The position numbers were made by a program, and so were the translations under genes. Of a stretch of DNA of 64,000 bases, positions 1 to 64,000 are shown in pieces. The notes beneath the pieces were generated by a model, which was not told the origin of the DNA, ran no database searches, and saw only the letters and a program-made list of their open reading frames with translations. This DNA comes from Nocardioides humi (lineage in GTDB: Bacteria; Actinomycetota; Actinomycetes; Propionibacteriales; Nocardioidaceae), in assembly GCF_006494775.1 (NCBI RefSeq), contig NZ_CP041146.1, forward strand, positions 4,278,001-4,342,000. Reading direction: 5' to 3'. Position 1 is the first letter of the stretch. The number at the start of each line of letters is the position of its first letter.

Positions 1-507
1 GCCGGGGTGCTGGGCGAGGAACTTGAGGAGCTCGAACTCCTTGAAGGTGAGGTCGAGCGAGCGGCCGCCGACCTTCGCGGTGTACGTCGCCTCGTCGACC
101 ACGACCTCGCCGGAGCGGATCAGGTGGGCGTCGGGGTCGGCGGCGTCGCGGGCCGCGGTGAGCCGGCCGATGGCCAGCCGGATCCGGGCCTCGAGCTCGG
201 CGGGGCCGCAGGTGTGCAGCACGACGTCGTCCATGCCCCAGTCGTGGTGGACGACGGCGAGACCGCCCTCGGTCACGATGAGGACGACGGGCACGTCGGT
301 GCCGGTCGTGCGGATCAGCCGGCACAGGTCGCGGGCGCCGGCCAGGTCCTGCCGGCCGTCGACCAGCAGCAGGTCCGAGTCGGGCGCGTCGAGCAGGGCG
401 CTGCCCTCGGCGGGCAGGATGCGCACCTGGTGACCGAGCAGCGCCAAGCCGGGCAGCACCTCCGCGGAGGGTTGCAGGGCGCTGGTCAGAAGAAGGAGAG
501 TGCTCAC
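1..507 (-). CDS. glnR: GlnR-like OmpR-type response regulator (partial, 3' end outside window)
   Basis: Transcription factor of the actinobacterial GlnR type, which controls nitrogen-assimilation genes. The visible 169 residues begin [20 protein letters not shown], a GlnR-like opening. They run through an atypical receiver domain (residues about 1-110) into the start of an OmpR/PhoB winged helix ([17 protein letters not shown] at the window edge). The acidic phospho-acceptor pocket looks degenerate, as is usual for GlnR. The GTG start at 507 has GAGGAGG six bases upstream. It is divergent from the MoaD-like gene, so the 130-bp gap should hold both promoters. A GlnR paralogue is the main alternative. 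Confidence 0.8.
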
Positions 508-637
508 GCTGGCCTCCTCGTCGGCCCCGCAGGTTGCGCAGGCGCCGTGTCGAGACCGAAACGCAACGCTGGGCCCCGGCCAGTTTCCTGATGGGGGACG
601 ATACCGAAACATGCAGGCAACGGGGAAGGACATCGAG

Positions 638-913
638 GTGAGTGAGACGCAGGTCATCCGGGTCCGGTACTGGGCGGCCGCCCGGGCGGCCGCCGGGATC
701 GCGGAGGAGGAGGTGGCCGTCGCAGGCCCCGTCACCCTCGCCGAGCTGCGGGCCGAGGTGGTCGGCCGTCACCCCGGGACCCGCCTGCCCGACGTCGTGG
801 GCGTCTGCTCGGTGCTGGTCGGGGAGCGCCCGGTCTCCTCGGAGGACCCGGCGGCGGTCGTCGTACGGCCGGGGGACACGGTGGAGTTCCTGCCGCCCTT
901 CGCGGGCGGCTGA
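638..913 (+). CDS. MoaD/ThiS family sulfur-carrier protein
   Basis: Small beta-grasp protein of 91 residues ending in the diagnostic Gly-Gly (FLPPFAGG). In MoaD and ThiS this tail is adenylated and thiocarboxylated to donate sulfur for molybdopterin or thiazole synthesis. The GTG at 638 was chosen because GGGAAGGA lies about 8 bases upstream; an ATG at 611 in the same frame would add nine residues with no clear ribosome site. No MoaE, ThiG or activating enzyme is next to it, so the pathway it feeds cannot be told from this window. Confidence 0.75.
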
Positions 914-941
914 GCGGCCCGGGGAGAAGTCGGCCGTCGCC

Positions 942-947
942 TAGACT
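942..947 (+). promoter_or_regulatory. Putative -10 box for the polymerase-like gene
   Basis: TAGACT fits the actinobacterial TANNNT -10 pattern. It lies 49 bases before the GTG at 997, leaving a 5' UTR of about 40 bases that carries GAGGAGAG as ribosome site. No -35 was assigned. Confidence 0.4.
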
Positions 948-996
948 CCGTTCCGCCGTTGTCGGTACGACGACAGCGGACCCGACGAGGAGAGCA

Positions 997-2370
997 GTGC
1001 CGAACCAGACCACCGCGCGACCGCCCACGGCGGCGAGGGGCGACGGCAGCACGGGCGTGGTCGAGCGCCGTGCGGTCACCGTCTTCGTGGTGCTGCTGGC
1101 GATGGTCCTCGCGGCGGCGTCCGCCCGCGGGCCGGTCATGGCGGCGGTCGGGATCGGGTTCGCCGGGTTCGTGGCGGCGCTGGCCATCCTGGGCCGGCAG
1201 CGGATCGCGCTGCTGGCGATGCTGGGCGCCTTCGCGACCGCCCCCATGTACAAGGGCCTGGCGCCGAGCCCGGACACGCCCATCACCCCGACGGACCTGT
1301 TGTTCGGGATCGCGGTGGTGCTGCTCCTGCCGACCGTGATCGGGCGGCCGGTGCGGCTGCCGCTGGGCTACGTCATCGGCATCCTGCTGATCCTGACCAC
1401 GGGCATCCTGTCGACGGTCTTCTCGCCGGCCCCCGTCATCAGCGCGCTGCAGTTCGTGCAGTGGCTGGTCGTCCTGGTCGGCCTGGTGGGGCTGCTGGCG
1501 GTCTGGGCGCCCGGCTGGCGCACGGTCGACCTCCTGCTGTGGGGCTACGTCGCCGGCCACACGCTCAGCGTGGCGTATTCGCCGATCGGCGACTCGATCG
1601 CCGGGCGCAGCGTCGGCCTGACCCACCACCCGAACGCGTTCGGCGAGGCGGGCGTGATGGCGTTCGCCGCGCTGATGTACCTGTGGCGGCGCGGCGAGTC
1701 GGTCTGGTACCGCCTGCTCGTCGCCGGCTGCGCGGCCGCGGCCGTGCTCTCGGTGGTGACCAGTGGCAGCCGTGCGGCGGCGGTGGTGGTCGCCGGCCTG
1801 GTGATCATGGTCCCGTTCGTCGAGCGCTCCGCCGTGAAGGGCTTCGTGCTGGCGCTGACCCTGGCGATCGGGATCGTGGCGCTGCCGCTGCTCCTCGACT
1901 CCGCGGGCGACACCTCCGCGCTGAGCCGGCTCGCCGGCACCGGCGATGCGCTGGTCGCCGACCAGGCCCGGCTCAACGCCCAGAACTTCGGCATCGAGAT
2001 GTTCCTCGAGCACCCGGTGGTGGGGAACGGCTTCGCCGAGGCGATCTACGTCCACAACGTCGTGCTCGCCGTGGCGGCCAGCGTCGGGCTGGTCGGGCTG
2101 ATCGGCTACCTCATGGTGCTCTTCGTGATGGCGCGCCCGATCATCGGCACCCACCCGAACCGCCGGATCGCCTACCTCGCCTGGGCGTTCATCGCGATCA
2201 CGCCGACGGTGCCCGGCCTGGAGGACCGCACCCTGTGGGTGCCGATGGCGCCGGTCATCCTGCTCGCGATGAACATGCGCCGCGAGCGCGACGACGGCGA
2301 CGACGGACCCGACACCGCCGAGCCCCGCCCCGCCATCCCCGCGACCCCAGCGACGGAGACCCACCGATGA
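997..2370 (+). CDS. O-antigen ligase/polymerase-like membrane protein
   Basis: Polytopic membrane protein of 457 residues with about ten hydrophobic segments from residue 25 onward. A long extracytoplasmic stretch around residues 200-340 contains the TGSRAA-like segment (VVTSGSRAAAVVVAG) seen in Wzy/WaaL-type proteins. Such proteins polymerise or ligate lipid-linked oligosaccharides at the outer face of the membrane. The tail is hydrophilic and acidic (RRERDDGDDG). The GTG start follows GAGGAGAG. Its stop overlaps the start of the FkbM methyltransferase (ATGA), so the two are translationally coupled. Polymerase and ligase cannot be separated from sequence alone. Confidence 0.75.
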   Translation: MPNQTTARPPTAARGDGSTGVVERRAVTVFVVLLAMVLAAASARGPVMAAVGIGFAGFVAALAILGRQRIALLAMLGAFATAPMYKGLAPSPDTPITPTDLLFGIAVVLLLPTVIGRPVRLPLGYVIGILLILTTGILSTVFSPAPVISALQFVQWLVVLVGLVGLLAVWAPGWRTVDLLLWGYVAGHTLSVAYSPIGDSIAGRSVGLTHHPNAFGEAGVMAFAALMYLWRRGESVWYRLLVAGCAAAAVLSVVTSGSRAAAVVVAGLVIMVPFVERSAVKGFVLALTLAIGIVALPLLLDSAGDTSALSRLAGTGDALVADQARLNAQNFGIEMFLEHPVVGNGFAEAIYVHNVVLAVAASVGLVGLIGYLMVLFVMARPIIGTHPNRRIAYLAWAFIAITPTVPGLEDRTLWVPMAPVILLAMNMRRERDDGDDGPDTAEPRPAIPATPATETHR

Positions 2371-3116
2371 GCAACGGCCCCGACCAGAGCCTGAGGAACC
2401 GCCTGCGGGAGCGCGCCAAGCTCGCCGTCCGCGGCGGCCTGCACCGCCTCGACCTCGACGTGAGCCGCGGCGTCTTCACCCGCCAGGTCGCCCGCACCCT
2501 GGAGTCGCGCGGGATCGACACCGTGCTCGACGTCGGCGCCAACGTCGGCCAGTACGCCCTCGGCCTGCGGCGCTCGGGGTACGCCGGCCGGATCGTCAGC
2601 TGCGAGCCCCTCTCGGGCGCGTACGCCGAGCTCGCCCGCCGCGCCGCGAAGGACCCGCACTGGCACACCGTCGACGCCGCGGTCGGTCGCGCGCCCGGCG
2701 AGACCGACATCAACGTCGCCGCGAACTCGTACTCCTCCTCGATCCTCGACATGACCCAGGCCCACCTCGACGGCGCGCCCGACTCGGCGTACGTCGCGGT
2801 CGAGCGGGTCGAGGTCACCACGGTCGTCGACCTGGTCGAGCGGTTCGCCGTCGACCCGGCCCGGACCCTGCTGAAGATCGACACCCAGGGCTACGAGGCC
2901 GAGGTGCTGGCGGGCGCGGGCGATCTCGTCGGCCGCTTCGACGGCCTCCAGCTGGAGGTGTCCTTCGTGGAGCTCTACGAGGGCCAGCAGCTCGCCGAGC
3001 AGACCGTGGGCGTCCTGCGCGAGCACGGCTACCGGCTGCAGAGCCTCGAGACCGGCTTCTCCGACCCGACCGGGCGCCTGCTGCAGTGCGACGTCCTCGT
3101 GGTCCGCGACCGCTGA
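2367..3116 (+). CDS. FkbM family methyltransferase
   Basis: SAM-dependent O-methyltransferase of 249 residues in the FkbM family, which often methylates sugars. Motif I is LDVGANVGQYA (about residue 53). The FkbM signature LLKIDTQGYEAEVLAGA is near residue 170. The ATG at 2367 overlaps the stop of the membrane protein upstream. Both neighbours point to modification of a glycan or its precursor. A second FkbM-like gene lies at 12300. Confidence 0.85.
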   Translation: MSNGPDQSLRNRLRERAKLAVRGGLHRLDLDVSRGVFTRQVARTLESRGIDTVLDVGANVGQYALGLRRSGYAGRIVSCEPLSGAYAELARRAAKDPHWHTVDAAVGRAPGETDINVAANSYSSSILDMTQAHLDGAPDSAYVAVERVEVTTVVDLVERFAVDPARTLLKIDTQGYEAEVLAGAGDLVGRFDGLQLEVSFVELYEGQQLAEQTVGVLREHGYRLQSLETGFSDPTGRLLQCDVLVVRDR

Positions 3117-3154
3117 CCTCCCACCCCGCTCCCCCCACCGACAGGAGACACCCC

Positions 3155-3868
3155 GTGGCACGTTCCCTCCAGGGCGCTCTGGCCAGCTTCCGGATCAGGT
3201 CCAAGGTCGCGATCGCGAAGGTCGGCGTCGACAGCCGTCGCCTCGACACCCTGGTCAACCTCCCGAAGATCGAGACCTGGCGCCGCGAGCACGTCCCGGA
3301 CGGCACCCCCGCCTTCGCCGAGCGCACGGAGATGTACGACCACGTCCACGCGCAGCTGATCGGCGAGGCGGCGATCGACTACCTGGAGTTCGGCGTCTTC
3401 CAGGGCGACTCGATCCGGCACTGGGCCGGGCTGAACCAGAACCCCGAGTCCCGGTTCTACGGCTTCGACTCCTTCGAGGGCCTGCCCGAGGACTGGAAGC
3501 GCTTCGACGGCCAGATGGTCAAGGCGCACTTCGACGTCGACGGCGCGCTGCCCGACATCGACGACGACCGGGTCTCGTTCGTGCCGGGCTGGTTCCAGAG
3601 GACGGTGGACCCGTTCCTGGAGAAGTTCGAGCCCCGCGGCCAGCTGGTCGTCCACGTGGACTCCGACCTCTACTCCTCGGCGCTCTACGTCCTCACCCGG
3701 CTCGACGCGCTGCTGGTGCCGGGCACGATCGTGGTCTTCGACGAGTTCTCCTCGGTGCTCAACGAGTTCCAGGCGCTCGACAACTACTGCTCGGCCTACA
3801 TGCGCGAGTACGACGTGCTCGCCTCGGCCTGGCACTACTTCGGTCACCTCGCCATCCGGATGCGCTGA
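3155..3868 (+). CDS. TylF/MycF-like class I methyltransferase
   Basis: Protein of 237 residues resembling the macrocin O-methyltransferase (TylF) family of metal- and SAM-dependent sugar methyltransferases. The SAM region is YLEFGVFQGDSIRHW, with YGFDSFEGLPEDW next. Acidic residues in VVHVDSDLYSSALYVL and VVFDEFSS are where this family binds metal. The GTG start has ACAGGAGA upstream. It is the last gene of the 997-3868 operon and is followed by a strong hairpin. The acceptor sugar cannot be told. Confidence 0.8.
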   Translation: MARSLQGALASFRIRSKVAIAKVGVDSRRLDTLVNLPKIETWRREHVPDGTPAFAERTEMYDHVHAQLIGEAAIDYLEFGVFQGDSIRHWAGLNQNPESRFYGFDSFEGLPEDWKRFDGQMVKAHFDVDGALPDIDDDRVSFVPGWFQRTVDPFLEKFEPRGQLVVHVDSDLYSSALYVLTRLDALLVPGTIVVFDEFSSVLNEFQALDNYCSAYMREYDVLASAWHYFGHLAIRMR

Positions 3869-3906
3869 GCGCACGGGACGCGGACCGCGACACGGAGACG
3901 GAGACA

Positions 3907-3942
3907 CAGAGAGCCCCGGACCGCTCGGTCCGGGGCTCTCTG
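3907..3942. terminator. Strong bidirectional terminator-like hairpin
   Basis: Sixteen-base perfect stem (3907-3922 with 3927-3942) around a 4-base loop, placed between the convergent genes ending at 3868 and 3964. There is no T tract, which is common in high-GC actinobacteria. The symmetry would let it serve both strands. Confidence 0.8.
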
Positions 3943-3963
3943 CGCAGGTCGGGTGCCGCAGGC

Positions 3964-4671
3964 TCAGGCGACGTCGGCCTCGGCCGCCGGGGCGGCGTAC
4001 CGCTGGGTGGCGAGCTCGGGCGCGTGCAGCCGGCGAGGGCGCGGCTCGGCGAGACGCATGGCCTTCTCGTAGCTCATCGGCTTGCGAAGGCCGAAGGTGA
4101 TCAGCACCGTGTGGAACAGGATCATGAAGTCCAGGCGGAGGCTGGGGGCGGTCGCCGTGCGCAGGGAGTACGCCGACTCCAGGGCCAGGCGCTGGTGGTC
4201 GTCGATGCCGTGGCGGCCGATCAGCTGGGGGAGACCGGTCAGGCCGGCCGGCGTGACCCAGCGGGAGTCGATGTCGCCGTGCTGCTCGCTCAGGGCGTCG
4301 CGGACGACCTGGGTGAGCGGCCGGGCGCCCACGATGCTCATCTCACCGCGCAGGACGTGGACGAACTGCGGGATCTCGTTGAGCCCCAGCCGGTCCAGCA
4401 GTCGCCCGATCGGCGTGTAGAGCGGCGAGTCCGGCGGCGTGTTGAGGAAGCGACCGGCCTCGACCGGGGCGACCACCTTGTTGGCGTCGGGCACCATCAC
4501 CCGCAGCTTCACCATCTCGATGGCGGTGCCGGGCCCCACCCAGCGCCGCGACCTGTAGAAGATCGGTCGACCGGAGAGCACCAGCACGGCGAGCGCGGAG
4601 AGGGCCACGACAGGCACCCACACCACGGCGGCCGCGCAGATGACGACGACGTCGAACGCGCGCTTCTTCAC
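3964..4671 (-). CDS. Undecaprenyl-phosphate sugar-1-phosphate transferase (bacterial sugar transferase)
   Basis: Initiating transferase of 235 residues that would load the first sugar-1-phosphate onto undecaprenyl phosphate at the inner membrane face. It is the short form with one N-terminal hydrophobic segment (residues about 7-32) and a cytoplasmic catalytic domain. Family motifs: KKRAFDVVV at the N-terminus, FYRSRRWVG, EMVKLRVM, then LNEIPQFVHVLRGEMSIVGARP, which corresponds to the usual LPQxxNVLxGxMSxVGPRP. The residue before RP is Ala, not the usual Pro. The GTG start has GGAGGT upstream. It probably starts one of the polysaccharides made by this region. Confidence 0.85.
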   Translation of the reverse strand: MKKRAFDVVVICAAAVVWVPVVALSALAVLVLSGRPIFYRSRRWVGPGTAIEMVKLRVMVPDANKVVAPVEAGRFLNTPPDSPLYTPIGRLLDRLGLNEIPQFVHVLRGEMSIVGARPLTQVVRDALSEQHGDIDSRWVTPAGLTGLPQLIGRHGIDDHQRLALESAYSLRTATAPSLRLDFMILFHTVLITFGLRKPMSYEKAMRLAEPRPRRLHAPELATQRYAAPAAEADVA

Positions 4672-4761
4672 CCGTAACCTCCACCAGAAATGTGTCCCCG
4701 AATGCGGGTGAGGCGATCCCGCGAACCTCTCAACGACCGAGTGGCCGAGGAGATACGTGTC

Positions 4762-5997
4762 TCACGCGAACTTTGTGAGGGATCGCCGATCACCCACCCT
4801 CAGCACCACCCCGGCCTGGTCGGCCAGCAGCCGCTCGAAGCGGGTCGCGCAGCCCTCGAGGGCGAACTCCTGCTCGGCCAGGTCGCGAGACGCCTCGCCG
4901 AGCTCGGCGCGCAGCTCGGCGTCGTCCAGGACGCGGCTGATCCAGGCCGCGGCGTCGGCGAGCGAGCCGTCGGCCGGCGGCAGCACCAGTCCGCCGGCCT
5001 TCGTCACCAGCGCCGAGGCGAGGTTCTCGCCCGGCATCAGGCCCAGCACCGGCCGTCCGGCGCACAGATAGGACAGCGTCTTCGACGGCACCGAGAAGGC
5101 GCCCGCCTCCTGCTCCAGCAGCACGACGAGCACGTCGCCGCTGCCGAGGACCTCCGGCAGCCGGTCGTAGGGCTGGAACGGCAGCAGCGTGACGGGTACG
5201 TCGAGTCTGTCGGCCTCGTCCCGGAGCACCTCGACCGCGGGCCCCTCGTTGACGACCACCAGCCGCACCGGCTTCCCGGCGTCGTGCACTGCCCGCGCCA
5301 GGCGGACGAGCAGGGCCGGGTTGTGCTTGAGGCCGAGGGTGCCGGAGTAGACCAGCGTCGCGACGTCGTCGAGCTCGTGCTCGACGGCCCAGTCGTTCTT
5401 GCGGGGGGTCGGCACGATCTCGTCGAGCGGCGCCCAGTTCGGGATGACCGTGACCTTGTCCGCCGTACCCCACTCCTCGTGGACCGGCACGAAGGACGGC
5501 GCGATCACCACGATCGCGGACGCCCGCCGCGAGCACCAGCGCTCGGCGACCTCGAACGCCCACGCCACGAAGGCGAACCGCCTCGGCAGCTTGCTGCCGG
5601 TGAACGAGCGCACCGCGACGGCGTACACGTCCTGGTGCCACAGCACCCACGGCCGGCGGAGCACGGCCATCACGAACGCGAAGATCACCAGCGTCGGGAT
5701 CTGCACGTTCGAGAGCATCACGATGTCGGCGTCCACGCGGCGGACGTGGCGCACCAGCTCGACGCCGCGGCGGACCTCGCGCAGCAGCCGCTGCGCCAGC
5801 CGCTGGTTGTCGACCGGCTTCGCGCCCCCGATGGCCTCGAAGGTGATCCGCTCGCCCGGGTTCGCGGCGAGGCGTCCCTTGCCGCAGACGTAGCCCTCGA
5901 CGTAGGAGTGCGTCACGTCGTGCCCCCGCCGTGCCAGGTCGCGGCTGAGCTCGGCCTGGAACGGGTGGCCGCTGTGGTCGTGGACGAGGATGCGCAC
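4762..5997 (-). CDS. Glycosyltransferase family 4, WbuB-like
   Basis: GT-B fold retaining glycosyltransferase of 411 residues. The N-terminal half starts MRILVHDHSGHPFQAELS. The C-terminal donor domain carries VYSGTLGLKHNP (about residue 245) and the sugar-nucleotide contact region PSKTLSYLCAGRPVLGL (about residue 330). The GTG start has only a weak purine stretch upstream. It lies between the sugar transferase and the GME-like epimerase on the same strand, which fits an assembly operon read from 6997 to 3964. Confidence 0.8.
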   Translation of the reverse strand: MRILVHDHSGHPFQAELSRDLARRGHDVTHSYVEGYVCGKGRLAANPGERITFEAIGGAKPVDNQRLAQRLLREVRRGVELVRHVRRVDADIVMLSNVQIPTLVIFAFVMAVLRRPWVLWHQDVYAVAVRSFTGSKLPRRFAFVAWAFEVAERWCSRRASAIVVIAPSFVPVHEEWGTADKVTVIPNWAPLDEIVPTPRKNDWAVEHELDDVATLVYSGTLGLKHNPALLVRLARAVHDAGKPVRLVVVNEGPAVEVLRDEADRLDVPVTLLPFQPYDRLPEVLGSGDVLVVLLEQEAGAFSVPSKTLSYLCAGRPVLGLMPGENLASALVTKAGGLVLPPADGSLADAAAWISRVLDDAELRAELGEASRDLAEQEFALEGCATRFERLLADQAGVVLRVGDRRSLTKFA

Positions 5998-6013
5998 CGT
6001 GCCGGGTCCCGTC

Positions 6014-6997
6014 TCAGCCCTGCGCGCGCTTGACCTGGTCGTAGACCCAGGCGTAGGTCTTGGCGAGCCCGTCGGCGAGGCTGATCGACGGCTCCCAGCC
6101 GAAGACCTCGTTGATCATCGTGTTGTCGGAGTTGCGGCCCCGCACGCCCTGCGGCGCGGAGAGGTCGTACTTCCGCTCGCACTTGATGCCGGCGATCTCC
6201 TCGACGATCGAGTAGAGCTGGTTGATCGACACCAGCTCGGCGGAGCCCAGGTTGATCGGGTCCTCCAGGTCGCTGGCCAGGATCATCTGCGAGCCCTTGA
6301 CGCAGTCGTCGATGTACATGAACGACCGGGTCTGCTCGCCGTCGCCCCAGATCTCGAGCTCGTGCCTGCCGGAGATGACCGCCTCCGCGATCTTGCGGCA
6401 CACCGCCGCCGGCGCCTTCTCACGGCCGCCCGTCCAGGTGCCCTCCGGGCCGTAGACGTTGTGGTAGCGCGCCACCCGCGTGGTCAGGCCGAAGTCCTCC
6501 CGGAAGTGGCGGGCCATCCGCTCGGTGAAGAGCTTCTCCCAGCCGTAGCCGTCCTCCGGCATCGCCGGGTAGGCGTCGGACTCCTTGAGCGCCGTGACCG
6601 AGGTGTCGGTCTGCTTGTCGGCCGCGTAGACGCAGGCCGAGGAGGAGTAGAAGTAGCGCTCGACGTCGTACTTGTCCGCCGCCTGGAGCATGTGGGTGCT
6701 GGTCAGCACCGTCAGCATGCACAGCGCCTTGTTGTTCTCGATGAAGCCCATGCCGCCCATGTCGGCGGCCAGCATGTAGACCTCGCGGGCGCCCTTCGTG
6801 GCGTCCTCCGCGTGCTCGAGCAGGGACAGGTCCGCGACGCCGTTCTGGGCGTCCGGGTGCACCTGGTACCACTCGTCGAGCGGCTTGACGTCCACCGACC
6901 GGACCGTCTTGCCCTGGGCAAGGAGATCGGCGACGAGGTGACCTCCGATGAAACCGCCACCACCGGCAACGAGAACATCAACTGGGCCCGAGTTCAT
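6014..6997 (-). CDS. GDP-mannose 3,5-epimerase-like NAD-dependent epimerase
   Basis: Extended short-chain dehydrogenase of 327 residues. The NAD site is GGGGFIGGHL near the N-terminus. The segment ADMGGMGFIENN is characteristic of GDP-mannose 3,5-epimerase, and YGWEKLFTER supplies the catalytic Tyr-Lys pair. The known reaction gives GDP-L-galactose or GDP-L-gulose from GDP-D-mannose. The ATG at 6997 was chosen because GAGGAG sits five bases upstream; a GTG two codons earlier would touch that site. Two GDP-mannose dehydratase-like genes lie nearby, consistent with rare GDP-linked sugars. Confidence 0.8.
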   Translation of the reverse strand: MNSGPVDVLVAGGGGFIGGHLVADLLAQGKTVRSVDVKPLDEWYQVHPDAQNGVADLSLLEHAEDATKGAREVYMLAADMGGMGFIENNKALCMLTVLTSTHMLQAADKYDVERYFYSSSACVYAADKQTDTSVTALKESDAYPAMPEDGYGWEKLFTERMARHFREDFGLTTRVARYHNVYGPEGTWTGGREKAPAAVCRKIAEAVISGRHELEIWGDGEQTRSFMYIDDCVKGSQMILASDLEDPINLGSAELVSINQLYSIVEEIAGIKCERKYDLSAPQGVRGRNSDNTMINEVFGWEPSISLADGLAKTYAWVYDQVKRAQG

Positions 6998-7125
6998 GCG
7001 CACTCCTCATCGTCGTTCCGCCCCCCAGCGTTGCCTGACCAACGAGACGTCGCCGGGTGCGTCACGGGTGTTCGTCCCCCATTCCCAGGACGAAGCTGGA
7101 AACGGGTGATCGCCGGCCCGGTCAG

Positions 7126-7131
7126 TACAGT
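7126..7131 (+). promoter_or_regulatory. -10 box for a leaderless start at 7138
   Basis: TACAGT ends six bases before the GTG at 7138, the spacing expected when transcription begins at the start codon. There is no ribosome site upstream of that GTG. Confidence 0.55.
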
Positions 7132-7137
7132 GGCGGC

Positions 7138-8121
7138 GTGCGTACCGCCCTCGTCACCGGTGTCGCGGGGCAGGACGGGATCTACCTCGCGCGCTCGCTC
7201 CGCGGCGCCGGGACCGCCGTCGTGGGGACCGTCGCCCCCGGCTTCGCCGCCGACGACCCCCGCCTCGGCTACCTCGACGGCGTCGACCTGCACCCGCTCG
7301 ACGTACGGGACGGGGCGGCGCTCGAGGCGCTGGTCGCCGCGGTCGCGCCGGACGAGGTCTACAACCTCGCCGCGCTCAGCTCGGTCGGGCGCAGCTGGGA
7401 GGAGCCGGAGCGGACGGCGGCGACCAATGCGGCGCCCGTCGAGCACCTCGTCGCCGCGCTGCTGCGGCTGCGGGCCGAGCGCGGCCGGGACGCCCGGCTG
7501 TTCCAGGCCTCCTCCGCCGAGGCGCACGGCGGCGCCGCCGACAGCCCCTACGCCCGGGCCAAGGCCGCCGCCGACGAGGTGGTCCGGCGGGCCCGGGCCG
7601 ACCACGACCTGTTCGCGGTGTGCGGGGTGCTGCACAACCACGAGAGCCCGCTGCGGTCGACGCGGTTCGTCACCCGGAAGATCACCCGGGGCGCGGCCGA
7701 GATCGCGCTCGGGCGCCGGGAGACGCTCAGCCTCGGCAACCTCGACGTCCGACGCGACTGGGGCTTCGCCGGCGAGTACGTCGAGGCGATGCGGCTCCAG
7801 CTCGCCCACGACGTCCCGCTCGACCTGCCGATCGGCACCGGCCGGGCGCACACCCTGCAGGACCTGCTGGAGCGGGCGTTCGCCGCGGCCGGGCTGGGGG
7901 CTCCCGGCGACCGGGTCGTGCAGGATCCCGCACTGCTCCGACCCTCGGACACGACGGCGTTCGTCGCGGACCCCGAGCCGGCGGCGGCCGCGCTGGGCTG
8001 GCGGGCGCTGGTCGGCTTCGACGCACTGGTCGAGCACATGGTGGCGGTCGACCTCGAGCGGCTGCGCAGCGGCGTACCGGAGTCGGTCGGCTACCTGACG
8101 CCCGCCGGGATCGTCGCCTGA
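7138..8121 (+). CDS. GDP-mannose 4,6-dehydratase paralogue (NAD-dependent epimerase/dehydratase)
   Basis: Extended SDR of 327 residues closest to GDP-mannose 4,6-dehydratase. It has TGVAGQDGIYLARSL at the nucleotide site and the Gmd-type stretches NHESPLRSTRFVTRKITRG and RRDWGFAGEYVEAM. The catalytic set is kept in altered form: SSAEAHG in place of TSEMFG, and YxxxK in SPYARAK. The Arg/Ser-rich loop after the first beta strands (GLVRRSST in true Gmd) is missing. Substrate or product may therefore differ from the Gmd at 10175. It is divergent from the GME-like gene. The start is inferred to be leaderless. Confidence 0.75.
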   Translation: MRTALVTGVAGQDGIYLARSLRGAGTAVVGTVAPGFAADDPRLGYLDGVDLHPLDVRDGAALEALVAAVAPDEVYNLAALSSVGRSWEEPERTAATNAAPVEHLVAALLRLRAERGRDARLFQASSAEAHGGAADSPYARAKAAADEVVRRARADHDLFAVCGVLHNHESPLRSTRFVTRKITRGAAEIALGRRETLSLGNLDVRRDWGFAGEYVEAMRLQLAHDVPLDLPIGTGRAHTLQDLLERAFAAAGLGAPGDRVVQDPALLRPSDTTAFVADPEPAAAALGWRALVGFDALVEHMVAVDLERLRSGVPESVGYLTPAGIVA

Positions 8122-8133
8122 CTCAGAACGAGC

Positions 8134-9024
8134 TCAGCCCTTGCGGGCCCGGACGTCCAACACGATCCGCGGCGCCAGCCGGCTCGCGACCGCCTTGTCG
8201 AGCAGCCACGAGGCGGGGCCGATGGTCCACTGCGGCGGGTTCATCGACGCGAAGTAGGCGCGCGAGGTCAGCGTGTAGCGCAGCCTGGGCTCGGCGACGA
8301 CGTCGACGAAGCCGAGCCGGTGCAGCTGCGCGGTGATGCTGCGCCGGGTGTGCAGGATCCAGTGGTGCTGGGCGATCCGGCGGTCCGGGACCTTGGCGAC
8401 CCGGCCACCGGTGAGGTTCTTGACGCGCAGCGCCGCCTCGTCGGCCGCGGTCCAGTGGGGCGTCTGCAGGAAGAGCACGCCGCCCGGCCGCAGCATCGTG
8501 CGCACCTCCGTCAGCAGCTGGTCGCCGTCGGGCACGTGGGCCAGGACGCACCACAGCGTGGCGGCGTCGACGTCCTCGACGTGGCCGAGGTCCTCCAGGA
8601 CGCCGAGGTCCAGGTCGACGTCGTACCGCTCCTTGGCGAGCTCGACGGCGCCCTTGGCGATCTCGTTGCCGGTGACGGCGAAGCCGCCCTCGTCGCGGGC
8701 CAGGCTCAGGAAGTGGCCGTCGCCCGCGCCGACGTCGTAGATCACAGGGGCGTCGGCCGTGCGGGGCAGGGCGCCGCGGATCCAGGAGATCGCCTCGCGC
8801 CAGGCCTCGGGGCCGGCCTGCTCGCGCTTGATGTCGACCCAGTCGCTGTAGCCCTCGGCGGTCAGCTCGGTCTGGAGCTCGATCGCCTCCTGCCGCTCGG
8901 CCGCCTCGTGGTCGGCCCAGTAGTGGACCCCGCAGTCGCGGCACGCGGTGATCTGCCGTCCGGTGGCGCCGGAGGCGGGGCCGGTGCGGACACGGGTACC
9001 GGCGCAGGCCGGGCAAGCGGGCAT
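8134..9024 (-). CDS. Class I SAM methyltransferase with N-terminal zinc ribbon
   Basis: Methyltransferase of 296 residues. An N-terminal CPAC...CRDC pair (residues about 4-32) makes a small zinc ribbon. A Rossmann domain follows with motif I IYDVGAGDGHFLSLA (about residue 94) and MLRPGGVLFLQTPHW (post-motif region). This layout is common among methyltransferases in polysaccharide and deoxysugar clusters. GGAGG lies five bases before the ATG. It is convergent with the Gmd paralogue, with only 12 bases between stops. The acceptor is unknown. Confidence 0.75.
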   Translation of the reverse strand: MPACPACAGTRVRTGPASGATGRQITACRDCGVHYWADHEAAERQEAIELQTELTAEGYSDWVDIKREQAGPEAWREAISWIRGALPRTADAPVIYDVGAGDGHFLSLARDEGGFAVTGNEIAKGAVELAKERYDVDLDLGVLEDLGHVEDVDAATLWCVLAHVPDGDQLLTEVRTMLRPGGVLFLQTPHWTAADEAALRVKNLTGGRVAKVPDRRIAQHHWILHTRRSITAQLHRLGFVDVVAEPRLRYTLTSRAYFASMNPPQWTIGPASWLLDKAVASRLAPRIVLDVRARKG

Positions 9025-9074
9025 CGGGTCCTCCGGGGCTGGGGTGGTCGGGGCAAGGGTAGGGCGTGCGGCGG

Positions 9075-10150
9075 TCAGGAGAGACCGGTCCGGATCACCT
9101 CGGCGGTACGACGCCAGGTGAACGCCTCCGCGAACGCCCGGCCCGCCGCGAGCTGCTCGGGGACAGCGCCAGCGCCGCGCCGAACGCCTCGGCGAGGTCG
9201 GCCGGCGTGGTCGAGGCGGCCGTGACGGCGTGCCCGCCGGTCACCTCGGCGAGCGCGGGGTCGGTGGACACGACCGCCGGTATGCCGAGCCGGATCGCCT
9301 CGGCGGCGGGGAGGCCGAAGCCCTCGAAGTCGGAGGGGAAGACGACCAGCCCCGCCCCGGCGAAGGCGCGGGCGAACGCCTCGTCGTCCAGCCACGGCAT
9401 CAGCTCCACCCGGTCGCCGATCCCCAGCCGTCGTACCTGCTCCTCGGCGGCGGCCCGGTCGCTGGCGCCCATGCCGACCAGGCGCAGTCGCCAGCCGTCG
9501 GCCTGGGCGGAGTGGTCGGCGCAGAACCGCGCCCAGCCGTCGATCACGGCGTTGGCGTTCTTGTTGCCGTAGTGGCCGAACGCGATGGCGTAGGGGTGCT
9601 CGGGGTCCGGGGCGTCCGGCTGCGGCCAGGCGAGCGCGTGGTCGGAGCCGAGGGCCGCCGTCTCGGCGCGTCCGGACAGCGACGGGTGCAGGTCGGCCAG
9701 GTCGTGCAGGGTCCGGTCGGAGATGGTGAAGATCCGGTCGGCCAGGCGCAGGCTCCACAGCCACGACACCTTGCGGGCGATCCTGGTCCTGCGGCTGAAC
9801 TGCTCGGGGCGCAGCTCGAAGCGCAGGTCGTAGAGGATCACGCCGCGGGGGCTGCGCGACCCCAGCAGGCCGCTGGCCGGCACCGCCGCGAGCACGGCGT
9901 CCCCACCCAGGCGGCTGGCCGCGCGTCGTACCGCCACCGAGCGCAGCCACAGGCCGCCCAGGGGGCCGCCCGGCTGGTCGAGGACCTCGGCCCGGACGCC
10001 CTCGGGGAGCGGGAAGGTTCGGCCCTCGGGGCCGAAGAGCACCGAGATCCGGTCGTCCGGGAAGGACTGCGCCCAGGCGCGGACGAGGTGCTCCATCACG
10101 ATCGTCACGCTTCCGGTGCGGACGACGACGGAATCTACGACCAGATGCAC
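9075..10150 (-). CDS. Glycosyltransferase family 4 (one frameshift)
   Basis: GT-B glycosyltransferase of about 358 residues. Visible features: [14 protein letters not shown] at the N-terminus, [16 protein letters not shown] opening the donor domain, and the EX7E-type segment [19 protein letters not shown]. The frame breaks near 9158. After ALALSP the continuation [15 protein letters not shown]...GLS is found only in the next frame and restores with one extra C/G, so the spanned length is one base short of a whole codon number. The GTG at 10150 was chosen because it keeps the first beta strand. It has no ribosome site and looks leaderless. Confidence 0.75.
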
Positions 10151-10158
10151 GAGGCGCG

Positions 10159-10166
10159 ACGATACT
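10159..10166. promoter_or_regulatory. Overlapping divergent -10 boxes
   Basis: GATACT (10161-10166, plus strand) precedes the GTG at 10175 by eight bases. Its overlapping reverse reading TATCGT (10159-10164, minus strand) precedes the GTG at 10150 by eight bases. The two start codons are only 24 bases apart and neither has a ribosome site, so both genes appear leaderless from one shared core. Confidence 0.45.
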
Positions 10167-10174
10167 GTGCCCCC

Positions 10175-11170
10175 GTGACCAAGCGCGCACTCATCACCGG
10201 GATCACCGGCCAGGACGGCTCCTACCTCGCCGAGCTCCTCCTCGCGAAGGGCTACGAGGTCCACGGCCTGGTCCGCCGGTCGTCGACGCTCAACCGCAGC
10301 CGGATCGACCATCTGCACGGCACCGCGGGGCTCCACCTGCACTACGGTGACCTCACCGACGGCGTGAGCCTGAGCAACCAGCTCCGCGACATCGAGCCGC
10401 ACGAGGTCTACAACCTCGGCGCGCAGAGCCACGTCAAGGTCTCCTTCGAGCTCCCGGAGTACACCGCGTCGACCGACGCCGTCGGCACCCTGCGGCTGCT
10501 CGAGGCGATCCGTGCCGCGAAGCTCGACTGCCGGTTCTACCAGGCCTCCACGTCCGAGATGTTCGGCGCGACCCCGCCGCCGCAGAACGAGTCGACCGTG
10601 TTCTACCCGCGCTCGCCGTACGGCGCGGCGAAGCTCTACTCCCACTGGGTGACCGTCAACTACCGCGAGGCCTACGACCTGTTCGCCGTCTCCGGGATCC
10701 TCTTCAACCACGAGTCGCCACGCCGCGGCGAGAGCTTCGTGACCCGGAAGATCACCCTGGGCGTCGCCTCGATCAAGCTCGGGCTCACCGACCACCTCGA
10801 CCTCGGCAACCTCGAGGCCGTGCGCGACTGGGGCTTCGCGCCCGAGTACGTCGAGGGCATGTGGCGGATGCTGCAGCACGACGAGCCGCAGGACTACGTC
10901 CTGGCCACCGGCATCGGCACCACCGTCCGCGAGTTCTGCCAGTACGCCTTCGCCCACGCCGGCCTGGACTGGGAGGACCACGTCCGCTACGACAAGGCCT
11001 ACGAGCGCCCGACCGAGGTCGACGCCCTCATCGGCGACGCGTCCAAGGCACAGGACGTGCTCGGCTGGCGCGCCCAGACGCAGGCCAGGGGCCTGGCCGA
11101 GCTGATGGTCGACGCCGACGTCGAGCACCTCGGCCGGCTGGTCCGGCACAAGCGGGAGCTCGGCGACTGA
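10175..11170 (+). CDS. gmd: GDP-mannose 4,6-dehydratase
   Basis: Converts GDP-D-mannose to GDP-4-keto-6-deoxymannose, the entry to GDP-fucose, rhamnose and related sugars. The 331-residue protein is full length with all signatures: [17 protein letters not shown] at the NADP site, [33 protein letters not shown] (YxxxK), and [18 protein letters not shown]. The start is the GTG at 10175. No reductase or epimerase such as Rmd or GDP-fucose synthase is adjacent, so the final sugar is open; the neighbouring Gmd paralogue or GME-like enzyme may act after it. Confidence 0.93.
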
Positions 11171-11179
11171 CGCTGCTCG

Positions 11180-12258
11180 CTACGGGACGGGCCGCTTGCG
11201 GGCGAGCACCCGGTAGGCGTGGTAGCTGCGCAGCATCCGCGGCAGCACGACCTTGTCGACGAACCGCGCGAGCGGGACGAACGGCGCGGCGGCCAGCTTG
11301 CCGAGCAGGCGGCGCGCCCGGGCGAACCGGGGCGGACGGCCGTCGCGCCACGGGACCTCCTCGCCGGGGCGATCCGGTTGAGGACGGTGGCGAGCACGAT
11401 GAACGCCTCGAGCGGGATGTGCGCCTCGCGGTGCACGACCTCGACGACCTCGAAGCCGCGCTCCTCCAGAGCCTTCGTCAGGTTCGGCAGGGTCACCATG
11501 TGCAGGTGCTCGGGCTGGTTCCAGCCGGCCCACCAGGAGCCGAACAGGCGGGCCGAGCGGGCCTGCGGGTCGGGCTGCTCGATGAGCACCCAGCCGTCGT
11601 CGGCCAGCACCGTCGCGACCGCGTCGAGGTCCGCCAGCGGGTCGCGGGTGTGCTCCAGGTAGTGGAACATGCTGACCTGGTCGTACTGCCCGGCCAGCTG
11701 CGGAGCGAGCTCCGGGAGCTGCCCCTGGTACGCCGTCGCGATCCGGCCCGCCCGGTGACCCGCCAGCACGCCCTCGGACATGTCGAGGCCGTCGAACACC
11801 GTCGACGGGAACAGCTGCGCCGCCGCGGCCGGGAAGTGCGCGGACGCCGTGCCGACGTCGAGCCAGCGCCGCGGCTGGTCCGGGCGGTGGTCGCGGACCG
11901 TCGACGCGCGGCCGCGGTAGACCTCGCCCATCGAGCCCAGGTTGGCCTCGGCGCGCTCGGCGTTGAGGCCGTCGTACGTGTCGCGGTAGTAGAACGACAG
12001 GCCCTCGTCGCTCAGCGCCGGGTTCTGGAAGACGTGGCCGCACGAGCGGCACTCGTCGAGGCGGAACCGGCCCGGCTTGAACTGCCGCAGGTCGCGCGTG
12101 GTGGTGCGGTGCCTCAGCCGTTCGCCGCCGCACCACGGGCACGTCGTACGGGCCTCGAGGAGGAACCGGTCCACCCCCTGGGCGATCTCGCGGGAGTAGT
12201 AGTCACGGGCCGCGTCGAGGGCGGCGCTCGTCGTCGCATTTGCGGTGGAGCCCGACAT
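11180..12258 (-). CDS. Class I SAM methyltransferase with zinc ribbon (one frameshift)
   Basis: About 359 residues. An N-terminal zinc ribbon (CPWCGG...CRSCGHVF) precedes a Rossmann domain with RWLDVGTASAHF (motif I), FHYLEHTRDPLADL and WVLIEQPDP. After VLNRIAP near 11364 the frame shifts; the natural continuation EEVPWRDGRPPRFA...RKRPVP ends at 11180 in another frame. One missing C/G explains it. The ATG at 12258 has TAGGAT seven bases upstream and no ribosome site, so it is probably leaderless. It likely modifies a sugar of the local glycan. Confidence 0.72.
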
Positions 12259-12265
12259 GACGCAC

Positions 12266-12271
12266 ATCCTA
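12266..12271 (-). promoter_or_regulatory. -10 box for the leaderless methyltransferase at 12258
   Basis: Minus-strand TAGGAT, seven bases before the ATG at 12258. It is back to back with the plus-strand box at 12287. Confidence 0.5.
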
Positions 12272-12286
12272 GGGTCGGAGATGCCC

Positions 12287-12292
12287 TAGCAT
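12287..12292 (+). promoter_or_regulatory. -10 box for the leaderless FkbM gene at 12300
   Basis: TAGCAT, seven bases before the GTG at 12300, which lacks a ribosome site. Confidence 0.55.
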
Positions 12293-12299
12293 CCGGCGA

Positions 12300-13199
12300 G
12301 TGACCGGACTCGGAACCCTCGCCTCCACCGCCAAGCGACGCGTCGGCTGGCTCGTCCGCGACCGCTTCCCCTTCCGGCCGGTCGTCCGGCAGGTGCAGGG
12401 CGTCGAGCTCGTGCTGCCGTGGTCGCACCGGCTGCCGGACTACGCCGCGTGGGGGCCGCTCTACGGCCAGAACCTCGTCGAGCTGGCCCGCCTGCTCGCC
12501 GCCTCCGAGCCGCTGACCGTCCTCGACGTCGGCGCCAACGTCGGCGACTCCGCCGTGCAGATCCTCAACGCCGCCGACGGACAGGTGCTCTGCATCGAGG
12601 CCGACCGCGCCTACCTCGAGTTCCTGCACCGCAATGTCGACCGCGACGCCCGGATCCACGTCGTCGAGGCGCTGCTCACCGTCGACGGCGGCGACAGCGG
12701 TACGACCGCCGTCCGCACCGGCGGCACCACCCGCTTCGTCGAGGGCGCGTCCGGCGACGCCATGCCGACCGTCTCGCCCGCCTCGCTCCGGGCCGACCAC
12801 CCCGCCTTCGACCGGCTGCGCCTCGTCAAGTCCGACACCGACGGCTACGACGTGCAGCTGGTGCCGGCGGTCGCCGAGGCGTGGGCGGACTCCCGGCCGG
12901 TGCTGTTCTTCGAGTACGACCCGTACCTCACCCGCCTCGCCGACCTCGACCCCGAGGCGGTGTGGCCGAGCCTCTCCGGACTGGGCTATGAGTACGTCGC
13001 GGTCTGGGACAACGGCGGCCTCGCCGTCGGCCGCACCACCGTCGACCGGATCGCCGAGCAGGGGCGGGTCCTGGACGAGGTCCCCGGTGGACGGGCGCGG
13101 TCCCGGGGGTACTGGGACGTCGCCGTCGTGCATCGTGACGATGTCGAGGGGCTGAGGGCGATCACGGAGCTGGTGCCGGGGGAGCTGGGCCTGGGCTGA
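12300..13199 (+). CDS. FkbM family methyltransferase
   Basis: SAM-dependent methyltransferase of 299 residues. Motif I is VLDVGANVGDSAVQIL (about residue 76). The FkbM-type motif is LRLVKSDTDGYDVQLVPA, and LFFEYDPYL is further on. The N-terminal 50 residues are basic. It is the second FkbM-like enzyme in the cluster and differs clearly from the one at 2367, so the two probably methylate different positions. It is divergent from the zinc-ribbon methyltransferase. The start codon appears leaderless. Confidence 0.82.
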   Translation: MTGLGTLASTAKRRVGWLVRDRFPFRPVVRQVQGVELVLPWSHRLPDYAAWGPLYGQNLVELARLLAASEPLTVLDVGANVGDSAVQILNAADGQVLCIEADRAYLEFLHRNVDRDARIHVVEALLTVDGGDSGTTAVRTGGTTRFVEGASGDAMPTVSPASLRADHPAFDRLRLVKSDTDGYDVQLVPAVAEAWADSRPVLFFEYDPYLTRLADLDPEAVWPSLSGLGYEYVAVWDNGGLAVGRTTVDRIAEQGRVLDEVPGGRARSRGYWDVAVVHRDDVEGLRAITELVPGELGLG

Positions 13200-13440
13200 T
13201 CCCCTCGGGCTGGTCTGTTCGGCCTGCGGGTTTGCTCGGTGCGGGGTCTTTGATGACCGATGACGTGGTTGTGGTCCGCTGGGGTTGCGGTGGTTGGCTG
13301 GGGTTTCGCTGCTGGCCGTGGGGTCGCCGATGGTCGTCGGCCTTTGGTTGCGGGAGTCGCGGGATCGCAGCGCTGAGAGTGGGTCTGGACACGCCTGCGT
13401 CCCCGCAACCGTCGGGTGTGCGGGGTGCGGGGCGGGGTGG

Positions 13441-14751
13441 CTACTCGTCGGGTGGCGCTGGGTCGCCGGCGGGGTCGGTCGCGTGGTGGATGGGGTGGGT
13501 GCCTCGGTGGTCGACACGGAAGGTGAAGCCGTTGGGGCTGGTCCAGATGTAGGAGCTGGGCATCACGATGTCGTAGGACCACGCGGAGTGGGTTTTCGCC
13601 CGGTGATGTCGTCTGCACAGGGCCACCTCGTTGCACGGACAGGTAGGCCCGCCCTCGCCGTAGGGTCGGGCGTGGTCGAGGTCGCAGCGGGTGGCTGGTC
13701 TGGTGCAGTGGGGGAACCGACACGTGTGGTCGCGCAGGGCGATGTGGACGCGGTGGCGGTCGGGGATCTCGTAGGAGTCGATCGGGATGTGGTCGGCGAG
13801 GTCGATCACGGGTCGCACGATCACGGTCGAGGCGGTGCCGAGCCACTCGCGGATCTGCTCGCTCGAGATCGGGCGCTGGGTGTCTTCCCATCTGCCGACG
13901 GGGTTCACGCCGGTCAGGGTGGTGTCGGTGATGTGGACGTTCACGATCGCTTTGCGGCCCGGCGAACCCTCCAGATCGAGGGTGAGGTCGGCCCGGGCCA
14001 ACTCGCCGAGCGCGACCGAGCGCCGCACATCGAGCGGAGCGTCGTTGCCGAGGTCCCCGAGGAGGTGGGCGCGGCGGGTGATCGCCTCGTCCAGGTCGTG
14101 TCCGTCAGCGGCGTCGAGCACGGCATCGAGGTGCACGATCCCGTTCGTGTTGCCATGGGTGTCGGGGTCCCCGACCTCCACATAGCGCTGGTCCGCAGCC
14201 GTCGCGCGCTCGGCTTCGGCGCGTTCGGGGTCGAACCGGAGGATCGCCTCGGCGATCAACCGGTCCAACTGCGCCCACCCCACCCCGGAGGCGTGGACGA
14301 GCTGCCGGTCCACGAACCCGGCCGCGTCGGCGTTCAAGGCGTGGGTGAGGTCCGCGATCCGTTCGGCCCGCCACGGCGTCAACCGACCCGCGACCACGGC
14401 GGCATAGACCTGAGGCAGCCGCCAGGCGCATTCGATGACCCGCCCCACATAGGCCCGCCCACCATCGGGCGAGCGTCCCAACACGGCGACGAGTTCCATG
14501 AGCGCGAACTCCGACACCAGCGGCGCCCCGTCCCCCGCGATCGGGACTCCGGTGTCGAGGTACCCGTCGGTGATCGTGGCCGCACCCTCCGGTGTGGTAA
14601 CGACGTGCTCGCTGGCCCAGGTGACGATGGCCTCCCACTCCCTGATCTGGGAGGCCTGGCGTCCTTCGACCTCGGCCCGGATCGCGGACAGCACGCCAGC
14701 CGAGCGACCAGCCGGGCGGGCTGTCGTACGGGGCGCGGTTCCGAGATCCAT
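13441..14751 (-). CDS. DUF222 / HNH endonuclease family protein
   Basis: Protein of 436 residues of the actinobacterial DUF222 plus HNH family (13E12-repeat relatives), usually present in many copies per genome. The DUF222 part covers roughly residues 40-330. The HNH nuclease motif is near the C-terminus: CRFPHCTRPATRCDLDHA, then GGPTCPCNEVALCRRHH. The ATG at 14751 was chosen for GGGAGA nine bases upstream; an in-frame ATG at 14781 is possible. It has no link to polysaccharide synthesis and may mark a recombination or insertion point. The 241 bases before 13441 hold no recognisable gene. Confidence 0.85.
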   Translation of the reverse strand: MDLGTAPRTTARPAGRSAGVLSAIRAEVEGRQASQIREWEAIVTWASEHVVTTPEGAATITDGYLDTGVPIAGDGAPLVSEFALMELVAVLGRSPDGGRAYVGRVIECAWRLPQVYAAVVAGRLTPWRAERIADLTHALNADAAGFVDRQLVHASGVGWAQLDRLIAEAILRFDPERAEAERATAADQRYVEVGDPDTHGNTNGIVHLDAVLDAADGHDLDEAITRRAHLLGDLGNDAPLDVRRSVALGELARADLTLDLEGSPGRKAIVNVHITDTTLTGVNPVGRWEDTQRPISSEQIREWLGTASTVIVRPVIDLADHIPIDSYEIPDRHRVHIALRDHTCRFPHCTRPATRCDLDHARPYGEGGPTCPCNEVALCRRHHRAKTHSAWSYDIVMPSSYIWTSPNGFTFRVDHRGTHPIHHATDPAGDPAPPDE

Positions 14752-14880
14752 GCCAGAGATTCTCCCACCGACCTCCGACATGACGAAACGAGCAGACCCC
14801 GCCTGTGGACAAGCGAAACCCGATCCCGGGGTGTGGACGAACAACGGCTCCGGACCCGACGAATCGCGCCGGCGTCCACC

Positions 14881-15610
14881 TCACCCGAGTGCTGCGACCT
14901 CCCGCCGCACGACGTCCCGGCCGGCGGCGTTGGTGTGGCACCCGTCGTCCGTGAGCTCGTCGCGCATCAGGCCGTCGGGGCCGGACAGCGCGTCGGTCAG
15001 GTCCAGCAGGCGCAGCATCGGCGTGGGGGTGGCGCCGACGGCGACCGTCAGCGCGGAGCGCACCGCGCGGTGGGCGGCGAGGCGCTCGTCGGGGAGCCGG
15101 CGACGGGGAAGGCGTCGTGGTCGTAGCTGTCGAGGCAGGGCGGCACGGGGACCACGATCGTCCCGTCCGCCGTGCCGAGCCGGGCCAGCAGTCCCCGCAC
15201 CCGGTCGACGTACGTCGCCGCGAACCCCACGTCCGCGCCCTCGGCGAGCCGGGGGCGAGGTGGCAGCGGATGTCGATCTCGCCGAAGGAGAAGTACCAGG
15301 CGGCCTCGCGGGCGCCGCGGACGCGGGCGATGAGGCGGGCGGTACGCCGGAGGGTGGGCGGGAAGTCGTCGCGGGCGATGGAGTACATGACGCGCGGGCC
15401 GAGGTGCCAGGTCCAGCGGCGTTCGCCGGTGCGGAGGATGCCCGGCAGGGGGGAGTGCTCGGTGTTGAAGGTGACGGAGTGGGAGTCGCCGACCCAGATC
15501 TCGTCGACCCGGCCGCGGGCGGCGGCCAGGAGCAGGCGGACGAGCGCGAGCCAGCCACGCAGCCGGGCCCGGCGGAGCCGGACGAACGCCCGAAGCCTCG
15601 CGAGGCTCAC
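14881..15610 (-). CDS. SGNH/GDSL-like protein (two frameshifts)
   Basis: About 243 residues once two single-base losses are allowed for, one in the G run 15251-15255 and one near 15090. The N-terminal block has VDEIWVGDSHSVTFN (GDSH in place of GDSx), the middle FSFGEIDIRCHL then VVPVPPCLDSYDHDAF, and the C-terminal DGCHTNAAGRD supplies the Asp-x-x-His pair. Such proteins esterify or de-esterify surface glycans. It starts 7 bases after the stop of another SGNH gene, so the two form an operon. The exact reaction is unknown. Confidence 0.6.
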
Positions 15611-15617
15611 CGGGCGC

Positions 15618-16607
15618 TCATCGGGCCCGCACCGCCTCGGCGATCGCGTCCGCGACCTTGACCCGGCCGGAGTGCGCGAAGTGCTCGGTCGCGTTGAAGC
15701 TGTCCTCGAAGTCCTCGTCCTCGAGGTCGATGTCGAGCATCGGCCCGAGGTCGGCGCAGCCACGGGCGAGCGCCTCGTCCTGGAGCACCTTGTGGGAGCG
15801 GACGTGGGCCTCGAACTCGCCGGGGAAGTGCATCTCGCCGCGCTGCATCGGCGGCCGGGTCCACACGCCGACGGTCGGGACGCCGTACTCCTCGAGGCGG
15901 CGACCGAGGCTGGTGAGGGAGTCCAGCCGCGGGTCGTCGGCGTGCAGCTGCTCGCCGTAGAAGTAGTCGAAGCGCAGCTTCTCCAGCTCGATCGGCCACG
16001 GGGGGAGGCCGGTGCCGACGAGCTGCTGCCGGTACCAGCCGATGGTGCGCGCGCCGTTCCAGCGGCTCTCGACCGGCTGGGCGAGGAAGGCGTCGCGCTC
16101 CTCGTCGGTGGCGAAGGAGCCGCCGCGGCCGACGTACCGGATCCGGCGGTGGGCGCCGGGGACCTTGGCCATCGCGGCGAGCGAGCGGTGGTAGCCGGTG
16201 ATCGGGTCGGCGACGATGTGGGTGGCGGTGGTGGTGCGCAGCGCGAGCGTGAAGACGACCGCCTTCGGGCGCCGGTCCATCGCGGTCAGCAGCCGGGTCG
16301 CCTCGGCGTAGATGCTGGAGCCGAAGCCGGGCCCGGCGAGGGTGACGACATTGCCGAGGCGCTGGCCGAGCATGGCCGGCAGCAGGGTGCGGTCGGTGTC
16401 GCGCAGCGACCAGCACAGCGTGGAGCTGTCGCCGAGGAGCAGAACGTCGACGTCCTCGGTGGCGAGGCGGCGCCGCGCCTGCTCGACCTGCTGGAGGGGT
16501 ACGTCGATCATCCGGCTCCGGAGCCGCCGGATCTTGCTGAGCTGACGCTGCACCCGCACCGAGCCCTGTGCTCGGTGGAGTGCGGAACTGAGGGCCACGG
16601 TGGTCAC
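15618..16607 (-). CDS. SGNH hydrolase-like protein, probable glycan O-acyl-transfer partner
   Basis: Protein of about 329 residues with DVLLLGDSSTLCW (SGNH block I, about residue 45) and TLAGPGFGSSIYAEATRLL after it. A large C-terminal part contains ATEHFAHSGRVKVAD, where a catalytic Asp-His pair would be expected but is not clearly seen. Its build recalls DltD/AlgX-like periplasmic SGNH proteins, yet no signal peptide or membrane segment is evident from the chosen start. The GTG at 16607 is one of several in-frame choices and is uncertain. It is followed directly by a second SGNH gene. Confidence 0.55.
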   Translation of the reverse strand: MTTVALSSALHRAQGSVRVQRQLSKIRRLRSRMIDVPLQQVEQARRRLATEDVDVLLLGDSSTLCWSLRDTDRTLLPAMLGQRLGNVVTLAGPGFGSSIYAEATRLLTAMDRRPKAVVFTLALRTTTATHIVADPITGYHRSLAAMAKVPGAHRRIRYVGRGGSFATDEERDAFLAQPVESRWNGARTIGWYRQQLVGTGLPPWPIELEKLRFDYFYGEQLHADDPRLDSLTSLGRRLEEYGVPTVGVWTRPPMQRGEMHFPGEFEAHVRSHKVLQDEALARGCADLGPMLDIDLEDEDFEDSFNATEHFAHSGRVKVADAIAEAVRAR

Positions 16608-16678
16608 GATGGCACAACGGACGTGGGCGGTTGTCGTTACCGCACCCGGCCGCCCCGGGTGCATGACATGATCTGCCC

Positions 16679-16705
16679 GTGCTTCCGCAGCGGCGGCGCG
16701 GGTGA
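16679..16705 (+). CDS. Possible 8-codon upstream ORF coupled to the flippase
   Basis: GTG-initiated mini-ORF encoding MLPQRRRG. Its TGA overlaps the GTG of the flippase (GTGA). A TGACAT-like -10 element lies about nine bases upstream. Coupling through this short, Arg-rich leader is possible, but the ORF is too short to be supported by coding signal. Confidence 0.2.
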   Translation: MLPQRRRG

Positions 16706-18021
16706 CCGCGCAGGTGGGCTCGGCCGGCCGTCGGCTGAGCCTGGTCACGGTCGACCAGATCCTGTCCAGCCTCTCCAACATCGCGGCCCTGATCTGGGTC
16801 GCCCACGCCTTCGACCCCGTGGACTTCGGCCGGTTCAGCCTGGTGGTGATGGTCTACACCGTCGCGCAGGTCGTGTTCCGGAGCCTGATCTCGACCACTG
16901 CACTGGTGCACCCCGAGGACGCCGACACCCGGCCGGGCGCGATCCTCGCCTCGACCGTGGTCCTCGGCGTGGCGTCCGGCGTCCTGTGCGTCGCCGCCGG
17001 CTTCGCGCTGGTCGCGGCCGACAGCGCGCTCGGCGGGCCGATCGTCGTCTTCGGCCTGGCCGTGCCATTCCTCGTCCTCCACGACGTCGGCCGCTATCTC
17101 GCCATCTCGCGGCAGCGGCCGGGAGGCGCGGTGACGCTCGACGCGCTGTGGTTCGTGCTCCTCGCCGTCGGCCTGGTCGGCACCCAGCAGCTCGGTCTCG
17201 ACTCGCTGACCTGGCTGATCGCGGCGTGGACCGGCTCCGGCGTCATCGCGTCGCTGTGGGTCTTCGCCCAGTGCGGCGCCCCGACAGCCGGCGGTCTCGC
17301 GTGGCTGCGCGAGCGCTGGGACTTCTCCTGGCGGTCCATGGTCGGCGGCCTCGCCGCCAGCGGTACGGCGCTGGTGACCGCGTCGCTGATGGCGCTCTTC
17401 AGCAGCCCCATCGCGGTCGCGGCGTTCCGCGCCGCGACCCTGCTCGGCGCGCCCAGCACCGCCGTCCAGCTGGCCGTCGGCACCGCCGCGGCGGCCGACA
17501 TCGCCCGCGAGCGCGACGACCCGCGCGCCGTGTGGCGCCACGTGCGGCGCGCGATCCTGATCGCCACGGTCGTCGCGGTGGTCAACCTGGTCGTGCTCGT
17601 CTTCCTGCCCGACGTCATCGGCCACGCCCTGCTCGGCGAGGCCTGGGACATCGTCGAGCCGCTCATGCTCGCGCTCAGCCTCAAGGTGCTGCTGATGGCG
17701 GCCCAGAGCGGGCTGCGCGCGTCGCTGATCGGCACCCACCGGATCCAGGCGGCGATGGTCACCGACGTCGTCGCGATCGTGCTGGTCGGCGCCTGCATGG
17801 TCGTCGGCGCCGCCTGGGGCGACGCCGAGGGCGCGCTGTGGGCGATGGCGGTCGGCACCGGCGTCTCCACCGTCTGCTGGTGGATCGCGGTGATCTGGAA
17901 GGGTCGCGGGCCGCTGCCGGAGCTGCCGGCCGCGCCCGCCACGGACGAGCGGGGCGAGCACGACGAGCAGGACGAGCCGCCCGTGCCGGTGAAGGTCGCC
18001 CCCGGCCGGCACCGCGCCTAG
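16702..18021 (+). CDS. Polysaccharide flippase (Wzx/MATE-like, MOP superfamily)
   Basis: Membrane protein of 439 residues with about 12 hydrophobic segments, starting TAQVGSAGRRLSLVTVDQIL. The pattern (SLVTVDQILSSLSNIAAL and DPVDFGRFSLVVMVYTVAQVVF at the N-terminus) is that of Wzx-type lipid-linked oligosaccharide flippases. The C-terminal 40 residues are charged and cytoplasmic (TDERGEHDEQDE). The GTG start is inside a possible start-stop overlap with an 8-codon leader. A second, unrelated flippase is at 53545, so the window probably makes two glycans. Confidence 0.8.
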   Translation: MTAQVGSAGRRLSLVTVDQILSSLSNIAALIWVAHAFDPVDFGRFSLVVMVYTVAQVVFRSLISTTALVHPEDADTRPGAILASTVVLGVASGVLCVAAGFALVAADSALGGPIVVFGLAVPFLVLHDVGRYLAISRQRPGGAVTLDALWFVLLAVGLVGTQQLGLDSLTWLIAAWTGSGVIASLWVFAQCGAPTAGGLAWLRERWDFSWRSMVGGLAASGTALVTASLMALFSSPIAVAAFRAATLLGAPSTAVQLAVGTAAAADIARERDDPRAVWRHVRRAILIATVVAVVNLVVLVFLPDVIGHALLGEAWDIVEPLMLALSLKVLLMAAQSGLRASLIGTHRIQAAMVTDVVAIVLVGACMVVGAAWGDAEGALWAMAVGTGVSTVCWWIAVIWKGRGPLPELPAAPATDERGEHDEQDEPPVPVKVAPGRHRA

Positions 18022-18031
18022 CCGCGGAGCG

Positions 18032-19396
18032 TCAGCCGCGGACCATCTTCCCGCCCCGGGTGGCGGCGGCGAGGTCGACCTCGTCGACCACCCTGATGCT
18101 GCGCGGCTGCCAGGCGCGCGGCAGATCGGCGCACGCCGTACGGATCCCGTCCTTGACGGCCCTCTCGTCCGCGTCGCCCGCGAGCACCACCTCGACGGCC
18201 ACCACGGCGCCGACCATCGGGTTGCTGCGGCCGTGGACGCGCGCCAGCCGGACCCCGGGCACGGCGCCCACGCGCTCCTCGATCGGGAGCGGGTGCACCT
18301 TCACCCCGCCGACGTTGATCACCTCCGAGGATCTCCCCCGGAAGAGCACCCGGTCGTCGACGACCTCGACCAGGTCGCCGGTCGAGACCCAGCCGTCCAC
18401 CTCCTCCGGGGCGTCGGTGGTGTCGCCGGCGTAGCCGAGCATCCCGGTGCCGGCGCGGACCTGCAGCTCGCCGTCCCGGACGCGCAGCACGGCGTCGGGG
18501 TTCGCGGGGCTCCACAGGCTGTCCGCCGACAGGCCGGGCCGGCCGTCGCGGACCGAGGCGATCGAGCCGAACTCGGTCGACGCGTAGACCTGCGAGATCC
18601 GCGCGGTCGGGAACGCCTCCCGCAGCTCCTCGAGCAGGTCGGGGGAGCTGGCCTCGCCGCCGAGCGTGACCTGGGCGAGCGGCGGGAGCTCCGCCCGGCT
18701 GCTGCGGGCCTCGGCCAGCAGGAAGCGCCAGTACGTCGGCGTCGCGCTCACGCAGGTGAGCTCGTCGCGCAGCAGCGCGGCCAGCCCGTCGCGCGGCTGG
18801 CGCGGGAACGGCGCGACCAGGGTCGCCTGCGCGGCGAGCACGTGCAGCAGCACCTGGATCCCCGCGAACTGCTGGGGCCCGTAGGCGAGCAGCCACCGCT
18901 GCTCGGGCCGCGGCGCGGTCGCGGCGCCGCGCCGGGTCAGCACCGCCCAGTCGTGGCGGGCCGCCTTGGGCAGGCCGGTGGTGCCGGTGGTCCGGATCAT
19001 CAGCGGCTGCGGCCCGTCGTACGACGCGTGCTCGGCCGGGTCGCCGTCGAGCTCGTCGGGCCGGACCACCGTGAGCGCCGGCGGGAGGTCGGTGCGCCGG
19101 GTCACGACCGTGTCGTGGCCCAGGGCGGCGGCCTGCTCGGCGAACTGGGCGGGGTCGAGATCGGGCTGGTACTGGCACGGCTCGCTCCCGGCCGCGGCGG
19201 CGCCGCCGAGCAGGCGCAGGATCCAGGCCGCGTCCGGCTCGAGCACCGCGAACCGGTCGATGCCGCGCGCCCGGAGCCCGGCCGCGACGCGGCGCGCGCC
19301 GTCGTACAGCTCGGCGTAGGTGAGCGTCGTCTCCGGCGTCACCACCGCGACCTGCTCCGGCCGGTCGGCGGCGGCCCTCTCCAGCAACCCGATCAT
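18032..19396 (-). CDS. AMP-dependent acyl-activating enzyme (ANL superfamily ligase)
   Basis: Stand-alone adenylating enzyme of 454 residues. The AMP-binding P-loop is MIRTTGTTGLPKAARH (about residue 145). Further on are QVYASTEFGSIASV (A5), GWVSTGDLVEV (A7), FRGRSSEVINVGGVKVHP (A8) and the C-terminal catalytic Lys in TRGGKMVRG. It would activate a carboxylic acid and pass it to CoA or, more likely here, to the acyl carrier protein at 21515. At 454 residues it is shorter than most fatty-acid CoA ligases. AAGGAG lies nine bases before the ATG. It is divergent from the HHxxxDG acyltransferase. Confidence 0.85.
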   Translation of the reverse strand: MIGLLERAAADRPEQVAVVTPETTLTYAELYDGARRVAAGLRARGIDRFAVLEPDAAWILRLLGGAAAAGSEPCQYQPDLDPAQFAEQAAALGHDTVVTRRTDLPPALTVVRPDELDGDPAEHASYDGPQPLMIRTTGTTGLPKAARHDWAVLTRRGAATAPRPEQRWLLAYGPQQFAGIQVLLHVLAAQATLVAPFPRQPRDGLAALLRDELTCVSATPTYWRFLLAEARSSRAELPPLAQVTLGGEASSPDLLEELREAFPTARISQVYASTEFGSIASVRDGRPGLSADSLWSPANPDAVLRVRDGELQVRAGTGMLGYAGDTTDAPEEVDGWVSTGDLVEVVDDRVLFRGRSSEVINVGGVKVHPLPIEERVGAVPGVRLARVHGRSNPMVGAVVAVEVVLAGDADERAVKDGIRTACADLPRAWQPRSIRVVDEVDLAAATRGGKMVRG

Positions 19397-19516
19397 CGGT
19401 GTCGACTCCTTTCGCCGAAGGTTCGCAGGCGAGTATCGCGCATCCGTCACCCCGGCTCCGTCGGTGGCGTTGACAGGGGGCAGGATCCTCCTGTGTCCCG
19501 AGAGGTTGGAGAGCGC

Positions 19517-20791
19517 GTGGGTGCCCATCGCCCGATGACGGTCGCGGAGAAGTACTACACCTTCCTCGACCGCCGCTGGCCGACGAAGGCCGTCGTCACC
19601 GCCGACCTCGACCGCTGCCTCGACGCCGCCGAGGTCGCCCGCGCCTGGCAGGAGCTGCGTGCCCGCCGGGTCGTCACCCGCGCGGTGGCCACCGAGGAGC
19701 TCACCATCGCCGACCCCGGACCGGACCCCGAGGGCGCGGTCTTCCAGGCGCGCGAGGCCGAGCCCGAGGAGTGGCCGGCGATCGTCGCGGAGCTGTCCGA
19801 CGCGCACGACGACCTCGGCACGCCCGTGCAGTGCTGGTACCTCGCCAGTCCGGCGACGGGGGAGTCCCAGCTGGTCCTGATCGGCCACCACGCCCTCATC
19901 GACGGCCGGATCGGCGTCGCCGAGCTCCAGTGGCTGGTCCGCCTCCTCGACGGCCAGGACGTCCCCGAGCAGCAACAGCTCGCCGTACCCGCCGCGCCGG
20001 TCCCGGCCCACGCCTGGCAGCGGGACCGGGCCGCGATGATCGAGCTGCTGCGCGACCTCAAGGCCCGCACCACGGCGTACGGCGCGCCGGCCCCCGCCGC
20101 GTGGCCCGATCCCGCCGTGCCCCGGCGGTCCCGGATGCGCCAGGGCGCGCTGGAGCCGGACGCCGCCGCGCGCCTGGTCGCCGCCGCTCGCGGCCACGGC
20201 GCCAACGCGTTCTCGGCGGTGGCCGCCGCCGCCCTCGCCTCGGCGGCCGGGGTGCTGGGGGACGGGGGAGCGGAGGGCGCACCGACCACGCTGCAGTTCG
20301 CGGCGCCCGCCGACGTCGCCGCGCCCAGCACGGCGCCGGACCGGGCGCGGGAGATGGCGATCGCCGTCCTCAGCCGGCCCTACCGCGTGGACCCGGCCGA
20401 CGTCTGGGGCCTGGCGAGCGAGGTGCGCTCGACCATCCACGCGGCCCGTGCCCGCGGCGAGGGCGAGCTCTTCTTCCATCTCTCCCGCGTCGAGAAGGTC
20501 GTCGACCTCGACACCGGCCGGGACCTGGTCGCCCGGGCGCTCGCCGCCGGGCCGCCGTGCGTGGCGGTCAGCAACCTCGGCGTCGTCGACCCGGGGAGCG
20601 ACCCGGCGTGGGTGCGCGGCGTCCGGGCCGGCCTCGCGGCGGCGCCGAACCAGGTCGTGTTCCTCACCATCACGGGCTATCGCGGCCGGCTCCTGCAGCT
20701 GCTCTCCAGCGACGACAGCCGCCTCCCGCCGGACCGGCGCGACGCCCTCGTCGCGGGCTACCGGCAGATCCTGGGCGAGCTCACGCGGTGA
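19517..20791 (+). CDS. Condensation-domain-like acyltransferase (PapA/HHxxxDG type)
   Basis: Protein of 424 residues of the condensation/PapA-type acyltransferase fold. The catalytic motif HHxxxDG is intact in LIGHHALIDGRIG (about residue 125). The C-terminal half contains AVSNLGVVDPG, which fits the structural region near the second half of the channel. Such enzymes move an acyl group from a carrier protein or CoA to a hydroxyl or amine. The GTG at 19517 was chosen for nearby GGAGAG; an ATG at 19535 is possible. ANL ligase, ACP and reductase are all adjacent, so acyl transfer to a glycan or glycolipid is a reasonable inference. Confidence 0.75.
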   Translation: MGAHRPMTVAEKYYTFLDRRWPTKAVVTADLDRCLDAAEVARAWQELRARRVVTRAVATEELTIADPGPDPEGAVFQAREAEPEEWPAIVAELSDAHDDLGTPVQCWYLASPATGESQLVLIGHHALIDGRIGVAELQWLVRLLDGQDVPEQQQLAVPAAPVPAHAWQRDRAAMIELLRDLKARTTAYGAPAPAAWPDPAVPRRSRMRQGALEPDAAARLVAAARGHGANAFSAVAAAALASAAGVLGDGGAEGAPTTLQFAAPADVAAPSTAPDRAREMAIAVLSRPYRVDPADVWGLASEVRSTIHAARARGEGELFFHLSRVEKVVDLDTGRDLVARALAAGPPCVAVSNLGVVDPGSDPAWVRGVRAGLAAAPNQVVFLTITGYRGRLLQLLSSDDSRLPPDRRDALVAGYRQILGELTR

Positions 20792-21518
20792 GGCCGCCGT
20801 CGACGACCAGCACCTGACCGGTGATCCAGTCGTTGCGCTCGTCGACGAGGAACTCCACCGCGCGGGCGATGTCCTCGGGCTCGCCGAGCCGCCCGGCCGG
20901 CGTACGACGGACGATCTGGTCGAGCTGCCCGTCGTCGAGGCCGTGGCTCATCTCGGTCTTCAGGTAGCCCGAGGCGATGCTGTTGACGGTGATCCTGCGC
21001 GAGCCCATCTCGCGGGCCAGCCCCCGGGTGAACCCGTCGAGCGCGGCCTTCGTGGCGCCGTAGACGCTGAGGCCGCGGTAGCCGGTCAGGCCGGTGATCG
21101 AGGAGATGTTGACGATCCGGCCGCCGCCATGGGCCAGCATGTTGCGGACGACCTGCTTGGTGACGTGGACGGTCGCCTTCAGGTTGAGGTCGATCACCGT
21201 GTCGGAGTCGTCGTCGCTGAACATCGCGAGGATGCCGTCGCGGGCGACGCCGGCGTTGTTGACGAGCACGTCCACCGACCGCCACTCCGCCAGCACGTCC
21301 TTGACGAACCGCGTCGACTGCTCGCGGTCGGCCAGGTCGGCCTTGCGGAACAGGAACCGGTCGCCGTACGCCGGATCCGCCTGCCAGGCGCGAACCGCGT
21401 CGGTCTCGCTGCGGGCGCAGGTGGCGACCCGGTCGCCGGCGTCGAGGAAGTGCTGGACGATGCCCTCGCCCAGGCCCCGGCTGCCGCCGGTGACGACGAC
21501 CGTGCGGGGTGCGGTCAT
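20781..21518 (-). CDS. 3-oxoacyl-ACP reductase-like SDR (FabG-like)
   Basis: Classical short-chain dehydrogenase of 245 residues. The NADPH site is VVTGGSRGLGEGI, NNAG appears as LVNNAGVARDG, the catalytic Ser-Tyr-Lys set is ISSITG then YGATKAALDGF, and ITGQVLVVDGGLTA is at the C-terminus. The family reduces 3-oxoacyl-ACP to 3-hydroxyacyl-ACP. Its start overlaps the stop of the ACP gene (ATGA), which strongly couples the two. Its 3' end overlaps the 3' end of the acyltransferase on the other strand by 11 bases. Confidence 0.85.
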   Translation of the reverse strand: MTAPRTVVVTGGSRGLGEGIVQHFLDAGDRVATCARSETDAVRAWQADPAYGDRFLFRKADLADREQSTRFVKDVLAEWRSVDVLVNNAGVARDGILAMFSDDDSDTVIDLNLKATVHVTKQVVRNMLAHGGGRIVNISSITGLTGYRGLSVYGATKAALDGFTRGLAREMGSRRITVNSIASGYLKTEMSHGLDDGQLDQIVRRTPAGRLGEPEDIARAVEFLVDERNDWITGQVLVVDGGLTA

Positions 21519-21772
21519 GCGGACGAGGCGGTCGCGTCGGCGTAGAACGCCACGATGTCCGCGACCGTCTCGGGCAGCAGCCCGGCGCCGAAGGGGTCGG
21601 TGCCGAACTCGTCCTCGAGGATGGCCGACAGCTCGGCGGTCTCGAGGGAGTCCAGCCCGAGGCCGTCGTCGCCGTGGAGCGTCGCGCCGAGGGAGACCGC
21701 GGTCTCCTCGCGGTCCGAGCGCTCCAGCAGCTCGGTGACGATCGTGACGATCCTGGGTTCGATCTCGTTCAT
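21515..21772 (-). CDS. Acyl carrier protein
   Basis: Acidic carrier protein of 85 residues. The phosphopantetheine attachment serine is in GLGLDSLETAELS (about residue 42). The dedicated ACP is coupled to a FabG-like reductase and lies close to an ANL ligase and a condensation-type acyltransferase. That marks a specialised acyl pathway and not bulk fatty-acid synthesis, since no ketosynthase is present here. The ATG is 8 bases after the stop of the beta-helix acyltransferase upstream on the same strand. Confidence 0.88.
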   Translation of the reverse strand: MNEIEPRIVTIVTELLERSDREETAVSLGATLHGDDGLGLDSLETAELSAILEDEFGTDPFGAGLLPETVADIVAFYADATASSA

Positions 21773-21780
21773 TCCGACCT

Positions 21781-22482
21781 CTACTCAGATGGGGGGTTCG
21801 GAGGGGCAACGACGTCACGGGGTCCTTGGTAACGGGCCCGGTCGTACACATGCCGTGGAATGTCGATCGGCGCGAGCCTGCGGGCGGGCACGCCGCCGTG
21901 CAGGTGGGCCCCCTTCGCCTCCTGCCCGGTCCACGTCGTCGAGCCGGCGGCGATCAGCGCGCCCTCGCCGACCACGGTGCCGGGCAGCATCGTGCAGGAC
22001 GTCGCCACGACCGCACGGTCGCCGATCGTGACCGGGTCGAGGATGACGCCGCCGTTGGTGGGGTCGAACGCGTGCGAGAGCAGGGTGGACCGGATGCCGG
22101 TGACCCAGGCGTTGTCGCCGAGGATGATCCCGCCGCCGCAGTCGAGGTAGTGCTGGCTGATGATGTGGGAGTCGTCGCCCATCCGCAGCGTGCGCAGGTC
22201 GTCGGTCGGCGTGGCGCCCTTCTCGTAGCCCGAGTCGCCGACGATCTGGTTGAACAGCATGATCCGGCAGCCGATGCCCATCCTCACCAGCCGCAGGTCG
22301 CGGAACAGGTTGAAGTGGTGGATGAGCGAGCCCTCGCCCAGCTCGAACCGGTCGACCCGGCGTACCAGGTTGATGCCGACCACCGCCGTGTCCGGGATCG
22401 CGTGGCCGAGCCTGCGCAGCAGCCGGTTCTTGAGCCTGCTCGGTGGCAGCAGGAAGACAAGGGTCGTCAGGGCCTGGCGCAC
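21781..22482 (-). CDS. Left-handed beta-helix (hexapeptide) acyltransferase
   Basis: Protein of 233 residues with hexapeptide-repeat character: GIGCRIMLFNQIVGD, MGDDSHIISQHYLDCGGGIILGDNAW, VTIGDRAVVATSCTMLPGTVVGEGALIAAGS. It resembles WcaF/LpxA-type O-acyltransferases that acetylate sugars. The GTG at 22482 has minus-strand TAGGCT seven bases upstream and is probably leaderless. It is the first gene of the run to the ACP and reductase, so it may use the same acyl supply or acetyl-CoA. Confidence 0.75.
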   Translation of the reverse strand: MRQALTTLVFLLPPSRLKNRLLRRLGHAIPDTAVVGINLVRRVDRFELGEGSLIHHFNLFRDLRLVRMGIGCRIMLFNQIVGDSGYEKGATPTDDLRTLRMGDDSHIISQHYLDCGGGIILGDNAWVTGIRSTLLSHAFDPTNGGVILDPVTIGDRAVVATSCTMLPGTVVGEGALIAAGSTTWTGQEAKGAHLHGGVPARRLAPIDIPRHVYDRARYQGPRDVVAPPNPPSE

Positions 22483-22489
22483 GCGGCGC

Positions 22490-22495
22490 AGCCTA
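22490..22495 (-). promoter_or_regulatory. -10 box for the leaderless beta-helix acyltransferase
   Basis: Minus-strand TAGGCT, seven bases before the GTG at 22482. The plus-strand box for the sulfotransferase is ten bases away. Confidence 0.5.
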
Positions 22496-22504
22496 CACAG
22501 GCCC

Positions 22505-22510
22505 TATCCT
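22505..22510 (+). promoter_or_regulatory. -10 box for the leaderless sulfotransferase
   Basis: TATCCT, seven bases before the GTG at 22518, with no ribosome site between. Confidence 0.5.
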
Positions 22511-22517
22511 CTGGCGC

Positions 22518-23570
22518 GTGCTTCTCACGCCCCTGGCCCACGGCCGGGTCTCGATGCAGTGCGACCTGTGCATCCCGCCCGTCCTGACCATCGCCAGCCC
22601 CGACTGGCTGCGTCGTACCGGCTGGACGCTCGCCGCCGACGGCGGCCCGGTCGATGCCTGCCCCAACTGCACGGTGCGCGTCGCGCCCCGCCATCGGGTA
22701 CGCCGCGGCGACGCGACGCCGCAGTCGCCCGACCCCGCGCGGCTGCCGAACGTCGTCGTCGTCGGCGCCACGAAGGCCGGCACCACGAGCATGCACAACT
22801 ACCTCGCGGCGCACCCGGAGATCGCGGCGTCGGAGGAGAAGGAGATGCGCTTCTTCACCGACCCCGACTGCCGGGGCTGGGTCGGCGCCTACCAGGAGCG
22901 GTTCGCGCCCGGCACCCGCTACCGGCTGGAGTCGACGCCCTTCTACAGCAAGGCGCCCTGCTATCCGGGCGTCGTCGACCGGATGGCCGACCTGGTGCCG
23001 GACGCGCGGATCGTCTATCTCGTGCGCGATCCCGTCGACCGGATCCTCGCCGAGCACATGGAGATGGTCGCCTGGAACTCCGCCGAGCGCCCGCTGGAGG
23101 AGGAGCTCGCCGATCCGGGGGAGCCGACCAGCCCGCTCGTCGCGTCCAGCCGCTACGCCACCCAGCTGGAGGCCTATCTCGAGCGGTTCGACCGCGACCG
23201 GGTCCTCGTCGTCGACCTCGCCGATCTCGGCGCCGACGTCGACGGGACCATGGGCCGGGTCTTCGACCTCCTCGGCCTCGACCGTCCCGGGCTGTCCGCC
23301 GACGACTGGGGTCGCTACAACACCGCCGAGGAGAAGCGCGCGCTGCCGCCCTGGCTGATGGCGATCCGCCGGGGACCGCTCGTCCGGGCGGTCCGCCGGC
23401 TCCCGGCCGCGCGGCGACTGGTGCACCTCGCGTGGCGTCGTACGGGGGAGCGGATCGAACGGCCGCAGCTGAGTCCCGCCACCGAGGCGGCGCTGCGGGC
23501 CGAGCTGCAGCCGGAGGTCGACCGGCTGCGCGAGCTCACCGGGCAGTCGTTCGCGTCCTGGTCGCTCTGA
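22518..23570 (+). CDS. Sulfotransferase with N-terminal zinc ribbon
   Basis: PAPS-dependent sulfotransferase of 350 residues. The 5'-phosphosulfate loop is VVVGATKAGTTSMHNYL (about residue 76). The 3'-phosphate region is RIVYLVRDPVDRILAEH (about residue 170). Before the catalytic domain are two Cys pairs, CDLC at 15-18 and CPNC at 48-51, which look like a small zinc ribbon and are unusual for this family. It would sulfate a sugar hydroxyl on a surface glycan or glycolipid. CysDN, which make APS, lie at 58388-60573. The start is inferred to be leaderless. Confidence 0.8.
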   Translation: MLLTPLAHGRVSMQCDLCIPPVLTIASPDWLRRTGWTLAADGGPVDACPNCTVRVAPRHRVRRGDATPQSPDPARLPNVVVVGATKAGTTSMHNYLAAHPEIAASEEKEMRFFTDPDCRGWVGAYQERFAPGTRYRLESTPFYSKAPCYPGVVDRMADLVPDARIVYLVRDPVDRILAEHMEMVAWNSAERPLEEELADPGEPTSPLVASSRYATQLEAYLERFDRDRVLVVDLADLGADVDGTMGRVFDLLGLDRPGLSADDWGRYNTAEEKRALPPWLMAIRRGPLVRAVRRLPAARRLVHLAWRRTGERIERPQLSPATEAALRAELQPEVDRLRELTGQSFASWSL

Positions 23571-23587
23571 CCCGACGATCTCGGGCG

Positions 23588-24658
23588 TCAGGCCCGCTTG
23601 CGGAAGAGGTAGAACCGGTCGTGCAGGTCGATGAGCTCGCGCAGCTCGTCGGACTGGTGGATCGGGCGGTCGTCGACCAGCTCGTAGCCGCGGTCGAGGA
23701 CGTCCTGGCGGAACGGCCTCATGGAGCCGTCGAGCTCGGTGCTGCGCAGCTCGTCGGGGGTGTTGGGGACGATCAGCAGCCACGGGACGTCCCGCTCCGC
23801 GATCCGGTCCAGCCACCAGCACACCGCGTCGTGCGAGGCCTCCGAGAAGCTGTGGATGTTGACCGCGACGTCGTAGCGCTCGGCGAGCTTCTCGTGCTCG
23901 TGGAGGGGGACGACCCGGACCGTGTCGGGGAGCCCGCGGAACCGCGTGTAGTACTCGCACAGGAAGGTCGAGGTCGCGACCGCGTCGATGCAGTCGTACG
24001 CCGCGAGGCCGGGCAGGGCGGCCGACATCCGGTGGGCCAGGCGGCCGTAGCCGGCGCCGATGTCGAGGACCCGCAGGCCCTGGATCGACGCGAGCCCCAT
24101 CCGGTCGTCGAGGTAGTTGATCTCGTTGATGCTGTCGAGCAGGTCGCGGCTCACCGGCGGCCGCTCGCCGAACTCGAAGGTGAACGCGCCGAACAGGCCG
24201 TCCTCGGTCAGCTGGTCGAACAGGCCGAGCGCGTCGCGCTCCATCACGTCGAGCATCGCGAGGTACATCCGGATCCGCGCCGCGTGGCCGAGCTGGCGGA
24301 ACTGCCAGACGTAGGCGTTGTCGCCGCGGAACCAGGCGAGCGAGAGGTTCTTCTTGAGGAAGCCCTGTCGCCACTGGGTGTGCACCGCGGACGGCAGGTC
24401 CAGGGCGTCGTACGTCGCCTGGAGGTCGGCCAGCCGCGGGTTGTCCTGGCGCAGCTCGGCCTCGGCGCCCGGGGGCAGCGCGACCTCCTCGTTGTGGGTC
24501 ACCGAGACGTAGCGGCGCCCCTCCTCGTCGATCCGGCTGACCATGAAGCCGGCGCGGGCGGCGCCGGACTTGACCCGGCGGCGGAGCCAGCCGGCGACCA
24601 GCTCGGGGTTGGCGCGGCGGGCCTTGGCGACGAGCTCGTCGGCAGAAATCGGGGGCAC
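23588..24658 (-). CDS. Putative sugar O-methyltransferase
   Basis: SAM methyltransferase of 356 residues of the putative sugar O-methyltransferase type. A long N-terminal helical region (residues 1-160) precedes motif I GLRVLDIGAGYGRLAHRM (about residue 180). SFSEASHDAVCWWLDRI and DVPWLLIVPNTPDEL follow. The GTG at 24658 was chosen because minus-strand TACAGT lies eight bases upstream, giving a leaderless start; an in-frame ATG at 24679 overlaps that box. It is convergent with the sulfotransferase. The acceptor is not known. Confidence 0.72.
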   Translation of the reverse strand: MPPISADELVAKARRANPELVAGWLRRRVKSGAARAGFMVSRIDEEGRRYVSVTHNEEVALPPGAEAELRQDNPRLADLQATYDALDLPSAVHTQWRQGFLKKNLSLAWFRGDNAYVWQFRQLGHAARIRMYLAMLDVMERDALGLFDQLTEDGLFGAFTFEFGERPPVSRDLLDSINEINYLDDRMGLASIQGLRVLDIGAGYGRLAHRMSAALPGLAAYDCIDAVATSTFLCEYYTRFRGLPDTVRVVPLHEHEKLAERYDVAVNIHSFSEASHDAVCWWLDRIAERDVPWLLIVPNTPDELRSTELDGSMRPFRQDVLDRGYELVDDRPIHQSDELRELIDLHDRFYLFRKRA

Positions 24659-24666
24659 GGTGGGCA

Positions 24667-24672
24667 ACTGTA
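24667..24672 (-). promoter_or_regulatory. -10 box for the leaderless sugar O-methyltransferase
   Basis: Minus-strand TACAGT, eight bases before the GTG at 24658. It decides the start over an upstream ATG. Confidence 0.45.
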
Positions 24673-24757
24673 ACCGCATCGGTCGCGGGTCGTTCTGATC
24701 TGGTGGAATGAGTTCCCGCCGCCGGCCGACCGCAGAATCCGCACCCCGAGGATCCGC

Positions 24758-25774
24758 TTGCTGACCACCCCCGTGACGCTGATCGCGTTCAACCGGCCCG
24801 ACCTGACCTCGGGGACGCTGGCCGCGATCCGGGCCGTGCGGCCGACCCGGCTCTTCCTGGTCGCCGACGGCCCGCGCGCCGGCAACGCCGACGACGTCGA
24901 GCGCTGCGCCGCGGTCCGCGCCGTCCTGGAGGACGTCGACTGGCCGTGCGAGGTGCACCGGCGCTACGCCGAGACGAACCTCGGCCTCGAGGCCAACGTC
25001 GAGCTCGGCCTCGACTGGGTGTTCGCCCGGGCCGGCTCCTCGATCGTGCTCGAGGACGACTGCCAGGCCGGTCCCACCTTCTTCCGGTACGCCGAGGAGC
25101 TGCTCGAGCGCTACCGCGACGACCCGCGGGTGTGGCAGGTCTCGGGCAGCGGGCTCGGCGTACCGCAGCGGCTGTTCGGCGACGCCAGCTATGCGTTCAC
25201 CGCGTGGGCGAGCGTGTGGGGCTGGGCGACCTGGGCCGACCGCTGGCACCGGCACCGCGAGGTCTTCCCCCGCGACCACGCCGCCGGCGACGCGCCGGTC
25301 CGCACCGTGCCCGCGGTGCAGCAGCCCGGCCTGCTCGTCACCCGCTCCGCGCAGCAGCACTTCGCCGAGGCGGCCGTCTCCGACGACACCGTCACCCACG
25401 GCTGGGACAAGCACTGGTGGCTGACCATGATGACCTTCAGGGGCCTGGCGATCTCCCCGGCGGTCAACCTCGTGGAGAACGTCGGCTGGGGGGCCGACGC
25501 GACCCACGGCGTCGCACCCGGCAAGCGCGACAACGCCGCCGAGGCGATGGCGTTCCCGCTCCGGCACCCGGCCGAGGTGGCGCTGGACCCGGAGGTGGAG
25601 CGCGAGCTGGAGCTGGTGCTCAACCGGGTCGGGGGCCGCGCCGCCACCCTCGCGCGCCGGCTGGTGCGCTCCCCGCGCCTGCGGCACGCCGCGCGCACCG
25701 CCGTCAACAGCCGCGCCGCCACGGCCGCCCACCGCCTCGTGAGCCAACTGGGAGAGAAGAGCCGTCGTGCCTGA
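24758..25774 (+). CDS. GNT-I-like GT-A glycosyltransferase (first of a tandem pair)
   Basis: GT-A fold protein of 338 residues. It opens TTPVTLIAFNRPDLTSGTL, then has ETNLGLEANVELGLDW and the metal-binding motif SIVLEDDCQAGPTFFRY (EDD, about residue 107). YAFTAWASVWGWATWADRWHRH is shared almost exactly with the next gene. The family resembles eukaryotic GnT-I/POMGnT-type transferases and bacterial relatives in surface-glycan loci. The start is TTG at 24758 with CGAGGA nearby. Its stop overlaps the next start by eight bases. The donor sugar is unknown. Confidence 0.72.
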   Translation: MLTTPVTLIAFNRPDLTSGTLAAIRAVRPTRLFLVADGPRAGNADDVERCAAVRAVLEDVDWPCEVHRRYAETNLGLEANVELGLDWVFARAGSSIVLEDDCQAGPTFFRYAEELLERYRDDPRVWQVSGSGLGVPQRLFGDASYAFTAWASVWGWATWADRWHRHREVFPRDHAAGDAPVRTVPAVQQPGLLVTRSAQQHFAEAAVSDDTVTHGWDKHWWLTMMTFRGLAISPAVNLVENVGWGADATHGVAPGKRDNAAEAMAFPLRHPAEVALDPEVERELELVLNRVGGRAATLARRLVRSPRLRHAARTAVNSRAATAAHRLVSQLGEKSRRA

Positions 25775-26807
25775 GCCGTCCGCCCAGCTCCGGACGCCCG
25801 TCGTCATCGTCGCGTTCAACCGGCCCGCCGTCGTACGCCGCACCGTCGAGGCGGTGCTCGCGGCCGGGCCCGAGGACGTCTTCCTCGTCGTGGACGGCCC
25901 GCGCGCCACGCACCCGGAGGACGCCGCCCGCTGCGCCGAGGTCCGCGAGCTGCTGACCTCGGCGGCCTGGCCGGGCCGGGTCCACACCCGCTTCGCCGAG
26001 CGCAACCTCGGCCTCGAGGCCAACGTCGAGCTCGGCCTGGACTGGGCGCTCTCCCAGGTCGACCGCGCGATCGTGCTCGAGGACGACTGCATCCCGCACC
26101 CGACCTTCTTCGACTTCTGCGTCGAGCTCCTCGACCGGTACGCCGACGAGCCGCGCGTGTGGCAGGTCGCCGGCGACAACAAGGGCATCCCGCGGGCGAT
26201 GTTCGGCGCCGAGAGCTACGCCTTCACGACCTGGGCGAGCGTGTGGGGCTGGGCGACCTGGGCCGACCGGTGGCACGCGCACCGCGAGGTCTTCCCGCGC
26301 GACCACGCCGGCGCCGAGGACCGGGTCGGGCAGGTGCCGCGGACCGCCGACGCCGTCCGGCCGGTCGAGGTGCGGCCGCACCCCGACGCCCTGGTCACCG
26401 AGGCCGCGCTGCGGCACTTCACCCAGGTGGCGGGGGACCGGGACGGCGACTCCCGCGGCTGGGACCACCACTGGTGGGTGACGATCATGTCCCGGCGGGG
26501 CCTGTCGATCACGCCCGCGCTCAACCTCGTGGAGAACGACGGGTTCGGGCCCGACGCCACCCACACCCGCACCGCCCGCGAGCCGATGCCGGCGCAGGCG
26601 ATGGCGTTCCCACTGGTCCACCCCGCCGAGGTCGCGCTCAACGAGCGGGCCGAGGCGGAGCTCGAGCTGGTCCTGCTCCAGATCGACGGGCGGCTCTCGC
26701 GCGCGGTCAAGCGGATCATCAGGCCGCTGTGGCTGCGGGTGCTGATCGGGCGGGTCGTCCGGTTCCGCCCGGTCTGGGCCGTCGTCCGCCGGCTGGTCGC
26801 GCGATGA
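25767..26807 (+). CDS. GNT-I-like GT-A glycosyltransferase (second of a tandem pair)
   Basis: Paralogue of the preceding gene, 346 residues, with the same landmarks: VVIVAFNRPAVVRRTVE, ERNLGLEANVELGLDW, AIVLEDDCIPHPTFF, and WASVWGWATWADRWHAH. The GTG at 25767 lies inside the end of the upstream gene. Adjacent and overlapping paralogues suggest a duplication followed by specialisation, perhaps to add two related sugars in sequence. The IS110 element begins 10 bases after its stop, leaving the gene intact. Confidence 0.72.
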   Translation: MPEPSAQLRTPVVIVAFNRPAVVRRTVEAVLAAGPEDVFLVVDGPRATHPEDAARCAEVRELLTSAAWPGRVHTRFAERNLGLEANVELGLDWALSQVDRAIVLEDDCIPHPTFFDFCVELLDRYADEPRVWQVAGDNKGIPRAMFGAESYAFTTWASVWGWATWADRWHAHREVFPRDHAGAEDRVGQVPRTADAVRPVEVRPHPDALVTEAALRHFTQVAGDRDGDSRGWDHHWWVTIMSRRGLSITPALNLVENDGFGPDATHTRTAREPMPAQAMAFPLVHPAEVALNERAEAELELVLLQIDGRLSRAVKRIIRPLWLRVLIGRVVRFRPVWAVVRRLVAR

Positions 26808-26818
26808 GAAGCCCTATG

Positions 26819-28105
26819 TCAAGCCGCTTTGTTCTGTTGGGTGATGACGCGTTGGAGTGCGCGGTGGGTTTCGGGGTTGTAGGCGAGGTTGTCTTGCCAG
26901 CAGTGCCAGATGATGTGGAGCCAGGCTCGGGCGAGGATGCGTACGGCGTGGGCGTGGTCGTGGCCTCGTGCCCTGGCGCGGTTGTAGTAGTCGGCGGCCC
27001 AGGGGTTGGCGTGTCTGCTGTCGGCGGCGAAGTCGACCACGGCGTCGCGGAGTTGTTTGTCGCAGGACCAGCGGAACCCGACGGCTCGGTGTTTGCCGGA
27101 CTGGCGGGTCGAGGGTGCGGCGCCGGCCAGGCAGGTCAGCGATTCGGGGGTGGGGAATCTGGCTCGGCAGTCGCCGATCTCGGCCAGGAGGCGTGCGGCG
27201 CGGACGCGTCCGGCTTTGGGGAGGCTGGTGAAGATGTGCGCGTCGGTGTGTGCGTCGAGCTGCCGGTCGATCTGGGTCGAGAGGATCTTGATCTGCTCGA
27301 CCAGAGTCAGCAGCAGCGTCACGTAGCTCGCGGTGATCGCAGCCTGGGTGGTGGCGTGGATGCCGGTGGCGCCCCTGGGCGCGTCCAGGAGCCGGGCGTG
27401 CAGCACGGCAGGGTCGGTGCGTCCGGAGTAGCCCTGTTTGGTCAGCCAGCCGCCGAGGCGTTGGGGGGTGAGCCAGTCGGCGCGGTCTTGGGTGTCGAAC
27501 CGGGTCAGGAACGTCAAGGAGATCTCGGAGTCGATGTCGCGGAAGAGGCCGATGGCGCCTGGGAAGACGTTGCGCAGGTGGGCACGGAGCTGGTTGGCGA
27601 CCGCGACGCGGTGTTTGACGAGGTCTTTGCGGGCACGGCAGGCGCGTCGCAGCGCGACCGTGTCGTCGCGGTCGGGGATCAGTGGGCGCAGTCGGGTCCG
27701 GTCGGTGCGCAGGGTGTCGGCCAGGACGTAGGCGTCGAAACGGTCGTCCTTGTTGCCGGCCGATCCGTAGCGGCCGCGCAGGTTCTTGACCTGGTTCGGG
27801 GAGATCACCACCACGCTCAGCCCGGCGGCCAGCAGTGTGTCGATGACGGGTCCGTCGGGTCGTTCGATCGCGACCTCGTCGACGCCGTGACGGCGCAGGA
27901 AGCCGACCAGTTCACGCAGGCCGCTTGCGGTGTGCTCGACCGTCGTGGTGGCGACCTTGCGGCCGCGTCCGTTGACGATGCAGGCGGCGTGGTCGTCACG
28001 GGCCCAGTCGATGCCCGCGGTCACGTCGTTGGGCGCGGTCTCGGGCAGGGTCACAGAACGTTGGCTACTCATGGATTCGGTCGGGGTTTTGCTGGCAGAC
28101 TTCAC
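26819..28105 (-). CDS. IS110 family DEDD transposase/recombinase
   Basis: Full-length transposase of 428 residues. The N-terminal RuvC-like DEDD domain shows AGIDWARDDHAACIV (first Asp), VDEVAIERPDGPV (Glu) and GNKDDRFDAYVLAD (last Asp pair). The C-terminal Tnp domain has FTSLPKAGRVRAARLLAEIGD with the LAGAAPSTRQSGK stretch, where the catalytic Ser is found in this family. The GTG at 28105 has GAGGAGG five bases upstream; the in-frame ATG at 28072 is the alternative. The gene looks intact and potentially active. Confidence 0.9.
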   Translation of the reverse strand: MKSASKTPTESMSSQRSVTLPETAPNDVTAGIDWARDDHAACIVNGRGRKVATTTVEHTASGLRELVGFLRRHGVDEVAIERPDGPVIDTLLAAGLSVVVISPNQVKNLRGRYGSAGNKDDRFDAYVLADTLRTDRTRLRPLIPDRDDTVALRRACRARKDLVKHRVAVANQLRAHLRNVFPGAIGLFRDIDSEISLTFLTRFDTQDRADWLTPQRLGGWLTKQGYSGRTDPAVLHARLLDAPRGATGIHATTQAAITASYVTLLLTLVEQIKILSTQIDRQLDAHTDAHIFTSLPKAGRVRAARLLAEIGDCRARFPTPESLTCLAGAAPSTRQSGKHRAVGFRWSCDKQLRDAVVDFAADSRHANPWAADYYNRARARGHDHAHAVRILARAWLHIIWHCWQDNLAYNPETHRALQRVITQQNKAA

Positions 28106-28139
28106 GTCAGCCTCCTCGCTGCTCCAATCAGTGGGGAGG

Positions 28140-28326
28140 CACCCATTTCTTCGGGTGTCGCGATATCTCACGGTGCCGGGACGTGTCTGCCGGTTCGCTC
28201 ACTGATCGGCGCTCGCGACCACGCTGATGCTCAGCAGCGGTCTTGGCGCACAGCCCTATCGACGGTCCACACGTCCCGGGCAACCACCAGATCCTGCAGA
28301 TCTCATCGTGGACGTCCTTGGCGTCA
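28140..28326 (-). ncRNA. Candidate bridge-RNA region of the IS110 element
   Basis: The non-coding end upstream of the transposase is rich in stem-loops, as expected for the bridge RNA of IS110 elements. Visible pairs: a hairpin at 28285-28312 (inner stem 28290-28294 with 28300-28304), an 11-base perfect pair 28176-28186 with 28270-28280 enclosing the middle, a hairpin 28217-28242, and 28140-28144 with 28153-28157. The loop region includes AGCCCTAT (28252-28259), identical to the eight bases flanking the other end of the element (26810-26817). Boundaries and function are inferred. Confidence 0.4.
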
Positions 28327-28407
28327 AGCGAGCAGGGCAGTGACCTGGCGGCACCCGGGGTGCATCACCGCCTCATCTGGAAGCGATGACGTCAGGAAGG
28401 TAGTCCA

Positions 28408-29643
28408 GTGAGCCTCCCCGTCTGGCTGCGGCCGTGGTGGCCGCTGTTCAAGCGCCTGCACCTGCTGGTGACCCGGCTGCTCGGGCACCTGTTCCGCGCC
28501 GCGTCGCCGCTGCTCGGCCCGCGCGGCGTCCCCCGCCGGGCCACCGCCCACGCGACCGAGACCGCTGCCGAGCCCGGCGTCGTCCTCCATCCGGGCCGGC
28601 CCGAGGAGCCCTGGGTCCGGCCCGCGACCACCGGGGAGCCCGCCGGACACTGGGTCTTCACGGCGATCCACGAGGCCACCGAGCCGACCGCGAAGGTCCC
28701 GTGCACCACCATCCCGGCGACGTTCACGCTCGAGATCGCCGGCGGCCGGCTCACCGGCGACTACGCCGCGGCGACCACCCCGACCAAGGTGCTGGACCAC
28801 GAGACCAGCACCTACTTCGGCGTCTTCGACTGGCGCGAGCACCCGATCTTCCTGCGACCCACGCTCGGCCCGACCGAGCACGTCGACGGCACCGTGCTCA
28901 GCCTGACCGCCCGCGGCACGTCCGAGAACTACTACCACTTCCTCTACGACGCCCTCGGCCGGCTGGCCGTGCTCGAGGAGACGATGGGGGAGCAGGCGCT
29001 GAAGGAGGCCGACGCGGTCGTCGTACCGCACCGGACGCGGTACCAGCGGCAGCTGCTCGAGCTGGCCGGCGTCACCACCCGGCTGATCCAGCCCGAGCGC
29101 GGGCGGACCGTCTCCGCCGACCGGCTGCTCGTGCCGAGCAACCCCAACTGGGCGCTGCAGGCTCCGCCGTCGACCGTCGCGTGGCTGCGCGACCGGCTGC
29201 CGCCCTCCGGCGCGACCGGCGCCCCGCGGCGGCTCTACGTCACCCGCGGCAGCACCCCCCGCACCCGCCGGTACGTCGAGGAGGCGGCCCTGTGGCCCGA
29301 GCTGGAGCGCCGCGGGTTCACCCGGATCGACCCTGGACAGCACAGCGTCCAGGAGCAGATCGACCTGTTCCACGGCGCGGAGGCCGTCGTCTCGCCGCAC
29401 GGCGCCGCCCTGACCAATCTCACCTTCGCCCGGCCCGGCGTGCGGGTGCTGGAGCTGTTCGCGTCGACGTACGTGCACCTCGGGCTGTGGGCGATCTGCC
29501 AGGCCGTCGGCGCCGACTACCGCTACCTCGTCGCCGAGCCGGCGAGCGGGCCCGACGGCCCGAACCAGGGCGTCCTCGACGACGTCACCATCCCTCCCGC
29601 GCGGGTGCTGGCGTCCGTGGACGCCCTGCTCGCGGACCTCTAG
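28408..29643 (+). CDS. Glycosyltransferase family 61 protein
   Basis: Protein of 411 residues of the GT61 (DUF563) type. Diagnostic segments are GTSENYYHFLYDALGRLAVLEE (about residue 170), RRLYVTRGSTPRTRR, and EAVVSPHGAALTNLTFARPG with VRVLELF near residue 350. The GTG start follows AGGAAGG by seven bases. Between the IS110 boundary and the start there are about 80 bases that would hold its promoter, now separated from the upstream glycosyltransferases by the insertion. Sugar specificity is not predictable. Confidence 0.8.
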   Translation: MSLPVWLRPWWPLFKRLHLLVTRLLGHLFRAASPLLGPRGVPRRATAHATETAAEPGVVLHPGRPEEPWVRPATTGEPAGHWVFTAIHEATEPTAKVPCTTIPATFTLEIAGGRLTGDYAAATTPTKVLDHETSTYFGVFDWREHPIFLRPTLGPTEHVDGTVLSLTARGTSENYYHFLYDALGRLAVLEETMGEQALKEADAVVVPHRTRYQRQLLELAGVTTRLIQPERGRTVSADRLLVPSNPNWALQAPPSTVAWLRDRLPPSGATGAPRRLYVTRGSTPRTRRYVEEAALWPELERRGFTRIDPGQHSVQEQIDLFHGAEAVVSPHGAALTNLTFARPGVRVLELFASTYVHLGLWAICQAVGADYRYLVAEPASGPDGPNQGVLDDVTIPPARVLASVDALLADL

Positions 29644-29648
29644 AGATC

Positions 29649-29654
29649 TAAGGT
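29649..29654 (+). promoter_or_regulatory. -10 box for the leaderless methyltransferase at 29661
   Basis: TAAGGT, six bases before the GTG at 29661. It overlaps the end of the GT61 operon and would allow independent expression. Confidence 0.45.
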
Positions 29655-29660
29655 GTGGCC

Positions 29661-30437
29661 GTGAACGACGCGAACGACGCAGATCCGACGTTCCGCCCGG
29701 GCGAGACCCTCTCCCGGCTCTACCCGGAGGTCCGCGCCGGGGGATACACCCGGCACGACGGGTTCATCGAGTTCTACACGCGGGTCAACGCGCTGCTCGA
29801 CGCCGACAGCCGGGTCCTCGACTTCGGGGCCGGTCGCGGGCTGTGGGCGATCGAGCCGTTCCCCGAGCTGCACCGCCGGCTCCGCGGCTTCCACGAGCGG
29901 GTGGCCGAGGTGCACGGCGTCGACGTCGATCCGGTCGTCCTCGACAACCCGACCCTGAAGTCCGCGCAGGTGATCGAGCCCGGCGGCTCGCTGCCCTTCG
30001 AGGACGCCGGCTTCGACCTCGTGGTCGCCGACCACGTGCTCGAGCACATCGCCGAGGAGGACGCGGTCCGGGTCTCCGCCGAGCTGCTCCGTGTGCTCCG
30101 GCCCGGCGGCTGGCTGGCCGCCCGGACCCCCAACAAGTGGGGGATGATCGGCATCGGCGCGCGCGCCGTGCCCAACGACCTGCACACCCGGGTCCTCAAG
30201 CGGCTCCAGCCCGACCGCAAGGCCGAGGACGTCTTCCCGGTCCGCTACAGCATGAACACCCGCCGCGCCCTGTCCGCGCTCTTCCCGCCGCCGAACGAGC
30301 TCGTGGTCTACGGCCACGCCTCCGAGCCGACGTACTTCGGCTCCCACGCGCCCGCCTGGCGGGTCGCCCAGCTCGTCGACCGGCTCACCCCGCCGGCGCT
30401 GGCGCCGACGCTGATGGTGTTCGTGCGGAAGGGCTGA
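29661..30437 (+). CDS. Class I SAM-dependent methyltransferase
   Basis: Methyltransferase of 258 residues. Motif I is RVLDFGAGRGLWAIE (about residue 53), and DLVVADHVLEHIAEED with VLRPGGWLAARTPNKWG give the middle motifs. The GTG at 29661 was preferred because a TAAGGT box precedes it at leaderless spacing; a GTG two codons upstream is possible. It is convergent with the Wzc-like kinase (10 bases between stops). Its place among glycosyltransferases suggests sugar or lipid-carrier methylation. Confidence 0.75.
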   Translation: MNDANDADPTFRPGETLSRLYPEVRAGGYTRHDGFIEFYTRVNALLDADSRVLDFGAGRGLWAIEPFPELHRRLRGFHERVAEVHGVDVDPVVLDNPTLKSAQVIEPGGSLPFEDAGFDLVVADHVLEHIAEEDAVRVSAELLRVLRPGGWLAARTPNKWGMIGIGARAVPNDLHTRVLKRLQPDRKAEDVFPVRYSMNTRRALSALFPPPNELVVYGHASEPTYFGSHAPAWRVAQLVDRLTPPALAPTLMVFVRKG

Positions 30438-30447
30438 GCCCGGAACC

Positions 30448-31851
30448 TCAGGCCCGGCGCCGGCCGGACCCGGCCTTCGCCTTGTCCGAGCGACCAGCGG
30501 GGCTGGTCTCCTCGTAGTAATAGTAGTAATACGAGCCGATCGCGCGCTTGGCGACCATGTTGACCACGACGCCGTAGAGGCGGGCGCCGACCTGGTTGAG
30601 CCGGTTGATCGCCTCGTTGACCTGGTCCTTGGTGGTCTTGGCGTGCCGCACGACGATGATCACGCCGTCCGCGAGCTTGGCCAGCACCGACGCGTCGGCG
30701 ACGGGGAGCAGCGGCGGGGCGTCGATGATCACCATGTCGTACGACGACCGCAGCCGCCGGATCAGGTCGTGGGTGATCTTCGACTGCAGGATCTCGGTCG
30801 GGTTCGGCGGCTTGGCGCCGCTGGCGAGGACGTGGAGGCCGCTGGCCTCGTGGACCTGGATCGCGTCGTGGATCTCGGTCTTGCCGACGAGCGCGGTCGT
30901 GAGGCCGATCGCGGGGTCGAGGCCGAGGGTGCTCGCGACGCGCGGCCGGCGGAGGTCGGCGTCGATGATCAGCGTGTTGCGGCCGGTCTGGGCGAGCGCG
31001 ACGGCGAGGTTGGTCGAGGTCATCGTCTTGCCCTCGCCGGGCACGGCGCTGCTGATCACCAGGCAGCGCGGCTGGTGGTCCAGGTCGATGAACTGCAGGT
31101 TGGTGCGCAGCAGGCGGAACGCCTCGGTCCGGGCCGCGAAGCCGCCGAGGTCGGTGAGCAGCGGCGCGGCACGGATGTCGCCGTCGAAGCCGATGCTGGC
31201 CAGCACCGGCGACTCGGTGAGCTCGGCGACGTGGTCGGCGGTGCGGATCGTGCGGTCCAGGATCTCCCGGGCCACCGCCAGGCCGATGCCGAGCAGCACG
31301 CCGATCAGCCCGGCGACCACGAGGTTGAGCACGACGTCGGGGCTCACCTGGTTGGCGTTGTACGACGCCTTGTCGGTGATCTGCGCCCGGATCTGCGACT
31401 CGTCGGTGCTGCCCCCGGGCGTCTCCAGCCCGGCGACGTACGTCGTGAACTCCTCGGTCGTGACGTCGGCGATCGTCTGGGCGTCGCGCGGGTTCTCGTC
31501 CCTGACGGTGATCTGGATGAGCGAGGTGCTCTCCACGACCTTGGCGTCGATCCGCGACGCGAGGGCCTCGGGAGTCATGTCGAGGTCGAGCTGGTCGATG
31601 ACCCGCTCGGCGAGCTCGGTGCTCTTCACGACCGTGGCGTAGGACGCCGCGCGGTTGGACGCGAACAGCAGGGCGGCGTACGCGTCGGTCGTGTCCCGGA
31701 CGTCGACGGTCAGGAAGATCTGGGTCTTCGACTCGTACATCGGGGTGCGCGTGAACGTGATCGCGGCGCTGACGCCGAGCGCGAGCAGGATGATGGTCAC
31801 GATGCTCATCCAACGGCGCCGCAGCACCGTCAGAAACTGCTTGAAGTCCAA
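30448..31851 (-). CDS. Wzc-like polysaccharide co-polymerase / tyrosine autokinase
   Basis: Bacterial tyrosine kinase of about 467 residues controlling chain length and export. The Wzz domain has two membrane segments (WMSIVTIILLALGVSAA and LVVAGLIGVLLGIGLAV). The BY-kinase domain follows with Walker A SSAVPGEGKTMTSTN, Walker A' LIIDADLRRP and Walker B MVIIDAPPLL. The tail carries six consecutive Tyr, the autophosphorylation cluster. The TTG at 31851 was chosen because the domain normally starts at LDFKQF and AAGGGAT precedes it; a GTG at 31947 would add 32 residues lying across the likely promoter. Confidence 0.87.
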   Translation of the reverse strand: MDFKQFLTVLRRRWMSIVTIILLALGVSAAITFTRTPMYESKTQIFLTVDVRDTTDAYAALLFASNRAASYATVVKSTELAERVIDQLDLDMTPEALASRIDAKVVESTSLIQITVRDENPRDAQTIADVTTEEFTTYVAGLETPGGSTDESQIRAQITDKASYNANQVSPDVVLNLVVAGLIGVLLGIGLAVAREILDRTIRTADHVAELTESPVLASIGFDGDIRAAPLLTDLGGFAARTEAFRLLRTNLQFIDLDHQPRCLVISSAVPGEGKTMTSTNLAVALAQTGRNTLIIDADLRRPRVASTLGLDPAIGLTTALVGKTEIHDAIQVHEASGLHVLASGAKPPNPTEILQSKITHDLIRRLRSSYDMVIIDAPPLLPVADASVLAKLADGVIIVVRHAKTTKDQVNEAINRLNQVGARLYGVVVNMVAKRAIGSYYYYYYEETSPAGRSDKAKAGSGRRRA

Positions 31852-31898
31852 GTCCCATCCCTTGCTCGTGACCTGCGTCCCGACCCGACCGACTGCCG

Positions 31899-31904
31899 AT
31901 CCTA
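31899..31904 (-). promoter_or_regulatory. Putative -10 box for the Wzc-like kinase
   Basis: Minus-strand TAGGAT about 48 bases before the TTG at 31851, leaving a short leader with a ribosome site. Confidence 0.4.
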
Positions 31905-31975
31905 GGACACGCCCCTGTTCCCAACGCTCCGCACGGTCGTTGGTCACTGTGCCATGGGGCCCGATCGGCCGCTGC

Positions 31976-31981
31976 TAGTCT
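31976..31981 (+). promoter_or_regulatory. -10 box for the leaderless DUF4012 gene
   Basis: TAGTCT, seven bases before the ATG at 31989, without a ribosome site. Confidence 0.55.
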
Positions 31982-31988
31982 CGCGGGC

Positions 31989-33827
31989 ATGTCGCCCGAG
32001 ATCCGGCGTCGGCGCCGGTCTCGCGGCTTCCGGCGGCTGCTGCGGCAGGGACGCCGGTTCCGGCAGGACCACCCCCGCTGGACCGTCACGATCGGGGTCG
32101 GCGCGGTCGTGCTCGCGTGTCTCGGCTGGTCGCTGTGGGTCGTCCTCGGCGCGAGCCGGGACCTGAAGGAGGTCGACCGGCAGGCGCGGGTGATGCGGGC
32201 CGCGCTGATCCGCGGCGACGCGGCCGGTGCGCGGGCCGCGCTCGAGGCCTACCAGGAAGCCGCCGACCGGGCCGACGCCACGACCCACGGGGTCACCTGG
32301 TCGGTCTTCGGCGCGTTCCCGCTGCTCGGCGACGACGCCGACGGCGTGGCGACCGTCGCCGCCGTGCTGGCCGACCTGGGTCGCGAGGGCCTCACCCCCG
32401 TGGCGGACGCCGCGGACGAGGTGACGGCCGAGAGCTTCCAGCCGGTCGACCACACCTTCCCGCTGGAGAAGATCGCGGCGCTCGAGGAGCCGGCGGCCCG
32501 CAGCGAGCGGGCGTTCGACGCCGCCAGCGAGCGGCTCGCGAAGGTCGACTCGTCGGGCTTCGCCGGACCGATCGCCTCGGCCTTCGACAGCCTGGAGGAG
32601 CTGGTCGACGACGCCCGCAGCACCCTGCAGTCGACGTACCGCGCCGCACGGCTGATGCCGGTCGTGCTCGGCCAGGGGGAGCCCCGCAACTACCTGCTCG
32701 TGCTCCAGAACAACGCCGAGTCGCGCAGCAGCGGCGGCCTGCCGGGCTCCCTGTCGCTGATCCGGGCCCAGGGCGGCGAGGTGCGGATCACCGACCAGGT
32801 CGACATGGCCGAGTTGGGCGCGACGCCGGAGCCGGTGCTGCCGCTCACCGACGAGGAGGAGGCGCTGTTCGGGCGGATCCTCGGCACCGTCGGGGTCGAC
32901 GCCACGCTGACGCCGGACTTCCCCCGCGCCGCCGACCTGATCCGCGCGCGCTGGCAGGAGGTGAGGGGGCAGCGGGTCGACGGCGTCCTGTTCGTCGACC
33001 CGGTCGTCGTGTCGTACCTCCTGCGCGCGATCGGGGAGGTGCCTGTCCCCGGGTACGCGCCGGTGACCGCGGCCAACGTGGTGGCCCGCGTGGAGAACGA
33101 GATCTACGCGCTGACGCCCGGCACCACGGAGCAGAGCGACTACCAGGAGGCGGTGGCGAAGGCGGTCTTCGACGTCTTCTCCGACGGGTACGGCAGCTCC
33201 GCCGAGGTCATCCGCGCGCTCGTCGCCGGCGTCCAGGAGGGGAGGGTGCGGATGCACTTCTTCTCCGACGACGCCCAGGGCGAGATCGCCGGCACCCGGA
33301 TCGCGGGGGAGTTCGTCGACCGCACCAGCGGTCCGCCCGTGGTCGGGGTCTACGTCAACGACGCCGGCCCGACGAAGATGCAGTACTACCTGCGCCAGCG
33401 GGCCCAGCTCTACTCCCGCCGGTGCACCGACGGGCGCCAGGAGCTCGGCACGTCCATCACCTTCAGCAACGCCACCCCGCCACGCGCCGACACCCTGCCC
33501 GACACGATCACGGGCGAGTTCTACCCCGGCAACCGCACCGACCCCGGCCAGCAGCTCCTCGTCGTCTACGTCAGCGCCCCCGTCGGCGGCGAGGTGGTGT
33601 CGGTGTCCGTCGACGGGCAGGCGGCGGGCAGCCCGACGGTGACGACCTACGCCGGCCGCGAGGTCGCGACGATCGGCGTGCTGCTCGACCCCGGCCAGTC
33701 CCAGACCGTCGACGTCCTGCTCCGGTCGGGGAAGGGCCAGGAGGACGACCCCCACCTGGAGATGTCGCCCGGCGCGACGCCCGGCAGCTCCAACGCGACC
33801 GCCCGCTCGGCCTGCCGCGCGCGCTGA
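31989..33827 (+). CDS. DUF4012 domain membrane protein (copy 1)
   Basis: Protein of 612 residues with an Arg-rich cytoplasmic N-terminus (residues 1-35), one membrane segment (VTIGVGAVVLACLGWSLWVVL) and a large outside part with DUF4012. Characteristic pieces: RNYLLVLQNNAESRSSGGL (about residue 235), VDATLTPDFPRAADLI, and VDGVLFVDPVVVSYLLRAIG. The function of DUF4012 is unknown. Here it is divergent from a Wzc-like kinase, and a second DUF4012/kinase pair occurs at 48347-51523. That suggests a role in polysaccharide export or wall attachment. Confidence 0.82.
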   Translation: MSPEIRRRRRSRGFRRLLRQGRRFRQDHPRWTVTIGVGAVVLACLGWSLWVVLGASRDLKEVDRQARVMRAALIRGDAAGARAALEAYQEAADRADATTHGVTWSVFGAFPLLGDDADGVATVAAVLADLGREGLTPVADAADEVTAESFQPVDHTFPLEKIAALEEPAARSERAFDAASERLAKVDSSGFAGPIASAFDSLEELVDDARSTLQSTYRAARLMPVVLGQGEPRNYLLVLQNNAESRSSGGLPGSLSLIRAQGGEVRITDQVDMAELGATPEPVLPLTDEEEALFGRILGTVGVDATLTPDFPRAADLIRARWQEVRGQRVDGVLFVDPVVVSYLLRAIGEVPVPGYAPVTAANVVARVENEIYALTPGTTEQSDYQEAVAKAVFDVFSDGYGSSAEVIRALVAGVQEGRVRMHFFSDDAQGEIAGTRIAGEFVDRTSGPPVVGVYVNDAGPTKMQYYLRQRAQLYSRRCTDGRQELGTSITFSNATPPRADTLPDTITGEFYPGNRTDPGQQLLVVYVSAPVGGEVVSVSVDGQAAGSPTVTTYAGREVATIGVLLDPGQSQTVDVLLRSGKGQEDDPHLEMSPGATPGSSNATARSACRAR

Positions 33828-33841
33828 CGCGGCGCCCCCTC

Positions 33842-33864
33842 CTCTTTACCTTTCTCTTTACCTT
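33842..33864. repeat. Short AT-richer tandem repeat
   Basis: The 11-mer CTCTTTACCTT occurs twice, separated by one T, in the 140-base gap after the DUF4012 gene. It is a striking pyrimidine-rich patch for this sequence. It may be a slipped repeat or a regulatory site; nothing more can be said. Confidence 0.5.
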
Positions 33865-33967
33865 CGCGTCACCGGCGCGCCACGGATCAACGGCGTTGAC
33901 GTCACCCGGGCCCAGGAGCATCGCTGCCCGTGCCCCTCACCCTCCCGGTGGCGCGACGGGAAGCCGC

Positions 33968-34600
33968 ATGATCGCGGCGCACCCGTTCGGCGACCCGCAG
34001 ACCGTCGAGGTCGCCGCCGATGCCGGCGACCCGGCCGTCGTCCACGTCACCTGGAAGGTCGGCGCCGCGGACGACCTCACCCTGCTGGGCATCCACCTCG
34101 GCGTGCTGCCGGCAGACCGGGTGATGCTCGACGGCGCCATCACCTACGACGACGGCGACGCCGCCCTCGTGCAGCAGGCCCCGCAGGTCGAGGCCTACCT
34201 CCTCGAGCACGTCGTGGTGAGCACCGCGGGCGAGCAGTGCCCCGGCGCGGTGGCCGCGACCGGCGACCTCATCGCCGCCGGCGCCGACCTCGTGTTCACC
34301 TGCCCCGAGCCGCCCGAGGTCGCGACGGTCGCGGTCAGCACGCTCACCGACCTGCACCCGGCGTACCGCACCCTCGCCACCGGGCCCGACGGCCAGCACC
34401 AGGTCTACGGGACCGACGCGCCCAGCCACGACTGGTCGCTCGACCTTCCCGGCGCCGCCGGCGGCACCGGCGCCGGCGGCGCCGGGACCAGTGCCGCCCT
34501 CCAGATCGGCGGCGTCCTCGGCGCCGCCCTGCTCGTCGCCGTCGCCGGGACCCTCGTGGCCCGGCGCCGCCGCCGGATTCCCGCCCACCCCACCCCCTAA
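33968..34600 (+). CDS. Membrane-anchored hypothetical protein
   Basis: Protein of about 210 residues: a beta-rich extracellular-type domain from AAHPFGDPQTVEVAA onward, then a Gly-rich linker, one C-terminal membrane segment (GGVLGAALLVAVAGTLV) and a basic tail (RRRRRIP). The AAHPFGDPQT start looks like the mature end after a signal peptide, yet no signal peptide is readable upstream in this frame, so the true N-terminus may be missing or shifted. GGGAAG lies four bases before the ATG at 33968. It is followed 9 bases later by the large secreted protein. Function unknown. Confidence 0.55.
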   Translation: MIAAHPFGDPQTVEVAADAGDPAVVHVTWKVGAADDLTLLGIHLGVLPADRVMLDGAITYDDGDAALVQQAPQVEAYLLEHVVVSTAGEQCPGAVAATGDLIAAGADLVFTCPEPPEVATVAVSTLTDLHPAYRTLATGPDGQHQVYGTDAPSHDWSLDLPGAAGGTGAGGAGTSAALQIGGVLGAALLVAVAGTLVARRRRRIPAHPTP

Positions 34601-34609
34601 GGAGACGTC

Positions 34610-37600
34610 GTGCCCGCACGACCGATGCGCAGGCTCCGGTTGCTGACCTCCGTGGTCGCCGTGACCGTCGCCGCGGGTGGCCTGCTGGCCACACCGAGCC
34701 AGGCTGCACCTCCCGCAGCCCCGACCCTGCTGCCGGACGCCCCGGCAGCCGCGGCCGCCGAACCGGCGCCGAACCCGGACATCCTCGACGTCAGCTTCCC
34801 GGACGGCGTGCCGACCGACGCCGCCCAGTCGCTCGCGCCGATCACCTACGGCACCCCGACCTTCGGCACCGACCCCACGCAGGGCCCGGTCATGACCGTG
34901 GACGGCGTCGACGACGCGGTCGGCTTCCCGTTCGAGGACGAGTGGCCCAAGCTCACCACCGGCGTCAGCGTCGAGTGCGTGTTCCGCGTCGACACCACGA
35001 TGCCGGTGTCCAACGAGAAGGACCTGTGCTCCGACAAGGAGGCCGGCGGCATCTCGATGTACGTCACCGGCGGCAACCTCGGCTTCATGGCCTACGTCGG
35101 CGGCGCCTACCGCAGCGCTCTGACGCCCATCGACGGCAACCGCTGGTACCACGCCGTCGCGACCTGGGACGGCAGCCAGATCCGGCTCTACGTCAACGGC
35201 CAGCTCGCGCAGACCACGGCGGCCAGCGGCGCGCTCACCTTCCCGGTGGCGACCGCGCGGCGCTTCATCGTCGGTGCCGACGCCAGCCCCACCGGGATCG
35301 GCCAGCCGGCTCCGCCGAGCACCTTCGCGGCTTCGGGCGTCTTCTCGCGCGCGGTGTCGGCCGACGAGGTGCGGGCGCTGGCCGCGGAGTGGGACACCAG
35401 CGTCCCGGTCCCGCAGGCCGACGTGCTCGACGTCGACTTCGCCGACGGGACCCCCACCGAGCGGGTCCGCGGCCTCGAGGTGAGGACCTTCGGGAGCCCG
35501 ACCATCGCCCACGACAGCGCCCTCGGCCGTGACGTCGTCACCTTCGACGGCGACGACGCCTACGGCTACGCCCTCACCCCGCACTGGGGCGAGATCAGCA
35601 GCGCGGTGAGCATCGAGTGCACCTTCCGCTACACCGGCGCGCTGCCGCCGTCCGCGGAGGTCGACCTGTGCTCCGGCAAGGAGGCCGGCGGCTACTCGAT
35701 CTACATCAACGACGACAAGGTCGGCCTGATGGCGCACATCGGCGGTGGCTACAAGACCGCGCGCGCCACCATCGTGCCCAACCGCTGGTACCACGTCGTC
35801 GGCGTGTGGAACGGCACCGACATCAAGCTGTACGTCGACGGCGTGCTCGCCGCGACGACGGCCGCCACCGGAGCCCTCACGCTGCCGGCCGCCACCGCCC
35901 GCGCGTGGACGCTCGGCGCGGACTCCTCGCCCAACGCCGGCGCCCAGTTCTACGCCCCGGCCAAGCTGGCGAACGCGCGCATCTACGGCCGGGCGCTGAC
36001 CGACACCGAGATCCGGGCGCTCGACATCGCCGCCTTCGGCGACCACCCGGACGCCGGGGTCGCGCTGAACGGCTCGGTGCCGGCCGCCGGCGACCACCTC
36101 TCCGCGCCGGTCGAGCTCGACCTCGACATCGCGAACGAGGACAACGCCACCGGCTGGACCCACCTGCTCGACGGCGACCCGATCGCCGAGGGCGACCTGG
36201 TCGGCCCCGGCCTGAAGGCCGGCCCGCACACGATCACCGTCACCGCGGTCGACGTGTTCGGCAAGGAGATCGCGCTCGAGATCCCGTTCACCTCCGACGC
36301 CATCCCCACCGGCGGCGGCACCGGCTCCGGCGAGGGCAAGGGCGTCGTCCAGCTCTCCGCCATCGCCACCAGCCCCGACGGCGGCGACGTCTCCACGACC
36401 TTCCGTGAGGCCACCGCCACGGTCGCCGACGGCGGCGTCCAGGGCGTGGTCAAGCAGGTGCCGGCCACCCTCGGGTTCGAGATCGAGGACGAGCAGCCCA
36501 TCCCCGGCCGGCTGGTCCCCGACGACGACAACCTGGAGTCCAGCGCCACCAGCGGCGACCTCCCCGTCCAGCGGTTCGACGTCGAGGTCGGCGAGGCCGT
36601 CACCGGACAGCAGGTCGTCTGGAAGGGCGTCGTCGACCCCGAGCGGTCAGTCACGCTGCGGGCCTGGAACACCGAGACCTCCCGCTGGGTCGAGCTCGCC
36701 ACCGCGCGCGGCGTACGCGACGGCGACACCGTCCTCAACGCCGTGCTGCGCCCGGCGATGGTCGACGACGGCACCGTGCACCTGCTGGTGCTGGGCACCG
36801 ACCCGTTCGCCGACGACCTCGCGCCGCGCGACGAGCGGGCGGCCGAGAGCAAGGACAGCTTCGAGGACCCCGACGACTACGACTTCTCGCTCGCCCACTT
36901 CACCGACACCCAGTACCTCGCCGAGGGCGCCGCGGGCGGCACCTACGACGACTGGGACGGCGTGGTGGAGGACGCCGACCTGATGAAGGCCGAGGAGCAG
37001 GCGATCTGGGCCCGCGCGTACGAGGCGACCACCGAGTGGATCGCCGAGCAGGCCGGTCCCCGCAAGATCGCGTGGGCGGGCCACACCGGCGACGTGATCG
37101 AGAACGACTACTACGACCCGCTCTCCACCGACGGCTCCGGGAACCTGCTGTACCCCGGGCTCGACGAGCAGGTCACCCGGGAGTTCGAGTTCACCTCCGG
37201 TGCCCAGGCGACGCTCGACGCCTCGGGCATCCCCAACCAGGTGATCGCGGGCAACCACGACAACCAGCTCGGCAACGAGACCGGCCCGACCTCGCGGTTC
37301 AACCAGTACTACGGGCCGGACCGGTACTACAGCGCCTCCCAGTCGTGGCCGGCCGGTGCGTCGTACCACGCCTGGGACGAGACGACCGACACCGAGGGTG
37401 AGGTCAGCACCCCGGGCCGGGACAACCAGAACAACTACGTCCTGTTCTCCGCCGGCGGCCTCGACTTCGTCGCCGTCGGGCTGTCGTACGGCGTCACCCA
37501 GGCCGAGGCCGACTGGGCGAGCTCGGTGTTCGCCCGCTACCCCGACCGCAACGGGATCCTGCTGACGCATGCCTACATCGCGCCCTCGACCGCGCCGGAC

Positions 37601-39097
37601 GGACGCGGCGCCAGCTTCTCCGGCGACGGCTCGAAGCTGTACGACGAGGTGGTCACCGCCAACCCGAACGTCTTCTTGATCCTGGCCGGCCACGAGCACG
37701 GCGTCGGGACCAACCTGAAGACCGGCATCGGGGCGACGGTGCAGCACAACGTCGTCGAGCTGCTCGCGGACTACCAGTTCTACAAGGTGTCCGCGGGCGA
37801 GCTGTGGCCCGACCTGGTCGACAGCGCCGGCAATATCGACCTCGACGGCGACGGCGCCACCGACCACAAGGCGAGCGACCTGCTCCAGTTCGGCGCCAGC
37901 TGGCTGCGGCTGCTGCAGTTCGACGTCGACCGGTCCGAGGTCAGCATCGACACCTACTCGCCGATGTTCGACGACTTCGGCGCCACCGAGTACGACGACC
38001 GCAACCGCTACAACGGCGCCGAGGACAACCTGGTGCTGCCGGTGGACCTGTCCAGCCGGAGCACGACGTTCTCGACCGACGGCCTGACCGTGGTCACGCC
38101 CACCGACACGGTGATCGGCACCCAGACCGCGAGGTCGGGCTGGCCGGCCACCGTGGAGTGGCGGGGCCTGGCCGAGGGCGAGGTGTACGCGTGGACGGCC
38201 GAGAGCCGGGTCGCGTCGTCGGGTGAGCAGATCGGCGCGATCCGCCAGTTCGGCACGGTGTTCCGGGCGAGTGCCGCCGGCACCGACGTGACCGCGCCGA
38301 CCCTCGAGGTCCCGGACGGCACCACCGTCCGGGTCGGGGAGAGCTTCGACCCGCTCGCCGGGGTGAGCGCGACCGACGACACCGACGGCGACATCACCGA
38401 CCGGGTCCAGGTCGTCGGGGAGGTGGACACCGGCACGGCGGGCAGCTACGCCCTCACCTACGTCGTGGCCGACGCCAACGGCAACCAGGTGGTCGCCCCC
38501 CGCGTCGTCCGCGTGGTCGAGGCGGTCGACGACCGCACGGTCACCACGGTGTCGGTGGGCAATGTGTCGGTGGCCTTCGGCCAGGAGCTCACGCTGACCG
38601 CGCAGGTCGGGCCGTCCGCGGCCACCGGCCTGGTCCGCTTCCTCAACGGCGAGGAGGTGCTCTGCGAGGCGAGCGCCGCGGGCGGCGTCGCGACCTGCAC
38701 CGTGCGGACCCTCCCGCCGCCGGGCGACTACGTGATCGTGGCGTCCTACGCCGGCGACGAGGACCACCAGGAGTCGCAGCGCTCCTTCGTCCTCGCCGTC
38801 AAGGACGCGCCGGTCGCCGGCAAGGCCGACCCGCAGCTGCGGGCGAAGGCCAAGAAGGCCACGCTCGCCCGGGGCAAGGCGCCGGTGCTCAAGGCCAAGC
38901 TCGCTCCCGGGGCCACCGGGAGGGTCGTGTTCAAGAGCGGCGGTCGCACGCTGTGCGTCGCGAAGGTCCGTGACGGGGTCGCGAAGTGCAAGGCCCCGAA
39001 GAGCCTGCGACCGGGCATCTGGAAGGTCAAGGCGAAGTACGCCGGCGACGCGTCGTACACGGCGGACAAGGTGGTGTTCACCTTCCGCAGGCGCTGA
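34610..39097 (+). CDS. Large secreted LamG / metallophosphoesterase / Ig-like protein
   Basis: Secreted protein of 1495 residues. Signal peptide residues 1-33 (ending TPSQAAP). Two LamG-like concanavalin domains cover about 50-265 and 275-485 (both with NRWYH and KLYVDG/RLYVNG patterns). A calcineurin-type phosphoesterase spans about 760-1150 with FTDTQYLAEG, GHTGDVIEND, VIAGNHDNQ, LLTHAYIAP and ILAGHEHGVG. A DUF5011-like and two Ig-like domains end the protein. The last is Lys-rich and could bind wall or glycan. The GTG start has AAGGAGA upstream. It probably hydrolyses phosphate esters outside the cell; the substrate is unknown. Confidence 0.85.
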   Translation: MPARPMRRLRLLTSVVAVTVAAGGLLATPSQAAPPAAPTLLPDAPAAAAAEPAPNPDILDVSFPDGVPTDAAQSLAPITYGTPTFGTDPTQGPVMTVDGVDDAVGFPFEDEWPKLTTGVSVECVFRVDTTMPVSNEKDLCSDKEAGGISMYVTGGNLGFMAYVGGAYRSALTPIDGNRWYHAVATWDGSQIRLYVNGQLAQTTAASGALTFPVATARRFIVGADASPTGIGQPAPPSTFAASGVFSRAVSADEVRALAAEWDTSVPVPQADVLDVDFADGTPTERVRGLEVRTFGSPTIAHDSALGRDVVTFDGDDAYGYALTPHWGEISSAVSIECTFRYTGALPPSAEVDLCSGKEAGGYSIYINDDKVGLMAHIGGGYKTARATIVPNRWYHVVGVWNGTDIKLYVDGVLAATTAATGALTLPAATARAWTLGADSSPNAGAQFYAPAKLANARIYGRALTDTEIRALDIAAFGDHPDAGVALNGSVPAAGDHLSAPVELDLDIANEDNATGWTHLLDGDPIAEGDLVGPGLKAGPHTITVTAVDVFGKEIALEIPFTSDAIPTGGGTGSGEGKGVVQLSAIATSPDGGDVSTTFREATATVADGGVQGVVKQVPATLGFEIEDEQPIPGRLVPDDDNLESSATSGDLPVQRFDVEVGEAVTGQQVVWKGVVDPERSVTLRAWNTETSRWVELATARGVRDGDTVLNAVLRPAMVDDGTVHLLVLGTDPFADDLAPRDERAAESKDSFEDPDDYDFSLAHFTDTQYLAEGAAGGTYDDWDGVVEDADLMKAEEQAIWARAYEATTEWIAEQAGPRKIAWAGHTGDVIENDYYDPLSTDGSGNLLYPGLDEQVTREFEFTSGAQATLDASGIPNQVIAGNHDNQLGNETGPTSRFNQYYGPDRYYSASQSWPAGASYHAWDETTDTEGEVSTPGRDNQNNYVLFSAGGLDFVAVGLSYGVTQAEADWASSVFARYPDRNGILLTHAYIAPSTAPDGRGASFSGDGSKLYDEVVTANPNVFLILAGHEHGVGTNLKTGIGATVQHNVVELLADYQFYKVSAGELWPDLVDSAGNIDLDGDGATDHKASDLLQFGASWLRLLQFDVDRSEVSIDTYSPMFDDFGATEYDDRNRYNGAEDNLVLPVDLSSRSTTFSTDGLTVVTPTDTVIGTQTARSGWPATVEWRGLAEGEVYAWTAESRVASSGEQIGAIRQFGTVFRASAAGTDVTAPTLEVPDGTTVRVGESFDPLAGVSATDDTDGDITDRVQVVGEVDTGTAGSYALTYVVADANGNQVVAPRVVRVVEAVDDRTVTTVSVGNVSVAFGQELTLTAQVGPSAATGLVRFLNGEEVLCEASAAGGVATCTVRTLPPPGDYVIVASYAGDEDHQESQRSFVLAVKDAPVAGKADPQLRAKAKKATLARGKAPVLKAKLAPGATGRVVFKSGGRTLCVAKVRDGVAKCKAPKSLRPGIWKVKAKYAGDASYTADKVVFTFRRR

Positions 39098-39117
39098 TCC
39101 GCCGTCCGACGACCGCC

Positions 39118-39150
39118 GCCCGGCGGGCCTCCTGAGAGGTCCCGCCGGGC
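39118..39150. terminator. Terminator-like hairpin after the large secreted protein
   Basis: Ten-base perfect stem 39118-39127 with 39141-39150, with further pairing (CCTC/GAGG) inside the loop. It lies 20 bases after the stop at 39097. Confidence 0.7.
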
Positions 39151-39220
39151 AGCGGTCTCATTATTTGGATACGCGTCTCGCCATTCGGAACACCGAGTTC
39201 GTGGATCCCGGAAAGCCGCC

Positions 39221-39226
39221 TAGTCT
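39221..39226 (+). promoter_or_regulatory. -10 box for the leaderless leader peptide
   Basis: TAGTCT, seven bases before the ATG at 39234. It should also be the main promoter of the downstream sulfur operon. Confidence 0.55.
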
Positions 39227-39233
39227 CTTCCTC

Positions 39234-39314
39234 ATGTCGACGACTCTGCTGCTGACCAAGCGGCGCGCGGTGGACAACTGCCGCGTCAGCTCGGCGCTGT
39301 GTCGACCCTGCTGA
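39234..39314 (+). CDS. Cysteine-ending leader peptide of the sulfur operon
   Basis: A 26-residue peptide, MSTTLLLTKRRAVDNC... ending SALCRPC, with Cys at 16, 23 and 26 (last sense codon). Peptides with this RRAVDxxR...LCRPx pattern precede sulfur-metabolism genes in actinobacteria and are taken to be regulatory leaders. Translation at the terminal Cys codon could sense cysteine or charged tRNA-Cys and control the rhodanese gene 145 bases downstream. The start appears leaderless. It is too short to be found by ordinary gene calling. Confidence 0.75.
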   Translation: MSTTLLLTKRRAVDNCRVSSALCRPC

Positions 39315-39458
39315 CGGGTCTCTGAGTCCGGCCACTCGGCCCCCTCGCCCGTCGCCTTCCGTGGCGCTTCCGCGCCCAGGCGTCGTCCTGTGCGTGCGTT
39401 GCGCTGCCGCAACAGCAATGTCGTACCGCACCATCGCAACCACCACGAAGGAATCATC

Positions 39459-40307
39459 ATGAGCCGCGAGAACTCGCTCGTCTCCGTCCAGTGGGTCGAG
39501 GACAACCTCGACAACGACAAGGTCGTCCTCATCGAGGTCGACGAGGACACCTCGGCCTACGACAAGGGCCACATCAGGGGCGCCATCAAGCTCGACTGGA
39601 CCACCGACCTGCAGGACCAGGTCCGCCGCGACTTCGTCAACAAGGCCCAGTTCGAGGCGCTGCTGTCCGAGCGCGGTGTCGCAGGCGACGACACCGTCGT
39701 CCTCTACGGCGGCAACAACAACTGGTTCGCCGCCTACGCCTACTGGTACTTCAAGCTCTACGGCCACGCCGACGTCAAGCTCATGGACGGTGGACGCAAG
39801 AAGTGGGAGCTCGACAGCCGCGAGTTGACCGAAGAGGTCCCCACCCGCGCCGCGACGACCTACACCGCGCAGGAGCAGGACACCTCGATCCGCGCCTTCC
39901 GCGACGAGGTCGTGGCCGCGATCGGCACCCAGAACCTGGTCGACGTCCGCAGCCCCGACGAGTTCGCGGGCCGCCTGCTCGCCCCGGCCCACCTCCCGCA
40001 GGAGCAGGCCCAGCGTGCCGGCCACATCCCGACCTCGGTCAACGTCCCGTGGAGCAAGAACGCCAACGACGACGGCACCTTCAAGTCCGACGACGAGCTG
40101 AAGGCTCTCTACGACGAGGTCGGCTTCGATGAGACCAAGGACACCATCGCCCTGTGCCGGATCGGCGAGCGCTCCTCGCTGACCTGGTTCGTGCTGCAGG
40201 AGATCCTCGGCAAGAAGAACGTCAAGAACTACGACGGCTCGTGGACCGAGTACGGCTCCCTCGTCGGCGTTCCGGTCGTGCTCGGCGACGAGCCGGGGTC
40301 GCTCTGA
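39459..40307 (+). CDS. sseA: Thiosulfate sulfurtransferase (rhodanese)
   Basis: Two-domain rhodanese of 282 residues. The inactive N-terminal domain covers about 1-140 (VVLYGGNNNWFAAYAYW). The catalytic domain has DVRSPDEFAGR and the active-site loop LCRIGERSS with the persulfide Cys (about residue 233). It transfers sulfur from thiosulfate or other donors. GAAGGAATC lies before the ATG. Its stop overlaps the start of the DUF1416 gene, as is usual in actinobacteria. The Cys-ending leader peptide upstream suggests control by cysteine status. Confidence 0.93.
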   Translation: MSRENSLVSVQWVEDNLDNDKVVLIEVDEDTSAYDKGHIRGAIKLDWTTDLQDQVRRDFVNKAQFEALLSERGVAGDDTVVLYGGNNNWFAAYAYWYFKLYGHADVKLMDGGRKKWELDSRELTEEVPTRAATTYTAQEQDTSIRAFRDEVVAAIGTQNLVDVRSPDEFAGRLLAPAHLPQEQAQRAGHIPTSVNVPWSKNANDDGTFKSDDELKALYDEVGFDETKDTIALCRIGERSSLTWFVLQEILGKKNVKNYDGSWTEYGSLVGVPVVLGDEPGSL

Positions 40308-40615
40308 TGTGCGGCGCGAAGGTCGGCGGCCTGTCCCTGGACGGGGTCAACGTCGCCAAGGAGGCCGTCATCCAGGGCCAGGTCGTGCGCGGCGACGGTG
40401 ACGACGCCGCCCCGGTGTCGAGCGCCTACGTCCGGCTGCTCGACAAGACCGGCGAGTTCACCGCGGAGGTCCCCACCTCCGCGACCGGCCACTTCCGGTT
40501 CTTCGCCGGCGACGGCCAGTGGACGCTGCGCACCCTGGCCCCCAAGGCCGACCCGGTCGACCGCGTCGTCCAGGCGCAGACCGGCTCGGTCGCCGAGGTC
40601 CTCATCTCCATCTGA
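40307..40615 (+). CDS. DUF1416 domain protein
   Basis: Protein of 102 residues starting MCGAKVGGLSLDGVNVAKE, typical of DUF1416, which nearly always follows the rhodanese gene in actinobacteria. Its middle has the beta-sandwich look of a carboxypeptidase-regulatory fold (TGHFRFFAGDGQWTLRTLAP). The N-terminal Cys at position 2 is notable next to a sulfurtransferase. Start and upstream stop overlap (TGATG), so synthesis is coupled. Biochemical role unknown. Confidence 0.88.
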   Translation: MCGAKVGGLSLDGVNVAKEAVIQGQVVRGDGDDAAPVSSAYVRLLDKTGEFTAEVPTSATGHFRFFAGDGQWTLRTLAPKADPVDRVVQAQTGSVAEVLISI

Positions 40616-40682
40616 GGTCTGTGATGTACGTCGACGGCGGCTCCCGGAATCCGGGGGCCGCCGTCCGCGTTGGAGGACCGTG

Positions 40683-41111
40683 ATGAACCCCGGGATCGTG
40701 ATCCTGCTGCTGGCCGTCGTCGTGGCGGTCGGCTTCGGGCTGTACCGGCGCCGGACCGACGGCGCGTTCGCATCGGCTCCGGCCGCTCCCTCGGCCTGGT
40801 CGAGCGTGGCCGCCGCCGTGCCCGACGTGGCGCTGGGGGAGCGAGCCACGCTGCTCCAGTTCTCCAGCGCCTTCTGCGCCCCCTGCCGCACCACCCGCGT
40901 CGTGCTCGCCGACGTGGCCGGCAGGGTCGACGGCGTCGCCCACGTCGAGATCGACGCCGAGCAGCACCTCGACCTCGTGCGCGCGCTCGACGTCCGTCGT
41001 ACCCCCACCACGCTGGTCCTCGACCGCGACGGCCACGAGCTCACCCGCGCTGCCGGCGCCCCTCGCCGCGAGCAGGTGCTCGCCGCCCTCCCCACGCTCC
41101 AGGAGTCCTGA
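40683..41111 (+). CDS. Membrane-anchored thioredoxin-like protein
   Basis: Protein of 142 residues: one N-terminal membrane segment (IVILLLAVVVAVGFGLY) then a thioredoxin fold with the redox pair in FSSAFCAPCRTTRVVL (CxxC, about residue 62) and the cis-Pro region DVRRTPTTLVLD. It may reduce disulfides or persulfides linked to the sulfur operon. GGAGG is six bases before the ATG. Its stop overlaps the next start (TGATG). Confidence 0.85.
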   Translation: MNPGIVILLLAVVVAVGFGLYRRRTDGAFASAPAAPSAWSSVAAAVPDVALGERATLLQFSSAFCAPCRTTRVVLADVAGRVDGVAHVEIDAEQHLDLVRALDVRRTPTTLVLDRDGHELTRAAGAPRREQVLAALPTLQES

Positions 41112-41557
41112 TGACCAGCGCCGGCATCGATCCCCGCGGACCGCGCTTCACCGCCGCCGTCACTCTCGTCGTGTTCGCCGTCGCGCTGCTCCTCTCGGAC
41201 GCCGCGCCCGGCGCCGCCGCCGTGATCACCGGCGTCCAGGCGGTCCTCTTCGCCGTCGGCGCCGGCCTCGGCGTCCAGAGGACGCCCACCGGTCTGCTCT
41301 TCCGCTCCCTGATCCGGCCCCGGCTGTCTCCTCCGGCCGAGCTCGAGGACCCCGCTCCGCCCCGCTTCGCCCAGGCCGTCGGCCTCGTCTTCGCCGTCGT
41401 CGCCACCCTGGGCTTCGCCACCGGCGCCGTCCTGCTCGGCCAGATCGCCGCCGCGTTCGCCTTCGTGGCGGCCTTCCTCAACGCCGTCTTCGCGTTCTGC
41501 CTGGGCTGCGAGATGTACCTGCTCGGGCTGCGGCTGACCCGGCGCTCGGCGGCCTGA
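41111..41557 (+). CDS. DUF4395 integral membrane protein
   Basis: Protein of 148 residues with about four membrane segments, of the DUF4395 family. The C-terminal FCLGCEMYLLGLRL contains a CxxC inside or next to the last membrane helix. Coupled to the membrane thioredoxin by a start-stop overlap, it could pass electrons across the membrane, but this is inference from the pairing. It ends the sulfur operon, one base before the first palindromic repeat. Confidence 0.82.
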   Translation: MTSAGIDPRGPRFTAAVTLVVFAVALLLSDAAPGAAAVITGVQAVLFAVGAGLGVQRTPTGLLFRSLIRPRLSPPAELEDPAPPRFAQAVGLVFAVVATLGFATGAVLLGQIAAAFAFVAAFLNAVFAFCLGCEMYLLGLRLTRRSAA

Positions 41558-41558
41558 G

Positions 41559-41622
41559 CGTCGTACCGGACAGAAATGTCGTGGATCAGGCGGTTTCACG
41601 ACGGTCTTGTCCGGTACGACGG
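41559..41622. repeat. Palindromic REP-like repeat, copy 1
   Basis: About 63 bases with 13-base perfect outer arms (41560-41572 with 41608-41620) and weaker inner pairing. It is the same length as, and clearly homologous to, the repeat at 42684-42746. It overlaps the last codons of the AbiEi-like gene and lies one base after the DUF4395 stop, so it may also terminate both. Confidence 0.7.
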
Positions 41623-42629
41623 TGGCCGAGCCAGCGTTCGCGGTCGGCTGGACTGAGGGCGCGCCGCCGGGCCACCGTCGAGGTGTCGACCCACCATGGC
41701 GGTTGCTGGGTGGTCCACCGACGAATGCGGTCGGCCCCCGCGCGCTCGTACGCACCGTCGAGGCGGTGCCGGAACCGTCGCTCTTCGCCCCGCCCACCCA
41801 TCATCGTGACGACCTCGATGCCGAGTCGCCGGGTGAGCTCCTCGCGGGTGAGATCGCGGCTGCGCCGCGGGCCGGTGTCGTGGACGCTGCCGTTGTACTC
41901 GCCCGCCACGCCGCCCGCGACGTCGATGAGGTCGGGGGTGAAGAGGTGGCTCCCGGTGAGGTCGAACACGGGCTGGTTGCACAGCAACGGCCGGTTGCGG
42001 TGTCGCTGCCAGAAGATGCGCATCGTCACCTCCATCGGCGACCAGGCATTCTCGTCAGCCAGGTCCGTGGCGCGCTCGAGCCGGCGCTTGCCCGGACGAC
42101 TGATCAGCCGTGCCGTGTAGGCGCGGATCTCCGCGAGGCTGGCCAGGTCGTCGTACGCCGCCATGTCGATGACGCGCACGGTCGCGATCTCGTCGGTCGC
42201 CACGCGTGCCTCATAGGTGACCGAACGTGCTGGCGTCGTGATCGGCAGACCGTCGACCACGATGATGTCGTCGGCGAACAGCCAGTCCTCGGAGACGGTG
42301 ACCCCGTCGCGCCGGCGGGCGGCATGACGGTCGCCGACGGCGATCGGGACTGGCAGCGGGGTGCCGTCAGGCCGGACTCCGTCGAACCAGCGAGCGCCGA
42401 GCCAGTGCAGCGCTGCCCACCCGGTTGCGGCACTTCCCGGCGGCATGCTGCCGACCGCCTCGACGATCCGCTGCATGACGGTGTCCGGGCAGTCACGCGG
42501 GACGTAGGAGTTGGGGCCGACCCGGCACCAGCGTGGTCCGCGCGCCTGTCCGGCCGTCGGCCCGGTTCGGCCAGTGGGGTCTATCGCCACCGGCGCAACG
42601 AGCCCGGGCCGGCTGATCTGCAGATCCAT
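41586..42629 (-). CDS. AbiEi-antitoxin-like / DUF559-type hypothetical protein
   Basis: Protein of 347 residues common in actinobacteria. The N-terminal third resembles AbiEi-type antitoxin winged-helix proteins (GSAATGWAALHWLGARW). The C-terminal part resembles Vsr/DUF559-like nuclease folds, with LIDVAGGVAGEYNGSVHD, where an Asp and Glu could bind metal. No AbiEii toxin partner is next to it. A minus-strand TAGGCT at 42643-42648 is a possible promoter. The gene is bracketed by two homologous palindromes, and its last codons lie inside one. Function unproven. Confidence 0.6.
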   Translation of the reverse strand: MDLQISRPGLVAPVAIDPTGRTGPTAGQARGPRWCRVGPNSYVPRDCPDTVMQRIVEAVGSMPPGSAATGWAALHWLGARWFDGVRPDGTPLPVPIAVGDRHAARRRDGVTVSEDWLFADDIIVVDGLPITTPARSVTYEARVATDEIATVRVIDMAAYDDLASLAEIRAYTARLISRPGKRRLERATDLADENAWSPMEVTMRIFWQRHRNRPLLCNQPVFDLTGSHLFTPDLIDVAGGVAGEYNGSVHDTGPRRSRDLTREELTRRLGIEVVTMMGGRGEERRFRHRLDGAYERAGADRIRRWTTQQPPWWVDTSTVARRRALSPADRERWLGHRRTGQDRRETA

Positions 42630-42683
42630 GGAGGAGAGGATGAGCCTATCTGCCGTGGGCCGCTCCGCTTATCCACAGTGCTT

Positions 42684-42746
42684 CGTCGTACCGGACAGAA
42701 CTGTCGTAAATCCGGCCGATCTACGACAGTTCTGTCCGGTACGACG
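42684..42746. repeat. Palindromic REP-like repeat, copy 2
   Basis: Near-perfect palindrome: 25-base perfect arms (42684-42708 with 42722-42746) around 13 bases. It is homologous along its length to the copy at 41559-41622. It lies between the AbiEi-like gene and the 3' end of the VapC-like gene, so it could also act as a terminator. Confidence 0.85.
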
Positions 42747-42748
42747 GA

Positions 42749-43153
42749 TCAGTCAGCGGCTTCGAGCAGCCGCCAGCCGAGGCGCCGGGAGGCGGCCCGG
42801 TCGAAGGTGACGGTCTCGTTGATCCCGAAGAGCTCCATCGCGCCCTGGATCAGCCCGTCGGCGAAGTCGGCGCCCTCCTCGGCGAGGTGCAGCGCGCGGA
42901 CCACGCCCTCGCCGTCGTCGAACTCGAGGGACTCGGTCCGTACCAGGCTGCTCACCACGGAGAGACAGCTCTCCCGGTCGAACCCGTAGCTGCGGGAGAG
43001 GACCCAATAGAGCTCGGCCATCGTGACCTGGGTGATGAAGCCCGGCTCCTCGGGTGTCAGATCCAGCAGAAGACGACGGGCCGCGTCGGCGCTGGCGGCG
43101 TCCTCCTGCTCGGCGAAGGCTCGCACCAGGACGTTGGTGTCGATGCCGATCAC
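42749..43153 (-). CDS. PIN-domain toxin (VapC-like)
   Basis: Ribonuclease toxin of 134 residues with the PIN acidic set: IGIDTNVLVRAF (first Asp), TMAELYWVL (Glu), and GADFADGLIQGAM with TVTFDRAA (later Asp residues). Likely cleaves RNA and is held inactive by the protein encoded just upstream, whose stop overlaps this GTG start (GTGA). Confidence 0.88.
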   Translation of the reverse strand: MIGIDTNVLVRAFAEQEDAASADAARRLLLDLTPEEPGFITQVTMAELYWVLSRSYGFDRESCLSVVSSLVRTESLEFDDGEGVVRALHLAEEGADFADGLIQGAMELFGINETVTFDRAASRRLGWRLLEAAD

Positions 43154-43434
43154 TGATCCGCGTCCTCGTCGTCATCCCGCATGCCTCGCATGCCACTGGC
43201 CGCGCCGCCCTCGGCGATGCCCTCGTTGATCTCCTCGATCGTCAGGGTCCGCTGCCCCGGCCGGTACAGGATCCCGAAGAGATCCTGGATCTTCCCGGTG
43301 CGGGGCACGACCCGGTAGTGCCCAGGCGCGATCTTGACGAACCACACCTTCGAGCCGGGGGTCAGCCGCATGTCGTCGCGGACGTCCTTGGGGATGGTGA
43401 TCTGCCCCTTGCTGGTCATCGTTGCCACGCTCAC
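43150..43434 (-). CDS. AbrB-family antitoxin (VapB-like)
   Basis: DNA-binding antitoxin of 94 residues with the AbrB/SpoVT swapped-hairpin start MTSKGQITIPKDVRDDMRL and an acidic C-terminal tail (RDDDEDADQ) that would bind the toxin. AAGGAG precedes the GTG by six bases. It is coupled to the VapC-like toxin. The pair should repress its own promoter; no operator repeat was obvious. Confidence 0.86.
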   Translation of the reverse strand: MSVATMTSKGQITIPKDVRDDMRLTPGSKVWFVKIAPGHYRVVPRTGKIQDLFGILYRPGQRTLTIEEINEGIAEGGAASGMRGMRDDDEDADQ

Positions 43435-43496
43435 CGCCTGCTCCTTACCTTCGGCAACACATCCTTACTTCAGTGTGCGCCGCAAGGAGAAGTGCG

Positions 43497-43925
43497 TCAA
43501 GGCGTTTCCAGCAGCACCGTGAACGGCCCGTCGTTGACCGACGAGACCTCCATGTGCGCGCCGAACACGCCGCGCTCCACGTGCGTGCCGGTGGCCTCGA
43601 GAGCGGCACAGACCGCCTCGTAGAGCGGCTCGCTGACCGGACCGGGCGCGGCGGAGACCCAGGTGGGACGGCGGCCCTTGCGCGCGTCGCCGTACAGGGT
43701 GAACTGCGAGACGACGAGGGCGCCCGCCCCTGTCTCGCCGACCGAGCGCTCGCCGTCCAGGATCCGCAGGTCGCGGATCTTGCGGGCCATCCAGGCGACC
43801 TCGGCGTCGCCGTCGGCGTGGGTGACGCCGAGGTAGACGAGCAGGCCGGGGGAGTCGAGGGCGCCGACGACCGTGCCGTCGACGACGACGGAGGCCGAGG
43901 TGACCCGCTGCAGGACCGCGCGCAC
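43497..43925 (-). CDS. dtd: D-aminoacyl-tRNA deacylase
   Basis: Protein of 142 residues that removes D-amino acids wrongly attached to tRNA. The family motifs are visible: MRAVLQRVTSASVVVDG at the N-terminus, LVVSQFTLYGD (the SQFTL catalytic element) and the C-terminal NDGPFTVLLETP (the Gly-cis-Pro-like chirality selector region, written NxGPx in most members). Length is normal. It follows the SGNH lipoprotein gene closely on the same strand. Confidence 0.95.
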   Translation of the reverse strand: MRAVLQRVTSASVVVDGTVVGALDSPGLLVYLGVTHADGDAEVAWMARKIRDLRILDGERSVGETGAGALVVSQFTLYGDARKGRRPTWVSAAPGPVSEPLYEAVCAALEATGTHVERGVFGAHMEVSSVNDGPFTVLLETP

Positions 43926-43934
43926 CAGGGGCCT

Positions 43935-44789
43935 TCAGTCGAGCCCGGCGACCACGTCGGCGAGCAGGTCGGCCACCATCGCCTGCTCCTCGGCGTACGG
44001 GTGCCAGGCGAGGCCGCGCCGCCCCTGCGCGGGCGCGATCCCGGCGATCCACGGGTCGTCGGCGCAGATGTCGTGGCCGTGGCTCGGCGTCGCGGTGTCG
44101 AGGTACGTCGCCCCGCGCTGCTCCGCGACGGCGGCCGCCGTGGCGTTGATGCTCTCCACGACGTTGCGGACCAGCGGGATGTCGCCGGCGGCGATGCCGA
44201 GGTCGGCGCAGGTGCCCTCGTCGGGGAAGATCGTCGGGTAGCCGACCAGTACGACGTCCGCGTCGGGCGCCCGCTCGGCGACGGCGTCGACGACCCCGCC
44301 GAGGCGGTCGGGCATCTGGTCCAGCGCGGCCTGGATGCCGTTGGCCCCAGCGGCCTGGTCGGCCTCGGTGCACGGAGCCCCGCCGGGGTCGCTCGCCCCC
44401 AGCTGCACGCAGGTGATGAAGACCCGCACGGACAGGCCGAGGTCGTTGAGGCCCAGGCCGATCGTGACCAGGTCCGTCGTCTCGTCGACCGCCTCGATCT
44501 GGGGCCGGATCGAGCGCCCCCGGATCGTCTGCTCGCCCTCGACCGCGTCGGTGGGCGCGGCCGAGCAGCTCACGTCGGTGAGGTCGAGGTCCGCCTTCTT
44601 CGCGAGCAGGTGGGGGTAGTTGTTCTTCGAGCGCACGCAGCCGTCGCGCCCGTCGGCCCGCCCGATCAGCGGGCCGGCGGTGTAGGAGTCGCCGAGGGCG
44701 ACGTACTCCCTCTTGCTGCTGGAGGTCTTGCAGGCGCTGAGCATGACCGCCAGCACGGCGGCCAGGAGCAGGGCGGTGGCGCGGCGCAT
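43935..44789 (-). CDS. SGNH/GDSL-type lipoprotein hydrolase
   Basis: Secreted hydrolase of 284 residues with a lipobox, LSAC at residues 17-20, so it should be anchored outside the membrane. Catalytic blocks are EYVALGDSYTAGPL (Ser, block I), TIGLGLNDLG (block III), and HPYAEEQAMVADLL (His, final block). Resembles actinobacterial GDSL esterases and lipases. Substrate not predictable. Confidence 0.87.
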   Translation of the reverse strand: MRRATALLLAAVLAVMLSACKTSSSKREYVALGDSYTAGPLIGRADGRDGCVRSKNNYPHLLAKKADLDLTDVSCSAAPTDAVEGEQTIRGRSIRPQIEAVDETTDLVTIGLGLNDLGLSVRVFITCVQLGASDPGGAPCTEADQAAGANGIQAALDQMPDRLGGVVDAVAERAPDADVVLVGYPTIFPDEGTCADLGIAAGDIPLVRNVVESINATAAAVAEQRGATYLDTATPSHGHDICADDPWIAGIAPAQGRRGLAWHPYAEEQAMVADLLADVVAGLD

Positions 44790-44801
44790 GGGAGAACCCT
44801 C

Positions 44802-45164
44802 TCAGTACACGAGCGCCTGGACGCCCTCGCCCAGCGCCTCCTCGACGAACACCGGCGCCCCCGCGATCCGTACGCCGGCCAGCAGGTCGCCCTCCGTGAG
44901 CGAGCGCCGGGCGGCACACTGCGCGCACACCGTCACCGTGCCGCTGGCCAGGACCGTGTCGAGGAGGTCGGCGAGCGGCGTCGCGAGCGGCAGCTCGAGC
45001 TCGGCGGCCCGCCCGGGCACCGCCAGCCAGGCCGCCTCGCCGGTCAGCCACAGCGACACGGGCACGCCGGACACGGCGGCCGCCGCGGCGACCGTGAAGC
45101 CCTGGTTGCAGCGCTCCGGCTCGTCGGTTCCGCAGGTGACCTTCACGACGAGTGTGCGCGACAT
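44802..45164 (-). CDS. DsrE-like sulfur relay family protein
   Basis: Protein of 120 residues with the DsrE/DsrF-like fold: LVVKVTCGTDEPERCNQGFTVA, then SLWLTGEAAWLAV, and TVCAQCAARR, whose Cys pair could carry sulfur. The ATG at 45164 has minus-strand TAGGCT seven bases before it and is probably leaderless. Confidence 0.78.
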   Translation of the reverse strand: MSRTLVVKVTCGTDEPERCNQGFTVAAAAAVSGVPVSLWLTGEAAWLAVPGRAAELELPLATPLADLLDTVLASGTVTVCAQCAARRSLTEGDLLAGVRIAGAPVFVEEALGEGVQALVY

Positions 45165-45171
45165 GACCCGC

Positions 45172-45177
45172 AGCCTA
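45172..45177 (-). promoter_or_regulatory. -10 box for the leaderless DsrE-like gene
   Basis: Minus-strand TAGGCT, seven bases before the ATG at 45164. Confidence 0.5.
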
Positions 45178-45276
45178 CGATCCGCAGGATCTCCTCCCGC
45201 TTGCGCCACCGGTCCAGCTCGACCGCGCTCCTCCGCGTGAGCACGTGACCGGCCGCCCCCTTCGGGCCCCGCGGCC

Positions 45277-45282
45277 TAGAAT
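45277..45282 (+). promoter_or_regulatory. -10 box for the leaderless nitrobindin operon
   Basis: TAGAAT, eight bases before the GTG at 45291, which lacks a ribosome site. Confidence 0.55.
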
Positions 45283-45290
45283 GTCCGGTC

Positions 45291-45785
45291 GTGGCCTTCG
45301 AACTCCCCGACAACCTGCACCCCGACTGCGGGCCCATCGCCTGGATGCTCGGCACCTGGCGCGGCAACGGCCACGGCGACTACCCGACGATCGAGCCCTT
45401 CCAGTTCGGCCAGGAGCTGATCTTCACCCACGACGGCCGCCCGTTCTTCCACTACATGGCCCGCGCCTGGCTGATCGACGAGCAGGGCGAGAAGATCCGC
45501 GACGGCGCGATCGAGACCGGCTTCGTCCGCGGTGTCGGCGGTGGTCGGTTCGAGATCCTGCTGACCCACAATTTCGGCGTCGCCGAGATCTGGGAGGGCG
45601 AGGCCGACAACGGGAAGTTCGAGTGGACCACCGACGCCGTGGCGCGCACCGAGACCGCGAAGGAGTACGTCGCCGGGAAGCGCCTCTACGGCAATGTGGA
45701 GGGCGACCTCCTCTACGCCTTCGACATGGCGGCCATGGGCCAGCCGCTCCAGCCGCACCTGTGGGCGAGGCTCAAGCGTGCCTGA
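45291..45785 (+). CDS. Nitrobindin-like heme-binding protein (FABP family)
   Basis: Beta-barrel protein of 164 residues. The nitrobindin signature is GTWRGNGHGDYPTIEPF (about residue 21). The C-terminal PHLWARLKR carries the His expected to ligate heme. The family binds ferric heme and reacts with peroxynitrite. It starts a tight operon (Fur regulator, cytidylyltransferase, YgfZ) whose members overlap; the stop here lies 3 codons inside the Fur gene. Confidence 0.9.
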   Translation: MAFELPDNLHPDCGPIAWMLGTWRGNGHGDYPTIEPFQFGQELIFTHDGRPFFHYMARAWLIDEQGEKIRDGAIETGFVRGVGGGRFEILLTHNFGVAEIWEGEADNGKFEWTTDAVARTETAKEYVAGKRLYGNVEGDLLYAFDMAAMGQPLQPHLWARLKRA

Positions 45786-46218
45786 CGACCACGACCACAG
45801 CCACGACCACGACTGGCGGGCCGCCCTCCGGGAGAAGGGCTACCGGCTGACGCCCCAGCGCGAGCTGATCCTCGGCGCCGTCGACGCCCTCGGCCACGCG
45901 ACGCCCGACGAGGTGCTGGCCCACGTCCAGCAGACGGTGAGCACCATCAACGCCTCCACGGTCTACCGCACCCTCGAGGTGCTCGAGGAGCTGGGGCTGG
46001 TCCGCCATGCGCACCTCACCGACCGCGCCCCGACGTACCACTCGACCCGCGGGCACGAGCACTTCCACCTCGTCTGCCGCGGCTGCGGCGACGTGATCTC
46101 CGTCGACACCGAGGAGGCCGCGCCGTTCGTGGCGGTCCTCGCCGAGCGGGGCTTCGTCCCGGACCTCGGCCACCTCGCCGTCTTCGGGCGCTGCGCCCGG
46201 TGCCAGGAGGAGAGCTGA
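45778..46218 (+). CDS. Fur family metal-dependent repressor
   Basis: Regulator of 146 residues. A His-rich start (PDDHDHSHDHDW) precedes the winged helix GYRLTPQRELILGAVDAL...NASTVYRTLEVLEELGLV. The dimer domain has HEHFHLVCRGCGDV and a final CARCQEES, the two Cys pairs of the structural zinc site. It is probably a Zur or Fur-type sensor; the metal cannot be told. It is translationally coupled with nitrobindin before it and the cytidylyltransferase after it (TGATG). Confidence 0.9.
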   Translation: MPDDHDHSHDHDWRAALREKGYRLTPQRELILGAVDALGHATPDEVLAHVQQTVSTINASTVYRTLEVLEELGLVRHAHLTDRAPTYHSTRGHEHFHLVCRGCGDVISVDTEEAAPFVAVLAERGFVPDLGHLAVFGRCARCQEES

Positions 46219-46685
46219 TGACGACCGTCCTGACCTACGGCACCTTCGACCTGTTCCACATCGGGCACCTGCGGCTGATCGAGCGCCTGGCCGGGCTGGG
46301 CGACCGGCTCGTGGTGGGTGTCTCGACCGACGAGTTCAACGCCGGCAAGGGCAAGCGCTCCGTCGTGTCGTACGACGACCGCGCGGCCATCGTGGGCGCC
46401 ATCAAGGGCGTCGACCTGGTCGTCCCCGAGGAGTCGTGGGAGCAGAAGCGCTCCGACATCGTGGAGCACGGCGTCGACCTCTTCGTGATGGGCGACGACT
46501 GGACCGGGAAGTTCGACGACCTCTCCGACGTTTGCGAGGTGAGGTACCTGCCGCGCACCTCCGGTGTGTCGAGCACCGAGATCAAGGAGATGCTCCGCAC
46601 GCTCGACCCGGCGCACATCGAGGAGATGCAGGCAGCCCTCGGCACCCTCACCCGACTCCTCGAGCACTACCGGGACCTCACATGA
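46218..46685 (+). CDS. Glycerol-3-phosphate cytidylyltransferase-like protein
   Basis: Nucleotidyltransferase of 155 residues with the HxGH motif in YGTFDLFHIGHLRLIERL and the second signature RTSGVSSTEIKEM. This is the TagD type, making CDP-glycerol from CTP and glycerol-3-phosphate. TagD itself is about 130 residues, so the C-terminal helix is longer here. It could supply the CDP-glycerol phosphotransferase-like enzyme at 56047, though the two are 10 kb apart. Overlapping starts couple it to Fur and YgfZ. Confidence 0.82.
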   Translation: MTTVLTYGTFDLFHIGHLRLIERLAGLGDRLVVGVSTDEFNAGKGKRSVVSYDDRAAIVGAIKGVDLVVPEESWEQKRSDIVEHGVDLFVMGDDWTGKFDDLSDVCEVRYLPRTSGVSSTEIKEMLRTLDPAHIEEMQAALGTLTRLLEHYRDLT

Positions 46686-47649
46686 GCACCTACGCTAGCC
46701 CCCTCCTCGACCTCCCCGGCGCCGTCGCCGGCGAGGGCATCGACGCCGGTGTCGCCGCCCACTACGGCAGCCTGTACGGCGAGCAGCGGGCCCTCGCGGC
46801 CGGCGAGGGCTTCGTCGACCTCTCCCACCGCGACGTGCTGCGCGTCGCCGGACCGGACCGCCTCACCTGGCTGCACTCCTTGACCACCCAGTACTTCGAG
46901 GGCATGCCCGCCGGGCAGTGGGTCTCCGCACTCGTGCTCTCCCCGCAGGGGCACGTCGAGCACGCGTTCACCGGCGTCGACGACGGCGAGGCGTTCACCG
47001 CCCACACCGAGCCGGGTCGCGCGGCTGCGCTGATCGACTTCCTGGAGCGGATGAGGTTCATGATGCGCGTCGAGATCGCCGACGTGACCGCGGACCTGGC
47101 CGTGGCGTGGCGGCCCGGCAAGTACGACCTGGTCCCGCGCGACCAGCTGGCGTCGTACGCCGAGGCGGCGGGTCCGGCCGCGGGCCTGTGGGCCTTCGAG
47201 GCGCTGCGGATCGAGCGCGGCGAGCCCCGCTTCGGCCTCGACACCGACGAGCGGACCATCCCCAACGAGGTCGGCTGGCTCGCCGGGGACCAGCCGGGCG
47301 GGCAGCCGTGGGCCGCGGTCCACATGGACAAGGGCTGCTACCGCGGCCAGGAGACCGTCGCCCGGGTCCACAACCTCGGCAAGCCGCCGCGCCGGCTGAC
47401 CCTGCTCCACCTCGACGGCTCCGAGAACCGGCTCCCCGCGCCCGGCACCGAGGTGCTGCCCGAGGGCGGCGGTCGCGCCGCCGGCTTCGTCGGCTCCTCC
47501 GCCCGCCACCACGAGCTCGGCCCGATCGCCCTCGCGCTGCTCAAGCGCAACACCGACGTCTCCGCCCCCTCGTGGTCGACGGGCTCCCGGCCTCCCAGGA
47601 GGTCGTCGTCGACCCCGAGGTCGGGCTGCATTTCCGGCCACAGCGTTGA
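46682..47649 (+). CDS. ygfZ: YgfZ/GcvT-like folate-binding protein (one frameshift)
   Basis: Protein of about 322 residues that supports Fe-S cluster maintenance with folate. The family signature is MDKGCYRGQETVARVHNLG (KGCYxGQE, about residue 222). After LKRNTDVSAP the frame is lost in the C run 47565-47569. The expected ending LVVDGLPASQEVVVDPEVG...RPQR lies in the next frame and stops at 47649; one extra C restores it. Start overlaps the stop of the cytidylyltransferase gene (ATGA). Confidence 0.85.
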
Positions 47650-47672
47650 GAAGGTCGCCAGACGAGTATGGT

Positions 47673-47690
47673 GCGGGACGAAGGTCCCGC
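47673..47690 (+). terminator. Short terminator hairpin after the YgfZ operon
   Basis: Seven-base perfect stem GCGGGAC/GTCCCGC with loop GAAG, 24 bases after the YgfZ stop. No T run follows. Confidence 0.5.
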
Positions 47691-47850
47691 CTCCGCCGGC
47701 CGGTGTGATCGGCTCTCACGGTTAAATGTAATCGGATTTGTTGTGAACCCTGGGTAGACCGGTGCTGCTCGTGGCATGGTGGTAGACAACTGCTCTCGGG
47801 CGATGTGGCCTGGGGCGGGGTACCCGATATGTCTGAGGGGGCATACACCC

Positions 47851-48234
47851 ATGAAGAAGCTCATTCTCGGTCTGCTTGCTGCTGCGCTGGTGACCCTCGG
47901 TCTGGTGGGGACGACGTCCCTGGCGCACGCCGACCCGTACACGGGCACGGTGCCGGTGACCCCGGCGGTCGCGAAGAGCAAGGTCAAGCCCAACAAGAAG
48001 GCCAAGATCCCGCTCGCCACGGCGGGCAACGTGGTGCCGACCGGCACGGCCAAGGTGGTCTGCAAGAACGGCAAGACCAAGGTCAAGGCCAACAAGCCGC
48101 TCAACGCCAAGGGTCTCGCCAAGACCGGCAAGCTGAAGAAGAAGGGCAAGTGGACGTGCACGGTCACGTACACCGCCACGCCCAACAGCGTCTTCCAGAG
48201 CGGCAAGTTCAAGGTCAAGGTCAAGGTCAAGTGA
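47851..48234 (+). CDS. Small Lys-rich secreted protein
   Basis: Secreted protein of 127 residues with a clear signal peptide (MKKLILGLLAAALVTLGL..., cleavage after LAHA). The mature part is strongly basic, with two Cys that could pair (VVCKNGK and KWTCTVTY) and a beta-rich, Ig-like feel ending KFKVKVKVK. It resembles the Lys-rich last domain of the secreted protein at 34610. GAGGGG lies 10 bases before the ATG. It may bind an acidic surface polymer; this is inference. The 200 bases upstream hold no gene and should contain its promoter. Confidence 0.72.
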   Translation: MKKLILGLLAAALVTLGLVGTTSLAHADPYTGTVPVTPAVAKSKVKPNKKAKIPLATAGNVVPTGTAKVVCKNGKTKVKANKPLNAKGLAKTGKLKKKGKWTCTVTYTATPNSVFQSGKFKVKVKVK

Positions 48235-48281
48235 TCCGGGGGCGCTGACCCCACCGTCGTCACGTCGACCCGTTCAACGGC

Positions 48282-48318
48282 GAAGAGGGTCCCGTGGGCA
48301 TGCCCCGGGACCTTCTTC
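48282..48318 (+). terminator. Terminator hairpin between the Lys-rich protein and DUF4012
   Basis: Twelve-base stem (48282-48293 with 48307-48318, one G-T pair) ending two bases before an ATG at 48320. It would block that ATG, which supports the GTG at 48347 as the start of the next gene. Confidence 0.7.
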
Positions 48319-48346
48319 CATGCGCCGCGCAAGGAGGCACACGTCG

Positions 48347-50098
48347 GTGCTGACGTCCAGGAGGCTGTGGATCTGCATCGGCGGCGCGGTCGTCGGCGTT
48401 CTCGTCCTGTGGGCCGGATGGACCGCTTGGCAGGTCAGCCGCGACCTGAATGACGCGGTGGATCGCGCGCAGCGCATCCAGGACGCGGTCGAGGTGCGAG
48501 ACACGGCTGCTGTGGAGCGTGAGCTCGCGGCGCTGCGTGCGGCCAGTGCGTCGGCGGCGGACCGTACGGCGGGCCCGACCTGGTCGGTGCTGAGCCGGGT
48601 GCCGTTCCTGGGCGACGACGCGGCGGGTGTCCGGACGACCAGCCGGGTTCTCGACGACCTGGCTCGCGACGGGGTGCAGCCGCTGGTCGTCGCCTCGGAC
48701 CGCTTCGAGGAGCTGCTGCCCAGGGACGGTGCGCTCGACATCGGCGTCGCCGAGGACCTTGCCGCACCGGTGGCCCAGGCGCGGCGGGCCTTCGCCGCCG
48801 CCGAGGAAGAGCTGGCCGAGGTCGACACCTCGGGATTCGTCGGGCGTCTGGACCGGCAGTTCACCGACTTCCGCGATCAGGTGAGCCGGGCGGCGGACGC
48901 GTTGGCCTCGGCGGAGGTCGCGACCAGGATCCTGCCGACGATGCTCGGCGCCGATGGCCCTCGCGACTACCTGCTGGTCTTCCAGAACAACGCCGAGATC
49001 CGGGGGACCGGAGGCCTGGCGGGCGCGGTGTCGTACGTCGATGTCGAGGACGGCCGGCTCGAGCTGCGGGGTCATGTCGCCGCAGCCACCCTCGGTGAGG
49101 CGGCCCAGCCCGTGCTGTCGTTGAGCGCGGCGGAGCAGGAGCTGTACGGCAATGTGCTGGGGACCTACGCGGTCAACGCGACGATGACCCCCGACGTCCC
49201 CCGCGCCGCCGACCTCCTCCGGGCCCGGTGGGAGCAGGAGTTCCCCACCCAGCGGGTCGACGGCGTGCTGTTCCTGGACGCCGTGGCGATCGGCTATCTG
49301 CTCGACGCGACCGGGCCGGTGACGGTCGACGGGGTGGAGATCACCGGCGACGACGCGGTCGACGAGCTGCTGCACAACACCTACCTGCGGCTGCCGGACC
49401 CGGCACGGCAGGACGCCTTCTTCGCCGACGTCGCCGCGGCCACCTTCGACCGGTTCACCTCAGGGCTGGGCAACCCGACCGGCGTGCTGAAGGCGTTGGC
49501 TCGGGCCACGGACGAGCGCCGCGTGCTGGTGCACGCGTTCGACGACGCGGTGCGGGAGGAGCTGGCGGGCACGCCGATCGCCGGCGAGTTCGTCACGGAC
49601 CCGACGGTGAGCGAGCCGCAGGTCGGGGTGACCCTCAACGACATGACCGGCGCGAAGATGTCCTACTACCTGCGCTACGACGTCGACGTGAACGCCACCT
49701 CGTGCCGGGGTACGGTCCAGACCTACAGCGCGAAGGCGCGGATCGCCTCGGTCGCGCCACCCGAGGCCGCGGCGCTGCCGGAGTACATCACCGGCGGCGG
49801 CAAGTACGGATCGGCGCCGGGCACCCAGTTGATGGCGGTGCGGATCTTCGCCCCGGCCGGCGGCGAGATCAGCGACGTCGAGTTCAACGGCGTGCCGTCG
49901 CAGGTGATCGAGGTCGACCTGGAGGGCCGCCCGGTCGCGATGACCTTCGTCCAGCTGATTCCGGGACAGAAGGTCGATCTGGCATGGAAGATGAAGAGCG
50001 GCGACGGCCAGACCGGTGACACCGACGTCACGGTCACGCCGACGATCGAGGCCAAGGCCAGCACACGCACGCTCGCGAGCGCGTGTGCGAGGGGATGA
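48347..50098 (+). CDS. DUF4012 domain membrane protein (copy 2)
   Basis: Protein of 583 residues with the same build as copy 1: one N-terminal membrane segment (ICIGGAVVGVLVLWAGW), a helical stretch, and DUF4012 landmarks RDYLLVFQNNAEIRGTGGLAG, VNATMTPDVPRAADLLRARW and VDGVLFLDAVAIGYLLDATG. The GTG at 48347 was chosen because AAGGAGG sits nine bases upstream and the earlier in-frame ATG lies against a hairpin. It is followed 30 bases later by a Wzc-like kinase on the same strand, repeating the pairing seen at 30448-33827. Confidence 0.84.
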   Translation: MLTSRRLWICIGGAVVGVLVLWAGWTAWQVSRDLNDAVDRAQRIQDAVEVRDTAAVERELAALRAASASAADRTAGPTWSVLSRVPFLGDDAAGVRTTSRVLDDLARDGVQPLVVASDRFEELLPRDGALDIGVAEDLAAPVAQARRAFAAAEEELAEVDTSGFVGRLDRQFTDFRDQVSRAADALASAEVATRILPTMLGADGPRDYLLVFQNNAEIRGTGGLAGAVSYVDVEDGRLELRGHVAAATLGEAAQPVLSLSAAEQELYGNVLGTYAVNATMTPDVPRAADLLRARWEQEFPTQRVDGVLFLDAVAIGYLLDATGPVTVDGVEITGDDAVDELLHNTYLRLPDPARQDAFFADVAAATFDRFTSGLGNPTGVLKALARATDERRVLVHAFDDAVREELAGTPIAGEFVTDPTVSEPQVGVTLNDMTGAKMSYYLRYDVDVNATSCRGTVQTYSAKARIASVAPPEAAALPEYITGGGKYGSAPGTQLMAVRIFAPAGGEISDVEFNGVPSQVIEVDLEGRPVAMTFVQLIPGQKVDLAWKMKSGDGQTGDTDVTVTPTIEAKASTRTLASACARG

Positions 50099-50128
50099 TT
50101 GCGATGACTCGGGGAATGAGAGCCGACC

Positions 50129-51523
50129 GTGGAACTGCGTGACTATCTGCGCGTCCTGAGGCGGCGCTGGCTGTCGATCCTCGTGATCGCCGTCGCGGTG
50201 ACGGCGGCAGCGGGTGTTTTCACGGCGGTTCAGACGCCGCAGTACGCCTCGACGGCTCGCCTGTTCGTCACGACCTCGCAGACCAATGACGCCCAACTGC
50301 TCCAGGGCGGCCAGTTCTCGGCGCAACGGGTGAAGTCGTACGCCGACTTGATCACGAGCCGCGAGCTCGCGCAACGGGTCATCGACGACACCGGCCTGAA
50401 GACGACGCCGGCTGATCTCGCCGACCAGGTCGAGGCGCAGGCGGTCCTCGACACCGTCAACCTGGACGTCACGGTCACCGACCCCGATGCCCAGCAGGCG
50501 CAGGTGATCGCCCAGTCCTACGCGGAGCAGCTCACCGACCTGGTCCGCGAGCTGGAGACGCCCGCCGGCCAGGCCGACGCCCCGATCAAGGCGACGATCG
50601 TCGACGCCGCGTCGTACTCCGACAACCCGGTCTCGCCCCAGCCCCAGCGCAACCTTGCCCTCGGCGTGGTCGTCGGTCTCATGCTCGGCTTCGGCCTCGC
50701 CGTTCTGCGCGAAGTACTGGACACCCGGGTGAAGTCGCTCGACGACGTGGCCGAGATCACCGACGCGCCGACCTTGGGCACGATCGCGTACGACGCCGCC
50801 GCGACAAAGACGCCGCTGCTGACTCAGATCCCGCCGCACGCACCGCGAGCTGAGTCGTTCCGGGTGCTGCGCACGAACCTCCAGTTCGTCGACGTCGACA
50901 GCGAGCAGAAGGTCTTCGTCGTCACCTCCGCAGTCCCCGGCGAAGGCAAGACGTCGACGGCGGTCAACCTCGCGATCAGCCTCGCCCAGGGCGGCGCCCG
51001 CACCCTCCTCGTCGAGGGCGACCTTCGCCGGCCCATGGCCGCCAAGCGGCTCGGCATGGACGAGGCCGTCGGCCTCACCAACGTCCTCGTCGGCAAGGTC
51101 AAGGCACCGGACGTGTTCCAGATCCACAACGACTCCCGCCTGTCGGTCGTGGCGTCCGGGCCGATCCCGCCCAATCCGGCGGAGCTGATCCAGTCGCACG
51201 CGATGGAGGACTTCCTCGCCTACGTGCGGGAGGAGTACGACGTGGTGATCGTCGACGCCCCGCCGCTGCTCCCGGTCACCGATGCTGCGCTGCTGGCCGC
51301 GAAGTCTGACGGCGCGCTCGTCGTACTGAGTCACGGCAAGGTGACCAAGGAGCAGGTGCGCCACTCCATTGAGCGCCTGGGTCAGGTTGACGCTCACTTC
51401 GCGGGCCTTGTGCTCAACAAGGTGCCTGCCAAGGGCAAATCCTACGGCTACGGATATGGGTACGGCTACGCGCCTGGCGATCAGGCCAAGGCCATTCACC
51501 TGCCGGGCGGCGTGCATGACTGA
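50129..51523 (+). CDS. Wzc-like polysaccharide co-polymerase / tyrosine autokinase (copy 2)
   Basis: BY-kinase of 464 residues beginning MELRDYLRVLRRRWLSILVIAV. It has Wzz-domain membrane segments near residues 15-35 and 175-195. Walker A is VVTSAVPGEGKTSTAVN, Walker A' LLVEGDLRRP (Glu-Gly where Asp-Ala is usual) and Walker B VVIVDAPPLLPV. The tail is KSYGYGYGYGYAPGD, alternating Tyr-Gly instead of the six-Tyr run of copy 1. Its stop lies inside the start of the GT2 gene. It should control the chain length of the second glycan. Confidence 0.88.
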   Translation: MELRDYLRVLRRRWLSILVIAVAVTAAAGVFTAVQTPQYASTARLFVTTSQTNDAQLLQGGQFSAQRVKSYADLITSRELAQRVIDDTGLKTTPADLADQVEAQAVLDTVNLDVTVTDPDAQQAQVIAQSYAEQLTDLVRELETPAGQADAPIKATIVDAASYSDNPVSPQPQRNLALGVVVGLMLGFGLAVLREVLDTRVKSLDDVAEITDAPTLGTIAYDAAATKTPLLTQIPPHAPRAESFRVLRTNLQFVDVDSEQKVFVVTSAVPGEGKTSTAVNLAISLAQGGARTLLVEGDLRRPMAAKRLGMDEAVGLTNVLVGKVKAPDVFQIHNDSRLSVVASGPIPPNPAELIQSHAMEDFLAYVREEYDVVIVDAPPLLPVTDAALLAAKSDGALVVLSHGKVTKEQVRHSIERLGQVDAHFAGLVLNKVPAKGKSYGYGYGYGYAPGDQAKAIHLPGGVHD

Positions 51524-52343
51524 AGACCAAGGAGAAATCGTCGAGACGGATGTACTCGGACGGTCTCGGGCCACGCTTGTAACGGTTACGCACAACAGCG
51601 CGGAGGTGCTTGAGCGACACTGGGCAAGATTCGACCCTGCTTGGGCGGACTGGCTCGTGATTGACAACGCCTCGCAAGACGCGTCGCGTGATATAGCGAT
51701 GCGCCTCGGGGCTACGGTCCTCGCTCGGCCGGATAACCGTGGGTTCTCAGATGCAAATAACGTCGCACGAACTCTCGATACCGGACCGGTTCTCATTTTC
51801 TGCAATCCCGACTTGGAAGTCACCCCGGATGGGATTGCCAGGTTGACTGAATTGGCCATGGCGAATCGAGCGCTGATCGCTCCTCAGTTGGTCAACCACG
51901 ACGGGAGCCTTCAGGAGAACGGTCGTGGCGCGCCTTATCCGCATCGGAAGTTGCGCCACATGCTGGGACGCGAATCCGCGCCGAATCTATATTCGCGGAC
52001 AGCGACAGGTCGCGAACTCACACGAGTTGTCTGGGCGATGGGTGCGGCGCTCGCGGTGCGACGCGACGTCATGGATGACTTGGGCTGGTGGGACGACGGA
52101 TATTTCGTCTACTACGAGGACCACGACCTCGGGATCCGTGCTCTCCAGCAGGGCGTTCCTACCTATGTCGATGGCGCGACCCGGTGGATTCATGGGTGGG
52201 CGCGAGAAACAAGGAATGGTCGCAGTCGCAGCGCTTGGAAGTTCGAGTTCTTCTCGGGCATTCGGTTCTATTCGCGACACCCTTATTGTCTGATGCCGAT
52301 CTTCAAGAAGGGGAGACAGCTCCGAGCTGTCGATCGCGAATGA
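51516..52343 (+). CDS. Glycosyltransferase family 2 (rhamnosyltransferase-like)
   Basis: GT-A transferase of 275 residues. Nucleotide-sugar region LVTVTHNSAEVLERHW, WLVIDNASQDASRD, then the DxD-type position in VLIFCNPDLEVTPDG and the C-terminal MGAALAVRRDVMDDLGWWDDGYFVYYEDHDLGIRA. This pattern is shared with rhamnosyl- and related transferases. Codon choice becomes visibly more AT-rich from here on. Its start overlaps the kinase stop and its stop overlaps the next start (ATGA). Confidence 0.83.
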   Translation: MTEDQGEIVETDVLGRSRATLVTVTHNSAEVLERHWARFDPAWADWLVIDNASQDASRDIAMRLGATVLARPDNRGFSDANNVARTLDTGPVLIFCNPDLEVTPDGIARLTELAMANRALIAPQLVNHDGSLQENGRGAPYPHRKLRHMLGRESAPNLYSRTATGRELTRVVWAMGAALAVRRDVMDDLGWWDDGYFVYYEDHDLGIRALQQGVPTYVDGATRWIHGWARETRNGRSRSAWKFEFFSGIRFYSRHPYCLMPIFKKGRQLRAVDRE

Positions 52344-53548
52344 GCCAACGTGACGTCCTGGCAGCGTCCGGAAAGAGCGCGAGCGAGGATGCGGGCAGGA
52401 CGAGCCCGCTGATGAGCGTCGCCGCGGGCGTAGCCTTGTTTGGCCTGGCTATCAATGCGGTCCTCATCCAAACAGTGATGACTGACCCAGACTCGTCGAT
52501 CAAACAGGTTGTACGGACGGCCGTCGTCCTCCTCGCGATCTTCGCCCTCTTTGTAGGCAGGACGTGGGTCCCCGCGTGGATCGTAATCCTTGCGGTGTGG
52601 TCAACCTCGCTGATGCTGCTTAGGGGCAACATCGACCAACTCAGCGTCGTATTTGTTCTGCTGTTGACGCCAGTGCTCTGGTCTCTGCCGGAACGCAAGG
52701 CGACGAAACTTGCGTGGCTCGCGTCGCTCGTGTCGCTCGGCTTGGTGCTAGCCTTGCTGCTGGCGGGAGTTACGCACGACTCCGTGCTCGAATTCCGAGG
52801 GCGCCACACTTTCGGAACGCAAGGAGTGCCTTTCTTCTTCAACTTGGTTTATGGCGCTGCGTCGTTGGTTGTGCTGTACGCCTTCAAATATAGACTCAGA
52901 ACCCGGTTCCTCACCCTCGCCCTAATCCTCGCCATTGCCCACTGGTTTTTTACGCAAACTGATGCCCGTGGCGGCTACCTTTCCTTTCTCATTTTCCTGG
53001 CGCTCATACCCCTGGTGCGATTGTTTGCCAAATCACTTGCATTTCGGACAGTCGCATCGCTCTCGCCGGTGCTCTTTACTGCTTTCGCATTCGTGATTGC
53101 TAGCTGGTCCGACGATCAACGGCTCAATGAGATCCTCTCCTTCCGCCCCTTCTTGCTGCATGAATTCCTCATGAACATTGGAATATCAGATATACTGCTG
53201 AGCAGGTCGGTAAAACAGATCCAAGAAACGGTGGCGATCGTCCGGACTGTTGACAACTCCTATCTCCATTTGATCGTGGGATGTGGAATTGTAATAGCTG
53301 CGGTCTATTTCGTTGCCTTCTATCGAGCGATCCGGTCGATGTTCGCTGCGAATCGATTCGTAGATATCTCTTTTCTTCTTGCGACCTCGATATATTTCAA
53401 CTCCGAGAGCATTCTTCTCCGAATCGAAAATGTCTTTGTCATTTACGCCTGGTACATCGTGTTGCTTTATTCTTCGCCGAAGCAACTTGCGTCGATCGTT
53501 CAAGACCCTCGCGATGCTCCAGGCGGCGTGAAGTTAGATCCGCGATGA
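52340..53548 (+). CDS. Wzy-like polymerase / O-antigen ligase-type membrane protein
   Basis: Membrane protein of 402 residues with about 11 hydrophobic segments and a loop carrying FTQTDARGGYLSFLIF, comparable to the Arg-containing loop of Wzy/WaaL proteins. Base composition is clearly more AT-rich than in the first half of the window. Overlapping ATGA junctions link it to the GT2 gene and to the flippase. It probably polymerises the repeat unit of the second glycan. Confidence 0.72.
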   Translation: MSQRDVLAASGKSASEDAGRTSPLMSVAAGVALFGLAINAVLIQTVMTDPDSSIKQVVRTAVVLLAIFALFVGRTWVPAWIVILAVWSTSLMLLRGNIDQLSVVFVLLLTPVLWSLPERKATKLAWLASLVSLGLVLALLLAGVTHDSVLEFRGRHTFGTQGVPFFFNLVYGAASLVVLYAFKYRLRTRFLTLALILAIAHWFFTQTDARGGYLSFLIFLALIPLVRLFAKSLAFRTVASLSPVLFTAFAFVIASWSDDQRLNEILSFRPFLLHEFLMNIGISDILLSRSVKQIQETVAIVRTVDNSYLHLIVGCGIVIAAVYFVAFYRAIRSMFAANRFVDISFLLATSIYFNSESILLRIENVFVIYAWYIVLLYSSPKQLASIVQDPRDAPGGVKLDPR

Positions 53549-54787
53549 AATTGCGGTCAGGGCGGGTTCGAGGACAGGCAACATTGGGAGTAGCGGATCA
53601 GGCCGTTTCGAGTCTCATAAGTCTTGTTTCGGTGGTGACGGCCGCCCGTTTCCTTGACGCCAGCGAGTTTGGTGTCTTCGCGGTGGTAAGTCTGGCCATA
53701 TCACTGCTGATTGGCGGCGCTCAAGCACTGCTGGGCCAAGAGCTGGTCTTGGTACGGGGTGATTCTGATGTCTTGGCCAGGCGCGGCAGGGAAGCCCTGT
53801 CTGTAGCACTCTCCTTCGGTGCTCTCGCTGCGGTAGTCGTCCTGGCCGCATCGCCTTGGGTAGGCAGAGTCGCACTGCCGCTTGCTTTGGCATCGGCCAG
53901 CGTTCCGCTCCTATTCGTACAAGAGACTGCCCGCTCGGTCGCTGCCGTGCGTGGCCAGGCGGGCGCCGCCCTCGCTCTCGACCTCACGTGGATGTTGGCC
54001 ATGGTCGGCCTGCTGGCGGTCGTTCTGGGGCCGTTGGATTGGCGCTCGGCGGAGGCTTTGATCGTCGGGTGGTGCGGAGCGGGGGCGCTCGCGGGTCTCG
54101 TCGCTTGGCTGGCGCTCGGCGGCGGATTGCCGAGACCGACGCTGCCTCAGCGCTATCGGGCGCGCAACTACCTCGGATTCAGGTTCTTGCTTGAGTTTGC
54201 CGCCCTACGGGCCTCCAGCCAACTGCTGGTGATACTTCTGGGAGCAATGGCTAGCGTTGATCAGACTGGTGCGTACCGGCTGGCGATCACGGTCTTTGGC
54301 CCCCTCACCGTTGTCATCTTGGCGAGCTTCACGTTCGGCGCACCCATACTGCGCGGTGCTTCCAGTCGCCAGCGGTCTGGTGTGCTCTGCCTTGGTGCGT
54401 TTGGGATGAGTGCTGTTACGGCGATGCTCTTGGCCCTGCTCCTCACGGTTCCTACGTCCTTCGCGGTCTCGCTCCTTGGAGCGTCGTGGTCCGGGGTCGG
54501 GAGTTTCTGCCGCCCGTCGCCGCCCAGACAGCCGCCACGGCGGTCTCGACGATGGCGTTTCTTGGTCTTCGGATGACCCGGCCGAGGTCGACTCTGAGGT
54601 TGCGCGTCGTGCCCGCAGCGCTGATGCCGGTCGCGTTCTTTGTCGGCTTCTGGCTGGGGGCGCTGTCGGGGCGGCATGGGGAATCGCTGCGACGGCAGTC
54701 GTCCAAGCGACCACTGCATCGCTGGTGCTTGCACTGCACGAGTACAAGGCGCAGACCGCTGACCTCCTCCCCTCGGACGTTCAGTGA
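53545..54787 (+). CDS. Polysaccharide flippase (Wzx-like, two frameshifts)
   Basis: Membrane protein of about 414 residues of the MOP flippase type, starting KLRSGRVRGQATLGVADQAV with TAARFLDASEFGVFAVVSL. The frame breaks near 54497 after LLGASWSGV (continuing REFLPPVAAQTAATAVS in a second frame) and again in the G run 54656-54660 (continuing GAAWGIAATAVVQATT in a third) to a stop at 54787. Each break is repaired by one extra C/G. It would flip the lipid-linked repeat unit that the Wzy-like neighbour polymerises. Confidence 0.75.
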
Positions 54788-54841
54788 TAGGAAACTCATC
54801 GGTGCTTGCGATAGCTCCGTGGTCGGAAGGAAGGGCATCTC

Positions 54842-56050
54842 ATGATGAACGAACGACCGGATGGCGCGCCGATTACCGCGGCGTTCTATCTCCCTCAGTT
54901 CCACCGCATTGCGGAGAACGACGAGTGGTGGGGCGACGGATTCACTGAGTGGACAAACGTTCGTCGGGCTGTCCCACTGTACGAAGGTCACCACCATCCC
55001 GTCGTGCCAGAAGGACCCTATGGCTACTACGACCTGACCCAGCCGGGTGTCTACGAATGGCAGACGGACCTAGCGAGTCGATATGACGTCGACGCCTTCA
55101 TCTTTTATCACTACTGGTTTGACGGACACCGTCTGCTCGAGAAGCCCTTGGACTCGGTTCTCGCGGGCAACAACCCGTTTCCGTTCGCGATCTGCTGGGC
55201 CAACGAGAACTGGACCAGACGGTGGGACGGGAAGGAGCACGAGGTTCTGATGGGTCAGTCCTATGGCCCTGATGTCGCCGCCGCCGTCTTTGAGTCTTTC
55301 CTACCGTACATGCGAGACCCTCGTTATCTCCGCTTGGACGGCAAAGCCGTGGTTTTCGTGCATCGGGCCGATCACCTGCCGTCGGCCGCAGAGTACGCAC
55401 GGACATGGCGCGTGCTTGCTCGGGCCCGCGGAGTCGGCGAGTTGTGGCTGGTCGCATCAGAGACGTCCCACGGACTCGTGCCGGAGGTCCTCGGTTTCGA
55501 CGCGATAGGCGAGTTTCCTCCAGTAGGTGACAGCCTCTTGTCGACATCCGCGCGTCGCCTTCCGAAGTCCATCGTTCCTGGATTCAAGGGGCGCCTAAAC
55601 GACTATGGTGCGCTGGCAGCCCACTATCTGGGCCGACAGCAGCCGAGGTTCCGGCGCCACCCTGCTGTCGTCCCGAGGTGGGACAACACGGCTCGCCGTG
55701 GTGTGCAGTCGACGTCTTTTGCTGGAAGCACGCCCGATGGCTACGCGACCTGGCTGAGCGCGGCTCGCCAGCGAGAGCTCAGGAGCGGAAGCGCGGCGGG
55801 CATGGTACTCATCAATGCATGGAATGAGTGGGCCGAGGGCGCCTATCTTGAGCCGGACGCTCATTACGGCTACGCCTACCTCGAAGCGACTCGATGGAAC
55901 TACGAGGTCAGAGATAGGAACGCGCTTGACGGGAGCGTTTTATTTGACGGGTCTCGCAATATCGCGGGTTCTGCGAAGGCGGCTGCCGCGAGCGGGGTCA
56001 GGCTCGCGAAGGTTGCCCGGTCCCGGACCCGCGGAAGCGCGAGCCGTTGA
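54842..56050 (+). CDS. WbsX-like glycosyltransferase / GH99-like domain protein
   Basis: Protein of 402 residues with hallmark WbsX segments: AAFYLPQFHRIAENDEWWG, GFTEWTNVRRA, FIFYHYWFDGHRLLEKPLD, FAICWANENWTRRWDG, and INAWNEWAEGAYLEPD near the C-terminus. The fold is related to family 99 glycoside hydrolases, and WbsX proteins occur in O-antigen and capsule clusters. Whether it transfers or cleaves sugars is not settled. The start is the ATG at 54842, with a second ATG directly after it. Its stop overlaps the next start (TTGA). Confidence 0.8.
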   Translation: MMNERPDGAPITAAFYLPQFHRIAENDEWWGDGFTEWTNVRRAVPLYEGHHHPVVPEGPYGYYDLTQPGVYEWQTDLASRYDVDAFIFYHYWFDGHRLLEKPLDSVLAGNNPFPFAICWANENWTRRWDGKEHEVLMGQSYGPDVAAAVFESFLPYMRDPRYLRLDGKAVVFVHRADHLPSAAEYARTWRVLARARGVGELWLVASETSHGLVPEVLGFDAIGEFPPVGDSLLSTSARRLPKSIVPGFKGRLNDYGALAAHYLGRQQPRFRRHPAVVPRWDNTARRGVQSTSFAGSTPDGYATWLSAARQRELRSGSAAGMVLINAWNEWAEGAYLEPDAHYGYAYLEATRWNYEVRDRNALDGSVLFDGSRNIAGSAKAAAASGVRLAKVARSRTRGSASR

Positions 56051-57327
56051 GCGTAGGTCCCCGGGGTGGGATACTCCCTGACCGACGACCTCAAGTCCGG
56101 TCGTTCAAGCGCTGGCTGTCGCGAATTCTGCTGCCCTATGTACTGTGGGTGCTGCGTTGGATGGTTCCGAGGCGACGGGTGATTGTGATCCACGGATATC
56201 CCGCAACGGAGGCTAACGCAGTAGAGATGGCACGTGCGCTGGCTCACCGATACACCGGTCGGATCGTCTGGCTCGATGGACCCGAAAGAGCCTATCTCAG
56301 TGCTATAGATATCCCAGTTGAGAGGATAGAGGTCGTCGGCCGGAACACGATCCGCGGAATCTTGTCGTACGTGGTCGCAGAGGTTACCTTCTTTACTCAC
56401 GGTCTGTACGGCACGCCACCCGCCGTGGGGCGCAAGCCGACGGTCAATTTATGGCACGGTGAAGCGATTAAGAACTTCGACCCGCTACTTCCTGACCGTC
56501 ACGCACGCGGGCGCCCCTACGACTATCACGTAGGCGCTACTCGACTCCTTGGACAACGATCGGTTCAGGTGGCCGGAACGCCACCGCCTCAGTTGCTGCT
56601 GACTGGATATCCGCGGATCGCCGCCCTCCGGCGTGACTGTACGGACGGCCAACTCGAAGCATTGGGCATCGATGTGTCTCGGCCTTTCGTCATCTGGATG
56701 CCAACTTTTCGACAGACGAAATCTGTGAGTTCGTCGCCTGGGTTCCAGGACACGCTGAACCCGTCCGTGGATCTGGAACTTGCCAGGCTGTTCTCGAACT
56801 GGGTGAGCCTGCTCGTAGGTTCGGGAATCCAAGTGGTCGTCAAACCTCATCCCCTCGACAGCAGCGCGCGTGACGCGCAGGGGGCTGTCCTACTTGACGA
56901 CCACCTTCTCACGGCGGCGGGCGTACAACTGTATTCGGTGCTCGGTCGTGCCGACGGCCTGATTACCGACTTCTCTAGCGTCGCGACCGACTTCCTTCAC
57001 CTTGACCGACCCGTGGCCTACTTCTTCCCCGATCTGGAGAGCTACCTTGGAGGTCGTGGCGTGTATCCCCACGACGCCTTAGAGCACCTTGCCGGCCCCC
57101 AGTTGCATGATGAGCCGTCGGTCAGGGCGTTCATCGACGATGTCTTGTCCGCTGGGGAGGCGTCACGTGAGAAACGTGCGGCAGCTCGTGATTGGTTCGG
57201 GCTAGTCTCGGCCGAAAGCAGCGCAGAGCGGCTCCTGGATGAGTTGGATGCTCGGATCCCAAGTCTGCGAACATTGGTCAGTCGGCGAGACCCCCAAGCT
57301 CCCGCCGGGCTAGAAGGCCCGACGTGA
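56047..57327 (+). CDS. CDP-glycerol glycerophosphotransferase-like protein
   Basis: Protein of 426 residues related to TagB/TagF-type polymerases that add glycerol phosphate from CDP-glycerol. Seen here: TVNLWHGEAIKNFD (the His-Gly motif), FVIWMPTFRQTK, VVVKPHPLDSSA and GLITDFSSVATDFLHLDRPVAYFFPDLESY, which is the donor-binding region of the family. A TTG start overlaps the stop of the WbsX-like gene. It suggests a glycerol-phosphate or other polyol-phosphate decoration. Confidence 0.82.
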   Translation: MSVGPRGGILPDRRPQVRSFKRWLSRILLPYVLWVLRWMVPRRRVIVIHGYPATEANAVEMARALAHRYTGRIVWLDGPERAYLSAIDIPVERIEVVGRNTIRGILSYVVAEVTFFTHGLYGTPPAVGRKPTVNLWHGEAIKNFDPLLPDRHARGRPYDYHVGATRLLGQRSVQVAGTPPPQLLLTGYPRIAALRRDCTDGQLEALGIDVSRPFVIWMPTFRQTKSVSSSPGFQDTLNPSVDLELARLFSNWVSLLVGSGIQVVVKPHPLDSSARDAQGAVLLDDHLLTAAGVQLYSVLGRADGLITDFSSVATDFLHLDRPVAYFFPDLESYLGGRGVYPHDALEHLAGPQLHDEPSVRAFIDDVLSAGEASREKRAAARDWFGLVSAESSAERLLDELDARIPSLRTLVSRRDPQAPAGLEGPT

Positions 57328-57485
57328 CTAGACCGATGATTCAGGGCAGAGATCGATCGGTGAACTGGCCACCCTGCTCGCTCGCGGGGCCGCCTCTGGG
57401 CGACCGGCGGGCCGCGACGGTACTAAGCGTGTCGGGCGGACAACCCGATGTTCGTGGTCTTCGTCCGCGGCGGTGGGCGTGCTGC

Positions 57486-57491
57486 TAGTGT
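57486..57491 (+). promoter_or_regulatory. -10 box for the leaderless methyltransferase at 57500
   Basis: TAGTGT, eight bases before the GTG at 57500. The 170-base gap from 57328 contains no other recognisable gene. Confidence 0.5.
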
Positions 57492-57499
57492 CGCCAGCC

Positions 57500-58258
57500 G
57501 TGACTCGTGCGCCAGTGGACAATGCCGTGCCGTTTGACTCTCGTGCGAAAGCCCTTGTCCGTAAGGCGGTTGTCGGCTTCGGCAGGCGGGTCGGCATGAG
57601 GGTCGAGAATCTCGAAGACGACGCCCAGTGGGTGCCCCGGGACCCGTCCGTCTTCACAACCGATCTGCAACGCAAGATTGTTTCCACCCCAGGGATGATT
57701 TCGCTGCGTAGAGCGATGTACCTCTACATGCTGACCTACGGCCAAGGCATCGAGGGTGACGTCGTTGAGCTCGGGTCCTGGCAGGGCCGCTCAACTATCG
57801 CTTTCGCCCAGGCTTGTGAAGATGCCGACAACGGAGTCGTACACGCAGTCGATTGGTTCGAGGGCAATCCTGGCTTTGAGGGCAACTATGGGCTCGACAA
57901 GGCCGGGGCAAAGGGGTTGGAGCAGGGGTTCCGCGAGAACATCGACAAGGCGGGCCTGGAGCATCGGGTGGTGTTGCACGCAAAGGGAACGGATGAGGCC
58001 GCGCCGGAGATCGCGGCCCAGGTAGAGAGACTGCGTTTGATGTACATCGACGCGGACCACACCTATGAAGCGGTCTCTCGTGAGTTGGCGCAGTACGCGG
58101 ACATGGTTGTGCCTGGCGGGCTGATCTCCTTCGATGATTATGGGCCAATGTTCGGTGGAGTGGTCGAGGCGATCCACGAGCACTTGGCGGCGCATCCGAA
58201 TCGGTACGCTAAGCCGGTTCAGGACCGCAACTTCCTGATGGTTCGGCGCCGAAACTAG
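57500..58258 (+). CDS. Class I SAM-dependent methyltransferase (TylF/CmcI-like)
   Basis: Protein of 252 residues. The SAM region is EGDVVELGSWQGRSTIAFAQA (about residue 84). RLMYIDADHTYEAVSREL carries the acidic residue and His used for metal or SAM binding, then GGLISFDDYGP. Related to cephalosporin- and sugar-modifying methyltransferases. The start is inferred to be leaderless. It is the last gene of the AT-richer block and is separated from the convergent CysN gene by a hairpin. Confidence 0.75.
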   Translation: MTRAPVDNAVPFDSRAKALVRKAVVGFGRRVGMRVENLEDDAQWVPRDPSVFTTDLQRKIVSTPGMISLRRAMYLYMLTYGQGIEGDVVELGSWQGRSTIAFAQACEDADNGVVHAVDWFEGNPGFEGNYGLDKAGAKGLEQGFRENIDKAGLEHRVVLHAKGTDEAAPEIAAQVERLRLMYIDADHTYEAVSRELAQYADMVVPGGLISFDDYGPMFGGVVEAIHEHLAAHPNRYAKPVQDRNFLMVRRRN

Positions 58259-58338
58259 ACGCGGTCACGCCTCGATCGCTACTGCGTTGAATGCAACTAC
58301 GTGGTCGCAGATTCGCAACACACACATCTCGCGGAGAA

Positions 58339-58374
58339 CGCAGCAGCGCCTGCCCGTAAGCGGGCGCTGCTGCG
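58339..58374. terminator. Bidirectional terminator-like hairpin
   Basis: Twelve-base perfect stem 58339-58350 with 58363-58374, located between the convergent methyltransferase and CysN genes. The loop region offers an alternative pairing of its CCCG/CGGG parts. Confidence 0.75.
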
Positions 58375-58387
58375 CGTGGTATATACG

Positions 58388-59659
58388 TCAGCCGTTGATC
58401 ATGCCCGCGCCGACGGTCACGCCGGTGGCCTCGTCGATGAGGATGAACGAGCCGGTGGTGCGGTTCTTGGAGTACGGGTCGCACAGCAGCGGCACCGTGG
58501 TGCGCAGCGTGACGCGGCCGATCTCGTTGACGCCGAGCTCGTTGGTGGCCTGGTCGCGGTGCAGGGTGTTGACGTCGAGGCGGTACTGGATGTCCTTGAC
58601 CAGCGCGCGGCCGGTGCGGGTGGTGTGCTTGATCGCGAGCTTCTGCCGGGGCTGGAGCGGCTTGGTGGTCATCCAGCAGATCATCGCGTCGATGTCCTGG
58701 CTGGGCGAGGGGGCGTTCTTGACCCGGGCGATCATGTCGCCGCGCGAGACGTCGACGTCGTCCTCGAGGTGGATCGTCACGCTCATCGGCGGGAAGGCCT
58801 CGGGGATCTCGGTGTCGAAGTGGTCGATCTTGGCGATCTTCGACGTCATGCCGGAGGGGAGTACGACGACCTCGTCGCCCGGCTTGAGGACGCCGCCGGC
58901 GATCTGGCCGGCGTACCCGCGGTAGTCGTGGAACTCGTCCGACTTCGGCCGGATGACGTACTGGACGGGGAACCGGGCGTCGATGAGGTCCCGGTCGGAG
59001 GCGACGTGGACGTGCTCGAGGTGGTGCATGAGCGTGGGACCGGAGTACCACGCCATGTTCTCGGAGCGGGTCACGACGTTGTCGCCCTGGAGCGCCGAGA
59101 TCGGGATGACCTCGAGGTCGGGGACGTTCAGCTTGGTCGCGAACTGCGTGAACTCGGCGTAGATCTTCTCGTAGACGACCTCGTCGTAGTCGACGAGGTC
59201 CATCTTGTTCACGGCCAGCACGAGGTGCGGGACACGGAGCAGGGAGAGGATCACCGCGTGCCGGCGGGACTGCTCGGTGAGGCCCTGGCGGGCGTCGACG
59301 AGCACCAGGCCGAGGTCGGCGGTGGAGGCGCCGGTGACCATGTTCCGGGTGTACTGCACGTGCCCGGGGGTGTCGGCGATGATGAACTTGCGGTTGGGCG
59401 TCGCGAAGTAGCGGTAGGCCACGTCGATGGTGATGCCCTGCTCGCGCTCGGAGCGCAGGCCGTCGGTCAGCAGCGCGAGGTCGGTGTAGTCGTACCCCTT
59501 CGCCTCGCTGGTGGCCTCGACCGCCTCGAGCTGGTCCTCGAAGATCGACTTCGAGTCGAGCAGCAGGCGGCCGATGAGGGTGGACTTGCCGTCGTCGACC
59601 GAGCCGGCCGTGGCGAAGCGGAGAAGGTCCATGCCATATCCCGTGTTGGTGCCGGCCAT
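58388..59659 (-). CDS. cysN: Sulfate adenylyltransferase subunit 1 (CysN)
   Basis: GTPase subunit of ATP sulfurylase, 423 residues. It drives formation of APS from sulfate. GTP-binding motifs are clear: TAGSVDDGKSTLIGRLL (G1), DTPGHVQYTRNM (G3) and VNKMDLVDYD (G4), followed by two EF-Tu-like barrels. The protein ends at GVTVGAGMING, so there is no fused APS kinase and PAPS synthesis needs CysC from elsewhere. The ATG overlaps the CysD stop (ATGA). Confidence 0.95.
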   Translation of the reverse strand: MAGTNTGYGMDLLRFATAGSVDDGKSTLIGRLLLDSKSIFEDQLEAVEATSEAKGYDYTDLALLTDGLRSEREQGITIDVAYRYFATPNRKFIIADTPGHVQYTRNMVTGASTADLGLVLVDARQGLTEQSRRHAVILSLLRVPHLVLAVNKMDLVDYDEVVYEKIYAEFTQFATKLNVPDLEVIPISALQGDNVVTRSENMAWYSGPTLMHHLEHVHVASDRDLIDARFPVQYVIRPKSDEFHDYRGYAGQIAGGVLKPGDEVVVLPSGMTSKIAKIDHFDTEIPEAFPPMSVTIHLEDDVDVSRGDMIARVKNAPSPSQDIDAMICWMTTKPLQPRQKLAIKHTTRTGRALVKDIQYRLDVNTLHRDQATNELGVNEIGRVTLRTTVPLLCDPYSKNRTTGSFILIDEATGVTVGAGMING

Positions 59660-60573
59660 CAGAAGTAGCCCTCCTTCTTGCGGTCCTCCATGGCAGCCTC
59701 GGAGAACCGGTCGTCACCGCGGGTCGCGCCGCGCTCGGTGACCCGGGCGACCGCGACCTCCTCGATGATCTCGGGGATGGTGCCGGCGGTGGACTCCACG
59801 CAGCCGGTCAGGGTCAGGTCGCCGACGGTGCGGAACCGCACGGTGCGCTCCTCGGCGACCTCGCCGTCGCGGAGCGGGTTGTGCTCGCTCTCGGTCAGCA
59901 GCATGCCGTCGCGCTGGAACACCCGGCGCTGGTGGGAGAAGTAGATGCTGGGGATCTCGATGCCCTCGCGGCCGATGTAGTCCCAGATGTCCAGCTCGGT
60001 CCAGTTGGAGATCGGGAAGATCCGCATGTGCTCGCCCTCGTGGAGCCGGCCGTTGTAGAGGCTCCACAGCTCGGGACGCTGGTTCTTCGGGTCCCACTGG
60101 CCGAACTCGTCGCGGTGGGAGTAGACGCGCTCCTTGGCGCGGGCCTTCTCCTCGTCGCGCCGACCGCCGCCGAAGGCCGCGGTGAAGCCGTTCTCCTCGA
60201 TCGCGTTGAGCAGGGTGCCGATCTGGAGCCGGTTGCGGGAGGTCTTGCCGTCGTCGACGACGATGCCGTCCTTGATGGCCTGCTCGACGCTCGCCACGAT
60301 CAGCCTCACGCCCAGCCGGTCGACCCAGTTGTCCCGCGTGGCGAGGACCTCGGGGAAGTCGAAGCCGGTGTCGACCTGGAGCACCGGGAAGGGGATCTTC
60401 GCCGGGTAGAACGCCTTCTCCGCGAGGCGCATCATCACGATGGAGTCCTTGCCGCCGGAGAACATCAGGACCGGCTTCTCGAACTCGGCCGCGACCTCGC
60501 GGAAGATGTGGATCGACTCCGCCTCCAGCTGGTCCAGCTGGCTGAGGCGGTAGTCGCTGTGCGTCTGTGCCAT
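59659..60573 (-). CDS. cysD: Sulfate adenylyltransferase subunit 2 (CysD)
   Basis: Catalytic subunit of ATP sulfurylase, 304 residues of the PP-loop ATP pyrophosphatase type: VLMFSGGKDSIVMMRLAEKA (SGGKDS), then FGGGRRDEEKARAKERVYS and ISNWTELDIWDYIGREGIEIPSIYFSH. The C-terminal DRFSEAAMEDRKKEGYF is the family end. AAAGGA is about 15 bases before the ATG, rather far. With CysN it provides APS for cysteine synthesis and, through PAPS, possibly for the sulfotransferase at 22518. Confidence 0.95.
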   Translation of the reverse strand: MAQTHSDYRLSQLDQLEAESIHIFREVAAEFEKPVLMFSGGKDSIVMMRLAEKAFYPAKIPFPVLQVDTGFDFPEVLATRDNWVDRLGVRLIVASVEQAIKDGIVVDDGKTSRNRLQIGTLLNAIEENGFTAAFGGGRRDEEKARAKERVYSHRDEFGQWDPKNQRPELWSLYNGRLHEGEHMRIFPISNWTELDIWDYIGREGIEIPSIYFSHQRRVFQRDGMLLTESEHNPLRDGEVAEERTVRFRTVGDLTLTGCVESTAGTIPEIIEEVAVARVTERGATRGDDRFSEAAMEDRKKEGYF

Positions 60574-60702
60574 GCGCGGGCGACCCGTCCTTTCGGTGGT
60601 GCTGGTGGTGCCCTGCGGCGAGGGCTCGCCCATCGTGCCATGCCGCGCCTGCCACGCCGACATCGGTGAGGTCTGGTCAGACAAATCGACGAGTTCGGCG
60701 CC

Positions 60703-60708
60703 TAGGCT
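60703..60708 (+). promoter_or_regulatory. -10 box for the leaderless DUF4143-like gene
   Basis: TAGGCT, six bases before the GTG at 60715; no ribosome site. Confidence 0.5.
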
Positions 60709-60714
60709 GTGCTC

Positions 60715-61487
60715 GTGCCCGCTGACCTCGTCGCCCGCCTGGGCTCGCGTGCGCTGGTGCCGGGCGAGGTCCGCACCGACTGGGAGGTCCCCGACTACCT
60801 CGGCCTCCTGGCCCGCGACGGTGTCGCCGCCGAGCTCGACGACGTCGTACGCCGGGCCCGGGCGCTGCGCCGGCTCGACCCGGACCGAATGCGTGCAGTG
60901 CTCTCGGCGCTGGCCGACCCGCCCGCGGCCGAGCTCAACAAGGCCCGGATCGCGGCGGCCGCCGGCCTCCCGGTCACCTCGCTCTCGCCGTACGTCGACC
61001 TGCTGGTCCGGCTGGGCGTGCTGGACCTGCTGCCCGGCTGCCGGGCGGCGGTGGCCAAGCGCGCCATCGGCCGCCCGCAGGCGGTGTTCGCCGACCCGGC
61101 CGTGGCCCGGCACCTCGCCGGCGACCCGGTGAGCCTGCTGGGCGAGCTCGCCGGCCGGCGCAGGCTGCAGCCCCTCCTGCGGGGGATGGTGGCGGTCGAG
61201 CTGCTCCGCCAGCGGGACACCAGCGCGGTGGAGCACCGGGTGAGCTACCTGCGCGAGCGCAACGGCCTGGAGGTCGACCTCGTCGTCGAGCTGCCCGACG
61301 ACAGCCTGTTCGGGATCGAGGTCCGCACCGCGGCCGCCCTGCGCCCACACCAGTTCACCGCGCTCCACGCGCTGGCCCGCCGGGCCGGCGGCCGGTTCCG
61401 GGGCGGGTGGTGCTCAACACCGCGGCCCGCGGGCACCGGTACGGGCCGCGGATGTGGAGCCTGCCGATCGCCGCCGTGTGGGAGTGA
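60715..61487 (+). CDS. DUF4143-like protein without ATPase domain (one frameshift)
   Basis: Protein of about 257 residues resembling the C-terminal DUF4143 half of the AAA/DUF4143 ATPases, with a winged-helix-like part (LNKARIAAAAGLPVTSLSPYVDLLVRLGVLD) and a nuclease-like part (VSYLRERNGLEVDLVVELPD). No Walker motifs are present. In the G run 61405-61407 a base is missing; the natural ending VVLNTAARGHRYGP...AAVWE is in the next frame and stops at 61487. Role unknown; the ATPase may have been lost. Confidence 0.6.
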
Positions 61488-61583
61488 GCGGTCTCCAGGG
61501 GTCGCCCACCGTGCGCCGGACCGACAACCGCGCGTCATGTCGGCGTCCGGCGCCGTTCAGCGACCGGTCGCAGCCTCGGGAGC

Positions 61584-62747
61584 ATGAAGATCACCGTGGT
61601 GGGGCCGGCTACGTCGGCCTGTCGAACGCCGTGCTGCTCGCGCAGCACAACGACGTCTGGGTCTTGGACGTCGACGCGGCACGGGTCGAGGCCGTCGACG
61701 AGCGCCGCTCGCCGATCGTGGACCCGGAGCTCGAGGAGCACCTGCGCCGCCCGGATCTCTCCCTGCGAGCCACCCGCGACGCGAAGGCGGCGTACGCCGA
61801 CGCCTCGTTCGTCGTCGTCGCGACGCCGACCAACTACGACCCCGACACCGACCGCTTCGACACCTCCACCGTCGAGCGGGTCACCAAGGCCGCCCTGGCC
61901 GCGAACCCCGCCGCCACCGTGGTGATCAAGTCGACGGTGCCCGTGGGGTACACCAACACGCTGCGCGACGCCCACGCCGGCGCCTCGATCCTGTTCAGCC
62001 CCGAGTTCCTCCGCGAGGGACGGGCGCTCCACGACAACCTCCACCCCTCGCGGATCGTGGTGGGCTCGGACACCGAGCCGGGCCGGCTGTTCGCCAAGCT
62101 CCTCCTCCAGGGGCCGTCGACGACGACGTGCCGGTGCTGTTCACCGGCTCGACCGAGGCCGAGGCGATCAAGCTCTTCGCCAACACCTATCTCGCCCTGC
62201 GCGTGGCGTACTTCAACGAGCTGGACACCTACGCCGCCACCCACGGCCTGCAGACGAGCCAGATCATCGAGGGGGTCGGCCTCGACCCGCGCATCGGCGG
62301 GCACTACAACAACCCGTCCTTCGGGTACGGCGGCTACTGCCTCCCCAAGGACACCCGGCAGCTCCAGGCCAACTACCGCGACGTCCCGCAGAACCTCATC
62401 AGTGCGATCGTCGACGCCAACACGACCCGCAAGGACTTCATCGCCGACGACGTGCTGCGGCGCAACCCGAAGGTGGTCGGCATCTACCGCCTCACCATGA
62501 AGGCCGGCTCGGACAACTTCCGCGAGTCGGCCGTCCAGGGCGTGATGAAGCGGATCAAGGCCAAGGGGTGAAGGTCGTCGTGTTCGAGCCGGAGCTGGAC
62601 CAGAAGCGGTTCTTCAACTCCAAGGTGATCACGGACCTGGGGACCTTCAAGGAGAAGGCCGACGTGATCATCGCCAACCGGCGCACCGACGTCCTCGACG
62701 ACGTGGCGGAGAAGGTCTACACGCGCGACATCTACGGCCGCGACTGA
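61584..62747 (+). CDS. ugd: UDP-glucose 6-dehydrogenase (three frameshifts)
   Basis: Makes UDP-glucuronate for polysaccharides. After repair the protein is 388 residues, the length of the E. coli-type enzyme. It has [18 protein letters not shown] at the NAD site, [30 protein letters not shown], and the catalytic Cys in [12 protein letters not shown], ending in [17 protein letters not shown]...DIYGRD. Frames change at the G runs 61601-61604, 62110-62113 and 62565-62568; in each an extra G joins the reading frames. All catalytic parts remain, so errors in the consensus are likelier than true decay. Confidence 0.85.
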
Positions 62748-62840
62748 CCATCCGAAGTGACTACGGGAAGTCCGTCGATCAGGGGACGGTTCGGGCCGGG
62801 GCGCGGGGGTACCGTGGAAGGCAGTTCGAGGGGGACTGCC

Positions 62841-62978
62841 ATGGAGATGCTGATCGGAGCCGCGGGCGCGATATGGGTCGCGGCCGCCGCCGTCGTCACG
62901 TTCGGGCTGGCACGCGCCGCGGCCACCCAGCCGCCGTTCCAGGTGGAGGGACAGCGCGAGCTCGGCCTCGTCCGCTGA
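62841..62978 (+). CDS. Small single-pass membrane protein
   Basis: Protein of 45 residues: one membrane segment (LIGAAGAIWVAAAAVVTFGLA) and a short polar tail. GAGGGGGA lies five bases before the ATG, and a TACCGT box about 27 bases further upstream could be the promoter. No family recognised. Confidence 0.5.
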   Translation: MEMLIGAAGAIWVAAAAVVTFGLARAAATQPPFQVEGQRELGLVR

Positions 62979-63026
62979 TCACCTGATCGCTGGCCACCTG
63001 ATCGCGGACCGCAGCGCCGGGGCCGC

Positions 63027-64000
63027 TCAGGTCCGGGCGCGCCTGCGCTCGCGGCTGCCGAAGGACTCGATCTCGGCGACGGTGGGCGCCCCGAACATCG
63101 GCAGCCCGAGCCGCTTGCGGAGCATCCCCCACACGAAGGGCACCAGCACGAGCATCGCGACGCCGATCGCGGCGACGACCATCGCCTCCAGCGTCTCGTG
63201 GCCCTCGCCGAACGGGTGCAGGCCGGCCTTGAACAGCAGCGCCACGCCCGACATGGTCAGCACGATCACGATGCCGCGCCGGATGAACGACTGCGGCACC
63301 CGCGGGGCGAGCCGGGCGCCGAGCAGGGTGCCGGGCACGGAGCCGACGATCAGCGGGATGACCAGGTCCCACTCGAGGCCGTGGATGGCGATATTGGCCA
63401 GGGCCGCGCTCAGCACGAGCGGCACGGCCTGGACCAGGTCGGTGCCGACCAGGCGCACGGCCGACAGGCCGGGGTAGAGCATGAGCAGTGCGATCATGAT
63501 GACCGAGCCGGAGCCGACGCTGGTGACGCCGACGAGCAGGCCGCCGAGCATGCCGACCAGCAGCGTGGGGACCGGCCGGATCCGGGGGTTGTCGTCCGGC
63601 AGCGCGCCGCCGCGGCGTACCCGCTTGAGGTTGATGTAGAGGCGCAGCGCGTACGTCGACGCGGCGAACAGCAGCGCGACGCCGATGCACAGCTTGAGGG
63701 TCTTCTCCAGCTGCGCGGGGTCGTCGGTCAGCGCCTTGACGAGATAGGGCCCCACGAAGGCCATCGGCACCGAGCCGAGGATCAGCCAGCCCGCGAGCCG
63801 CAGGTTGGGTGAGCCCTCCCTGGCGTGGGTGAGCGCGCCCCCGGTCTTGTAGACCGCCGCGGCGGTCAGGTCGGCGGTGACGATCGCCGAGGTGTGCCCG
63901 ACGCCCAGGAAGATCAGGGCCGGGGTCATCAGCGCGCCGCCGCCCATGCCGGTCAGGCCGACGACGATGCCGACGAAGAAGCCGGCGGCCGCGATCGAGA
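63027..64000 (-). CDS. Sulfite exporter TauE/SafE family permease (partial, 5' end outside window)
   Basis: Membrane protein with at least eight hydrophobic segments. The reading frame stays open from the ATG at 63947 to the window edge (…AAAGFFVGIVVGLTGMGGGAL), and the GLTGMGGGALMTPALI stretch is the conserved first motif of TauE/SafE, repeated as GVTSVGSGSVIMIALL in the second half. The true start is therefore beyond 64000. The family exports sulfite or organosulfur anions; with CysDN nearby a role in sulfur balance is plausible. Confidence 0.86.
   Translation of the reverse strand, partial: SIAAAGFFVGIVVGLTGMGGGALMTPALIFLGVGHTSAIVTADLTAAAVYKTGGALTHAREGSPNLRLAGWLILGSVPMAFVGPYLVKALTDDPAQLEKTLKLCIGVALLFAASTYALRLYINLKRVRRGGALPDDNPRIRPVPTLLVGMLGGLLVGVTSVGSGSVIMIALLMLYPGLSAVRLVGTDLVQAVPLVLSAALANIAIHGLEWDLVIPLIVGSVPGTLLGARLAPRVPQSFIRRGIVIVLTMSGVALLFKAGLHPFGEGHETLEAMVVAAIGVAMLVLVPFVWGMLRKRLGLPMFGAPTVAEIESFGSRERRRART

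Follow-up and report, generated by a model that had tools for sequence, protein, structure and literature searches.

In Dlt D-alanylation, a stand-alone ANL ligase and a small carrier protein supply the acyl group for envelope glycopolymers. PapA enzymes act in sulfolipid and lipooligosaccharides, among other products, and sulfolipid-1 also uses a sulfotransferase. The mycobacterial PapA pathways pair a ligase, an acyl donor bound to an acyl carrier protein (ACP) and a PapA transferase in the actinobacterial envelope, and their chain comes from large type I polyketide synthases (PKSs) with a built-in ACP. According to the cited account of the PDIM pathway, PapA5 transfers mature mycocerosates to phthiocerol (PMC12370991). 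ACP-tethered acylation of a polysaccharide has already been predicted for the O-polysaccharide of F. psychrophilum, with the R-group genes wfpC-wfpG (PMC6519341). In the passages of that paper dealing with these genes, wfpD encodes a dedicated ACP, wfpF a 3-ketoacyl-ACP reductase, and wfpC and wfpE two ketosynthases thought to build the chain; the product of wfpG, a pglD homologue and left-handed beta-helix (LbH) enzyme, is predicted to take the acyl group off the ACP and place it on a sugar nucleotide. It is also described there that the R-group genes differ between strains with otherwise like loci. The author of an earlier note on the DNA described below did not recognise ACP-tethered acylation of an actinobacterial exopolysaccharide as a described pathway; the F. 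psychrophilum prediction precedes that note.

The window, that is, the whole stretch of Nocardioides humi DNA that was analysed (64,000 nucleotides), contains five genes side by side at 18032-22482 within a glycan locus, all of which had been recognised in the earlier note. Genes were defined from open reading frames and a codon-usage call. The five encode an intact, stand-alone ANL (AMP-forming) ligase of 454 aa (LIG, 18032..19396, minus strand; PF00501 102.8 bits, PF13193 26.5 bits), a PapA5-like condensation-superfamily acyltransferase of 418 aa (COND, 19535..20791, plus strand), a FabG-like ketoreductase of 245 aa (SDR, 20781..21518, minus strand; PF13561 197 bits), a dedicated ACP of 85 aa (21515..21772, minus strand) and an LbH (hexapeptide) acyltransferase of 233 aa (LBH, 21781..22482, minus strand; PF00132 Hexapep 28 bits). 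The reported overlap of the ACP and SDR genes was confirmed and amounts to 4 bp. COND lies on the strand opposite to the other four genes, a point on which the note was silent, and SDR overlaps its end by 11 bp. One flank is indeed formed by a sulfotransferase gene (22554..23570, plus strand; PF13469 80.8 bits), which adjoins LBH in the closest relatives (L026-L036) as well. The gene on the other side (16702..18021, plus strand) may be called Wzx/flippase-like by its hydrophobic sequence, judged by eye, and by its place in related loci; no Pfam match supported this label.

LIG is predicted to activate a carboxylic acid and to load it onto the ACP. The TTG[TS]TG motif and K450 were conserved across the aligned relatives of LIG, and its best PDB matches were 4-chlorobenzoyl-CoA ligase (73.7 bits), MenE (61.4 bits) and FadD10 (59.1 bits). 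The exosortase-A-associated acyl ligase family (TIGR03098) is likewise AMP-forming, but LIG scored 69 bits against it, far under the family cut-off of 592. The ACP passed the PF00550 cut-off of 20.8 bits with 21.5 bits. Its serine motif was found intact, as the note had read it, with Ser42 in GLDSLE; this serine was invariant in 14/14 aligned sequences, and a DS[LMIV] motif was present in all 52 genes labelled ACP in related loci. Similarity to the ACP of fatty acid synthesis from the same genome was distant (E 0.058).

SDR scored 229.7 bits against TIGR01830, under the cut-off of 297.75, and a Y-x-x-[TSA]-K motif occurred in 51/51 related SDR genes. H111 and H137 of LBH were invariant in 24 aligned sequences (alignment A4, made without the LBH of L043). 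Among the matches listed (120 of 224), LBH relatives were 51-94% identical, and those named belonged to Nocardioidaceae/Propionibacteriales. Naming the acyl donor of LBH from homology was set aside, as the matches mainly cover the repeats; LBH could use acetyl-CoA because the repeat domain resembles acetyltransferases. It is nevertheless a candidate acyl-ACP:glycan transferase. Two components are common to the Wfp system, as far as the cited passages describe it, and the N. humi module: a dedicated ACP with the phosphopantetheine serine in a glycan locus and a ketoacyl-ACP reductase (here the predicted FabG-like SDR with Y-x-x-x-K). An LbH protein is present as well and may take its acyl group from the ACP.

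The two systems differ in that the Wfp genes described include two ketosynthases, whereas the N. humi module has a ligase. In accordance with the earlier note, no ketosynthase was found in the window, nor was one found in 62 related loci, when FabH and FabF pieces from the same genome were used as queries (E 1e-3). In a whole-genome search with PF00109, the single strong match (187 bits) belonged to the fatty-acid operon, some 1.2 Mb away; a further 12 matches were partial and weaker (21-36 bits), and all of them lay outside the window. There was no multidomain NRPS gene nearby; the sole large gene of the window (34625-39097) encodes a secreted-type protein of 1490 aa with laminin-G and Ig-like domains. 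The association with PKS genes that the note had named as counter-evidence was not observed, the neighbours being mostly glycan genes without ketosynthases. With no ketosynthase found in these loci, a PKS fragment was ruled out.

Orthologues of LIG were found in 54 of 294 family genomes (E 1e-60). Locus maps were drawn after removal of weak matches (LIG and SDR below 200 bits, MTx below 120, COND below 60), and a second LIG fragment of G153 was left out. In the 55 LIG loci examined, ACP was present in 52, SDR in 52 and both in 51, and an LbH acyltransferase in 47; these four genes recurred together across genera, in counts uncorrected for phylogeny. The LbH gene was undetected in the other eight loci, and four of these genomes have one elsewhere (L078, L083, L098, L130). 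Two of the three LIG loci without ACP could be accounted for: in G205, an SDR-ACP-MTx-LBH set, MTx being a methyltransferase, lies apart from the ligase in a glycan locus on the same contig (L130), and the set of G160 is split between two contigs (L097/L098). In G127, no SDR gene was found close to the set (L083), and a further MTx-LIG pair of this genome (L084) lacks ACP.

Gene order was also retained, although some gap and overlap lengths in the following counts may be off, the starts coming from our own codon-usage caller. On one strand, LIG and SDR were neighbours in 32 loci (overlapping in 27, in 24 of these by exactly 4 bp), ACP and LIG in 30 related loci (within 60 bp in 25), ACP and SDR in 18, LBH and ACP in 17, and SAT and MTx in 12 (overlapping by 4 bp in 11). 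Locus L128, from another actinobacterial family, keeps the order LBH-MTx-ACP-LIG-SDR, which places LBH and MTx within the ACP unit. Chance clustering was ruled out by the recurrence across related genomes. Judged by gene order and co-occurrence, the five genes are a conserved, tightly coupled unit.

The condensation enzyme alternates with a methyltransferase or a CatB/Vat-like acetyltransferase, and this exchange is a new observation. Among the 55 LIG loci, COND was present in 17 and MTx in 28, no locus had both, and 10 had neither; by genome (54 in all), the corresponding numbers were 19, 29, 0 and 6. The 240 genomes without LIG contained no MTx (cut-off E 1e-50) and no strong COND match at the thresholds used. 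A weak COND match in G265 (E 6.6e-4), where L079 had no module genes, was dropped, with 19 of 20 COND matches kept; the COND query was a single sequence, by which very divergent COND proteins may be missed. Six loci, all of them among the 10 with neither COND nor MTx, contained a CatB/Vat-like gene (290 bits or more), which was always placed between an LbH gene of SAT type and ACP. The proteins scored 110-113 bits against CatB, far under the cut-off of 350. G098 has COND and a CatB-like gene at two loci, and no cap gene was found in G213 (L088).

On the LIG tree (31 of 53 inner branches well supported), the distribution of MTx requires 13 changes, of which well-supported branches force at least 8, and that of COND requires 6, of which they force at least 3. 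These counts are inflated because some loci scored as having no cap gene have it elsewhere (L077, L087, L097). As reconstructed, the ligase tree needs repeated switches of the putative cap enzyme. O-Methylation by MTx is favoured by its best PDB matches, namely 3bus (178.5 bits; titled Methyltransferase, and which we take to be RebM), D-glucose O-methyltransferase 6uv6 (157 bits) and MitM (151 bits). It is not certain, because MTx also matched cyclopropane-fatty-acid synthases (PF02353, 77-81 bits, the best or nearly best of three Pfams tested) and sarcosine/dimethylglycine N-methyltransferases (70-86 bits).

The HHxxxDG motif noted earlier in COND, a distant PapA5 relative, is present as HHALIDG and is common to COND and the PapA (PF16911) acyltransferases. 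The window COND scored 24.1 bits against PF16911 (PapA_C), below the cut-off of 30. A profile built from 18 COND sequences, in all of which H119, D123 and G124 were invariant, matched phthiocerol dimycocerosyl transferase 8s6l (56.4 bits) and PapA5 1q9j (30.3 bits). A precomputed PF16911 or related C-domain entry was found for 41 of 43 COND relatives among the matches listed and for the window COND there was none. In five close loci, the COND proteins were 79-91% identical to each other and 56-57% identical to the window COND; for the remaining genes of the window's module, and for its flippase-like gene, identity to the counterparts in these loci was 79-96%. The window COND looks like an exchanged allele.

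These data suggest that the module is a self-contained acyl-ACP pathway which works without a ketosynthase and decorates a surface glycan, a reading to which we assign a probability of about 0.5. LIG would activate an acid, which would be loaded onto the dedicated ACP, and SDR would reduce a keto group on the bound chain to a hydroxyl. The exchangeable enzyme would then cap a hydroxyl, possibly the one made by SDR, with an acyl ester by COND in N. humi and by the methyltransferase or acetyltransferase in relatives. Before export, LBH, and probably not COND, would take the finished acyl group off the ACP and join it to a sugar in the repeat unit. A broader form is somewhat more tentative: glycan acylation in actinobacteria may be combinatorial, the constant ACP-ligase-reductase core providing hydroxyacyl-ACP, a swapped plug-in adding the O-cap (ester, methyl ether or acetate) and the LbH enzyme installing the product on the exopolysaccharide, with surface variants arising by enzyme and allele swapping.

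The earlier note had counted the condensation-type enzyme as part of the set that could transfer the acyl chain. This enzyme is one of three alternatives and absent from 38 of the 55 LIG loci; its role as an essential module transferase was thereby ruled out, and something else must offload the ACP in those 38 loci. The LbH acyltransferase is a more constant candidate for transfer. It is still conceivable, if unlikely, that where present COND moves the acyl group made by LIG and SDR from the ACP to the glycan, and that LBH, MTx and the CatB-like enzyme are ordinary sugar acetyl- and methyltransferases varying with the polysaccharide. The match of COND to PapA5 fits this, since PapA enzymes act so with PKS-bound chains, as do the D-glucose O-methyltransferase among the closest solved relatives of MTx and the further LbH acetyltransferases that these glycan loci hold. 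However, every one of the 29 genomes with MTx also has LIG, and MTx turned up in 0/240 genomes lacking LIG, unlike a general sugar methyltransferase. In L128, where a weak Wzz-like match (57 bits) is all that lies nearby, MTx and LBH stay with ACP-LIG-SDR.

The tie to glycan genes proposed in the note stood for most loci: 48 of the 55 LIG loci had one or more glycan genes from the query set, 44 had two or more, and seven had none. Only genes from the window itself, plus one flippase, served as queries, so these are undercounts. Strict dedication to glycans was ruled out by loci that carry the unit, whole or nearly so, without being recognisable as glycan loci, namely three of the 55 (L037, L080, L103) and two further ones (L128, L129). 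Such units would suit the production of a free or lipid-linked acyl product (a signal, glycolipid or other lipid), with glycan loci serving mainly as variable islands. We consider this improbable, given that the 48 loci comprise several architectures, that L104, counted as glycan-less, carries FkbM-type and other genes typical of sister loci, and that the ACP-SDR-MTx-LBH set of G205 remains in a glycan locus though its ligase is apart. In a Dlt-like route, LIG would charge the ACP with an amino or hydroxy acid, which would then cross the membrane and be attached to the glycan on the outer side by an SGNH protein. Such a route would agree with the ligase, the ACP and the SGNH/GDSL-like neighbours, and D-alanine-poly(phosphoribitol) ligases are among the weak matches of LIG (29.5 bits). 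It appears very improbable, as LIG resembles aryl/acyl ligases (73.7 bits) more closely than DltA and no MBOAT (DltB) domain was found among the window proteins scanned, a subset of its genes. To our knowledge, Dlt needs no ketoreductase or methyltransferase; the module has a ketoreductase and exchangeable modifying enzymes.

The preferred pathway, read from sequence, would be of a known kind, ACP-based polysaccharide acylation, and new as a ketosynthase-free, ligase-fed variant with an exchanged cap enzyme. In a limited search of open-licence literature, no description of this exact pathway was found, including for a Gram-positive family such as Nocardioidaceae. The Wfp system is predicted to N-acylate an amino sugar of Gram-negative LPS, and the cited passages name no PapA, methyltransferase or CatB-type cap; with regard to an amino-sugar acceptor, no aminotransferase domain was found among the window proteins scanned, again part of the window genes. 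Unlike the mycobacterial PapA systems, the N. humi module has a free ACP and no PKS, and its PapA-like enzyme alternates with a methyltransferase. If the proposal is true, a Gram-positive family would have an acyl-ACP route to decorated polysaccharides without a dedicated ketosynthase and with a cap swapped in evolution. Since related bacteria swap one step for a different enzyme, the module may serve cell-surface variation. This raises the questions of whether glycan decoration draws on dedicated ACPs that ANL ligases supply and whether the cell surface changes when the cap is swapped; by comparing the glycans of close relatives, three enzyme classes could be placed on one chemical step.

The two SGNH/GDSL-like neighbours, SGNH1 and SGNH2 (14881..16511, minus strand), were labelled by eye and had no Pfam match in the window, where SGNH1 is apparently frame-disrupted. 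They are possible esterase or transferase partners of the module; for comparison, a protein of the related locus L106 matched PF13472 at 34.6 bits.

The window spans C1:4278001-4342000 of a single-contig genome of 6.22 Mb. Gene calling by codon usage found all five genes of the set reported in the earlier note to be intact and correctly placed: an ANL ligase (LIG, 18032-19396, minus strand), a PapA5-like condensation-type acyltransferase (COND, 19535-20791, plus strand), a FabG-like reductase (SDR, 20781-21518, minus strand), an ACP (21515-21772, minus strand) and a left-handed beta-helix (LbH) acyltransferase (LBH, 21781-22482, minus strand). According to the gene call and Pfam, the set sits inside a glycan locus that also encodes a sugar transferase (PF02397, 117.6 bits), GT4s, GDP-mannose dehydratase-family proteins, an epimerase, FkbM-type and TylF-type methyltransferases, a flippase-like protein, a sulfotransferase, further GTs, Wzz/kinase and DUF4012 proteins and, at 997-2370, a Wzy-like protein scoring 27.6 bits, under the Pfam cut-off. 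The ACP of the module showed only distant similarity to the fatty-acid ACP of the same genome (BLASTP E 0.058).

LIG orthologues were found in 54 of 294 sampled genomes of the family, the window's genome counted (LIG profile A3, E 1e-60). The comparison set of 55 LIG loci comprised those of the 53 other LIG genomes, a second LIG locus of genome G127 (L084) and L080, a locus from another family. The co-occurrence of the module genes with each other was borne out: ACP and SDR were each present in 52 of the 55 loci and both in 51, and an LbH acyltransferase, either LBH or a serine-acetyltransferase-like type (SAT), in 47. When the window genes were used as tblastn queries, all five were found together in 15 of 19 loci encoding a COND relative. 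The proposed glycan neighbourhood applied to most loci, at least one glycan query gene being present in 48 of the 55 and at least two in 44, and seven loci had none of the query genes (L037, L080, L084, L087, L097, L103 and L104). Among these seven, L097 sits on a 6.8-kb contig end, the ligase of L087 stands alone, with its partners in glycan locus L130 on the same contig, and L104 contains FkbM-type genes and others known from its sister glycan loci. G205 is the one genome noticed in which a ligase is apart from its set on a single contig: about 55 kb separate the L087 ligase from the SDR, ACP, methyltransferase (MTx, see below) and LBH genes of L130.

The condensation-type enzyme, one of the five in the set, proved not to be constant. 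COND was present in only 17 of the 55 LIG loci; 28 encoded a methyltransferase (MTx) in its place, 10 neither and none both (one-sided Fisher P = 1.2e-7, a value that ignores phylogeny). Among the 294 genomes, MTx was found in 29 and COND in 19, with one further weak COND match left out; all 48 carried LIG and none had both (Fisher P = 9.6e-10, likewise ignoring phylogeny), and six of the 54 LIG genomes had neither. A CatB/Vat-like acetyltransferase was encoded in six of the 10 loci lacking COND and MTx (L082, L092, L093, L094, L103 and L106). For three of the other four, the genome has a cap gene elsewhere (COND at L039 for L077, MTx in L130 for L087 and MTx on another contig, L098, for L097), and in L088 no COND, MTx or CatB-like gene was found. 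Genome G098 carried COND at L038 and a CatB-like gene at L103, in separate loci. Considering these counts, three families of enzymes, here called caps, alternate beside a constant ACP pathway; the best-known members of each family act on hydroxyls.

Cap labels were mixed on a tree of 54 ligases and two outgroups, in which 31 of 53 inner branches were well supported. The MTx label requires 13 changes on this tree, at least eight of them being forced by well-supported branches, and the COND label six, at least three being forced; the counts are inflated because the labels describe the locus, not the genome, and some loci labelled as having no cap have one elsewhere in the genome. A well-supported trio (97/89) joined L040 and L041, which encode COND, with L075, which encodes MTx. 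Compared with shuffled labels, the real ones were more clustered: a count as low was reached in 2 and 0 of 500 shuffles.

The best PDB match of the MTx profile was 3bus (178.5 bits), listed as Methyltransferase and presumably RebM, followed by D-glucose O-methyltransferase 6uv6 (157 bits) and MitM (151 bits). MTx is likely an O-methyltransferase, but this is not certain because it also matches families of cyclopropane-fatty-acid synthases (77-81 bits for PF02353) and, at 70-86 bits, N-methyltransferases. The CatB/Vat-like genes scored at least 290 bits to two query sequences, the runner-up anywhere scoring 110 bits, and lay between the SAT-type LbH gene and ACP in all six loci; against the CatB family, the protein scored 110-113 bits, beneath the family cut-off.

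LIG and SDR were adjacent in 32 loci and overlapped in 27 of them, in 24 by exactly 4 bp; ACP and LIG were adjacent in 30 loci, and SAT and MTx overlapped by 4 bp in 11 of 12 neighbour pairs. The DS[LMIV] motif was present in all 52 genes labelled ACP and the Y-x-x-x-K motif in all 51 SDRs, and H111 and H137 were invariant among 24 aligned LBH sequences.

LIG, which resembles aryl and acyl ligases, would activate an acid and then load the ACP, as the adjacency of their genes suggests. The absence of a ketosynthase from the set was confirmed, none being found in the window or in 62 related loci; therefore, a keto group must either be present in the acid or be supplied by primary metabolism. Reduction by SDR would yield a hydroxyl, and each cap enzyme would modify a hydroxyl after this step. 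The simplest reading is that the capped hydroxyl is one on the ACP-bound chain, since the family search detected MTx and COND in LIG genomes only and since one cap accompanies the ACP unit outside glycan loci, where L037, L080, L103, L128 and L129 each keep one of the three. PapA5 transfers PKS-made mycocerosates in PDIM, according to PMC12370991. Alternatively, COND itself could be the transferase; however, the 38 loci without COND would then need a different enzyme. The best candidate for transfer of the acyl group to a sugar is the LbH enzyme, because no other acyltransferase of the set is as common, because it is encoded first in L128, a locus from another family with the order LBH-MTx-ACP-LIG-SDR, and because an LbH-type enzyme is the predicted ACP-to-sugar transferase for a Flavobacterium O-polysaccharide (PMC6519341). 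Substrate and acceptor, like the cap site and the loading of the ACP, are predictions.

ACP-linked polysaccharide acylation has already been predicted in F. psychrophilum, where ketosynthases are involved (PMC6519341), whereas ligase loading without a ketosynthase is proposed here. As far as the literature searched shows, such loading is new, and so are a cap that can be exchanged and the setting in actinobacterial glycan loci.

The COND of the window was 56-57% identical to those of L026-L030, which were 79-91% identical to one another; the identities of the window to these loci were 79-90% for LIG, 89-93% for SDR, 92-96% for LBH and 82-85% for the flippase-like gene. The COND of the window looks like an exchanged allele: its nearest relatives elsewhere among the matches listed, P0139 and P0140, were 70-71% identical, which favours, rather than proves, replacement over fast change. 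Named close COND relatives came from Pimelobacter simplex, Nocardioides daeguensis and two MAGs.

At E 1e-60, a search of 394 sampled genomes of the class detected LIG in 11, eight from the same family and three from two other families. COND had matches in 110 of the 394, which were strong and full-length (at least 246 bits) in five; in the remaining 105, the matches listed reached at most 67 bits and were mostly partial. LBH relatives numbered 224 proteins at E 0.001 in a large protein set, and the names among the 120 listed were Nocardioides, Pimelobacter, Marmoricola and Propionibacteriales.

Several other features of the window were observed. The gene at 6014-6994 (minus strand; Epimerase, 100 bits in Pfam), which we take to be GDP-mannose 3,5-epimerase-like, has an intact N-terminal GGGGFIGG and homologues with 71-93% identity in several module loci; it perhaps serves an L-galactose- or L-gulose-type sugar. 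An HNH/DUF222-like ORF, labelled by eye and with no Pfam match, lies between the FkbM-type gene and the SGNH/GDSL-like gene SGNH1 (13200-14880). A GIY-YIG-like ORF, also labelled by eye, occupied the matching spot in L027 (14983-15309), and L026 had neither, so this interval is perhaps a recurrent insertion site for nuclease-like genes. SGNH1 itself (14881-15558, minus strand) looks frame-disrupted in the window, being called as two short pieces, and is a single open gene of 233-247 aa in L026-L030. An IS110-family transposase gene with weaker codon bias than its neighbours lies amid glycosyltransferase genes at 26819-28054 (minus strand). A gene between two glycan loci, at 34625-39097 (plus strand), encodes a secreted-type protein of 1490 aa that contains laminin-G-like and Ig-like domains and may be part of the surface or matrix. 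In the region at 48347-58300, DUF4012 and Wzz/kinase genes form a pair for the second time, and after them comes a stretch of lower GC that encodes a WbsX glycosyltransferase (386 bits), a GT2, a TylF-like methyltransferase and a protein resembling CDP-glycerol glycerophosphotransferase (104 bits); the region is probably a second glycan locus, partly acquired.
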